Source: a virus
DNA length: 41,291 nt
Strand: one strand, 5' to 3'
Virus record (IMG/VR): IMGVR_UViG_3300042345_000322
Span: 1 to 41,291 of that record
The first letter of the stretch is position 1. Each line of letters opens with the position of its first letter. Under the pieces are notes generated by a model that saw nothing but the letters and a program-made list of their open reading frames with translations, was not told where the DNA came from and searched no databases. A program made the translations under genes and the position numbers. This document shows positions 1-41,291 of the stretch, piece by piece.

Positions 1-2
1 TA

Positions 3-110
3 CGGAATGCTTGTTCAGACAACAAGAAGCAGTTCTGCTTTGATGAAAATGTGTGGATGAGTGCGTATGTTGGCAGTAACTTTTGTGTTGAAGGTGTACA
101 ACCTTGGTAA
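3..110 (+). CDS. 3' end of an unidentified cysteine-containing protein (partial)
   Basis: Only the last 35 residues are present; the gene begins before the window. The frame is open from base 3 to a TAA at 108-110 and reads as protein-like sequence with three cysteines and aromatic residues, ending in EGVQPW. A strong hairpin terminator starts 10 bases after the stop, which supports this as the real 3' end of a + strand gene rather than a chance frame. I do not recognise the family. The other frames here are either closed quickly or run through the terminator. Confidence 0.5.
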   Translation, partial: RNACSDNKKQFCFDENVWMSAYVGSNFCVEGVQPW

Positions 111-119
111 ATATCTATT

Positions 120-154
120 GGTATGGATAAGCCAAAACTTGTCCATACCTTTTT
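120..154 (+). terminator. Rho-independent terminator
   Basis: A 12-bp stem (GGTATGGATAAG pairing with CTTGTCCATACC, one G-U pair) encloses a 6-base loop CCAAAA and is followed by TTTTT at 150-154. It sits just after the stop at 110 and separates that gene from the early block that starts at 364. Confidence 0.85.
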
Positions 155-363
155 GGATGGTAGGTCATGTACATCTTTCAACAAATGTATATGCTGACAT
201 CCATGAGATACTAATGTCCTGTGGCATGAACATTATTGTAGCCATTGGATTTGTAATAGACTACAGAGATAATGCTAAATAAAGTTTACAAAAACCTACA
301 TTTTTGTTAGTTATGCTTTACATAATAGACATATTTCCGATTAACCTTTAAAAATTTAACAAC
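155..363. other. Intergenic stretch, possible small ORF not supported
   Basis: About 200 bases between the terminator and the first early gene. An ATG frame at 157-282 would give 41 residues but has no family resemblance or clear upstream signal. The stretch ends in AACCTTTAAAAATTTAACAAC directly before the ATG at 364, an element repeated before two other starts. A promoter for the early genes is expected here, but I could not find a good TAnnTTTG with a correctly spaced TTTG. Confidence 0.4.
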
Positions 364-531
364 ATGAAAACACCAATAATTATTCTCATTGTCATGTGGA
401 CAATAAGTTTACTACTTAATGCATATATGCATGGTAAAGAAAAAACAGGTAAGCATAATTTTTTTATAAAATTAGTGAGCTTAACAATAGTTATTTCCTT
501 ACTAGCATGGGCAGGACTATTTAACCTTTAA
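364..531 (+). CDS. Small two-helix membrane protein
   Basis: Encodes 55 residues. Two hydrophobic segments, about residues 4-20 (PIIILIVMWTISLLLNA) and 34-53, are separated by a short basic loop with HGKEKTGKH, giving a helical hairpin in the inner membrane. The start is the ATG at 364, which lies 11 bases after CCTTTAAA; the stop is followed by the next gene at 541 and the same CCTTTAAA element overlaps the stop codon. The size would fit a holin or a small superinfection or membrane-stress protein, but nothing in the sequence or its early-gene neighbours decides between these. Confidence 0.6.
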   Translation: MKTPIIILIVMWTISLLLNAYMHGKEKTGKHNFFIKLVSLTIVISLLAWAGLFNL

Positions 532-540
532 ACAAAAGCT

Positions 541-918
541 ATGAAACTAGAAGTATTTACAGAAGTCCTAAATAGACTTAGGAAGCAATCAGACAAGCAA
601 GATGTTTTGTATGAATTAGATATAGACCTTATAAACTATTCAGATGACTACACCTCAATAATAAATATTTTATTAGAGGTTTACTATGGTAAGGAGGGAA
701 CAGATTGGATTTATTGGTATCTATATGAGAGAGATCCTGTTGGAACAATTGACCAAGCAACTACTAATGACGGCTTACCTATTTGTTATGATGTTAAGTC
801 ATTATGGGAAGAGGTAGAGCAGTGCAGGTTGGATAACAAGGATGAGTATGAGTTACCTATTGGACTAACAGATGAGGAGAAATTAGAATTCTTAAAGATA
901 ATTTCAAAAGAAATGTAA
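541..918 (+). CDS. Conserved-type phage hypothetical protein, acidic
   Basis: Encodes 125 residues, soluble and acidic, with no signal peptide or membrane segment. The middle part carries the pattern DWIYWYLYERD followed by GLPICYDVKSLWEEVE. From memory this resembles a common small phage protein whose members have an aromatic-rich D-W-I-x-W-x-x-Y segment followed by 'ICYSVESL' and a short helix, found in many phages of Bacteroidota; its function is unknown. It starts 9 bases after the preceding stop, with CCTTTAAA at 525-532 upstream, so it is probably co-transcribed with the 55-aa gene. The next gene is 74 bases downstream across an AT-rich gap with an imperfect inverted repeat. Confidence 0.8.
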   Translation: MKLEVFTEVLNRLRKQSDKQDVLYELDIDLINYSDDYTSIINILLEVYYGKEGTDWIYWYLYERDPVGTIDQATTNDGLPICYDVKSLWEEVEQCRLDNKDEYELPIGLTDEEKLEFLKIISKEM

Positions 919-926
919 CTAATATG

Positions 927-963
927 TTAGCTATTAACAACTATTTGTCACAAATTTAGCTAA
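927..963. repeat. Imperfect inverted repeat in an intergenic gap
   Basis: TTAGCTA at 927-933 is matched by TAGCTAA at 957-963, and a second, tighter palindrome ATTTGTcACAAAT lies inside at 943-955 with a different centre. There is no T-tract, so it does not look like a terminator. An operator or protein-binding site ahead of the gene at 993 is possible. Both arms are short and AT-rich, so chance is not excluded. Confidence 0.3.
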
Positions 964-992
964 TATATGGGACAGTTTAATTTAAAAAAAAT

Positions 993-1187
993 ATGAAAAC
1001 AGCAGTAGAGTGGTTATTAGAAAACTTAAACTCAGAACCATATAGTGAAGAAGAATTTAATTACAACAGTGATTGTTGGGATAAAGCATTAGAAATGGAG
1101 AAGGAGCAAATGGAAAGTGCTTATTTAGCCGGAGAGTCAAAAGATAAACAATACTACAATGAAACCTTTAAACAACAAGAACAATGA
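993..1187 (+). CDS. Small charged hypothetical protein, paralogue of the 1808 gene
   Basis: Encodes 64 residues, highly charged and probably mostly helical. The pattern E-x-x-W-D-K-A-L-E-M-E-K-E-Q-M, then A-Y, then YYNETFK at the end is shared in degenerate form with the gene at 1808-2038 (LEKEQIVEAH and YYNKYFKK), suggesting an old duplication. I recall similar 60-90 residue proteins with 'MEKEQI..AY..G' and a terminal 'YY..TF' in many Bacteroidota phages and prophages; no function is known to me. Its TGA overlaps the ATG of the next gene (ATGA at 1184-1187), so translation is probably coupled. Confidence 0.75.
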   Translation: MKTAVEWLLENLNSEPYSEEEFNYNSDCWDKALEMEKEQMESAYLAGESKDKQYYNETFKQQEQ

Positions 1188-1579
1188 GACAGATAGTATA
1201 TAACTCAGTAAAATGCCTTGAGTGTAACGAGGTATTAGTAAGTAGACATAGGCATGACTATGTAACGTGTAGTTGCCCTAATGTTGCTATGGCAGATGGT
1301 GGCAATGAGTATGGTAGATATGGTGCAATGGACATGGATAAGATTGAAACTCATCATGTCTATGCAGATGATGATTTTGAAATTGTCAGAAAACATGCAA
1401 CGAGAGGTAGCAGAGGTAAGGATGGTAAAGACCCACTAACTTGGATAGCCATAGCTGATATGGATGATGACCACCTAGAGGCAGTACTTGACTATGGTGG
1501 AGTTGATTGGCATCTTGATTTAATTAGGAAAGAGATAGCATATAGAGATAGTTTATTAATTAAAAAACAGGACAAATGA
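1184..1579 (+). CDS. Zinc-knuckle-like phage protein (DUF7695-like)
   Basis: Encodes 131 residues. The N-terminal 31 residues hold a probable metal site: C11-x2-C14, then H22-x-H24-D, then C29-x-C31. After it comes MADGGNEYGRYG. This order, paired cysteines, HRHDYVxCxC and a Gly-Gly-Asp/Asn-Tyr segment, matches my memory of a small family of phage proteins (DUF7695-like) of unknown function. The C-terminal half is acidic and contains a short segment that looks like a separate helical hairpin (DDDHLEAVLDYGGVDWHL). It overlaps its upstream neighbour by 4 bases and its downstream neighbour by 4 bases. DNA or RNA binding is possible but not shown. Confidence 0.75.
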   Translation: MRQIVYNSVKCLECNEVLVSRHRHDYVTCSCPNVAMADGGNEYGRYGAMDMDKIETHHVYADDDFEIVRKHATRGSRGKDGKDPLTWIAIADMDDDHLEAVLDYGGVDWHLDLIRKEIAYRDSLLIKKQDK

Positions 1580-1806
1580 AAGTAATAATTGAGTATGAAT
1601 TTGAAGAACAAGACGATGCAAGAGTAGCCTTAGATGGATATAAATGGAAGTTAGCCATGTGGGACTTAGACCAATCGCTTAGAGGCACAACCAAGCATGG
1701 CGTTTTTAATAACAGGGAAGCCACAGGAGTTGAGCAAGACATGGCTGAAAAATTAAGGGATGCCATAAGAGAAATATTAAATGAATATAATTTAAACTTA
1801 GACTAA
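1576..1806 (+). CDS. Small phage protein with conserved K-W-K-x-A-x-x-D-L core
   Basis: Encodes 76 residues. It starts with a beta-strand-like segment (KVIIEYEFEEQDDARVAL) and continues GYKWKLAMWDLDQSLRGTTKHG. I recognise this as similar to a widespread short phage protein ('F.L.EE..E...AL.G..YK.AL.DL...LR...K.G'), often encoded in early regions and of unknown function. The ATG at 1576 overlaps the stop of the preceding gene (ATGA), and the next gene starts 2 bases after its stop, so the four genes 993-2038 form one translation-coupled unit. Confidence 0.75.
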   Translation: MKVIIEYEFEEQDDARVALDGYKWKLAMWDLDQSLRGTTKHGVFNNREATGVEQDMAEKLRDAIREILNEYNLNLD

Positions 1807-1807
1807 G

Positions 1808-2038
1808 ATGGAACAGACAGCAATGCAAGAAGCAAATGAAAAGTATTTAAAATCAACTGCCGAAGAATTTTACGGATGGTTTTGGAACAACAGGGAAAGA
1901 CTTTTACAGTTAGAGAAGGAGCAGATAGTTGAGGCTCACGGAGATAAGCAAAAAACTAAAAGCAACCCCGACTCAATCGTTACCTACGGATATTGGTTTA
2001 GTGGTGAAGACTATTACAATAAATACTTTAAAAAATAA
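1808..2038 (+). CDS. Small charged hypothetical protein, paralogue of the 993 gene
   Basis: Encodes 76 residues, charged and probably helical, with an aromatic centre (FYGWFWNNRERLLQLEKEQI) and a C terminus YYNKYFKK. The LEKEQI-x-x-A-H block and the YYN-x-x-F-K end align with the 993-1187 product, so the two are probably paralogues. It starts 2 bases after the upstream stop (ctaagATG). A Bacteroidota-type promoter begins 12 bases after its stop, so this is likely the last gene of the first early unit, although no hairpin terminator is visible. Function unknown. Confidence 0.75.
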   Translation: MEQTAMQEANEKYLKSTAEEFYGWFWNNRERLLQLEKEQIVEAHGDKQKTKSNPDSIVTYGYWFSGEDYYNKYFKK

Positions 2039-2049
2039 ACCAAAATAAA

Positions 2050-2081
2050 TTTGGTAGTTTAAAAAGATTAAACTATCTTTG
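2050..2081 (+). promoter_or_regulatory. Bacteroidota-type promoter (TTTG-N20-TATCTTTG)
   Basis: TTTG at 2050-2053 (-33 box) and TATCTTTG at 2074-2081 (-7 box) are separated by 20 bases, an exact match to the consensus known for the primary sigma factor of Bacteroidota. Transcription would start near 2085-2088, about 15-18 bases before the ATG at 2103. It probably drives the recombination genes 2103-3995. The downstream flank TACT is shared with late-strand copies of the -7 box. Confidence 0.8.
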
Positions 2082-2102
2082 TACTATTAATAATCAAATC
2101 AA

Positions 2103-2321
2103 ATGGAAAGAATTACATCAGGGCTTTTGTCCCTAACCTTAATCGTGCCGTATATTTTTTGTTTTTATTATTTAATAATAACAATGTGGGGTACACTTTT
2201 ATTAGCATCAAATGTATTCGATTTTATATTTACAATACTAATAGCCCTATTCCTTATTTTTGTCATGGGCGTAAGTGGGTATATATTAATATCTGATGCT
2301 TATACATCAATAAAAAAATGA
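2103..2321 (+). CDS. Small membrane protein with two predicted helices
   Basis: Encodes 72 residues. Hydrophobic segments at about 8-34 (LLSLTLIVPYIFCFYYLIIT onward) and 39-64 are joined by a short turn, and the C terminus is short and basic (TSIKK). It is the first gene after the clear promoter at 2050-2081. The two-helix form and size are compatible with a holin, but it lies beside replication and recombination genes rather than an endolysin, so I leave the role open. No cleavable signal peptide is evident. Confidence 0.65.
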   Translation: MERITSGLLSLTLIVPYIFCFYYLIITMWGTLLLASNVFDFIFTILIALFLIFVMGVSGYILISDAYTSIKK

Positions 2322-2345
2322 ACAATAAATTAAATTAAATTAACT

Positions 2346-2648
2346 ATGAAAAAACAAATCTTTAATCAGTACGCACAAAAGATTGCCGATTTATTTGGCA
2401 TCGACAAACATGAGTTGTTTATTAAATCAAAAAAGAGGGACTTAGTAGATGCACGGCACTTACTATACTACCTATGCTTCCACAGACCTATGCAACTAGT
2501 ATCTATTCAAAACTTTATGGAAGACAATGGATACCATATTAACCATCCCTCAGTAATACACGGAGTAAAAATTGTATCACAAAGGATAGCAGAGGATGCA
2601 GACTACACCTCTATTATTAAGTCAATAGAAAAATCAGTAAACAATTAA
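2346..2648 (+). CDS. DnaA domain-IV-like DNA-binding protein (first copy)
   Basis: Encodes 100 residues. The part from about residue 20 to 90 resembles the C-terminal DNA-binding domain (domain IV) of the initiator DnaA: a helix with RDLVDARHLLYYLC, a linker, and the signature-like segment NHPSVIHGVK (about 66-75) in the place of DnaA's DHSTVLHA. There is no AAA+ domain, so it cannot be an initiator ATPase by itself. Stand-alone domains of this type occur in phages of Bacteroidota and might bind DnaA-box-like sites in the phage origin or compete with host DnaA. It sits 24 bases after the membrane protein and 16 bases before the annealing protein gene. A second protein of the same kind is at 8854-9342. 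Confidence 0.75.
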   Translation: MKKQIFNQYAQKIADLFGIDKHELFIKSKKRDLVDARHLLYYLCFHRPMQLVSIQNFMEDNGYHINHPSVIHGVKIVSQRIAEDADYTSIIKSIEKSVNN

Positions 2649-2664
2649 ATCTAAATAAATAAAA

Positions 2665-3258
2665 ATGGAAAATCAAATCAAATCAGTGTACTCTACACTA
2701 TCACAAACAAGTGTGCGTGAGAAAATCGAAAGAAAAGGAAACTTAGACTATCTGTCTTGGGCAAATGCGTGGCACATGCTTAAAACTGCATACCCTAACG
2801 CACAACGTAAGGTGTATGAACACGAGCATACAGGCTTCAATTACTTTACGGATGGCAGAACTGCCTACGTTAAGGTTGGTATAATCGTTAATGACTTAGA
2901 GCATATCGACTACCTACCTGTAATGGATTTCAGAAACAATGCACTACCAATAGATAAGGTAACTGCTACGGATGTAAACAAAACAATCCAACGCTCTACT
3001 GCAAAGGCAATCGCTATGCACGGACTTGGACTTAGTTTATGGACAGGTGAAGATGTTCCTGTGATTGTTGATGTTGCACAAGCACCTCAAGAGTCAAGCC
3101 TAATAGAATTAACTAAGGGCAGTGAGAATTGGGAGAAGGTTGCTCAGTATATTACTTTAAACAAGCAGATTGGCTTAGATAAAATCATACAGCAATTATC
3201 AACTAAGTATACTATTAGTGCAGCAGTGAATAAAGAAATAGCTAAGTTATTAAAATGA
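2665..3258 (+). CDS. DUF1071/Sak-type single-strand annealing protein
   Basis: Encodes 197 residues. The segment NLDYLSWANAWHMLKTAYP (about 26-44) is the hallmark start of the DUF1071 (Sak-like, Rad52-related fold) recombinases, and the family continues with a beta-rich core (TAYVKVGIIV, LPVMDF) and a helix containing NKTIQRSTAKAIAMHGLGLSLW (about 105-127). Such proteins anneal complementary single strands coated by SSB during phage recombination and replication. The partner is expected next door, and indeed the following gene encodes a PD-(D/E)XK exonuclease and overlaps by 4 bases (ATGA at 3255-3258); an SSB-like gene follows. The C-terminal 60 residues are a less conserved tail. Assignment is confident at family level. 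Confidence 0.88.
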   Translation: MENQIKSVYSTLSQTSVREKIERKGNLDYLSWANAWHMLKTAYPNAQRKVYEHEHTGFNYFTDGRTAYVKVGIIVNDLEHIDYLPVMDFRNNALPIDKVTATDVNKTIQRSTAKAIAMHGLGLSLWTGEDVPVIVDVAQAPQESSLIELTKGSENWEKVAQYITLNKQIGLDKIIQQLSTKYTISAAVNKEIAKLLK

Positions 3259-3995
3259 AGCACGAAGAGATAATAAATCTTTTACGCGATGATAAAGAGT
3301 ATTACAGAGGTATTGGTAAGCAGTACCTCTCTAACTCTGACATTGGCGTTCTACTATCTAATCCAAAGGATTATGGTAAGTATAGAGTTGACAACAAGAG
3401 TTTTTCAGATGGAAGATATTTTCATCAGCTAATTCTTGAACCTGATAAGGCATTAGACTTTAAGTTTGTCGATACAGGTACTCGATTAACAAAAGAATAT
3501 AAGGAGTTTATTAAAAAGAATAACCTACCCTTTTGTATGCTTAAGAAAGAAAAGGATGAGATAGAAAACTTAGTTAGAGTTATGACGGGCAATCTACGTT
3601 TCTTTGAGCAGATATACAAAGATGGCAATCAATACGAAGTACCTGCAATTGGAGAGATACAGGGTATGATGTGGAAGGGTAAGGCAGATATTATAACAGA
3701 TGAGTGCATCATAGACTTAAAGACTACAAGCGATATAAACAAGTTTAAGTGGTCAGCAAAGTCATACAACTATGACTCTCAGTGTTATATATATCAGCAG
3801 CTGTTTGGTAAGCCATTGGTGTTTTATGTTGTAGACAAGTTATCCCAACAGTTGGGAATATATACACCAACTGAAAACTTTATTCTTGGTGGCGAACAAA
3901 AGGTAGCCAAGGCAATAGAGATTCACAGAAAGTATTTTGGTGGCAATCCAACGGACAACATCAACAATCACTTTATAGAAGAAGACCTTTTTTAA
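3255..3995 (+). CDS. PD-(D/E)XK exonuclease, RecE/ExoVIII type (DUF3799-like)
   Basis: Encodes 246 residues. Catalytic features in order: GRYFHQLIL with His57; GKAD with Asp145; IIDLKTT with Asp154 and Lys156 forming the D-x-K part of the PD-(D/E)XK site; and the Q-rich motif YDSQCYIYQQLFG (about 173-185). This layout is that of RecB-like phage exonucleases (putative exodeoxyribonuclease 8 family, DUF3799). It would resect double-stranded ends to give 3' single strands for the annealing protein encoded immediately upstream, to which it is translation-coupled by an ATGA overlap. All expected catalytic residues are present and the length is typical, so it is likely active. Confidence 0.88.
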   Translation: MKHEEIINLLRDDKEYYRGIGKQYLSNSDIGVLLSNPKDYGKYRVDNKSFSDGRYFHQLILEPDKALDFKFVDTGTRLTKEYKEFIKKNNLPFCMLKKEKDEIENLVRVMTGNLRFFEQIYKDGNQYEVPAIGEIQGMMWKGKADIITDECIIDLKTTSDINKFKWSAKSYNYDSQCYIYQQLFGKPLVFYVVDKLSQQLGIYTPTENFILGGEQKVAKAIEIHRKYFGGNPTDNINNHFIEEDLF

Positions 3996-4004
3996 GAAAT
4001 CGGA

Positions 4005-4019
4005 TGAGCGTAAGGCTCA
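4005..4019 (+). other. Small hairpin between exonuclease and SSB-like genes
   Basis: TGAGC (4005-4009), loop GTAAG and GCTCA (4015-4019) form a short perfect hairpin 9 bases after the exonuclease stop. A weaker inverted pair, CCCCAA (4042-4047) and TTGGGG (4074-4079), follows. No T-tract, so it is not a terminator; it could be an mRNA stability or processing element, or nothing. Confidence 0.3.
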
Positions 4020-4054
4020 ACGTATCAACCTATATGCTTAACCCCAAAGGTATA

Positions 4055-4086
4055 TTGGATGATTAAAATAGATTGGGGTAAATTTA
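4055..4086 (+). promoter_or_regulatory. Candidate promoter for the SSB-like gene
   Basis: TTG at 4055-4057 and TAAATTTA at 4079-4086 have a 21-base spacer. The -7 box matches TAnnTTTG except for the last base. The ATG of the SSB-like gene follows at 4100, giving a short leader. A separate promoter would make sense for a protein needed in large amounts, but the match is imperfect. Confidence 0.35.
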
Positions 4087-4099
4087 AAAACAAAGTACA

Positions 4100-4366
4100 A
4101 TGGCACAAGACGAAAAAATCTTTGCAGACGGCTTCTCTTTCAAGAGACAAGAGAACGCACCCGATTTCGTTATCGGAAGAGTATCAATCAAGGTGGATGA
4201 TGCTATAACATTTTTGCGTAAGCACGAGAAAGGTGGTTGGGTAAATTTAAACGCCAAGTATGGTCGTAGTGGTAATCCCTATATGGAATTAGATACCTAC
4301 GAGCCAAAGGCAGGAGAGAGTAAGCCAATTGAAAAAGAGGCAGTCGCTAAAGACCTACCATTTTAG
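4100..4366 (+). CDS. Small SSB-like single-stranded DNA-binding protein
   Basis: Encodes 88 residues. The first half has alternating hydrophobic segments and aromatic residues as in a short OB-like beta structure (FADGFSFKR, FVIGRVSIKV, GWVNLNAKYGR, PYMELDTYEP), and the C-terminal tail is a charged, Pro-containing linker ending in AKDLPF. That end mimics the DDDIPF tip through which bacterial SSB recruits nucleases and repair proteins. Position after the annealing protein and exonuclease, ahead of the primase-helicase, fits a replication/recombination ssDNA-binding protein. The length is shorter than canonical SSB (about 110-180), so this is a compact phage variant; the function is inferred from tail plus context. 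It is followed by a strong terminator. Confidence 0.7.
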   Translation: MAQDEKIFADGFSFKRQENAPDFVIGRVSIKVDDAITFLRKHEKGGWVNLNAKYGRSGNPYMELDTYEPKAGESKPIEKEAVAKDLPF

Positions 4367-4391
4367 GTATAACTCTAATTATCGGTTAATT

Positions 4392-4419
4392 AAGGGGGAT
4401 GTTAAGTTCCCCTTTTTTT
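4392..4419 (+). terminator. Rho-independent terminator after the SSB-like gene
   Basis: AAGGGGGA (4392-4399) pairs with TTCCCCTT (4407-4414), with one G-U pair and a 7-base loop TGTTAAG, and runs into a T-tract to 4419. It lies 25 bases after the stop at 4366 and closes the recombination unit. CCCCC at 4421-4425 could pair with the same G-run as an alternative structure. Confidence 0.85.
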
Positions 4420-4425
4420 ACCCCC

Positions 4426-4468
4426 TATATTACTATATATATATATTTATATTATATATATTTTTTTT
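4426..4468. repeat. A/T-only tract, possible DNA-unwinding element
   Basis: Forty-three bases composed only of A and T apart from one C at 4433, including (TA)n runs, followed by a run of eight T. It lies between the terminator of the recombination unit and the primase-helicase gene. An easily melted tract directly before a primase-helicase gene, in a genome with two DnaA-domain-IV-like proteins, is a reasonable candidate for part of a replication origin, but I see no clear iterated binding sites beside it. Confidence 0.35.
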
Positions 4469-4488
4469 CATTACAATTAAGAAATAAA

Positions 4489-4566
4489 ATTAACATTATC
4501 GACACTATCCTTATAGATAAAGACTTTGAGGATATCGATTTCGACACAAAAACGACACTAAGATGA
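4489..4566 (+). CDS. Possible 25-aa leader ORF with a non-canonical start
   Basis: An open frame with no ATG/GTG/TTG reads about 25 residues from an ATT codon at 4489 to a TGA at 4564-4566, which overlaps the primase ATG in the ATGA arrangement used by many neighbouring gene pairs. The peptide is acidic (IDKDFEDIDFDTK) and follows an A-rich stretch AAGAAATAAA. The coupling geometry is suggestive but initiation at ATT is rare, so this may be a remnant or chance frame. Confidence 0.2.
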   Translation: MNIIDTILIDKDFEDIDFDTKTTLR

Positions 4567-6968
4567 ATACATACAACATTACCATATTTAAAAGCATAAA
4601 AGAAACCAACACACCATTCTATCGTGAGGCACATCAGATATTAGAAAGAATCAAGAATGGAGCGAGTAAGGAGTTGGTTAAGAAGATACGATTGGAGAAG
4701 AACAAGAGTGAGCGTAATGAAATGAAAAAGATGTTGCCATCAATTTGTTTCAGTGGCACATTCAACAAACGAGCAGACACATCAATCATTGAGCATAGTG
4801 GACTTGTATGCCTAGACTTTGATGGCTATGAAAAGCAAAAGGATTTATTACAAGACAAAGAAATGCTTACAAAGAATAAATATGTGTTCTCAGTATTTAT
4901 ATCTCCATCAGGTAACGGACTGAAAGTATTGGTTAAGATACCAAAAGAAATAGACAATCACATAAACTACTTTAATTCGCTTGAGAAGCACTTTAACTCG
5001 ACTTACTTTGATAACACAAGCAAGAACATCAGTCGTGTCTGTTACGAGTCCTATGACCCCTTAATTCACATCAACGAGAACTCTTCGGTATGGGACAAGA
5101 TTGAGGAAACACAATACAACGAAGTTATTAAGCACAGAGACATCGCAACGATACCAATTACGGATGAGAATAAGATTGTGGAGATACTAGTTAAGTGGTG
5201 GAGTAAGAAGTATCCAATGATAGATGGACAACGAAACCATAACACGTTTATACTTGCAATGGCTTTCAATGAGTTTGGAATAAACAAGAGTCTTGCATCA
5301 TACATTCTAAACCAATACTCAACGGATGACTTTACTGTGCAAGAGATATCAATGACAATAGACTCTGCATATCGTAATACATCGAGCTTTGGCACGAAGT
5401 ACTATGAGGATGAGGAACGTGTCAGCCAAATAAAAGAGAAGCTACGCAGAGGAGTATCTAGGAATGAAATTAAGAGCCAACTGCAGGACTCAAGTTTTGA
5501 TTCAAGTGTAATAGACTCAGTGTTAAATAAAGTTGAAGAAGAAAATTCTCAGCAGGTATTTTGGTCTAAGAATGACAAGGGAGTGATTAAGATAATACAC
5601 ATACTCTTCAAGAAGTTTTTAGAGGACTCAGGGTTCTACAAGTATTGCCCGGAAGGAGGTAAGAGTTATGTGTTCGTGAAGGTAACCAACAACCTAATAG
5701 ACCACACATCTGAGAAAGAAATAAAGGACTTTATACTTATGCAGTTAATAGAGTTGGAGGACATATCTATCTACAACTACTTTGCAGACAACACGAGGTT
5801 CTTTAAGGAGGAGTTCTTATCGTTATTATCCACAATAGACATTTACTTTATAGAAGATACCAAAACATCAGCGTACCTGTACTATAAGAATTGTGCAGTA
5901 AAGATTACAGGAAGTGAAATAACAACGATTGACTACTTAGATTTGGGTGGCTATGTTTGGAAAGACCATATAATTAATAGGAACTTTAATAGATGTTCAG
6001 TAAGCGAAAACTTTGACTATAAGGTGTTCATTAGAAACATATGCAACCAAGATGAGAACAGGATAAAAACAATGGAGAGTACGATAGGATTTTTACTACA
6101 CGCATACAAGAACCTATCATTCTGCCCGGCAATTATATTAAACGATGAGGTGATTAGCGACAATCCTGAGGGAGGCACAGGAAAGGGATTGTTTATGAAC
6201 TCATTGAATTGTATGAAGAAGCTCGTAGTAATAGATGGTAAGTCCTTTGCTTTTGAACGCTCCTTTGCTTATCAGTTGGTGTCAGCAGACACGCAGATAC
6301 TATGCTTCGATGATGTAAAGAAACACTTTGACTTTGAGAGATTGTTCTCAGTAGTAACAGAGGGTATGACACTAGAGAAAAAGAATAAGGATGCTATAAA
6401 GATACCATTCAGTAAGTCACCAAAGATTGCTATAACAACTAACTATGCGATAAAGGGTGCAGGTAATTCATTCGCAAGAAGGAAATGGGAGTTGGAGTTA
6501 CATCAGCATTATACCAAAACATATACGCCATTGGATGAATTTGGAAAGTTAATGTTTGGAGATTGGAGTGATGATGATTGGTGTGAGTTTGACAACTACA
6601 TGCTAAACAACCTACAAAACTTCTTAGTAACAGGATTGGTGAAATCAAAGTTCGTGAACTTAAAGATACGACAACTGTCGGCAGAAACAAGTCACGAGTT
6701 TATAGAATGGTGTGGCTTAATTGATGACCAAGATAGAGAGATTGTTCTTGACCCGGGAGCTAGATTATATAAGAACGACCTGTACGATAACTTTGTTAGA
6801 GAGTATCCTGACTACGGAGCAAGTTCAAGGATGTCTATGAGTAGAACAAGATTCTATAAGTGGCTAAACTCATATGCAATGTTTAAGGAGGGTGTACCAC
6901 CCGAAGAAGGTAGAGATGCTCGAGGAAGATGGCTTATAATAAGAAGAAAGCAAGACGTTAATGATTGA
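4563..6968 (+). CDS. VirE_N/BT4734-like primase fused to SF3-type helicase
   Basis: Encodes 801 residues. The N-terminal domain carries CFSGTF (62-67), HSGLVCLDFDG (78-88, the acidic D-x-D pair) and SPSGNGLKVLVKI (114-126), the pattern of the VirE_N/BT4734-like family, which belongs with archaeo-eukaryotic-type primases. A PriCT-like helical part follows around 190-260 (RNHNTFILAMAFNEFGI). The C-terminal half is a DUF5906-like SF3 helicase: Walker A EGGTGKGLF (about 535-543), Walker B ILCFDDVKK (about 577-585), sensor-like ITTNY (about 623) and an arginine-rich NSFARRKWELEL (about 636). It would prime and unwind phage DNA. Lys replaces the His often seen after G-x-G in primases. The start is the ATG at 4563; its end overlaps the next gene by 8 bases. 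Confidence 0.88.
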   Translation: MNTYNITIFKSIKETNTPFYREAHQILERIKNGASKELVKKIRLEKNKSERNEMKKMLPSICFSGTFNKRADTSIIEHSGLVCLDFDGYEKQKDLLQDKEMLTKNKYVFSVFISPSGNGLKVLVKIPKEIDNHINYFNSLEKHFNSTYFDNTSKNISRVCYESYDPLIHINENSSVWDKIEETQYNEVIKHRDIATIPITDENKIVEILVKWWSKKYPMIDGQRNHNTFILAMAFNEFGINKSLASYILNQYSTDDFTVQEISMTIDSAYRNTSSFGTKYYEDEERVSQIKEKLRRGVSRNEIKSQLQDSSFDSSVIDSVLNKVEEENSQQVFWSKNDKGVIKIIHILFKKFLEDSGFYKYCPEGGKSYVFVKVTNNLIDHTSEKEIKDFILMQLIELEDISIYNYFADNTRFFKEEFLSLLSTIDIYFIEDTKTSAYLYYKNCAVKITGSEITTIDYLDLGGYVWKDHIINRNFNRCSVSENFDYKVFIRNICNQDENRIKTMESTIGFLLHAYKNLSFCPAIILNDEVISDNPEGGTGKGLFMNSLNCMKKLVVIDGKSFAFERSFAYQLVSADTQILCFDDVKKHFDFERLFSVVTEGMTLEKKNKDAIKIPFSKSPKIAITTNYAIKGAGNSFARRKWELELHQHYTKTYTPLDEFGKLMFGDWSDDDWCEFDNYMLNNLQNFLVTGLVKSKFVNLKIRQLSAETSHEFIEWCGLIDDQDREIVLDPGARLYKNDLYDNFVREYPDYGASSRMSMSRTRFYKWLNSYAMFKEGVPPEEGRDARGRWLIIRRKQDVND

Positions 6969-8406
6969 GAGAAAGTTAGGATTTAGTAATAGGAAGATGT
7001 GGCAGCACTGCGAACTACTTCAATCAATAGTTGAGCAAAAGGTTATGACTAAAGTTGGAAGGGGTAAGAACGCAGTGAACATCGAGGTGTATAAATATAA
7101 AAATAATGAAGATGTCATTAAAAACATATCAGAGAGTATTGACTACTATAGAATAGAAACAATGAGAGAACAGAAACTTACATTTAGGGATTACCAAAAA
7201 GAAATTATACTAAAGGGAACTGAAATGTTACTTGAGAATAAGTTCTTGTATCTTGCTATGGAGGTTCGCACAGGTAAGACCCTTACAAGTTTGGCGATAG
7301 CTGAAAAGGTGAACGCTACCAATGTGTTGTTTGTAACTAAGAAGAAGGCAATATCTTCAATTGAAAGTGACTACGCATTGTTTGGACCGAATTATAATAT
7401 ATGTATAATAAACTATGAGAGCTTACATTTAGTTAAAGATGACCAACATTGGGACTTGATTATTTTAGATGAAGCACATAGCATGGGTGCTTTTCCTAAG
7501 CCTTCACAACGAGCCTTGATAGTGAGAGATACAATAAAAAAATACAAGCCATTTGTAATTTTACTTTCAGGGACACCAACGCCTGAGAGTTACTCGCAGA
7601 TGTATCACCAAGTGTATGGTATACCAAACAACCCATTCAATGAGTTCTCAAGCTTCTATAAATTTTGTAGCGCTTATGTAAAGGTAACGGAGAAAAAAAT
7701 CAACGGACTTTTTATTAGGGACTACTCAAAAGGATTGCAGTCCATACTTGATAAAATGAAACCATACACAATTAACTACACGCAATTGGATGCAGGGTTT
7801 AAGGTAAAGACATCGGAACACGTTATGCACGTTGAGCTTAAAGACTCGACTTATAAAATAATAGACAAGCTAAAGAAAGATTTAGTTGTTGAAGGTAAGG
7901 AGGAAGTTATATTGGCAGATACTGCCGTTAAGTTAATGATGAAGCTACACCAACTATACTCCGGGACTATAAAGTTTGAAAGTGGTAACTCTATGGTGCT
8001 TGATTTAACTAAGGCTGAGTTTATCAAGTCGCAATTTGCGACCGCAAAGATTGGTATATTCTACAAGTTCAAAGAAGAACTAAACGCATTAATTCAAGTA
8101 TTTGGTGCAGAAAACTTGACAACTGACCTCAGTGTTTTTGAAAGTACAGACAAGAATATAGCACTGCAAATAGTATCAGGTAGGGAAGGTATATCATTAA
8201 AACAAGCCGACTGCTTGGTGTACTACAACATTGACTTCAGTGCTACAAGCTATTGGCAGAGCAAGGATAGGATGACAACAAAAGATAGACTAGACAACGA
8301 TGTCTATTGGATATTTACAAAGGGAGGGATTGAAAACGATATATATAAAACAGTAATAAAAAAGAAGGACTATACTATTAACCATTTTAAAAAAACACTA
8401 TTATGA
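6961..8406 (+). CDS. SNF2-type (SF2) DNA helicase/translocase
   Basis: Encodes 481 residues. Helicase motifs are in order: Q-like motif FRDYQ (75-79), Walker A EVRTGKTLTS (101-110), DEAH box (170-173), motif III SGTP (203-206), then a second RecA lobe with SGREGISLKQAD and SYWQSKDRM near the C terminus (motifs V and VI). The compact size and the R in the P-loop are typical of phage SNF2-family proteins. The first 60 residues look like an added winged-helix-type segment. It probably remodels forks or displaces bound proteins during phage replication. It overlaps the primase-helicase gene by 8 bases and the next gene by 4 bases. Confidence 0.9.
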   Translation: MIERKLGFSNRKMWQHCELLQSIVEQKVMTKVGRGKNAVNIEVYKYKNNEDVIKNISESIDYYRIETMREQKLTFRDYQKEIILKGTEMLLENKFLYLAMEVRTGKTLTSLAIAEKVNATNVLFVTKKKAISSIESDYALFGPNYNICIINYESLHLVKDDQHWDLIILDEAHSMGAFPKPSQRALIVRDTIKKYKPFVILLSGTPTPESYSQMYHQVYGIPNNPFNEFSSFYKFCSAYVKVTEKKINGLFIRDYSKGLQSILDKMKPYTINYTQLDAGFKVKTSEHVMHVELKDSTYKIIDKLKKDLVVEGKEEVILADTAVKLMMKLHQLYSGTIKFESGNSMVLDLTKAEFIKSQFATAKIGIFYKFKEELNALIQVFGAENLTTDLSVFESTDKNIALQIVSGREGISLKQADCLVYYNIDFSATSYWQSKDRMTTKDRLDNDVYWIFTKGGIENDIYKTVIKKKDYTINHFKKTLL

Positions 8407-8621
8407 AAGATAAGAATGAATTTGTAAGGATTGCTATTAACAAGCAGTATGAAATAGCAAATGGAGAATACACTCACGAAAAGTATCTAATATTTAGAGA
8501 GTGGTGGTTTAAAACAATACAAGGCAGTAAGAGAAATGCTGCTCGAAGTTTTGCAATGTTTGACTTGATGTACGGCTTAGATGTACCAATAAAAAATACT
8601 AACGTAGAAGATGAAATATGA
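8403..8621 (+). CDS. Hypothetical protein in the replication operon
   Basis: Encodes 72 residues, soluble, with an aromatic and basic centre (EKYLIFREWWFKTIQGSKR) and an acidic C-terminal tail (NVEDEI). I do not recognise a family. It overlaps both neighbours by 4 bases (ATGA at 8403 and at 8618), so it is translated as part of the helicase-nuclease operon and is a candidate accessory replication factor. Confidence 0.75.
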   Translation: MKDKNEFVRIAINKQYEIANGEYTHEKYLIFREWWFKTIQGSKRNAARSFAMFDLMYGLDVPIKNTNVEDEI

Positions 8622-8866
8622 CGGAACAGCAAATACAATCTAAAAAAATTAAGGAGCTTGAAGGTCAAGGCTACTATGTAATAAAACTCATAAAGACCAA
8701 TAAAAATGGCATACCCGACTTACTTGTCTTACCCAAAAATAGCGATGCTTTCTTTATAGAAGTAAAAAAAGAAAGTGGAGTGTTAAGCAAGTTACAGGAG
8801 TACAGAATAAATGAATTAAATAAACACGGATTAAAAACTGAAATTTTAAAAGGATGGAAAAATTAA
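8618..8866 (+). CDS. VRR-NUC domain nuclease
   Basis: Encodes 82 residues, essentially one VRR-NUC domain. The catalytic pattern is complete: GIPD (31-34), FFIEVKKESG with Glu48 and Lys50, and LSKLQEYR with Gln60, the PD-(D/E)XK variant found in phage structure-specific nucleases and in FAN1. Phage members of this size, next to SNF2 helicases, act on branched DNA or replication intermediates; the pairing with the SNF2 gene here is the classic arrangement. It overlaps the upstream gene by 4 bases and the downstream gene by 13 bases. Confidence 0.9.
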   Translation: MTEQQIQSKKIKELEGQGYYVIKLIKTNKNGIPDLLVLPKNSDAFFIEVKKESGVLSKLQEYRINELNKHGLKTEILKGWKN

Positions 8867-9342
8867 AAGAAATAGTATCGCAAGTATTTGACACAGACAT
8901 TAACATTAAAACACGCAAAAGAAATAATGTTGAGGCAAGGATGATATTCTCAAAAATATTGAGAGAAGATGGAAGTACTCTTCAAGCTATAGGTAAAGCC
9001 ATAAATAAAGACCACGCGACAATAATTTATTACGTTAATCAAGCATCTAGTTTAATAAAACAATCTATTGAGTTAAGTAATAAGTACTTAGAATGTAAGA
9101 ACTGTTTCATAAACAATTTGGATGTAGTTTTACCCCAAATGAAATACGATGAATTAAAAGATGAGATTGTAAAGTTAAAGCTTTTGGTTAATCAGCTTAC
9201 ATCTGAGAGAAGAGAAATAATAAAAGTTCAAGAAAAGTACAATAGAATTAAAAAAATAATTAACTTAGTTGCCGAAAGAACTCATGTTGGAAAAGAGGAG
9301 TTTATAGAAAGAAAAATAAATCAGATGTTCAATGGTATCTAA
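8854..9342 (+). CDS. DnaA domain-IV-like DNA-binding protein (second copy)
   Basis: Encodes 162 residues. Residues about 20-65 match the DnaA DNA-binding domain: RKRNNVEARMIFSKIL, then LQAIGKAINKDHATIIYYV, where DHATI (53-57) corresponds to DnaA's DHSTV signature. This is a better match than the copy at 2346-2648. The remainder (about 100-160) is a lysine-rich, coiled-coil-like helix (ELKDEIVKLKLLVNQLTSER), which may allow dimer formation. No ATPase domain is present. It lies within the replication operon, overlapping the VRR-NUC gene by 13 bases, so origin recognition or interference with host DnaA are the likely roles. Confidence 0.8.
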   Translation: MEKLKEIVSQVFDTDINIKTRKRNNVEARMIFSKILREDGSTLQAIGKAINKDHATIIYYVNQASSLIKQSIELSNKYLECKNCFINNLDVVLPQMKYDELKDEIVKLKLLVNQLTSERREIIKVQEKYNRIKKIINLVAERTHVGKEEFIERKINQMFNGI

Positions 9343-9536
9343 TGACTGAGCAAAGAAAAATAGAAGAGGCAAGAGTCAATCGTATTGCATACCTAATTGG
9401 TATTCAACAGGACTCTTTGGTTGTTTTATTTGAAACGCTGTCCGATAGAGATTATGAAGATGCAAAGGCAGAAATAAAAGTGTTAATGACAGAGTTAAGA
9501 TTAATTTTTAAATCAATAGAGTATGACGATTTTTGA
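9342..9536 (+). CDS. Small helical hypothetical protein
   Basis: Encodes 64 residues, predicted to be almost entirely helical and acidic (for example LSDRDYEDAKAEIKVLMTEL). It starts at the last base of the preceding stop (TAATG) and its 3' end overlaps the next gene by 14 bases, consistent with a coupled operon member. No family recognised. Confidence 0.7.
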   Translation: MTEQRKIEEARVNRIAYLIGIQQDSLVVLFETLSDRDYEDAKAEIKVLMTELRLIFKSIEYDDF

Positions 9537-9936
9537 AGTAGAAGAAGATTTAAGAAGAGAACAGGTTGCTATTAAAAAATTTGTAGACATATTTGGTGGC
9601 TCATTTCAAAAGTTAGACCAATTTGACATTGACTATAAGGTCTTTGACAAAGACAAGAATTTAATAGCTTACGCAGAGGTAAAGGGTAGGATAAGGACAA
9701 TGGACAAAGCTTACCCACTTCCTATAGCCGTAAGAAAAATCATGAAGTTATCTGAAAAAAGACTAAACCCTGTTCTTATATGGGCTTGTGAAGACGGAAT
9801 AATTTACGCCAAGTTGAATGAGTTAGTAGGTCAAATAAAATACAGTGGTAGAACTCCACGAGCAAAGTCTACCAATGACATGGAGATTATGGCTTACTAC
9901 GAGAAACAAAAATGTTTAAAGTACGTTAGGTTTTAA
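9523..9936 (+). CDS. PD-(D/E)XK-like nuclease
   Basis: Encodes 137 residues. The core FDIDYKVFDKDKNLIAYAEVKGR (about 34-56) has an acidic strand followed by a hairpin and E52-V-K54, the D..ExK arrangement of PD-(D/E)XK nucleases; a following strand VLIWACEDGIIYAKL and basic helices fit the fold. It may be a resolvase- or Vsr-like endonuclease acting on replication products, but the exact subfamily is not clear. It is the last gene of the + strand operon, and its stop (9934-9936) lies only 2 bases from the stop of the convergent 3848-aa gene. Confidence 0.65.
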   Translation: MTIFEVEEDLRREQVAIKKFVDIFGGSFQKLDQFDIDYKVFDKDKNLIAYAEVKGRIRTMDKAYPLPIAVRKIMKLSEKRLNPVLIWACEDGIIYAKLNELVGQIKYSGRTPRAKSTNDMEIMAYYEKQKCLKYVRF

Positions 9937-9938
9937 TC

Positions 9939-12900
9939 TTATTCAAACCTATTATACTTATTCACTTTTTTTTCTGATTCAAATCTATTATACCTATTAA
10001 CTTTTGTTCTTGATTCAAACCTATTATACTTATTAGCTTTTTTCTTTGGAGCAACAATAGCAGCTCCCTCAGTTGAGTAATATTCCTCACCATCTTTAAT
10101 AGCATCCATTCTTTTCTTCAACTCTAATGTTATTTTTGCAGATTCTGCTCTTTCAATTCTATATGGAGAATCATCACCAAATTCAATTTCATAGTTATCT
10201 TCATCATTTCTTTTAAAGTCTGTTAAATTCTCATAACCATATTTGTCTAATATTTTTTTCTTTATTGCTTCTTCTTTGTCATTAAAAGCTTTTCTATATT
10301 CAGGGTCTTTTATTCTTTTTATAGCATTATTTATTTCTTCTTTTGTATATTCTCCAATAGACCTCATTTCTTTTAAAGACGATATTTTTTGGCTATCTGT
10401 TAAAGCAGTTTTTATTTCTCTAGCTTCCGTCTTTGCAGCTGTTTCTTTTGTTTCTTTTTTTAATTCTTTATATACTCCTTCCATAACAATTTTTCTAAAG
10501 TCTTTGTAAAAAGGAACAACTCCTGCTAATCCTCCTATTTCTAATGGTAGTCTTCTATACAATTCTTTTGCTCTTGTTAGCTTCGCTCTTTCTCCTTCAG
10601 GTTTAGAACTTGTTGCTAACTTATATGCTAACTCAGCAGTCCCAATTGCAGGAGATAAAGGACCTGCAATAACTTTAACTAAATCTGTAAGTTTGTCAAC
10701 TTTTCCTTCTTGTAATTGATTAAATTGTATAGCATCTCTATAAGGGTCATACTCTCCATCTCTAAGACCAATTGCTTCACCATATGCTTCATTTGCTAAT
10801 TCTATTAAAGCATTTTCCGCTACTCTAATAAAGTTACCGAAGTATCTTCCAAATACTAAAGTTGTTATTGATGACAAAATTCCTTGAGATATTTTTTGTT
10901 TTGTTGTTTTATCATCATCATCATCATCACCTCCAAAGCCTAATGAGCGTGCTACTACCGATAATCCCTCTGAAAACAATCTAGTAAACACAGAATAAAT
11001 TGTCATTCTTAATGTAACAGCAGCTAAAACTTGTATTCCTTCTTCCCGCGATATAGTTCCATTTCCTACTAACGCCCTAACACCTTCTCTAGCGGTATAG
11101 TATTCTTGAACAGTAAATTTATTCATGAACCTATTAAATTCTTTAAGAAATATAACTCCACCTTTATCATCTTGTCTTACTACATTTTGTAATATACCCA
11201 TATAAGAGTTCATACTAGAACCTGCGGATATTACTTGCTTGTCAGCCATAGTAGTTGCTTTCTCTAAGGCATCTTTGTATTTATCCATGTACTCTTCATC
11301 ATTCTTTATGATTTTATCAAAGTCAGGTTTAATACCTACTTCTTTTTCAAATGTACGAGAAAAAGAACCAAACCAAAGTCTTCTCATTATTACTTGGTCA
11401 GGCTTAGAGATTAAATAATCTGCTACCCCTGCTACAACATCAACATATTGTTTTCCTGTTTCATCCCAAGCTTGTCTAACACCATTTCTTATTTCTGTTT
11501 TTGTGTTTTTACTTTTAGAACTTCTATTTGCATTAGCTGTCAATTCTACAAAAGGACTATTTATTAAACTTGTTGGCTGAACTCTTGATGTTACATTAGA
11601 TTTTAAATTCGTCATAATAGACTTTCTGTCTACTCCTTCTATTTCTTTTATTTCTTTTGAAACACCCCTTTTCATATCTCTTGGATTGTTTAATAGAACA
11701 AAAGCAATATTTGAAGAAAGTTCAGCAGCAGCTCTTGTGCCACTTGCAAGCATAGCCCTATATCCTTGTCTTTTAAGAAATTCTAGCCATTTAGTTGATT
11801 GAGTAAAGTTTGATTCAAGCAAATCTTTTGTAGCTGTATTGTAAGCACCTGTTATAGCATTAAGAATATCATATTGGTCTTTTATATTTGCTTCAAAAAT
11901 CTTTTTTTCATCTAAAGTCATCTCTTTCTTTAGAGTATTTTTTTCCTTTTCTTCTAATAAAGTCTTTGCATTTCTTAATGTTTTTCTAGCTGTTCTCACA
12001 GGCTCTGTCATATGGTAATTTAAAAGTACCGACCTTGAACTGCTATTTGTTGCATAGAAAGGGTTTAAGTATACAGGGTGAACTTTTCCATCTCTTTCCT
12101 CTAAGTTCTTAGAAACAGTACCCGGGTCCATGTTGGCATTTATGTTATTAATTTGGTCTGTTGTTTCACTTGCTGATAATATATCAGACTCATTAATTAC
12201 AGTATAAGAGATATAATTTTTTAAAGGAACTATTTTTTTACCATTTATAACAGTTGCTGTATATGTAGCAAACTTTGTCATTCTATTATTTATTTCCTCA
12301 AGTTTTTTTAATCCATTTTTTTCAGCTTCATTGAAAGAGTTATATAATTTATCTATATCTATTTCACCATTTTTTTCAAACTCTTTCTTTATAGATTCCA
12401 TCTGAGCAATATCGAGGTCATTGTAACCACTTTTCTCACTATTTCGTTTTGCAAACTTAATGGTTTCATCTAAGGTTTTCATTGCCTGATGAACTTGATT
12501 ATTATTTGGATTTGAATCGTATTCAAGTTGCATCATATATACCATCATTTTGAATTTAGATAGTATTATCTTATTAGGTTCATTTTCAAATGATGTTGCA
12601 ATTCCTCTTTCTATTTTGTCTAACTCATCTTGAATTAATGTTATTGCAGATTGATAGCCCTGTTGTGCTTTAGCAGATTCATTAAATACAGAATTAAAAA
12701 TATTTTTAGTTTTAAAGTCGCCTAATTGTTGGTCTATATTAAATAAAGGAGCAACATTAATTCTTTTCGATACACGTTTTGCTAATGTTTGATTTATTTT
12801 TTTAGCTATATTCTTAAAATTTTCAGGAATAGATGATTCTAATAGAATACTTTTTTCTATAAAGTTTAACTTCTCTACCATCTCCTGTGTAGCATTTGAT

Positions 12901-15900
12901 ACAAAGCCATTGTTTATGTTATCAATGACTCTAAGTAAATCTTTTAAATCTTTATTATTTAAACTTTCAAGTGTTTTTTTATTCTTTAAAAGCTCTTGTA
13001 GTCTTTTTACTAAATCTCTTTCTAATCTAAACTCATCGCCAACAATCTCATCCAATGTTATTGTGGTATTGTTTATCTCATCAATTAACTCTGCTTTCTC
13101 ATCAGCAATCTCTTGCTCAGTCATTTTTGCTTTAACCTTTGGTCCTTGTATCTTTGACTTAAAGGTTTTCATTAACTTATGTTCAGACTGATTGATAATA
13201 CCAACCTTTAACATGTCATCTAATGTTTCTGCATAGTTTACAACCTTATCTTCTACAACCTTATCTTCAAAGTTATCATACAACTCTTTCAAGTCAGATA
13301 CTCTCTGTTCATTTGACTCAATACTTTCAATAATTTTATCTATGCTTTTATTTAAGTCATCTCTCTTATTTAATTTTAAGACTGCATCTCTCTTAGATAA
13401 CATCTCAACTATCTCAGAATAAGACTCAAATACATCGCTTGGTATTAGCTTTGCATTAATACTTAACAAGCGTGATAGTGGGTCTAATAAATCAGATGAG
13501 ATATCGCCAAGCTTTGGTAAATTTTTCTTTGCATTTTTTCTATTTGTGTTTGCTTTATCTACTTTGGCATCATAGCCTGCAATACCAATAATTTTATCAA
13601 CATAGTCTATAAACTTATCATATTGCCTTTGGCTCAACACATTGAACTTTGCAAGGCGTAGCATAATTGATTTCATTTGAGTAGAATCCAATGTATCAAC
13701 CTTACCTGTTAGCATCTTACGAACTACTCTTTCTGCTTCTATTCTTAATTTTTCAGATTCTTTTCTGTCTAAAGATATTGCTAATTTTACAGCTTCTTTA
13801 AATTCAGCAAGTCTATCTTGCGTATCTTGAAGGTCTTGTTTATTTGTCTTTTGCTTAACAAATGTAGTGTCCAAGAAATAATTAATTTCTTTAATAAACT
13901 GCTCTCTCTTTACCTTTGGATGTCTTTTTTTGTGTTTGGTGTACATCCTAGCAATGGCTTCATCTAACGAGATGCTTTCTGCTGCCTTAACTAATGCATT
14001 TATCCCTTTTAAAATAAGTTTCATTGTTGCTAATGAAGTTCCAACACCTATACCTGCGTAGGTAAATTTGTTTAAACTATTGAGTTTAGCAATAGCATCA
14101 TCAATATATTCTGATAATCTCTTTTTATTTTCAGCAGAACTTATTTTTAAACTTCCAAGTTTGTTAAATTCGTCTTGTAATTCTTGTGCTTTTTTATTTA
14201 AATCACTTACAAGTCCTTTATATGTGTCATTTTCTTTGCCGTATAACTCTTCTTTAAGGATGAGTTCAGCATCTTCAATATCTGCTTCAAGGTCCATTAT
14301 TGTACCCTCTTTTCCTATAGCTTGTTTTAAAACTTTAATTTGTTCACGAATAGGTAAAATTACTTTTCTTGCATTTTCTTTTGCTGTTTCTATATCTTTA
14401 TTTATATCATCTATTTCTTCTTGAATAACTTCAATATTATTGAATATAGTATCTTCTCCCGTTGTTGATTCTTTTGCAGGTGCAGGTGCTTCTTCTTTTA
14501 AACTTTTTATTTCATTTATTAATTCATCAATATCGGAGTGCCACGTTTCTATAACTTCATCTCCTTTACTCATATCTGTATAGGCCCAAACATATTGTTT
14601 AGGATCGCCATAGTTGTCTGTAGCATCAGATGTAGCATCAGGGTCTTCATACTTATTTAATCCATATACTACTCCATCAATATTAATAACAAAACCTTGG
14701 TCCATACTCAATGAAAACGCATTATCAATTGTTGTTCTTTTTGGTTTAGATGTAGGCTTTGGAACTAATTTTTTTGCTTCATAAAGATTTCTTGCCATAT
14801 TTCCTCCGGGAAGGGATTCTCTTGGAATATTACCGTCAATCCAATCTTCAAGAAAAATGTCTCTCTCATCTTCTGACATATTTTTAAGCATCTCAGCTCC
14901 ACGAGAAATCTTTTCTGCTTCAGTTTCTTCTTTTACAGGTTCTGCTTTAACCTTTGATTTAGAAGTGACCTTTGCCTTGGTAGTTTCAACTTTAGCAGGA
15001 GTTATAACGTCATCAATATATACTTTTGTTTTGTTTTTAGTTTCAACAAACCTTCCTCTTTTCTCATCAGTTTGTATTGTTAGATTAGCTTCAGTAGTTG
15101 CACTTTTTGGAGTGAAAGTCTTTACTTTTTTAAGTTTAACTTTTGCCGTTCCTTTCTTTTCATCTATGACTATACTAAACTCTGTTTCATTTGCACCTCT
15201 TACTCTTGTACCTTTTTCTATAGGTTCAGATTTAGGTTTAGGTTTCTCAACTATCACTGTTTCCGGTATAGCTTGTCTTTCTCTAGCATTTAATACTGTA
15301 TTTGCAGATTTTATTTTTGCTTTAAGCTCGTTTATTTTAATTATTTCTTCATCGCTTGGCTCTTCAATTTTTTGTAACTCATTTAACTTAGTAACTTGAA
15401 GCTGCTTCATGAATATAATTACATCACTTTTTTCCTCCTTAATATTCTTCCAAGAAAACTTAGTTGGTGCTTCTTTTTTAGCTGTAGTAGTTTGCTTACC
15501 CCTTGCTTTTGTTGCTCCCGCTTTAACTATAGGCGCGGCTTTTTCTTTATTTAAGAACGCATCTAAAGATTTAGGAGATTTTCCTTCATTTCCTGCATCC
15601 CAACCTATTTTTTTATCAGAATCAACTCTGTCTTTAAATGCAGACATTTCATCTGCAAATTGTTGTTCATCCCACTTAACATTATTTAAAAATGCATTGT
15701 AGTATTTTAAACTTAATCTTTTTGCTTCTTCTCTTAAAGATTTGTCTACATTAAAATCACGTTCTATTTCATAGAAATAATGCCCAAGACCATCAGGTAT
15801 TGCCCATCCAAATTTTTGTTGAGTTTCCTCTAACTTTTGCTTTGCTTCTTCTTGTTGTTCGGGAGGGAAAAATTTATATCCATCTTTAGCCAAGTACCCT

Positions 15901-18900
15901 TCAGGGGTCATGACTTGAACTTCAGAGATAACTCCATTTTTAGCTCTTATTTCAATAAGTCTTTTTGGATAACCTAATTCAGTTGCTTCATTAATTCTTC
16001 TTAATTGACTATCTTTTTTATTTCCTTCATCAATATTTTTAAAAACTAAATTTGCTTCTTCATCTGTGGGAACAATAATATTTACCCTTGCGCCATCACC
16101 TAATTTTTCAGTGTCTGCACTATACCACCTCAATGTTTTTACAGAAGCTCTTGTAGGTCTTTTTATTGCGAATTTAGAAACAAAACCCTTTAGTCTTCTT
16201 ATTGATTTATCAGCAATAGATTCGACTTCTTTTTTTGCTTCTTCAAAATCCTTTTCTTTGGTTTCAAATGTTTCTTGAACAATGGGTTGAACGGTTGATG
16301 TTAATTTAGCTAATCTTCTCTTTTCAGCACTATTTAAATCACGTCCCTTTTCTTGTAAAGCTATTTGCTTATCCCTAATAGAACCTAATTCTAACCCTTC
16401 TTCTTGGGCTTTAATTACATCTTCCTTAACTTCTTTAAAAATGTCACTTCTATCGTACGGTCTTTCTTCGGTGCTTGTGTCTCCATCGTTTTTTGAGCCA
16501 ACGTATCTTGACTTTCTGTATCTGACTTCGGTGGAAACAACATCGCCATCCTCAGTAAGTCCGAGTGCATTAATGACTGATTGCTTGATTTTTTCGTGTC
16601 TTTTTTCATAATCTTGTTTTAATTGGGTTTCGGTTTGATTGTCTTCAAATGATATAATTGATACTTTTAGTTCATTGTTATTAAAACTATAATCATTTAT
16701 ACCATTTTCTTTTAATAATTTGCCTAAATCAGCTAACTGTTTAGCAGTAGGAGTAGATGCAAATTTATAAAAAATTTGTGGATAATGCAAGAAACCTCTA
16801 TTATCTGAATAAGAAAATTTAGGTTTAATCTTTTCATTTATAATATCATCACTAAATTCTGATGTTGTTTCAATAATAATTGCATCTTGAGAATACTTTT
16901 CCCCAAATTCTTGAAGGAGTCTACTTATTGCTTCTGTATCTGCATCCTCAGTTATTTTTAAACTCATATTCATAGATGGCTCTGCAACTCCACCCCAAGC
17001 ACCACTATAATTATCTCTAAATAGAACTTCAACTCCTTTTATCTTACTTATTCCTTCTGTTATTTCTTTTTTAACTTGACCAAGAATTTGATTTTCTAAT
17101 TTTTTAAGTTCTTTTTCATCTTCATTTGTTACAACTTTAGATTCCTCCATTTTCTTTACTAATGCATCATACTTAAGGCTTAGTTTCTGCATTCTTTTTG
17201 TAGTTGAATCAAAATTTCTAGTTGTAGCAGGGGTTATTAATGCCGCAACATTTCTAGCATACTTTGGTGTCTTTCCTTTTGCTTTAGCTTCCTTTTTAGC
17301 AATTTCAGCTTCAATTCTTTGTTTTTCTGTTAATACTACTTCTTCGGCTTTACCTTCTTTGATAATAGCTTGTTGACCTGATTTCAATATAGTTCCTTTA
17401 CCTCCTATATTTAAAGCGTAGTCAATAGCTTTTCTTTTTGAATCAATTCCTTTACCTTCTGTAATGACATCATCTTCTAATATTAAATTAGCTATTGTCC
17501 CTATTGATATTCCATTTTCTATGGCATCATCAATCTGTTGGTTTAATTCATCATTACCTGTGTCTATGCTTTCTTTCTTAGCTATAGCATCTAAAATCTC
17601 TAATGAAAAAGAATCAGGAGACGAGGCTCTTAATGAAGCTCTAACAGTATTTAATTCTTTGTCATCTAATACTTTTTTAGAAATGACTTTATAGTCATTA
17701 CTAGTCATCTGTTTTGTAGTCTCAGAAGGAGTTACTTCTTCTTCGACTTTTTGACCTTCTTCGGTAAGGACTTGAGATTCTGTTGTGGGTTCTCCTTGGA
17801 CCACTTCTTCGCCAACTGTGGTTGTTGGCTGTACAGGTACTTCACCTGCTGCTTGCTCTTGAATGGCATAATCTTTTGCTTCTTTACCTGTTAATGTATA
17901 TGTGTAACCTCCTTTTATTGTTTTAATTATTTCTTTACCAATAGGTATCCCTAATATTTTTCTTACAAATGGAAGTTCTCTATCTTCTGTTTTTTTGGCT
18001 CTATCTCTAAATTGCTCAGGAATTTCTTCTAATGTTTCTGCATTAAGTACCTTTACTTCATCATCTTCAAGTGAAGATATTTCTTCAGGTATAGTTGCTT
18101 TAATGGCGTCTTCTTCTTGCTTTTTCTCGGCGTCTTCTACTTTTTGGTTTATTTTGTTAAGTTCTGTTTGCGCTGCTTTTCTATTTATTTTTTCACCATC
18201 TATTATTACTGCGCCTTTTTGTTTAAGTGCATTTTCTAATTTAGTTGCTCTTTCAATATTATTATCATATAAGACTTGTAATGGCAATGTTCCTAATTTA
18301 TCATTGATGTCTTTTATTCTATCATTTTTTTCTTTACTTAATGCAGGGTCTTTGCCTATAACTTCTTTCTTTAATCTATTTCTTTCATTTATTAGGTTAA
18401 AAGCTATTATTTTTGCTTCGTCAGATATATTCTCATCTATTGAGTTAAAAACACCTTCAACCAAATCAATGTCATTTAATGCACTTTGAGCTTCACCCTT
18501 TGTCATTGTTCCATTTAACATTTGTGTCTTTAGATTTGAAACAATAAGTTTTTTAAACTCTTGGTCGGAAGAAAAATCCTTAAAGAACTTTAAATCCTCT
18601 TCATTATATAATGATATCTCACCATTTATTAATCCTTGAGAACCCACCAATACTGTAGACATAGCTACACCACCGATAGCTTCTGCTAATGCTCCTTCAC
18701 CAACTGCCATTAAACCTTCTGAAAAAGATTGAGGAGTTCCAAATGCTTCGCCTCCTGTTAGTTCTTTTAAGTCTTCTCCGGTATAAGCCGCTCTTATAGA
18801 ATTATATGCTTTTTTTATTCCAATGTCAGCAACTAATGTTTGAATAGCACCTGTTTCTGCTTCTGCAAATCCACCGCTAACAACTTTTAAAACTCCTTTA

Positions 18901-21485
18901 CCAACTAAACTTTTAACTTCTTTATTTACTATATTTTCAACTGCTTCTCTACCTAATTTTTTTGGAACAATTTTAGCAAACTGACCTAGCATATATTTTC
19001 CTAGAATAGCAGATTTTCCTGCCGTCATGTTTTTTAAACCAACGTTTTCAAGGTAACCCATAACAAGTGCATATGGCACAGCAACTAAAGCTCTGTCTGC
19101 CTCTGATGTTGTTTCAAAGTCAGTATCATTAAGCATCTCTTCATTAATTGCATTGTATGACATATTTGCCATAGACCCAAATGCTGCCACTTGCCCTACA
19201 ATAGGTATTGCTCTTGTAAGCATTGAAGGTAATGATGCTGCAACACCAACTAAAGACTGCCCAACAAATCCTAAATTTTGCTTTGATTCTTCAGTAGTTA
19301 AGTCTGAGCCAAAAGTTTCTATAATTGCTCTTTTATTAGCAGCAATTGCATTTTTTTGCGCATTATTAAGAAATATATTTTTTATCTCTTGTTCATTGTA
19401 TCCTTTATCTTTATAGTATTGTCTTTGTTGTGGTGTTATTATTTGAGCTTCTGTTGCTATTTTCTTTTCTTCTTCTCCTGATAAATCTTTTCCTAAAGCA
19501 GGAACTATATATGATAATGGTTCTCTCACTTCATCCATAGCAACAACAAATGCATTTGTAAAGTTTCCAAAAAATCCACCTGACTTTGCTTTTTCAGCTA
19601 CATATACTCCTGCAAGGGCATTCATTCTCTTTTGAGTTGCAGCAACATTTTTTGCAGCAACATCTAATCTTTGAGCTTCTGAACTAAGACTTTCTACTGC
19701 ATCATTATATTGTTCTTCAGTTAGATTTCCATTTTTAGCATCTAATTGTAATTTTTCTTTTCTTTTATTAAAATTATTAATATCACGTTGCAAGTCATAT
19801 TGAGTGCCCGTCATATGATTTAAATTATCTCCAATAAGGTCTTTACTATATCCTCCTTCTATTTTTGCTTTTGCCGTTTTTATTGCTTCTTTGTCGCCAC
19901 TTCTTGTTGCAATGATATATTCATCATATAATTTATCATATTTTTCTCCTTTTTGCGCATCGTATTTCTTTTGTTCTGAAAGAAATAATTTATACTCTTC
20001 ACTATTATTTAATTTATTTTCAAATTTCTTTAAAGTATTTGCATTTTCATAATACCTCTCGTCTTCTCCAAAAATAGCTGTTGCTAATTTTCCTGCTAAA
20101 CCTGTTCCTGCAGTAGTAGAAAGATTTGCATTTTCACTTCGCCTTCTTTTTATCTCCTCTCTTTTTTGTTGAAAGGTTAATTCTTTGAATGCATTTTTAT
20201 AGTCTTCAGAGTCATAATATTTATTATTTTCTATAGCACTTTTAATGTCTAAATTAAATTCTTTTTTACTTGAAGTATTATTTTTAATTCTATTTACAGC
20301 ACTTAAGTCATCTTCATTTTCAGCAGAAGCATTAAGTCTTAAATATGATTGTAGCTTAACGGCTTGGTCTGCATTCTTTTCTAACTCTTTTGAATTACTG
20401 TTGCCTATACCCATTCCTGTAGGACTTGAAAATGCTCCACGAGTAGAATTGCCAACATTATTAAATGAGAATGTCTGAGATGGAACTCCATTGTTAGGAG
20501 TTACTTTTATATAATCTCCTGCACCTATTTGTTCAAAAGTAAAGCCCATACCTTTAAAATTCTTCTCAAGCATTTGTTGAGCGGACTCTTCAGATTGAGC
20601 AAGGAAATTTGAATTTACTTTTAAGAAAGGGTCTATTTCCTTTGGCTTAACTACAATGGTTTTCTTCGCATCTATATTCTTGCCGTATCGTCTATTTAGA
20701 GCGCTTATAGAGCCTTCATTTGATATTAACGACCATTCTGTTGCCCCGGGCACTAATCGTTCCCAAGAATTGTTTTTTATTCTATATTTATTATCCTTTT
20801 TTTCAGGGCTATTATCGTAATCACCAAAAGTTTCATAATCTGCATCTAAAGATGCATTCTTACCAAACTGTTTGTTTAATGCTTTTATCCGAGCATCATC
20901 TTCAATAATTCTTTTTTTAGGTACATTTTTAATTGCATCTAAAGAATTTTTTGAAGTCCCGGGTGTTGCAATATCTTGACCTTCTCCTGATGGATTAATA
21001 AACATTCCGCCGCCATATCTTCTGTTTTCGTAAGTTCCACCAACAGGCACATATGATTCTTTAGATTTTTTTATTGTTTTTTCTACTTCAGGATTTAATT
21101 CATACCAATTCCCATTGCTAAACTCGTATTGATTTTTTTCTTTGCCGGGATACCCTGTAAATATCTCAGAGCCTTTATCAGCTACGTTTCTTAAATCCTT
21201 TGTTTTAGCTATCTCTTTAGTAGCTTTTCTTTCAGATTTCTGAGATGCCGATGAACCACTTCCCAAAGTTGAACCCCAATTTGAACTTTTTTTTTTAATC
21301 ATAGAATTGAAGTCTTCTAAAGAACGAAACTCAGAGTCTATACCTTTAACGTAGCTATGAACTTTATTTGAATAGTCCTCACTGCCCATTTTACTTTTAA
21401 AATCATCATAAGTAGTTCTACTATGATATTCTGAGTCTTGAGAACCAATGTAAGCGTATAATTTTTTTAAATATTCGTCATTCAT
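9939..21485 (-). CDS. Giant polyvalent internal virion (ejection) protein
   Basis: Encodes 3848 residues. N terminus: two ~30-residue repeats (YLKKLYAYI..YDDFKSKM, then NKVHSYVKG..LEDFNSMI), then two copies of a W-x-x-L-x-P / ALN-x-x-(F/Y)-GKN module within about 120-275. Residues about 740-955 are glycine/alanine-rich and hydrophobic, possibly membrane-inserting. Residues about 1760-1910 resemble a RelA/SpoT-type nucleotidyltransferase: GDGARVNIIV (1796-1805), EVQVMTPEGY (1855-1864), GHYFYEIER (about 1901). Long charged helices fill about 2300-3100. Residues about 3230-3620 resemble the C-terminal region of large polyvalent phage proteins, with FGGDDDDDDK inside. It ends in three 12-residue repeats. 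Last gene of the late block, 15 bases after the 523-aa gene. Probably packaged and injected with the DNA. I found no RNA polymerase motif. Confidence 0.8.
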   Translation of the reverse strand: MNDEYLKKLYAYIGSQDSEYHSRTTYDDFKSKMGSEDYSNKVHSYVKGIDSEFRSLEDFNSMIKKKSSNWGSTLGSGSSASQKSERKATKEIAKTKDLRNVADKGSEIFTGYPGKEKNQYEFSNGNWYELNPEVEKTIKKSKESYVPVGGTYENRRYGGGMFINPSGEGQDIATPGTSKNSLDAIKNVPKKRIIEDDARIKALNKQFGKNASLDADYETFGDYDNSPEKKDNKYRIKNNSWERLVPGATEWSLISNEGSISALNRRYGKNIDAKKTIVVKPKEIDPFLKVNSNFLAQSEESAQQMLEKNFKGMGFTFEQIGAGDYIKVTPNNGVPSQTFSFNNVGNSTRGAFSSPTGMGIGNSNSKELEKNADQAVKLQSYLRLNASAENEDDLSAVNRIKNNTSSKKEFNLDIKSAIENNKYYDSEDYKNAFKELTFQQKREEIKRRRSENANLSTTAGTGLAGKLATAIFGEDERYYENANTLKKFENKLNNSEEYKLFLSEQKKYDAQKGEKYDKLYDEYIIATRSGDKEAIKTAKAKIEGGYSKDLIGDNLNHMTGTQYDLQRDINNFNKRKEKLQLDAKNGNLTEEQYNDAVESLSSEAQRLDVAAKNVAATQKRMNALAGVYVAEKAKSGGFFGNFTNAFVVAMDEVREPLSYIVPALGKDLSGEEEKKIATEAQIITPQQRQYYKDKGYNEQEIKNIFLNNAQKNAIAANKRAIIETFGSDLTTEESKQNLGFVGQSLVGVAASLPSMLTRAIPIVGQVAAFGSMANMSYNAINEEMLNDTDFETTSEADRALVAVPYALVMGYLENVGLKNMTAGKSAILGKYMLGQFAKIVPKKLGREAVENIVNKEVKSLVGKGVLKVVSGGFAEAETGAIQTLVADIGIKKAYNSIRAAYTGEDLKELTGGEAFGTPQSFSEGLMAVGEGALAEAIGGVAMSTVLVGSQGLINGEISLYNEEDLKFFKDFSSDQEFKKLIVSNLKTQMLNGTMTKGEAQSALNDIDLVEGVFNSIDENISDEAKIIAFNLINERNRLKKEVIGKDPALSKEKNDRIKDINDKLGTLPLQVLYDNNIERATKLENALKQKGAVIIDGEKINRKAAQTELNKINQKVEDAEKKQEEDAIKATIPEEISSLEDDEVKVLNAETLEEIPEQFRDRAKKTEDRELPFVRKILGIPIGKEIIKTIKGGYTYTLTGKEAKDYAIQEQAAGEVPVQPTTTVGEEVVQGEPTTESQVLTEEGQKVEEEVTPSETTKQMTSNDYKVISKKVLDDKELNTVRASLRASSPDSFSLEILDAIAKKESIDTGNDELNQQIDDAIENGISIGTIANLILEDDVITEGKGIDSKRKAIDYALNIGGKGTILKSGQQAIIKEGKAEEVVLTEKQRIEAEIAKKEAKAKGKTPKYARNVAALITPATTRNFDSTTKRMQKLSLKYDALVKKMEESKVVTNEDEKELKKLENQILGQVKKEITEGISKIKGVEVLFRDNYSGAWGGVAEPSMNMSLKITEDADTEAISRLLQEFGEKYSQDAIIIETTSEFSDDIINEKIKPKFSYSDNRGFLHYPQIFYKFASTPTAKQLADLGKLLKENGINDYSFNNNELKVSIISFEDNQTETQLKQDYEKRHEKIKQSVINALGLTEDGDVVSTEVRYRKSRYVGSKNDGDTSTEERPYDRSDIFKEVKEDVIKAQEEGLELGSIRDKQIALQEKGRDLNSAEKRRLAKLTSTVQPIVQETFETKEKDFEEAKKEVESIADKSIRRLKGFVSKFAIKRPTRASVKTLRWYSADTEKLGDGARVNIIVPTDEEANLVFKNIDEGNKKDSQLRRINEATELGYPKRLIEIRAKNGVISEVQVMTPEGYLAKDGYKFFPPEQQEEAKQKLEETQQKFGWAIPDGLGHYFYEIERDFNVDKSLREEAKRLSLKYYNAFLNNVKWDEQQFADEMSAFKDRVDSDKKIGWDAGNEGKSPKSLDAFLNKEKAAPIVKAGATKARGKQTTTAKKEAPTKFSWKNIKEEKSDVIIFMKQLQVTKLNELQKIEEPSDEEIIKINELKAKIKSANTVLNARERQAIPETVIVEKPKPKSEPIEKGTRVRGANETEFSIVIDEKKGTAKVKLKKVKTFTPKSATTEANLTIQTDEKRGRFVETKNKTKVYIDDVITPAKVETTKAKVTSKSKVKAEPVKEETEAEKISRGAEMLKNMSEDERDIFLEDWIDGNIPRESLPGGNMARNLYEAKKLVPKPTSKPKRTTIDNAFSLSMDQGFVINIDGVVYGLNKYEDPDATSDATDNYGDPKQYVWAYTDMSKGDEVIETWHSDIDELINEIKSLKEEAPAPAKESTTGEDTIFNNIEVIQEEIDDINKDIETAKENARKVILPIREQIKVLKQAIGKEGTIMDLEADIEDAELILKEELYGKENDTYKGLVSDLNKKAQELQDEFNKLGSLKISSAENKKRLSEYIDDAIAKLNSLNKFTYAGIGVGTSLATMKLILKGINALVKAAESISLDEAIARMYTKHKKRHPKVKREQFIKEINYFLDTTFVKQKTNKQDLQDTQDRLAEFKEAVKLAISLDRKESEKLRIEAERVVRKMLTGKVDTLDSTQMKSIMLRLAKFNVLSQRQYDKFIDYVDKIIGIAGYDAKVDKANTNRKNAKKNLPKLGDISSDLLDPLSRLLSINAKLIPSDVFESYSEIVEMLSKRDAVLKLNKRDDLNKSIDKIIESIESNEQRVSDLKELYDNFEDKVVEDKVVNYAETLDDMLKVGIINQSEHKLMKTFKSKIQGPKVKAKMTEQEIADEKAELIDEINNTTITLDEIVGDEFRLERDLVKRLQELLKNKKTLESLNNKDLKDLLRVIDNINNGFVSNATQEMVEKLNFIEKSILLESSIPENFKNIAKKINQTLAKRVSKRINVAPLFNIDQQLGDFKTKNIFNSVFNESAKAQQGYQSAITLIQDELDKIERGIATSFENEPNKIILSKFKMMVYMMQLEYDSNPNNNQVHQAMKTLDETIKFAKRNSEKSGYNDLDIAQMESIKKEFEKNGEIDIDKLYNSFNEAEKNGLKKLEEINNRMTKFATYTATVINGKKIVPLKNYISYTVINESDILSASETTDQINNINANMDPGTVSKNLEERDGKVHPVYLNPFYATNSSSRSVLLNYHMTEPVRTARKTLRNAKTLLEEKEKNTLKKEMTLDEKKIFEANIKDQYDILNAITGAYNTATKDLLESNFTQSTKWLEFLKRQGYRAMLASGTRAAAELSSNIAFVLLNNPRDMKRGVSKEIKEIEGVDRKSIMTNLKSNVTSRVQPTSLINSPFVELTANANRSSKSKNTKTEIRNGVRQAWDETGKQYVDVVAGVADYLISKPDQVIMRRLWFGSFSRTFEKEVGIKPDFDKIIKNDEEYMDKYKDALEKATTMADKQVISAGSSMNSYMGILQNVVRQDDKGGVIFLKEFNRFMNKFTVQEYYTAREGVRALVGNGTISREEGIQVLAAVTLRMTIYSVFTRLFSEGLSVVARSLGFGGDDDDDDKTTKQKISQGILSSITTLVFGRYFGNFIRVAENALIELANEAYGEAIGLRDGEYDPYRDAIQFNQLQEGKVDKLTDLVKVIAGPLSPAIGTAELAYKLATSSKPEGERAKLTRAKELYRRLPLEIGGLAGVVPFYKDFRKIVMEGVYKELKKETKETAAKTEAREIKTALTDSQKISSLKEMRSIGEYTKEEINNAIKRIKDPEYRKAFNDKEEAIKKKILDKYGYENLTDFKRNDEDNYEIEFGDDSPYRIERAESAKITLELKKRMDAIKDGEEYYSTEGAAIVAPKKKANKYNRFESRTKVNRYNRFESEKKVNKYNRFE
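9942..10046 (-). repeat. Three 12-residue tandem repeats at the C terminus of the giant protein
   Basis: The last 35 residues are three units on a 36-base period: KKKANKYNRFES, RTKVNRYNRFES and EKKVNKYNRFE, then the stop. The core N-(K/R)-Y-N-R-F-E is fixed while flanking residues and some third positions vary. Confidence 0.9.
10911..10928. repeat. (ATC)6 trinucleotide tract inside the giant gene
   Basis: Six perfect ATC units on the + strand encode six consecutive aspartates between GG and K at about residue 3520. Slippage by whole units would change the length of the acidic run without shifting the frame. Confidence 0.85.
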
Positions 21486-21500
21486 AAACCTTAGTTTTTA

Positions 21501-23072
21501 TTATATTCCTGCTGCTGCTGTTGAACCTTTTCCTGTACTTGATGTACCACCATCTTGCTTTTCTTGAATAACATCGCTTCTAAATTCTTTTGATATAATC
21601 TCCCCTTTTTTATTTTTATCCGCATAATCTTTAAATGTTTTGTAGTTTTGACTTGTAGAATTAATTGCATCATTAACATCACTTATTCCTGCTAAACCTA
21701 ATGCTGCACCTTGTAACCAATCGTTAAAAGGGATTGGTTTATATACAATTTCACCATTTACCTCGGTTTTTGTTTTAAATGGATAGTCCTTTGAAGAAAC
21801 TTTATTTTTAAGAATAACACCATCTTTATTTACATCATACCGCTCAATAACTAATACTCCATTTTTTCTTGATACACTTTTAATAGTTTTATCATAATCT
21901 CGTAGATAAGGAGTTACAGCTTTTATTTCTGCTTCAGTTCCACCATATAATTTAGCAAGATTATTAGTCATAGTTGTTTTATATTCTTTTTCATCTCTAC
22001 CGCCACGAGATGCAAGATATTGCCATTCTTGTTGTTGAGGAGCATCTTGATATTTACCTATCTCCTGTTGCCCTACTTTTCTATCTATCTTTTGAATTAC
22101 TTGTTGTCTTAAATACTCAAGAGCTTTTTCTTTTTGCTCCTTACCATATTTAGTATTAAAGTCAGGCATAGGAGTTCCACTACCACCGGGTTCTGTTATT
22201 AACAATATTTTCTTTGGGTCTTTATCAGCTTCTTCTCTTGAAAAAGTATAATCATAATCTTCATTTAAAGTATTTGTAAGTATTGAAGACACATTTAATG
22301 GTTGAACTAATAAAGAGCTTAATTGCTTATCAAGAGCACCATAAAAACCTTTTTTTAATTCTTTATCTTCTATCTCAGTAATTGACCCACCTCTTTGACG
22401 ACTTGCCGCTATTAATGCACTAGTAATCTCTTCACCAATTCCTGCTTCAACACTTGTTGCTGCTGCATCAGTATCAAAGTAATCATACTTGGCTTTTATT
22501 CTTGTTTGTAAATTTGACGCTGAAACGGTTTGATATGTGCCATCTTTTTGTTTTACACTCATCAATACCAATCCTGTTTTAGGGTCTATAATTGGCTTTG
22601 CATTTTTAAAGTTTCCATATCCCTCTGCATCTTGAACTAAAAAAGACTCAAGGTATTGAGACTTATTAGCAGGGTCATTAGATTTCATCCTTGCCATTTT
22701 ATCTGCATACTCTGCTTGATAATCTGTACTCAAATCAAACATTGTTTTTGTTCCATTCTGAACGTTTTGCATAAAAACAACATTATCTCTTTCAGATATC
22801 CTACCATTTTTAAATGCTCTTTGATTAGCAAGTATTTGTTGTTGCATCTGAGATGCATAGTCTGCTGTAAATTCAGTCATATTCACATCATCACCTACGG
22901 GATGTTCATCTAAATATTGATTGAATGCTCTTACTTGGTCGTCATACGCTTCCTTTTTTGCCTTTCTTGTAGCAAGTTGGTCTGTAACTAAATTTGATAT
23001 ACCAAGACCAATGTCAGCGTAATTTACTTGACTGTCAAGGTCACGTTCTTGGTATTTATAAAATGTTGCCAT
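21501..23072 (-). CDS. Putative internal virion protein
   Basis: Encodes 523 residues. It opens with YKYQERDLDSQVNYADIGLGIS and a helical, charged region rich in Gln, Asp and Lys, without signal peptide or membrane segments, then mixed alpha/beta sequence, and ends in a Gly/Ser/Thr/Ala-rich tail (QDGGTSSTGKGSTAAAGI). The start resembles N termini of internal core proteins encoded upstream of giant ejection proteins in podoviruses, but I cannot name a family. The position between the 263-aa and 3848-aa genes, with gaps of 3 and 15 bases, makes an injected-core role likely. Confidence 0.65.
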   Translation of the reverse strand: MATFYKYQERDLDSQVNYADIGLGISNLVTDQLATRKAKKEAYDDQVRAFNQYLDEHPVGDDVNMTEFTADYASQMQQQILANQRAFKNGRISERDNVVFMQNVQNGTKTMFDLSTDYQAEYADKMARMKSNDPANKSQYLESFLVQDAEGYGNFKNAKPIIDPKTGLVLMSVKQKDGTYQTVSASNLQTRIKAKYDYFDTDAAATSVEAGIGEEITSALIAASRQRGGSITEIEDKELKKGFYGALDKQLSSLLVQPLNVSSILTNTLNEDYDYTFSREEADKDPKKILLITEPGGSGTPMPDFNTKYGKEQKEKALEYLRQQVIQKIDRKVGQQEIGKYQDAPQQQEWQYLASRGGRDEKEYKTTMTNNLAKLYGGTEAEIKAVTPYLRDYDKTIKSVSRKNGVLVIERYDVNKDGVILKNKVSSKDYPFKTKTEVNGEIVYKPIPFNDWLQGAALGLAGISDVNDAINSTSQNYKTFKDYADKNKKGEIISKEFRSDVIQEKQDGGTSSTGKGSTAAAGI

Positions 23073-23075
23073 ATA

Positions 23076-23867
23076 TTAAGGTTGAAAAGGATTTACCTGA
23101 AAATCAGGATAGAAAGAAGTTACAGGATTGCTTTGCATCTGATTTCCAAGTATGTTTATTGGTTGTTGATTTTGGTTTAATGTAGGCATACCTGTTCCTG
23201 TAGGATTCCATTGAATATTTGAACCTGTTCCTGTTAATTGTTTTCCGTTTGAACCTATAACAGCATTTTTAGCAAGCCCTTGTTCTGTTTGAGATTTATT
23301 ACCACCACCTGATTTTGCATACAAAGGAACTAAATTAGCAACCTGTGTTGCCGCACTTGTAACTCCTTCCCATCCTTGAGCTGTTGCTTGAGCTGCCATT
23401 TCTTGAGCATTTCTTGCTGCCATTTGTGCACCTTCAACTTCACCTAAATCTAATTGTGTTTGTAAATCTCTTAATCTAGACTCTTCCGCAACTTTTAATC
23501 TTTCAATCTCAGTAAGTTCTTTACCCATCTCTGTTCTTATCGCTCCTTGCGCTTCATTCTGAGCCATTTGAACTCTGCCTGCTCCTGCTGCCGCTCCTCT
23601 TTCAGATTCTTGTGCAGCATCTGTAGCCTGTGTGCCTTGAGAAATCATCGCTTCTCTTTGTAGTTCGTAAGGTTCTTTTTGAACTGACAATGCCTCCATA
23701 TAGTTTACATCAAGTCTTCCACGAGCTGCTGCCATTGCTTTATCTGCTTCTGCTTCTGCTTGTGATTGAAGTTTTTTTTGTTTGTTTGCTTGAGTAAAAG
23801 ACATTGCAGTGCTAGCACCTGTTGCTGCTATACCTACTCCTGCTGCTATTGATGTTAATGCTGCCAT
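23076..23867 (-). CDS. Putative internal virion protein, alanine-rich (gp14-like)
   Basis: Encodes 263 residues. The N terminus is small-residue-rich and hydrophobic (LTSIAAGVGIAATGASTAMS, about 4-23) and could insert in a membrane; the next 150 residues are alanine-, glutamine- and glutamate-rich helices with coiled-coil character; the tail is Gly/Asn/Pro-rich, ending VNPFQP. This architecture matches the small internal core protein of T7-like podoviruses (gp14 type) and its crAss-like counterparts, thought to enter the outer membrane during DNA ejection. It is followed by two larger internal proteins, as in such phages. Similarity is architectural only. Confidence 0.65.
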   Translation of the reverse strand: MAALTSIAAGVGIAATGASTAMSFTQANKQKKLQSQAEAEADKAMAAARGRLDVNYMEALSVQKEPYELQREAMISQGTQATDAAQESERGAAAGAGRVQMAQNEAQGAIRTEMGKELTEIERLKVAEESRLRDLQTQLDLGEVEGAQMAARNAQEMAAQATAQGWEGVTSAATQVANLVPLYAKSGGGNKSQTEQGLAKNAVIGSNGKQLTGTGSNIQWNPTGTGMPTLNQNQQPINILGNQMQSNPVTSFYPDFQVNPFQP

Positions 23868-23868
23868 A

Positions 23869-24279
23869 TTATAATTTTTTTATCATTTCTACTTGGTAAT
23901 TATCACCCTTAACATATCCAAGCTCCTCATACTTCTCAATGAGTGGTCTATGTTTTATAAGTGCATATGAATATTTAAACCCTAAGTTAGTAGCCATCGT
24001 TGTTAAATTTTTTAACAATAATCTTATCGCCTCTGTCCTGTGTGGTTTTTTTCTATATTGTTTATTTGAAATAATCCAATCAACCCAACAAAGATTTGAG
24101 TTTGACGCATATAAAAATCCTGCACAAATAGGAACATCGCCATCTAAAATGATGATACCACCTTCTCCATTTTGAGGTAAGAAATCTTTTGGAGGAGCTA
24201 CCCATCCCCAATCTTCCCACCATCCAAGAAGAATGTTGTCGTAATCATTGCTATTAAGTGGTCTAATGTTAAAGTCCAT
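23869..24279 (-). CDS. GNAT-like acetyltransferase in the tail module
   Basis: Encodes 136 residues. The fold order of GNAT enzymes is visible: N-terminal strand FNIRPLNSNDYDNI, strands GIIILDGDVPICAGFLYAS (41-59) and NLCWVDWIISN (62-72), an acetyl-CoA loop position at QYRKKPHRTEAIRLLL (74-89), and a C-terminal KYEELGYVKGDNYQVEM. The usual Q/RxxGxG/A loop is degenerate, with no glycines (RKKPHR). Genes of this kind are common among tail genes of phages and may modify a virion or host protein. It is preceded by a TATCTTTG element only 8 bases before the ATG, so it may have its own promoter and an almost leaderless message. The next gene begins 1 base after its stop. Confidence 0.75.
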   Translation of the reverse strand: MDFNIRPLNSNDYDNILLGWWEDWGWVAPPKDFLPQNGEGGIIILDGDVPICAGFLYASNSNLCWVDWIISNKQYRKKPHRTEAIRLLLKNLTTMATNLGFKYSYALIKHRPLIEKYEELGYVKGDNYQVEMIKKL

Positions 24280-24286
24280 TTAACTA

Positions 24287-24294
24287 CAAAGATA
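24287..24294 (-). promoter_or_regulatory. TATCTTTG promoter -7 element before the GNAT-like gene
   Basis: On the minus strand TATCTTTGTAGTT runs into the GNAT start codon at 24279. The -7 box matches the Bacteroidota consensus and is identical over 12 bases (ACTACAAAGATA on the + strand) to the element before the 320-aa gene. No TTTG box is found 19-21 bases upstream. Transcription would start about 1-3 bases before the ATG. Confidence 0.5.
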
Positions 24295-24301
24295 TAAAAA
24301 A

Positions 24302-25123
24302 TTAAGGGAAACTTTTCATTAACTCGCTTTCAGTAGCAAATAATTCTACTTTGGTAGCATAGTTATTTGATAATTCAAATAAACAATAATGACCCAATAC
24401 TCCGTGAGATTCTGCGATAGAGTTTTTATTAAATAAAAAGTATTCTGTTTGCGAAGGTATAATAGTAGTCCAAACAGGTGTGGTGTCTATAACAATATAG
24501 TTAAGTCCTGCAACATAGTCTTGAACAACACTTGTTACAATCCCTGCTCCTGTAGCGGATGATGAAAAGTAAACAATATCTCCAACACTTATTATACTTC
24601 CTATAGCAATAAGAGGATTTATTGAAAAGTTAATTTGTGCTGTAGTTGCAGTAAAAGTAACACTTGTACTATTTCCTATTCCATTAACACTCCTTAAAGG
24701 ATATTCAGGCGCAGACATTGGAGTAGTTCCACTATTCCTTACAAACGCAAACCAAGTGGCTTCTTTTTCTTCAAAGTCACTTTGACCTATAAACCCTGTA
24801 TATTGTAAGTCTGTTGTCATTGTTGCAGACCAAGGAGCATCGCCCACTAAGTCCATTGTCTTAAATAACTTGTTCTCAAGAGGCAAGTCATTTATAACAC
24901 TCTTAAGTGTTGTTGGAGAAAAAGGATTTAATTCAGGGATATTTTGTTCACACCATTGTTGGTAAAATGTATTTCTTGCAGTGTTTGAGCTGTGTCTATA
25001 TAAATTACCACCCTTAAAAGAATAGAAATAGTTATTCATTCCTATCATCCAATCAGGATTGTAAGAGTAGAATGAAGGCCATCCTTGAACGGCAGGGCTA
25101 TATGTAAGTGTTTTAAAGCTCAT
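24302..25123 (-). CDS. Tail structural protein of Bacteroidota podoviruses
   Basis: Encodes 273 residues. The N-terminal part has TYSPAVQGWPSFYSYNPDW and GMNNYFYSFKGGNLYRH (about 28-44), a pattern I recognise from a virion protein common to crAss-like and related phages, where it follows the muzzle or fibre genes. The remainder is beta-rich with Ser/Thr-rich strands and ends in SELMKSFP. No enzyme motif. It starts 2 bases after the stop of the 62-aa gene. The exact place in the tail is unknown; a role in a tail tip or spike is plausible. Confidence 0.7.
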   Translation of the reverse strand: MSFKTLTYSPAVQGWPSFYSYNPDWMIGMNNYFYSFKGGNLYRHSSNTARNTFYQQWCEQNIPELNPFSPTTLKSVINDLPLENKLFKTMDLVGDAPWSATMTTDLQYTGFIGQSDFEEKEATWFAFVRNSGTTPMSAPEYPLRSVNGIGNSTSVTFTATTAQINFSINPLIAIGSIISVGDIVYFSSSATGAGIVTSVVQDYVAGLNYIVIDTTPVWTTIIPSQTEYFLFNKNSIAESHGVLGHYCLFELSNNYATKVELFATESELMKSFP

Positions 25124-25125
25124 AT

Positions 25126-25314
25126 CTAATTATTACAATAAGTTGCAGGGTCTAATATCCAAAGGTCAGGAAGTGCATATAAATGCCAATATCTACAAAT
25201 AACACCATCAGAATAATATCCTGTAGCGGCAGGTGCTGTCATAGTAATATCACTATATATATATGATGCTGTTGCAAGGTCTGTAGAATCTAAATAATAA
25301 GTTGAAGCAGGCAT
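25126..25314 (-). CDS. Small stand-alone tail/adhesin-type module
   Basis: Encodes 62 residues and consists mostly of one motif: YYLDSTDLATASYIYSD followed by APAATGYYSDGVICRYW. From memory this 'S...A.A..VY.D.....AP.GFYS.G...R' unit recurs in virion and surface proteins of Bacteroidota and their phages, usually as part of a longer protein. Here it is an independent gene directly after the 1772-aa protein, 12 bases from that stop. Three aromatic residues and a cysteine sit in the unit. Likely a small tail or receptor-binding accessory. Confidence 0.65.
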   Translation of the reverse strand: MPASTYYLDSTDLATASYIYSDITMTAPAATGYYSDGVICRYWHLYALPDLWILDPATYCNN

Positions 25315-25326
25315 AATTTTTATTTT

Positions 25327-28300
25327 TTAAAGTGGTGGACAATCACATTCAGAAAATTCCATAGCTAAGTCTGCAGCGTCACCTCCACTATAAGTTAAAT
25401 TTGTTCCCTCACCAACGCAAATTAACTTTGAACCACCTGCACTAATATTTGTAGGCGAACCAAAACAAGTGGTAGGAAGGGCAGTTACATTTATGGTACT
25501 AGCAGAATTATTTGTTGCAAGAATAGTATAGCAACTTGATACACAACATTGACACTCATTTAATTGAGTAACAAGACATGTTCCTGAGTCAACTATCTCT
25601 GAAAGACAAACAAATAGTCCTGAATTATTTTTAACTGTTACATCTTCTACTAAATTTCCATCGCAATCTATATAAGAAATTAATTGTGTGCTTACTGAAT
25701 AAAAATAATAAGTAGAACAGCAAATTCCTGTACATCCACATTCTTGAAATTGAAAGTCTAATAATTCAACATCTGCAATTCCTTGTGGTATAGTAAAGTA
25801 TCCTAAATTTAAGTAATCATTTACACAAAGACTTCTTGTACTCATAGGATTAAATATAACAGATGAAGGAGTAGTTGCTTCACAATTTACTAAACCTAAA
25901 AACTCAATAGTAGCAGCAGAAGTGCTTACAACTTCAAAATTTACACATTGATTGCTACAACAATAACATCCTAAATAGATATAAGTAAAAGATGGCTCTC
26001 TAAAATCTTCAGGGAAATCTCTAGCACATATAAAAACCGCTCCATAAGCAGGGAAATCATATCCATAAGTAGCAGGTAAATCTCCAATTTGAGCAGTGTT
26101 TCCATCACAATCAATATATAAAATATTACTCCATGTTCGAGCATTATTATTTACAACAAGCCAAGAACCACAATTACAAGGAGGAGGAGTATAACAATCT
26201 GTACAAGCAGTTGTACAATCATCTTCACTAAAACATAACTCTACAGCCGTACTTTGTCTTAAATCCCAAATTAAATATAAGAAATTCTGTAAGGCAGGAG
26301 TAGTAAAAGTTCCTTTCCATTGAGTCAAGTTTGGTTGTGTAAGTGGAGTTATATTTGTAGCAACAGATAAAAGTGTTGTAATATCTATTTGATTATTTTG
26401 ATAATATGTATTACTTGTATGATATAAGAATTTATTAGGAGGGTCTGTAAAAACAAAGTCATCAAAGCCTATTTTATTTGTATATATATTTGTATCTACT
26501 CCGGGATATGGAAAACTTCCTTGACCCCAAAAACCTGCGTCAATGTTATAGTATGACACAAGAGGATTAGAACTTGGGAAAGCAAAAGTAACTTGATTGC
26601 TTTGCAATGGCGATGAATATGGTATTGTAGTGTCAGTATAATTATATTGATTATGTATAAACATTCCCGCATTTGAACCGTCAGTAATTACTACTTCAAC
26701 TAAAAATATTTCATTACAATCTTGACATTGATTGTCAATATCAAAAGTAAGGTTTGCACCTGCGGTAATTGTTATAACAATTTGTAATTCAAGTACAAGA
26801 GGATTATTTACTGAATAAGGAATATTAATAGTTTGACCTGTATCTATAAAACCTGATGTAGTTGTAGTCCCATCATAAGTTACATCTACAGTAACTCCTC
26901 CTATTTGTACAAAACCTGTTTGCAATACAATATTTCCATCTGCAATGCAATTATTTAATTTTATACAATAACTTATTACTCTTTCAGGCTTACCTGTATT
27001 GTCTATATTAAATGAATTTATTTGACCACATCCAATACATTCTATAACACTTGGTACTTGTATGTCATTACTTGTTAGTACATACTCATTCATATATGGG
27101 TCATAACCGCCAAGTTTCTGTGTAGTTTGAGCATTGATAAATTCATCTCTAAACCAAGTTCTCATTCCAAATTCAGATACCACTCTTAGTTGGTCGCTTT
27201 GCATTGAATCTCCTTGAATATGAATTACAGCACCTTTCTTTGTGTCAGTAAAATATCTATCAGCACCCCATTGAACATAACTTTCAGGGTTATGGCTTAT
27301 TCCATATTTTTCAGTTCTTGCAATTTGAGTTCCTAATACTTCAGGAACTGCAGTTAATGCTCTACCTGCTCCTGCATCTGACAATAAATTCTTTCCTGCT
27401 AACACATATGATATCTTATCTTCTTGAAGACATAAGACATCTGTTTCTCTGCCATCTAAAACATATATATATCCAAAAGAAGACTCTAAATATTTATAAT
27501 TTAAAAGTCCTAAATTAAACTCATTTAATTTATTTAAGTTGGATTCAGTATTATATATACCACTATATGTTATATCCGAAAATCTATGTGCTTCCTTATA
27601 ATCCTGAGCAGAAACAGACGTTACTCTTTCTCCAAGATTAAATTCTCTTCCTACTATTGAATCTCTAACCTTATAACTTTCAACTCCATTTCCAAAAGAA
27701 AAACAATTAAAGAAACCTGTGTCTATAATTGCATCTTGACCTAAAGCAAAGTCTTGGTTTTGTACATTTCCATCGTGTTCTCCTGTAATAGGATTTATAG
27801 CAAATGACAAATTATTTTCAAAAAACACATCGGGCAAAGCATCTATTGGAAGTGTTTCAAATATAAAATCAGGCTCTATTGCAGTTCTTTGTAATGAAAA
27901 TTTTAGTTGTGTACTAGGTTCGTTAGAATCAGTTGGACAAGCTTTTGTGCCCGACATCCAAAATTTCAACAAATTATTAGCAGGGTCGCGATTTATATAT
28001 AACTTCATATTATCTCTAGAAACTCCACTTGTTACAGTACTAGACATAGTAGCATCAGATACATTATAAAAGCCATTAAATGTTACAGACATTTGCACAT
28101 CTTGTAAGCCATCTAACGAAGCCATAATAGCTGTTTGATTTGCTTGAAACCAAGCTTCTAAACTAACATAAGATTGAGTAGCAGTAAAAGAAACAGAAGA
28201 TTGAGCAGCATTTACTTCTCTTTTTTTACATCCTGAAAAAGAACCTGCTCCAATATAAGTATATAGCATAATCTTTATTACTGAACCAATAGGAACATCA

Positions 28301-30645
28301 AGGTCTGTGTACATTGCTGCAGGAGGAACAGGAAAAGCAGGGTCTGACCAACTAACTTTTGTCGTGGAATATTGGCTGTCTGTGGCAGTATAAATTGGAA
28401 TAGGACTAACCTGTGAATCAAAGTTGCCTGCTTCCAAGCGCATATACACTCCGGCAATAGGATATGTAGTCGATTTTGCCTTTGCTATTTTTTCTAAAAC
28501 AGTTGTATATATACAACTTTCAGTTGCTCCACTTGAATCTTTTTTTACAATAAGTCTATCGCCAACCTCAACTTTTTGCATATTTTCACCTTCAAGTAAA
28601 AACCAAATTAAATCTACGTCTTGAACCACAAGAGTTGAGTATACTGTTTGATATCCTTCTTGATCAGGTTTTATTACAAATTTATATCTTGTAGCCCAAT
28701 ATGGAGCAACTTGTGATACAGGTATATTTACCTGTATTGAGTTTTTATTTAGTGATGATGAACAAGGAGTGTAAACAGTATTTTCAACTGAAACAAGAGC
28801 TGTTGATGAACGTAAAAAGTCATCCATATAAACAATTCCTATCTCATACCCTCTATTGCTATGTAGGCTTCTTGCATTTCCAAGTTTATTAAATGTAACA
28901 ATACTGCTTACTATGCTATAATATTCATATGCATAAGTTCCGAGATTGTTTATATCTTCATATTGCATTGCAACTAATTGTAAGTCAATAAAAGGGTCTG
29001 AAGGAGATGTAATAGTTGTTACTATTGCTATAGGTTCGTTTATAGCATTAATTCCTGAAGCTCTTTTTTGCCATCCACTAGCTTGATTTGCAGGTATATT
29101 ACAATTAAAAATATCTGTAAATGTACTTCCATCACAAGAAGTAAAATTTGAAGGAATTGGGTCATATACAGGAAGTATATTTGTAAGCGTTCCTACCCAA
29201 TCCTGAAATTCAACACTTTGAGATAAATCAAATGGACTTAAATAATCTGAAGCAAGAGTGAATGTTGATGAAATAAATGTATTTCCTGTTTGTGTTGTAG
29301 GTGCTCCTCCTGTATAACTATCGTTTGTAAATTCTAATTTAACTTGTATTGTAGCTCCCGCTATTAAATTTGACTCATAAGTTGGCGAAGCTAAAGAAGC
29401 GAAATCTATTCTTAAAATAGATAGAGGCACAGGATGATTTCCATCTATAGTATAAACAGAATTTTCAGCAGTTGAAGTTAAAGTTTCTGAACCTATTTCA
29501 TCTTGCATTAAAGTTGCTACATATGTAAGCTGCAATGGTTGTCCATTAGTAGATACTAAGTCATATCCTTCAACATAGTTTCCATACATCAATCTATTGC
29601 CCATAAGCGTTTGAGCTTGAGCAAATCTTGGAACATTGTCATATAATCTTAATAATTCTGCTTCAGGTAAAACAGTAAAGATTTTACTATTATCAAACGT
29701 TAAAGTTTTAAATGAATTATTTGGAATACCTAAGTCTGCCTTATTTTGTTTCTCAATTATTTTTATTATATTGCTTTCTGATTGCTTAAATAATAAGTCT
29801 ATACCTAAAACAAGAGAGTTTCCTGTATAATAAGTTACTTCACAAGCATTGAATGCATTTATCATTCCCTCGTTCAAATATGCTTCAATAGTTAATTCAA
29901 ATCCATTTGGTGAAAAAGCAATGTCAGACCATTGGGATGTAGCTGAGTATTGACCATCGGCATATAAATATCTATAAGCAAATGATATAAACCTCTCTTC
30001 TAAAAAGTTTTGTTCTCCTGCGGTATTTATTAACTGTATAGTTGGAGATTCTAAAGGTGGTTTTTTAATTACAAGTAATGACTCCTCAAGTAGTGCTTGT
30101 CCTGTTGTGCTTCCCGCATCAATAAGCGGAGCACCTGAAGGGATAGCATAGTTTCTATTTACATTTATTGACCTTGGAGCATTATAGTTATCCGTAAAAA
30201 ATAATAAGTCTTCTATTTTATTTACTCCTGTAATTAAATACTGAGGGTCAAAATTTAATGTTGTATCTACACCACCACCATTGTCTATGGTAATAACATG
30301 ATACGTTAAAGAAAATGTATTTGTATTGAATGAAACGACTAAGTCAAGTTTACCTGTGTTGCCTAATGGAAAACTAGGGTCATGTACAAACCAATAAATA
30401 GTTTCTATTGAACCATCCTCATATGCACCAATACACCTAGCGTCTACACTTAATAGTGTACCTTGAAACTTTAAAGTTGTAAGTGAAATATTTCCTTTTG
30501 TATTTTCAATAACTCCAAATTCAGAATTTTCTGTCGAACCCATTCTGATATTCATCGCATCAATATACTCGCCATTAGGAACAACTCTCTCATCGAAAGT
30601 TTTGTTCATCTTACCTGCAGTAAAATTTCTAGTAAACTTTGGCAT
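25327..30645 (-). CDS. Muzzle/stabilisation-type tail protein with cysteine-rich repeat tail
   Basis: Encodes 1772 residues. The N terminus, FTAGKMNKTFDERVVPNGEY then IDAMNIRMG, is the hallmark of the large stabilisation or muzzle-type protein of crAss-like and many marine and gut podoviruses; in crAss001 the corresponding protein lies at the end of the tail barrel. The following ~1250 residues are beta-rich with many Ser, Thr, Tyr and Asn residues. Residues about 1490-1772 form four degenerate cysteine-rich units. No signal peptide. It starts 1 base after the stop of the 307-aa ring-like gene and is followed by two small tail genes. The extended length and repeat tail suggest that receptor binding or tail-tip functions are fused to the muzzle. 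Confidence 0.8.
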   Translation of the reverse strand: MPKFTRNFTAGKMNKTFDERVVPNGEYIDAMNIRMGSTENSEFGVIENTKGNISLTTLKFQGTLLSVDARCIGAYEDGSIETIYWFVHDPSFPLGNTGKLDLVVSFNTNTFSLTYHVITIDNGGGVDTTLNFDPQYLITGVNKIEDLLFFTDNYNAPRSINVNRNYAIPSGAPLIDAGSTTGQALLEESLLVIKKPPLESPTIQLINTAGEQNFLEERFISFAYRYLYADGQYSATSQWSDIAFSPNGFELTIEAYLNEGMINAFNACEVTYYTGNSLVLGIDLLFKQSESNIIKIIEKQNKADLGIPNNSFKTLTFDNSKIFTVLPEAELLRLYDNVPRFAQAQTLMGNRLMYGNYVEGYDLVSTNGQPLQLTYVATLMQDEIGSETLTSTAENSVYTIDGNHPVPLSILRIDFASLASPTYESNLIAGATIQVKLEFTNDSYTGGAPTTQTGNTFISSTFTLASDYLSPFDLSQSVEFQDWVGTLTNILPVYDPIPSNFTSCDGSTFTDIFNCNIPANQASGWQKRASGINAINEPIAIVTTITSPSDPFIDLQLVAMQYEDINNLGTYAYEYYSIVSSIVTFNKLGNARSLHSNRGYEIGIVYMDDFLRSSTALVSVENTVYTPCSSSLNKNSIQVNIPVSQVAPYWATRYKFVIKPDQEGYQTVYSTLVVQDVDLIWFLLEGENMQKVEVGDRLIVKKDSSGATESCIYTTVLEKIAKAKSTTYPIAGVYMRLEAGNFDSQVSPIPIYTATDSQYSTTKVSWSDPAFPVPPAAMYTDLDVPIGSVIKIMLYTYIGAGSFSGCKKREVNAAQSSVSFTATQSYVSLEAWFQANQTAIMASLDGLQDVQMSVTFNGFYNVSDATMSSTVTSGVSRDNMKLYINRDPANNLLKFWMSGTKACPTDSNEPSTQLKFSLQRTAIEPDFIFETLPIDALPDVFFENNLSFAINPITGEHDGNVQNQDFALGQDAIIDTGFFNCFSFGNGVESYKVRDSIVGREFNLGERVTSVSAQDYKEAHRFSDITYSGIYNTESNLNKLNEFNLGLLNYKYLESSFGYIYVLDGRETDVLCLQEDKISYVLAGKNLLSDAGAGRALTAVPEVLGTQIARTEKYGISHNPESYVQWGADRYFTDTKKGAVIHIQGDSMQSDQLRVVSEFGMRTWFRDEFINAQTTQKLGGYDPYMNEYVLTSNDIQVPSVIECIGCGQINSFNIDNTGKPERVISYCIKLNNCIADGNIVLQTGFVQIGGVTVDVTYDGTTTTSGFIDTGQTINIPYSVNNPLVLELQIVITITAGANLTFDIDNQCQDCNEIFLVEVVITDGSNAGMFIHNQYNYTDTTIPYSSPLQSNQVTFAFPSSNPLVSYYNIDAGFWGQGSFPYPGVDTNIYTNKIGFDDFVFTDPPNKFLYHTSNTYYQNNQIDITTLLSVATNITPLTQPNLTQWKGTFTTPALQNFLYLIWDLRQSTAVELCFSEDDCTTACTDCYTPPPCNCGSWLVVNNNARTWSNILYIDCDGNTAQIGDLPATYGYDFPAYGAVFICARDFPEDFREPSFTYIYLGCYCCSNQCVNFEVVSTSAATIEFLGLVNCEATTPSSVIFNPMSTRSLCVNDYLNLGYFTIPQGIADVELLDFQFQECGCTGICCSTYYFYSVSTQLISYIDCDGNLVEDVTVKNNSGLFVCLSEIVDSGTCLVTQLNECQCCVSSCYTILATNNSASTINVTALPTTCFGSPTNISAGGSKLICVGEGTNLTYSGGDAADLAMEFSECDCPPL
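25330..26178 (-). repeat. Four degenerate cysteine-rich protein repeats
   Basis: Residues 1490-1772 of the 1772-aa protein divide into units of about 74, 75, 63 and 71 residues. Each starts with a cysteine before a strand, has a mid cysteine (YIDCDGN in units 1 and 3, LVNC in 2, PTTC in 4), a later (L/F)(I/V)C or SLC, and ends in C-x-C or C-x-C-C. The DNA has diverged, so they are old repeats. Confidence 0.7.
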
Positions 30646-30646
30646 A

Positions 30647-31570
30647 TTATTTTAACATTTTATCTAATCCCCTTAGATTCATTAAAAGTCTACCGGGATG
30701 AATATTGCTTATTCTTATTTTTGCATTTCTTAACAATGCCTGCTTATCTTTTTTAGCTCTTTGAATAATATACTCTTGAACACCAAACTTTGAATTTAGA
30801 ATTTCATACTTTATAGAAGCATAGACATACGCCTCAAATAGTTTATTTATAGTAATCAAAGAATTATCTCCACCTTCCATTCCGTCAGAAACATATTCAA
30901 GAATACATAACCTCTCAGACATTCCTGAGTCAAAATTAATAACTCCTGATTTTTTATCTATTGTAAATGTAGGATTGGCATTTGCCGTTTCTGTATTTAA
31001 ACCAAACCTTGCACCTATGGTATAATCAAAATACCAATACCCATCTACATTATACCCCAATTGCCCATTAAATTGGCTTGCTTGGTTTAAGTATATTGAC
31101 TTCTTTGTCCCTGTAATTCTATCAAAATCTATACTAGAGTATTGAGGAGAAAGAGCATTGCCGTCTTGGTCAAATAATATATTTGAAAGGTTGTCTTGAA
31201 GGTATGCTTTTGATGAAAGCGTTTGAATGTTTTCACTTAATGGCCTTAGTAGACCATTTTCATATACAGATATTCTTACCCAATTAACATAGTCAGAAGG
31301 TAAGATATATCTTAATGTATTTGGAACATTTAATTCTAATATTTTTATTTCTTTAAATGCATCGTAGTTTAGTTCTTGAACTGCACGTTTTGCGTGGAAC
31401 AATATCTTATATCTTTCTTCGTTGTTTACCAAAGAATGATTTCCTGAATACATTAAAAGAAAGTTAGTTACTATATCAGCCAAACTAACATATTGGTAAG
31501 AGCCCCAATTTAAGTCCTCGGGATTATTTCCATTATTCTCATAATATTCATACTGTGATATATACGCCAT
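30647..31570 (-). CDS. Ring/head-tail connector protein
   Basis: Encodes 307 residues. The segment NNEERYKILFHAKRAVQELN then ILPSDYVNWVRISVYENG (around 50-115) is typical of the connector or tail-tubular ring protein encoded just before the muzzle protein in crAss-like phages and relatives. A C-terminal helical region (INKLFEAYVYASIKYEIL) and basic end RISNIHPGRLLMNLRGLDKML are also typical. It would bind below the portal and join head to tail. It lies 10 bases after the stop of the 320-aa gene and ends 1 base before the muzzle start. Confidence 0.8.
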   Translation of the reverse strand: MAYISQYEYYENNGNNPEDLNWGSYQYVSLADIVTNFLLMYSGNHSLVNNEERYKILFHAKRAVQELNYDAFKEIKILELNVPNTLRYILPSDYVNWVRISVYENGLLRPLSENIQTLSSKAYLQDNLSNILFDQDGNALSPQYSSIDFDRITGTKKSIYLNQASQFNGQLGYNVDGYWYFDYTIGARFGLNTETANANPTFTIDKKSGVINFDSGMSERLCILEYVSDGMEGGDNSLITINKLFEAYVYASIKYEILNSKFGVQEYIIQRAKKDKQALLRNAKIRISNIHPGRLLMNLRGLDKMLK

Positions 31571-31580
31571 GTTTTATATA

Positions 31581-32543
31581 TTATGGTATTTGTGCATTGT
31601 TCTCCATCTCTTCTTGCTTTCCAAATTGAGCAACTAATGTTTCTCTAATTGATATACCACAATATTGAAGTATCTTAACAACCAATGAAGTTTCATTTTG
31701 CATTCCTATTTCAAAGTCTTGATAATCAGGTTGTGATTGATTAAAAACAGGTTCATTGCCTATTAAAGTAAATGTCCACTTAGGCACTTTAGGATATCTA
31801 AAGTAAGTTGCTTCAACTTGCAATGGTAAGTTTATAATACTTGATGGATAAAAAGTTATTAAGTCAACTGTTTGAGTATATGCAGGGTAGTTAACAGATG
31901 GTGACGTTATAGGTGACATATTTAATAATGTTATCTTTCCTGCTGAAACTTTTTCTGCTTCATTTTGAACTGAAGCATCAACAATTCTATAAGACTCAGG
32001 CACTAATGTAAATATATTTGCAGAAAGCCCTAATACTGTAGCACTTACAGATGTTACTGTAGCTGTTGTCATTGGGGCAACTGAGGTATTAGTTACAATA
32101 TCTCCAACTGAAACTCCTGCTAAAGAAAAATTAGCTAATGAATCTATTAATTGCGATGCAACAACAGATGTATTTACACCACTTGTCAGTATCTTAGAAT
32201 AACATAATACTTTATTTATCATATAATATTCATCTCCTGTAGTTGTTAAAGATGGTAAGTAATATGTATTTGATAAAGCAGTAGTTACTGATGTGTTTGT
32301 CAATGAATTTGTTACTATAAACTCCTCCATTTGTTCAGCAAAAGATTTCCCAAAATCGGCATAATCTGTTCCTGACCCTCTAGCATTTTCCTTGTTTATA
32401 ATTGAATTATAATCAGAAAAATATTTCATAAATAATTCTAATTGTGCTTGTTGTGCATACAAATTAAAATCAGATGGAGAAATATATCCGTAGTTATTTT
32501 TATTTAAAATAGCAATTACAGTATTCCTTACAGAGTTTATCAT
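31581..32543 (-). CDS. Ring/connector-type virion structural protein
   Basis: Encodes 320 residues. The start, MINSVRNTVIAILNKNNYGY then ISPSDFNLYAQQAQLELFMK, is a recognisable N terminus of a structural protein found next to the ring protein in Bacteroidota podoviruses ('YI.P..FN.YA..AQ.E.F'). The middle is beta-rich and Ser/Thr-rich, followed by RYPKVPKWTF and QPDYQDFEIGMQNETSLVVKI. Likely another ring or neck component. The gene lies directly downstream of a strong terminator and a TATCTTTG element that almost touches the start codon, so it probably begins a separate transcript covering 320-aa, 307-aa and muzzle genes. Confidence 0.75.
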   Translation of the reverse strand: MINSVRNTVIAILNKNNYGYISPSDFNLYAQQAQLELFMKYFSDYNSIINKENARGSGTDYADFGKSFAEQMEEFIVTNSLTNTSVTTALSNTYYLPSLTTTGDEYYMINKVLCYSKILTSGVNTSVVASQLIDSLANFSLAGVSVGDIVTNTSVAPMTTATVTSVSATVLGLSANIFTLVPESYRIVDASVQNEAEKVSAGKITLLNMSPITSPSVNYPAYTQTVDLITFYPSSIINLPLQVEATYFRYPKVPKWTFTLIGNEPVFNQSQPDYQDFEIGMQNETSLVVKILQYCGISIRETLVAQFGKQEEMENNAQIP

Positions 32544-32547
32544 ACTA

Positions 32548-32580
32548 CAAAGATAATAAAAAAAAAGGCACTCTATTAAA
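32548..32580 (-). promoter_or_regulatory. Promoter overlapping a terminator, giving a leaderless message
   Basis: Minus-strand TATCTTTG at 32555-32548 (-7 box) has TTTA at 32580-32577 (-33-like box, one mismatch) with a 21-base spacer that lies inside the terminator hairpin and its T-tract. Transcription should begin at about 32543, the A of the 320-aa gene's ATG. Confidence 0.55.
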
Positions 32581-32586
32581 GTGCCT
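32558..32586 (-). terminator. Rho-independent terminator after the 98-aa gene
   Basis: AGGCACT and AGTGCCT (7-bp perfect stem, 7-base loop) are followed on the minus strand by eight T (32565-32558). It lies 24 bases after the stop of the 98-aa gene and just before the 320-aa start. Confidence 0.85.
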
Positions 32587-32609
32587 CTTTGTTTTTAAAT
32601 TAATTGCTA

Positions 32610-32906
32610 TTAAGCAGCTGCAATAGTTGTTATAGCAATAGGTAATGTAGGAACTACATAAACAACATTAGTCCAAGACGTTTGTAACGCAAGGGTTATT
32701 GCATCTTGAATAGCGTTACGCATATTAGATGCAACTTGACCCGTAGCTGTTGTTAATGTAACTACCTTACCTCCTTGATAAAGAATTGTAGTTACTGTTG
32801 ATGTAGCTGATGGTGTAGCCGCTGTTCCCGCAAAAACTGATACTATATTTGTAGCAGATACTAATTGATTTCCTGCTGCTGCAGGGATACTTAAAAATTT
32901 TTCCAT
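32610..32906 (-). CDS. Small Ala/Thr/Val-rich virion protein
   Basis: Encodes 98 residues rich in Ala, Thr and Val, with FLSIPAAAGNQLVSATNIVS at the N terminus and a beta-rich centre TTILYQGGKVVTLTTA. There are no membrane helices with charged borders. From memory, similar short proteins follow the capsid gene in several Bacteroidota phages; it may be a capsid decoration or auxiliary structural protein. It lies 43 bases after the stop of the 248-aa gene and is closed by a strong terminator, so its messenger may be abundant and separate. TATATTTA at about 32945-32938 could be a weak -7 box for it. Confidence 0.6.
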   Translation of the reverse strand: MEKFLSIPAAAGNQLVSATNIVSVFAGTAATPSATSTVTTILYQGGKVVTLTTATGQVASNMRNAIQDAITLALQTSWTNVVYVVPTLPIAITTIAAA

Positions 32907-32949
32907 TGTTTAAAAAGTTTAAATGGTTAATAAAGTGTAAATATAGTAA

Positions 32950-33696
32950 TTATTTTAGACTTATTTCTAAGAACTTTAAAACCTCAATACCTTCATCTGA
33001 CTTCAAGAATAAAGCAACTGTTTCATATGGGTCTTCACCAAATGGTATACTCATCATCTTTTTCTTATTGCTCTTTGTATTAAACCATACTTCTCTTTGT
33101 CCATTTCTAAATTGCAATAAATTATGAGCAAAAAATAATTGCACATTTGATTGTAATTTAAGTAAAGGGTCATTAAGTATTTCTAAAAATGATTTAGGTT
33201 CTTTTTTAGCATATATTAATACATCTCTACGCAACTCTGCAGTTGATACGGTTGTAACATCTTTTTGAAACATTACTCTACTTACTACTTCAAGTTGTTC
33301 AATGCTTAATTGTCTTGCTTCAATTAATGCGTCTACTTCAAAGTTTAAATCTTCAACTTCTTTTGCGGCATCAACTGTTTTGTTTACTTCTACAAAAGCA
33401 TTTCCATTTAATGGATGATAATGTAGGAATTGTTGTAATACAGGATTTGTTCGTGGAACAGTTAAAAACCCATCATCAAAGATTATTGGTTCAAGAAGAA
33501 AATTTCCGTCTTGCTCATCTTCAAATGGTGATTTTTGATTTCTTGCATATCGCAAAGGTCTGTTAATGTTTTGTTCTTCATCAAAATAAAGAAGTGGGTA
33601 TCTAGATGTGTTTCTAGATGGCAACGTAAAAGATATTGGCGTTGCATCGCTTTTTAATTTGTAGGTCTTATCTACTGATGTTGTGTTTGTTTTCAT
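32950..33696 (-). CDS. Post-capsid structural or assembly protein
   Basis: Encodes 248 residues, charged, with N-terminal beta-rich part (SRYPLLYFDEEQNINRPLRY), a centre IIFDDGFLTVPRTNPVLQQF and a helical C-terminal part (FNTKSNKKKMMSIPFGEDPY, then ETVALFLKSDEGIEVL). The central FDDG-x-L-x-V and NPVLQ-x-F-L-x-x-H pattern is one I associate with the gene immediately after the major capsid gene in crAss-like and related phages; function not established. It starts 74 bases after the capsid stop, beyond the capsid terminator, and no promoter is obvious in the gap. Confidence 0.65.
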   Translation of the reverse strand: MKTNTTSVDKTYKLKSDATPISFTLPSRNTSRYPLLYFDEEQNINRPLRYARNQKSPFEDEQDGNFLLEPIIFDDGFLTVPRTNPVLQQFLHYHPLNGNAFVEVNKTVDAAKEVEDLNFEVDALIEARQLSIEQLEVVSRVMFQKDVTTVSTAELRRDVLIYAKKEPKSFLEILNDPLLKLQSNVQLFFAHNLLQFRNGQREVWFNTKSNKKKMMSIPFGEDPYETVALFLKSDEGIEVLKFLEISLK

Positions 33697-33720
33697 TTTA
33701 TTTAATTTAAGTTGTTACTA

Positions 33721-33752
33721 AAAAATAGAGAGGGACACTGATGTCCCTCTCT
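33721..33752 (-). terminator. Strong rho-independent terminator after the capsid gene
   Basis: A perfect 11-bp stem, AGAGAGGGACA (33727-33737) and TGTCCCTCTCT (33742-33752), has a 4-base loop CTGA and on the minus strand continues ATTTTTA. It lies 18 bases after the capsid stop. It should make most late transcripts end after the capsid gene, favouring capsid protein over downstream genes. Confidence 0.9.
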
Positions 33753-33770
33753 TGATTTAATCATTTGTTA

Positions 33771-35210
33771 TTATGCTCCGTAACGGAATAATACAAAGTT
33801 ATTCGCACCTAAAGTACAAACAGCACGCTCAGATAAGAAGTTAACTTCCATTGCATCTAAGTCACTAGTTTGAGCACCTCCGGCTGAACCTGTAATCCAA
33901 GTCTTATATTTTCTATCTTCTGCTTCAGAAGCACGATATCTAACATGTAAGAAAGGTCGCTTTGCATTTTTACCCATAACTTGGTCATATACATTAGTTG
34001 AACCTGCAGGAACTAAAAGTCCTGTAATGTTCCCTGATGCAGTTGCACCTGTAGGCATAGAACCACGCATTGTTGGGTCATTTAAGTATTTCCAATCAGT
34101 CTTGTAGAAATCATAACCTCTTCGGAATCCTGTAAAGCCTAAGTTTAACGCCATATCTTTGTCATTGTCAAATAGACCATAAGAAGTACCACCTGCTCCA
34201 TAAGAGTTTTGTGCTGCTAACATATCGTCAATGTCAAATCCAAAGTCACGATTAACAAATAGTACGTTTTCTTCAATAGCACCTTGCTTATCTAAACGAG
34301 AGATAACAGTGTCCCAATCAGAAAGGGTTGTTGGATTACCACCACCCCATACATTTCCACGAGTATTTACTACATAGAAAACACCATCAGAACCTTTATT
34401 ACCGGCTGAAGTATATGTTGTTTGTAGTGCAACACCTGAAGCCGCACCCGCAGGAACTGCTTCTACCATTGCTGTTTCAAGATAGTCCTCAAAACGTAAA
34501 CGAGTTTCATGCTCTGACTTTAAGTACCAAAGGTATCCTGAAGCGCCATTCTCAGTAGTTACTTCAACCCAACCAATTTGAGCCATGTCTGAACCATTTA
34601 CTGCATACTTATCTTTGATGATAATTGGTGAATTTTGAAAGATAGTATCTTCAGCTTCCAAAGAACCTGTCATTCCTGCAGTTCCTTTTTTGAATTCTGA
34701 ACCATATACCCAAATAGAACAAGTTGAACCTGCAGCAAATGCTTGACCACCTTGCTCATAATAAGCTACTGTAATAGTATAAGTAGGACCTGCTCCTGCA
34801 GGTGCAACAATAACGATTCCTTTATTTGATAATCCCGTAGCATTATCATAAATCATAACTGTTTGACCTAAACGAATTGCAATAGTGTTTCCTGAAGTAA
34901 TTGTAGCATCTGTAATAGTGTATACAGACTGAGTAGCAGCAGCAGCAGCAGTTACAACACAACTTGTATATTTAGTGTGTAAACGACCTTGCTCTGCCCA
35001 TTTAATTAAATCTGAGTTTGACGGCATCTCTGCTCCTACCATACGCAAGAATGAAGATACTGTACGATTACCATAACGCTCAAATTCTTTCTCATAAGTA
35101 TCAGGAAGATACTGAGTTAAGAAGTTGAAGTTAGTAATGTAGTTTGTTGATAATGGAACTTGCTCCGAACTAGGAGTAAGACCAAAAGTTGGTGTATTTA
35201 AAATTGCCAT
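33771..35210 (-). CDS. Major capsid protein (HK97-fold type expected)
   Basis: Encodes 479 residues, the usual size for capsid proteins of crAss-like and related phages. It lies after portal and scaffold-like genes and before a strong terminator. The N-terminal part has NFLTQYLPDTYEKEFERYGN (about 28-47) and FLRMVGAEMPSNSD; the middle has beta-rich, Gly/Ala/Thr-rich sequence, SLEAEDTIFQNSPIIIKDKY and LKSEHETRLRFEDYLETAMV; the C-terminal part has KTWITGSAGGAQTSDLDAME and ends FLSERAVCTLGANNFVLFRY. No protease domain is fused. Identification rests on position, size and resemblance to such proteins. Confidence 0.85.
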   Translation of the reverse strand: MAILNTPTFGLTPSSEQVPLSTNYITNFNFLTQYLPDTYEKEFERYGNRTVSSFLRMVGAEMPSNSDLIKWAEQGRLHTKYTSCVVTAAAAATQSVYTITDATITSGNTIAIRLGQTVMIYDNATGLSNKGIVIVAPAGAGPTYTITVAYYEQGGQAFAAGSTCSIWVYGSEFKKGTAGMTGSLEAEDTIFQNSPIIIKDKYAVNGSDMAQIGWVEVTTENGASGYLWYLKSEHETRLRFEDYLETAMVEAVPAGAASGVALQTTYTSAGNKGSDGVFYVVNTRGNVWGGGNPTTLSDWDTVISRLDKQGAIEENVLFVNRDFGFDIDDMLAAQNSYGAGGTSYGLFDNDKDMALNLGFTGFRRGYDFYKTDWKYLNDPTMRGSMPTGATASGNITGLLVPAGSTNVYDQVMGKNAKRPFLHVRYRASEAEDRKYKTWITGSAGGAQTSDLDAMEVNFLSERAVCTLGANNFVLFRYGA

Positions 35211-35228
35211 TTTTTTTTGTTTTAGTTT

Positions 35229-36317
35229 TTATATTCTTTTCATACTTCTAATTTTTAGTCCGTTTCCGGAGTCAGGGCTTAGAGACTTGACCTGTACGCC
35301 TTCGGCTCTTGAACCTGCTTCAGATACTTTACGTTCAGACATGTTTATGTTTTTTATCTTACGCGTAACATCATCCGTTGCATCAGCTTGTCCTTGTTCA
35401 TAAAAGAACTTAGCAAACTTTTCAGGGTTCATTGCCATAGCTAACGATTTATGATATCCCTCTGCGTCTTTCATTAAACCATTCTCATCTAAAAACTTAT
35501 TTATAAAGTTTTGTGGCGTTGAATGATTTTTTTTAATCTCGCTTAGATTACCGGGAGAAAATGAAAATTTCTTGTCGTTTATGTTGAAATCAAAACCTTT
35601 GAAATCATCGTTAAAAACTTCATTTGTCTTTTGGTCGAACCATTCTCGCTTACGCTTGTTTGATTCCTCAATAGTCGCTGCTTCTTTTGTGTATTGTTTG
35701 TATGCTTCAAATACTTCCTTTTCTTCATCGGGAACATCTAAACCTCTTGACTCAAGGGGTGTAGAGTATTGTTCTTTCTGTTGATTGAAGTATTTCTTAG
35801 CTTCTCCAATAGCCTTTTTCTTTGCAATCTTTGTTTTCTTAATAAAAGAATCATCATCTAAATCTTCATCGAAATAATAATCTTCCATTAATGCATCTAT
35901 ATCATCTGAATCCAAATCTGAATTTGTAGAATGTAGATATTCTTTTAATAGGTCATCAGAATCCATATTGTCAAAATCCTTATTTAACTTTATGTAATCT
36001 TCAAACCCTCTTCCTGTGTCCTTCTTATATTTCATATAAGCAGCAACATCGGAAGGAATTTCTTCTGTGATATTTCTTTCAGCCATTAATTCATCAAATG
36101 AATTAATTTCTTTATTATATCTTTTCCCAATATATGAAAGAACTCTTTCTTCGCTTAATTCATCTTCAGGTTCAAATTCCTGCTCTTGTTCTTGCTCTTG
36201 TGGCTCAAAATTATTATTTGTCGATAATGATTCTTCGTGCCTTGCAAGTAATTCTTCTTCTATTTGAGCAACACTTTTTTCTTCTGCTCCGTCTAGTAAT
36301 CTAACTTTCATTTCCAT
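35229..36317 (-). CDS. Scaffold-like acidic head assembly protein
   Basis: Encodes 362 residues, very acidic, with runs such as EPQEQEQEQEFEPEDELSEE (about 39-58) and NSDLDSDDIDALMEDYYFDE (about 132-151), and lysine-rich helices after about residue 160. Composition and place between portal and capsid genes fit a scaffolding protein. It has no recognisable protease motif. It starts after a TAACTTTG element at 36346-36339, which may give a separate promoter for scaffold and capsid, and the capsid gene begins 18 bases after its stop. Some (EQ)n codons are encoded by a repetitive CTCTTG-type tract. Confidence 0.75.
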   Translation of the reverse strand: MEMKVRLLDGAEEKSVAQIEEELLARHEESLSTNNNFEPQEQEQEQEFEPEDELSEERVLSYIGKRYNKEINSFDELMAERNITEEIPSDVAAYMKYKKDTGRGFEDYIKLNKDFDNMDSDDLLKEYLHSTNSDLDSDDIDALMEDYYFDEDLDDDSFIKKTKIAKKKAIGEAKKYFNQQKEQYSTPLESRGLDVPDEEKEVFEAYKQYTKEAATIEESNKRKREWFDQKTNEVFNDDFKGFDFNINDKKFSFSPGNLSEIKKNHSTPQNFINKFLDENGLMKDAEGYHKSLAMAMNPEKFAKFFYEQGQADATDDVTRKIKNINMSERKVSEAGSRAEGVQVKSLSPDSGNGLKIRSMKRI

Positions 36318-36338
36318 TTTATTTGATTTTATTTTTTA

Positions 36339-36346
36339 CAAAGTTA
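36339..36346 (-). promoter_or_regulatory. TAACTTTG promoter -7 element before scaffold-capsid genes
   Basis: Minus-strand TAACTTTGTA lies 21 bases before the ATG at 36317, in the gap after the portal stop region. It matches TAnnTTTG; the -33 position (GTTA at about 36370-36367) is poor. A dedicated promoter for scaffold and capsid would fit their high demand and the terminator after the capsid gene. Confidence 0.45.
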
Positions 36347-36365
36347 TACAAAAAAAATTAATATT

Positions 36366-38861
36366 TTAACGAGGTGAAAATTCCCCCATATCAAACCCAT
36401 CTAAACTATCTTCATTTGACTCAAAAGTCATAGGTCTACTTTGAGGAACATTGAATCCGTCTAAATCATCTTCACTGTTTTGGAAGTCTATAGGAGATAG
36501 ATTGTTCTTTCTTTGATTTATTAATTTTGATTGTTCAGTATTTTGTTGGCTTATTCTTTTTGCTTTAGCATCTTCTCTCTCATTCTCTCTAGTCTTCAAG
36601 TTGTTTTGCTGTAAGCCACCTAATTGCATATTGTAGTCAAACTCTACTGCCATCAATTCTTTTTTGAGTTGAGCTTCTGCTGTTAATTGCTGAATAGTAA
36701 ATTGAACCTCTGCTTGCTTTAATTTTAACTTAGCATCAGATTCCATTTGTATTTTTTGAATAGCAGTTTGCATTGCCATTTCTTGAGACTTCAATTGTTG
36801 TTGCGCTTGCATTGCTTGCATCTGCATTTTATTTTGGTCTTCCCTATCTTGCTTTTGACTTCTCTTCATCTTCAACAATTGATTTGCAAGCTTGAGATTT
36901 CTCAACTCTCGAATATCAATAGCATCTTCAAGATTTATATCACCCTTAGATAAAGCCATTTGTATGTTTGCTTCAAGCTGTGCTTTTTGTTCTTCATCAG
37001 GAGATACTTCAATAAAAATTCCAAAGTCATAAATATACAAATCGGAAATATCATTTAATATTGATACATTATATTTTCCAATTTTATTTGCAAAATCATC
37101 TTTGAAATCAGCATACTCTAATATATCTCCTACTCTATAAGTTAATGCTTCTGCTAAACTTCTATAGATATATAGACCACCTTCAAGTATATGTCTTGTT
37201 GCTGTATTTGAATTTAATGCTGCTAGTTTTTGAACTCCTACTAATGAATTAGGGTCAGGCGTACTTCCATCTCTTGCCTCATTCAATCCTGTTACAGACC
37301 TAATCATGTCCATGTAATGGTTGTAATTAGATATTAACATTTGGGTTTTACTTAACCCTGAATTTGAAGTTAATTGAGTAATAGGAACTTTTGCATTGTT
37401 AAAGTCACCCTCTTGAGTATAACTTCTTCCAATAACACTACCTGTTTGAAAATACAATCTTAATGCATCTTCAGGGTTGTATGCAGCACCTGTACCCAAG
37501 TCTACTTCATTTAATCCGTCAGCGTCAATAAAAACACCATCAGGGACAACTCTTGCAATTACTTGTTGTAGTTTTAAGTGCGTTATTTGTATTAAGTCAG
37601 TAAATGGTATCATTCGTCTAACTAAAGACTCTATGTTACCCTTATACATTCTTGGAGCATTAGCAACGTAATTTGGTAGTGCATGTTGAGATGATGATTT
37701 AGGGCGGACCATATTTTGAGCCATTTCCCACTTAAGGATAATGTTTGTTCCCATTACCATTACACCATCATACCAAACATCAATGGTCTTTTCAATTTTA
37801 ACAAAATTGTTTTCCTCCATCATTTCAATAGGAGGATTAAATGTGTCATCTTTTTCAATAACTCTTGAACCACCACCTTCAAGTAATTTCTTTTTATATA
37901 CTACTTTCTTTGTTGTTTTATAATTAAAATAAAGTAGCGTACAAGTATCTTGAGAAAATAAACTGTTCTCATAAAATTGAGATACATTATAATAGTCATA
38001 CCAACCTTGACTGCTTTTAGATATTTTCTCTAACTCTTCTTTTTTTAATGAAGGTTTAATTTTTAATAATTCTGTAATTGGAAGTGTTTTAATTTCACCC
38101 CAATAAAAACAATCATCAAAAGTTGGCGACTCAGTATAACTATAAACAACATTAGCAGGGTCTACATATGAAACACATACACCTGAGCCTAAAAGAAATT
38201 CGTGTTTTGCTATACCAATACCTATTACCGTCAAGTCATAGTCTATTCTTTTTCTAGTGTCTTGGTAATGGTTTTCATCAAAGATTGTATTAATAGCTTC
38301 TTCTTCAGCAATCTCAATAGCAGGCTTGTAATTTAACTGCATATAAAGCATTAACTCCTCGTCTGATTTAGGTAAATCTTCAGGAGGCATAATGAATGGA
38401 TTAACTCCTGTTTTTTGTTGAATCATTTCAAGTGGAGCTTTTGCTACCATTTGTCCTTCAACCATGTCTTGAAATCTACTTCTTTTTTGTTGCGACATTG
38501 CGTCTTGAGAATATGCCTTAACTTTAAACAGTCTATCTGACATACCATTAACTACAATATCTACAAACTTTGGAAGAATAGGAACAGGTGTCCAATCTAA
38601 ATTTAGGTAAGATAAGTCACCATCAATTGCTAATTCATTTTTGTATTTTGCAATAGACTGTTCTCCACGAGCATACAATCTGAGTCTATGGAAATCTCTC
38701 CATTGATTATAAAATCTACAAGACCCGCCATCCTTTCTAAACCATTCATATTGAATAGCTTGTCCAACTTGAAGGCCAAATTTTTCTGTTGCTTTTTCGC
38801 TGTCTGTTGCTAACTGACTTGGGAATGAAGCAGATGTTATGTCTATTATCGTATCTTTCAT
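36366..38861 (-). CDS. Portal protein
   Basis: Encodes 831 residues, typical of the long portals in crAss-like and related podoviruses. The segment LNEARDGSTPDPNSLVGVQK then LAALNSNTATRHI (about 525-557) is a strongly conserved part of these portals, and the wing/clip regions are helical. A C-terminal coiled coil rich in Gln, Met and Lys (about 660-770) is followed by SPIDFQNSEDDLDGFNV and then NEDSLDGFDMGEF, two copies of an acidic S-x-D-x-LDGF motif at the end. It overlaps TerL by 4 bases (ATGA at 38858-38861). It forms the DNA entry channel at one capsid vertex. Confidence 0.88.
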   Translation of the reverse strand: MKDTIIDITSASFPSQLATDSEKATEKFGLQVGQAIQYEWFRKDGGSCRFYNQWRDFHRLRLYARGEQSIAKYKNELAIDGDLSYLNLDWTPVPILPKFVDIVVNGMSDRLFKVKAYSQDAMSQQKRSRFQDMVEGQMVAKAPLEMIQQKTGVNPFIMPPEDLPKSDEELMLYMQLNYKPAIEIAEEEAINTIFDENHYQDTRKRIDYDLTVIGIGIAKHEFLLGSGVCVSYVDPANVVYSYTESPTFDDCFYWGEIKTLPITELLKIKPSLKKEELEKISKSSQGWYDYYNVSQFYENSLFSQDTCTLLYFNYKTTKKVVYKKKLLEGGGSRVIEKDDTFNPPIEMMEENNFVKIEKTIDVWYDGVMVMGTNIILKWEMAQNMVRPKSSSQHALPNYVANAPRMYKGNIESLVRRMIPFTDLIQITHLKLQQVIARVVPDGVFIDADGLNEVDLGTGAAYNPEDALRLYFQTGSVIGRSYTQEGDFNNAKVPITQLTSNSGLSKTQMLISNYNHYMDMIRSVTGLNEARDGSTPDPNSLVGVQKLAALNSNTATRHILEGGLYIYRSLAEALTYRVGDILEYADFKDDFANKIGKYNVSILNDISDLYIYDFGIFIEVSPDEEQKAQLEANIQMALSKGDINLEDAIDIRELRNLKLANQLLKMKRSQKQDREDQNKMQMQAMQAQQQLKSQEMAMQTAIQKIQMESDAKLKLKQAEVQFTIQQLTAEAQLKKELMAVEFDYNMQLGGLQQNNLKTRENEREDAKAKRISQQNTEQSKLINQRKNNLSPIDFQNSEDDLDGFNVPQSRPMTFESNEDSLDGFDMGEFSPR

Positions 38862-41104
38862 TCAATTAATTGACTTATATTTCCATCATTACTATATCTT
38901 GCAAAGTTAATGCTAATTTTTGATTCTTTTTTCTCCGGTATATATATATGTTTTTGATTAGCCATTATAGCTAATCCCGAGCTAATTGAAGCGTCAAACT
39001 TAGTTCTATCGTTTATATCAAATTTAGCCCAATCCTCTAATGTTCTTGTAAAAGGCATTGTACCTATTTCATCTGAATCCCTGTAGTTTCCTGCTAAGTC
39101 CATTCCTATAAACTTCTCTATATATGATTCAATAGCAGACGCGTGTGATTGCTTTACATCTTCAGATGAGTTTGGTATACCACCAAGTTCGCGTTCTGTC
39201 TTAGACAACTTATTATACAACTTATCAGGTCTGTTTAAACAAAATCCTCTATATCCTCTATTTTTAAAATGATATAGTAGCCTTGGCTTATTGTTTTCTA
39301 TTAGTATAGGCATACCGTAAAAAATACAAGCCATTAGTACTTCCTCAAAAAATATCTCCGCAGTTTGCGGTCTTGCAATATACTCTAAAAAAAATTCATT
39401 TACAGGAGCTTCATCCATATGGAATTTTGTCATGCCATGTAAAGAACCGTTTGAACCTCTACCACCTACTACAGCAGATATGTCATATGAGTCACATCCA
39501 AATGACCCTATATGTTCATTGCCGGGATGAGAAGTACCATTTCTATTATATACATTATTCTGTATTGATTTATTTGGAATCCAACTCACGGAAAATCTAC
39601 CCCTTGAATCAGGTGTCCATATAACTTTTGAATCTTGTATACCATCTCTCCAATGAAAGCTACCACGAGTGGTATGGTGTTCCCTTATCGTTGAATCATT
39701 GTAATCAATTTGCTGATATATCTTTGTTAGATTAAATATCGATTGTTTACTTTCATCTCTGAAAGCATGTGATTCTGTTCTTGGAAACTGACGGTAAAAT
39801 TCATTTAATGCATCAGCATCACCCTTTAACGAATCAACTTCCGCCTCCCAATAGTCAATAGCACCATTCTTTATTAATATCTTATCTACTCCTATTATTG
39901 GTTCTTCAGGAGCATTAAATACAGGCATGCCATATAAGTCAATGAATCCTTCCATATTCCATTCCATAGGAATAAACAATGAGTATAGTCCACTTTTAGT
40001 TTGCCCATTTGCATTTCTATGTAGTACCGAAGAATCTTCATAGATATCTTTAAAGTTACTACCACCTTTTGATAAAGCATTTGAGGTTGAACCCATCATG
40101 CACTTACCAATAATCTTAGAACCCAATCTAAGACAAGTTTTAGTTACTCGCCAATTTTCTTTAATGTTGTTTGGTCGTAGCCATTTTCCACTCTCGTCAT
40201 GAGCTAAGAACAATAGCTTTTCTCCGTCATAAGAGTTATCTTCTGTATTCTTCCAATCTATTGATGTATCTAACCCCTCAATTGTATCTTCCTCAGAATT
40301 ATACATGTTCTTTTTTGTAATCTTTGATGCAGGTATACGGAAAGACAACTCAGTTTTTGGTTTGTCCATACCATCCATAATAGGCTTAAAGAAAAATGGA
40401 AGTCTACTATTAATTGGAACAACTTTGTCTGTAAACATTTTCTTAGCATCCGCTCCTGTTTTAGATAGTATTCCAACCCTTGAATCTCTTGCAAGAGTTC
40501 CAATATTAATACATTCAGAAGATGCCATAAAAGAAAATCCTGAACGTCTTATCTTTAGGTATATCATTCCAAACGACCTATTGTCAGCACGACACGCTTC
40601 CCAATAAATCCAATATATTCTATTTGCTTCTCGAAAGTCAGGATATCCAACGTCAATACTTGCCCATTGTAAGTACATATAATGAGAACCTGTAATATAC
40701 GTTGGCTCTCCATTATTCATAAACCAAAATCCACGCTCTCTATAGTCAAATTCATTCTCAATGTAATCTACCAATCTATCTTTAAATTGTGACGGCATTT
40801 CATTCCAATGGAAAATTGATTGTATCTTTGACAGCTCTCTTGGTAAGTCTTCTCTCTGCCAATACTGTTCAGATTTTTTATCGCTTCTTTTATATACCTT
40901 CTCGGGAACAGGAGGGAGTCCTATATTTAACCCTGATATATTTACTATTTGACCTACCTGTCCATTTTTAGATATAACAACTATGTCGTACTTATCATCA
41001 TAGCCATATATCCAAGACCTTGCCCTATTTTTATTGGACAGTATAGATGGTGATACAAAATCTTTTTGTATACTATATAAGTTATTTTGAACGTCTTTCC
41101 GCAA
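38858..41104 (-). CDS. terL: Terminase large subunit (TerL), TTG start
   Basis: Encodes 748 residues. Motor domain: nucleotide-binding loop KIRRSGFSFMASSE (184-197, a divergent Walker A), Walker B KLLFLAHDES (296-305, Asp303-Glu304). RNase H-like nuclease domain: FGCDSYDIS with Asp at about 537, ILIENNKPRLLY at about 599-612 and a late acidic cluster. The start, RARSWIYGYDDKYDIVVISK (27-46), matches crAss-like TerL N termini. No ATG lies near this end in frame; the start is TTG at 41104-41102, inside the last codons of the preceding gene (23-base overlap). It packages DNA through the portal and cleaves it. The portal gene overlaps its 3' end. Confidence 0.9.
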   Translation of the reverse strand: MRKDVQNNLYSIQKDFVSPSILSNKNRARSWIYGYDDKYDIVVISKNGQVGQIVNISGLNIGLPPVPEKVYKRSDKKSEQYWQREDLPRELSKIQSIFHWNEMPSQFKDRLVDYIENEFDYRERGFWFMNNGEPTYITGSHYMYLQWASIDVGYPDFREANRIYWIYWEACRADNRSFGMIYLKIRRSGFSFMASSECINIGTLARDSRVGILSKTGADAKKMFTDKVVPINSRLPFFFKPIMDGMDKPKTELSFRIPASKITKKNMYNSEEDTIEGLDTSIDWKNTEDNSYDGEKLLFLAHDESGKWLRPNNIKENWRVTKTCLRLGSKIIGKCMMGSTSNALSKGGSNFKDIYEDSSVLHRNANGQTKSGLYSLFIPMEWNMEGFIDLYGMPVFNAPEEPIIGVDKILIKNGAIDYWEAEVDSLKGDADALNEFYRQFPRTESHAFRDESKQSIFNLTKIYQQIDYNDSTIREHHTTRGSFHWRDGIQDSKVIWTPDSRGRFSVSWIPNKSIQNNVYNRNGTSHPGNEHIGSFGCDSYDISAVVGGRGSNGSLHGMTKFHMDEAPVNEFFLEYIARPQTAEIFFEEVLMACIFYGMPILIENNKPRLLYHFKNRGYRGFCLNRPDKLYNKLSKTERELGGIPNSSEDVKQSHASAIESYIEKFIGMDLAGNYRDSDEIGTMPFTRTLEDWAKFDINDRTKFDASISSGLAIMANQKHIYIPEKKESKISINFARYSNDGNISQLIE

Positions 41105-41291
41105 ACCCTTGTTTAGTATCTGTTTTACTTATTCCCTTTTCTAAATGCTCAAGACTTTCTCTTTCTAGTTCTATTCTATTTAGTATCTCAAAGGCATCAA
41201 ATATTGCTAACTTTTTTGTCATAGCAGCATTCTTTAATCTATCTGCAGCCAACTCATCATCAGAATCTTTTTTAATAATATTTTCTTCTGC
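41082..41291 (-). CDS. Terminase small subunit-like protein (partial, 3' end)
   Basis: The minus-strand frame is open from the window edge to a TAA at 41084-41082, giving the last 69 residues. It is charged and helical, with DELAADRLKNAAMTKKLAIF then DAFEILNRIELE, and ends KQGFAERRSK. That helix and the GFAE-type ending resemble the C-terminal part of terminase small subunits or DNA-binding regulators encoded just before TerL in similar phages. The DNA-binding end would lie outside the window. It overlaps the TerL gene by 23 bases, so TerL translation is probably coupled to it. The identification depends mostly on position. Confidence 0.65.
   Translation of the reverse strand, partial: AEENIIKKDSDDELAADRLKNAAMTKKLAIFDAFEILNRIELERESLEHLEKGISKTDTKQGFAERRSK

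Follow-up and report, generated by a model that had tools for sequence, protein, structure and literature searches.

A Tas1-like RelA/SpoT-homologue domain in an exchangeable cassette of giant virion-module proteins from crAss-tailed podoviruses

We found that the giant protein of an uncultured podovirus contains, at residues ~1735-1945, a real RelA/SpoT-homologue (RSH) synthetase domain that is a relative of Tas1/Apk1. The protein (3848 aa, ATG start) is encoded at 9939-21485 on the minus strand of the window, the whole 41,291-base stretch of an IMG/VR virus record that was analysed here, and its gene is the last of the virion module. A preliminary description of this DNA had noted a single gene filling more than a quarter of the window, and the open reading frame does take up 28% of it. 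Earlier work had already described RSH domains in polyvalent and MuF proteins of phages. The novelty lies in a Tas1-like RSH domain whose acceptor motif is new and which, together with an equally new companion domain, forms a mobile cassette in giant virion-module proteins. We consider it probable that this is a virion-carried polyvalent protein that injects an RSH pyrophosphokinase of the Tas1/Apk1 branch and arrests the host early. Homology, fold, catalytic residues, purifying selection, cassette mobility and gene position are observed here; packaging, ejection, activity, acceptor and benefit to the phage are deduced.

Sequence searches, profiles and predicted fold all place the RSH domain at 15651-16283 (minus strand; aa 1735-1945). 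It had been proposed earlier that four ordered motifs mimic the RelA/SpoT core, and we located these at residues 1796, 1838, 1855 and 1901, in the order of RSH synthetases. When all PDB sequences were searched by phmmer with residues 1690-1960, the match was Tas1 (6ox6; E 2.9e-7), with a 192-residue alignment in which all motifs fall in the same order. FAT10/ubiquitin entries matched as well (E 0.004) and were rejected, since they were gone when a profile was used. An Azospirillum protein was found among plasmids by tblastn (E 8e-5), and further Azospirillum copies were found in genome contigs. A profile built from the Azospirillum proteins only, with the window left out, matches the open reading frame at aa 1744-1936 (E 1e-10); 50 shuffled versions of that frame gave no match. 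Our final RSH profile (A6, 20 rows) finds Tas1 in the PDB at 3.8e-31 and the GTP pyrophosphokinase 2be3 at 0.003. A profile made from Vibrio RSH sequences alone gives no match in the window, and the closeness of the domain is therefore to the Tas1 branch.

The predicted fold agrees. An AlphaFold2 model of aa 1715-1985 has a mean pLDDT of 87.6 and a pTM of 0.83, and Foldseek ranks Tas1 first in the PDB (E 9.7e-9, TM 0.78 on the target). The first 45 PDB matches are all RSH proteins, and by this measure the window domain has the SYNTH fold. The fold prediction suggested in the preliminary description therefore yields an RSH nucleotidyltransferase and not an unrelated fold, and the Asp, Glu and Gln whose conservation it had named as a check are kept in all phage homologues.

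Eleven residues are invariant in 16 distinct phage cassettes: K1775, R1779, K1783, D1797, R1800, Y1839, E1855, Q1857, H1902, Y1905 and E1906. The basic ATP-site motif IKRPTRASVK (16137-16166, minus strand; aa 1774-1783) supplies the three lysine and arginine positions K1775, R1779 and K1783, which are also kept in the Azospirillum proteins. The catalytic Asp motif GDGARVN (16080-16100, minus strand), with D1797 and R1800, aligns to the DxxR of Tas1, and E1855 and Q1857 (15915-15923, minus strand) align to its ExQ, so that the catalytic Asp, the following Arg and the ExQ pair of RSH enzymes are all present in the 16 phage copies and in the Tas1 alignment. Further downstream lies GLGHYFYE (15768-15791, minus strand; aa 1899-1906), in which GH..YE is common to Tas1 and the Azospirillum homologues. 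SaEAS loses its activity on the D121A change and has R124, E182 and Q184 around its ATP site (PMC12691689); by alignment, D121, R124, E182 and Q184 correspond to D1797, R1800, E1855 and Q1857. Two positions count against our main reading: Tas1 N370, in the ATP site, is Leu1843 here, and conservation at the ATP-site position of Lys353 (Tas1/SaEAS) is absent in a simple alignment. In pairs of close relatives, dN/dS is 0.05-0.12 for the RSH domain and 0.09-0.44 for the upstream domain of the cassette. Given the conserved catalytic residues and the purifying selection, the domain is very probably an enzyme; its acceptor cannot be told from the sequence.

The acceptor is obscured by the syn3 loop. 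Enzymes that make (p)ppApp from adenosine nucleotides carry GxN at syn3, and those that make (p)ppGpp from guanosine nucleotides carry SxH (PMC12226406). Neither signature is present here. The motif is GYPKRLIE (15951-15974, minus strand; aa 1838-1845), and its Y1839-E1845 segment, YPKRLIE, is invariant in all 16 phage copies. With a motif that matches the signature of neither (p)ppApp nor (p)ppGpp synthesis, the product is uncertain. The mismatch bears on substrate class and not on fold family. The Azospirillum homologues deviate at syn3 too, with SxT.

Where does such a domain come from in a phage genome? The RSH domain is one half of a mobile two-domain cassette (15552-17270, minus strand; aa 1406-1978). 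The other half is a conserved upstream domain (16416-17270, minus strand; aa 1406-1690) with an orphan fold: its AlphaFold2 model is modest (pLDDT 79), it has no PDB fold match at E <= 0.001, and neither a sequence nor a fold relative was found outside these phages. The three nearest backbone relatives of the window (L001-L003) are 51-61% identical to it over most of the protein, aa ~1275-1965 excepted, and RSH profiles have no matches in their records. The RSH domain is present in 3 of the 71 viral contigs with the C-terminal backbone (L025, L032 and L050, each with a second, upstream domain). Across aa 1406-1978 the window is 42-47% identical to these three contigs, versus 34-37% in the backbone. 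To account for the RSH label on a 71-row backbone tree, four or more gains or losses on well-supported branches are required, and the window clusters with L001-L003, all without RSH. Carriers in this tree were partly found via the cassette, so their frequency in it is not representative. Scans for the cassette and the RSH domain identified 21 carrier contigs besides the window, some of them near-duplicates. Among these carriers, L105 and L135 have the cassette in giant proteins without detectable backbone similarity to the window, and L102 has weak similarity. The upstream domain also occurs with the RSH domain absent (L110-L114); in L110 a DUF7178 match follows it. The RSH cassette looks exchangeable between giant-protein backbones, in the manner of a swappable weapon. 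A broken reading frame in L136 is more likely an assembly error; stop-codon recoding was tried as an explanation and rejected, as neither TAG read as Gln nor TGA read as Trp opens the frame fully.

The remainder of the giant protein fits the earlier label "polyvalent". Its relatives carry LPD23, ADP-ribosyltransferase (ART-PolyVal), GNAT and metallopeptidase domains and also match DUF6782, and the HExxH metallopeptidase motif occurs in 40 of 94 giant open reading frames of relatives, sometimes twice in one frame, a picture that one expects of polyvalent proteins (Iyer et al. 2017, PMC5512222). Unrelated effector-type domains are swapped between relatives in variable slots, of which the mobile cassette is one case. 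The window protein itself has no Pfam LPD match and no HExxH, and so has neither an LPD nor a metallopeptidase domain of its own by these measures. Whole-protein scans with Pfam and PHROGs gave nothing beyond the C-terminal phage family PHROG 32588 (aa 2817-3697, 3e-43), which lies largely in a conserved backbone (10416-13718, minus strand; aa 2590-3690) that is covered in about 58-69 of the 71 relatives over most of its length. Other giants among L029-L092 match ART-PolyVal, LPD23, GNAT, DUF3990 and DUF7178. At the N-termini of the window giant and most related giants we observed a short repeated motif of the GYxxxxxxFxxL type, often present twice and then followed by KKK; it might serve as a signal for packaging or targeting.

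The genome belongs to a podovirus whose tail tip is crAss-like and whose host is a Bacteroidota-type bacterium. It encodes TerL and portal. A muzzle-like virion protein of 1772 aa (25327-30645, minus strand) matches PF25731 crAss_MUZ at 5e-10 and PHROG 14478 at 4e-200, and a crAss muzzle C-terminal-domain protein (24302-25123, minus strand) matches PF25729 at 6e-11; the muzzle-like protein appears as two genes, the 1772-aa one being the N-terminal part, and the crAss muzzle model covers one protein. After the muzzle genes come a 263-aa virion structural protein (23076-23867, minus strand; PHROG 13764) and a 523-aa virion-module protein (21501-23072, minus strand; PHROG 35506), which by synteny with the Flavobacterium elemo phages hold the places of the first and second ejection proteins, and then the giant. 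The gene order in elemo phages is similar, and a 3694-aa "structural protein" (QMP87591.1) occupies the same place at the end of their virion module. It is 24.5% identical to the giant over part of the C-terminal backbone, and "structural" is a database annotation. No RSH match was found in elemo phages by tblastn; the protein is annotated with DUF3293 instead. Also in the virion module of the window is a 136-aa open reading frame (23869-24279, minus strand) that resembles a GNAT acetyltransferase by eye, a Pfam match being absent. Elsewhere the window encodes two small proteins with a DnaA C-terminal helix-turn-helix (PF08299; 2346-2648 and 8854-9342, both plus strand), a Sak-type annealing protein and PDDEXK/VRR nucleases.

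The head and tail of crAss001 contain large cargo proteins, which are believed to leave by way of the tail in a partly unfolded state (PMC10172136). From this cargo, the gene order, the muzzle genes and the "structural" annotation in elemo phages, we infer by analogy that the giant is an internal virion protein that is packaged and ejected into the host. The giant would resemble the crAss001 cargo (PMC10172136) in being a large protein transported by a virion whose tail tip is of the muzzle type. Whereas the crAss001 cargo consists of channel proteins and RNA polymerase subunits, the window giant has an RSH enzyme domain.

We propose that the middle region of the giant is an exchangeable cargo slot, which in the window phage would hold the RSH pyrophosphokinase domain of the Tas1/Apk1 branch. 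The protein would most likely be packed in the head, precede the DNA through the tail and refold in the host cytoplasm. There the domain could take pyrophosphate from ATP and attach it to the 3'-OH of an acceptor, which would be an adenosine nucleotide, a guanosine nucleotide or perhaps the end of a tRNA. ATP would be lowered, alarmones raised, or both, and host metabolism, translation or defence might be arrested at the start of infection. If so, alarmone-type toxins extend to proteins that are likely injected by uncultured crAss-tailed phages, which are seen in many metagenomes, and it becomes testable whether a phage can strike host nucleotide pools at time zero of infection. The domain has been seen moving as a cassette between giant-protein backbones, and its RSH branch escapes Pfam and has an acceptor that known signatures do not reveal.

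Could the resemblance have arisen by chance in a purely structural giant? Zero matches to the RSH region were obtained in Pfam, NCBIfam and PHROGs scans, with the whole protein or with segments, and in the Pfam scan of the full-length giant no domain reaches the cut-off. In particular, PF04607 (RelA_SpoT) has no above-cut-off match in the giant protein, which counts against our main reading; the Pfam model overlooks this divergent branch of RSH proteins. An independent profile, the PDB sequence search and the fold search agree with one another and already refute chance, to which we give practically no credence. A more serious alternative is that the RSH fold is kept and its function changed, to nucleotide binding without synthesis or to a non-nucleotide acceptor such as tRNA CCA ends. 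An invariant YPKRLIE in place of both GxN and SxH would suit such a change, as would the Leu at the equivalent of Tas1 Asn370. Strong purifying selection has preserved the catalytic Asp, Glu, Gln and Arg, however, and this speaks against a role without catalysis; the acceptor may still have changed, and as a whole we judge this alternative to be unlikely.

The enzyme might also be active and expressed late, serving against other phages or host alarm signalling, as in superinfection exclusion or counter-defence, and not in an injected take-over. Swappable effector slots are typical of conflict systems, and RSH proteins stand on both sides of phage conflicts, for example CapRel and PhRel (PMC12691689). 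Yet the gene closes the virion module, and its syntenic counterpart bears the annotation "structural". An HD_4 alarmone hydrolase was found neither in the window nor in 13 carrier records (several of them fragments); self-protection, if any, would therefore come by other means, and the lack of a hydrolase gene in carriers is easier to explain if the enzyme is inactive until after ejection. We regard late expression for such purposes as unlikely and continue to favour the injected pyrophosphokinase. A bolder version of injection, which we offer as speculation and think rather improbable, is that uncultured crAss-tailed podoviruses inject, before any phage gene expression, a pyrophosphokinase whose new acceptor site (YPKRLIE) would serve to modify a target beyond free ATP/GTP, for instance the ends of host tRNAs or a nucleotide not known so far, and the dedicated companion domain would aim or control the enzyme.

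How does this protein compare with known RSH toxins? Tas1/Apk1, a (p)ppApp synthetase and type VI effector (6OX6), is its best match in both sequence and fold, with about 27% identity, and shares the RSH fold, DxxR, ExQ, IKxxxRAxxK and the GxGHxxYE helix. Tas1 is linked to PAAR and has an immunity gene, whereas the window domain is internal to a phage giant and has YPKRLIE at syn3; Pfam scans gave no PAAR, Rhs or immunity match, which sets the protein apart from Apk1/Tas1 T6SS effectors. Apk2 is similar as an RSH pyrophosphokinase on a phage virion-associated protein (PMC12226406). This MuF-linked (p)ppApp synthetase of temperate phages stands C-terminal to MuF in prophages (PMC12226406), and its gene is followed by the immunity genes iapK and aph1 (PMC12226406). 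Unlike Apk2, the window RSH domain is internal, and the giant has no Pfam match to MuF and no HD_4 beside it, so it does not fall among Apk2-type MuF toxins. RelA/SpoT domains are known in MuF proteins, and polyvalent proteins that contain them have been reported from Spirochaetes and epsilonproteobacterial (pro)phages (Iyer et al. 2017, PMC5512222). Those polyvalent proteins likewise have the RSH domain as one of several swappable domains in a very large phage protein; here, by contrast, the phage is a podovirus with a crAss-like muzzle, and the RSH domain is Tas1-like with a new upstream domain alongside.

In the phage collection that we searched, no cassette-bearing record was found. The upstream domain had no tblastn match there, and the window RSH domain had only a false one, MT836800, which by eye is a DtxR-like regulator and was rejected. 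With the L094 sequence as query, the only tblastn match was a remote RSH relative on a contig of human faecal phage origin. Human faecal phage contig MT835636 (L118) has, at 10606-11217, a 204-aa RSH-like open reading frame that matches by profile at E 1e-23 and lies outside any giant protein. In Azospirillum, the Tas1-like RSH with SxT at syn3 is a solitary gene (L004:3866-4585; also L006, L007, L008 and L009), annotated as a hypothetical protein, that adjoins amino-acid ABC transporter genes.
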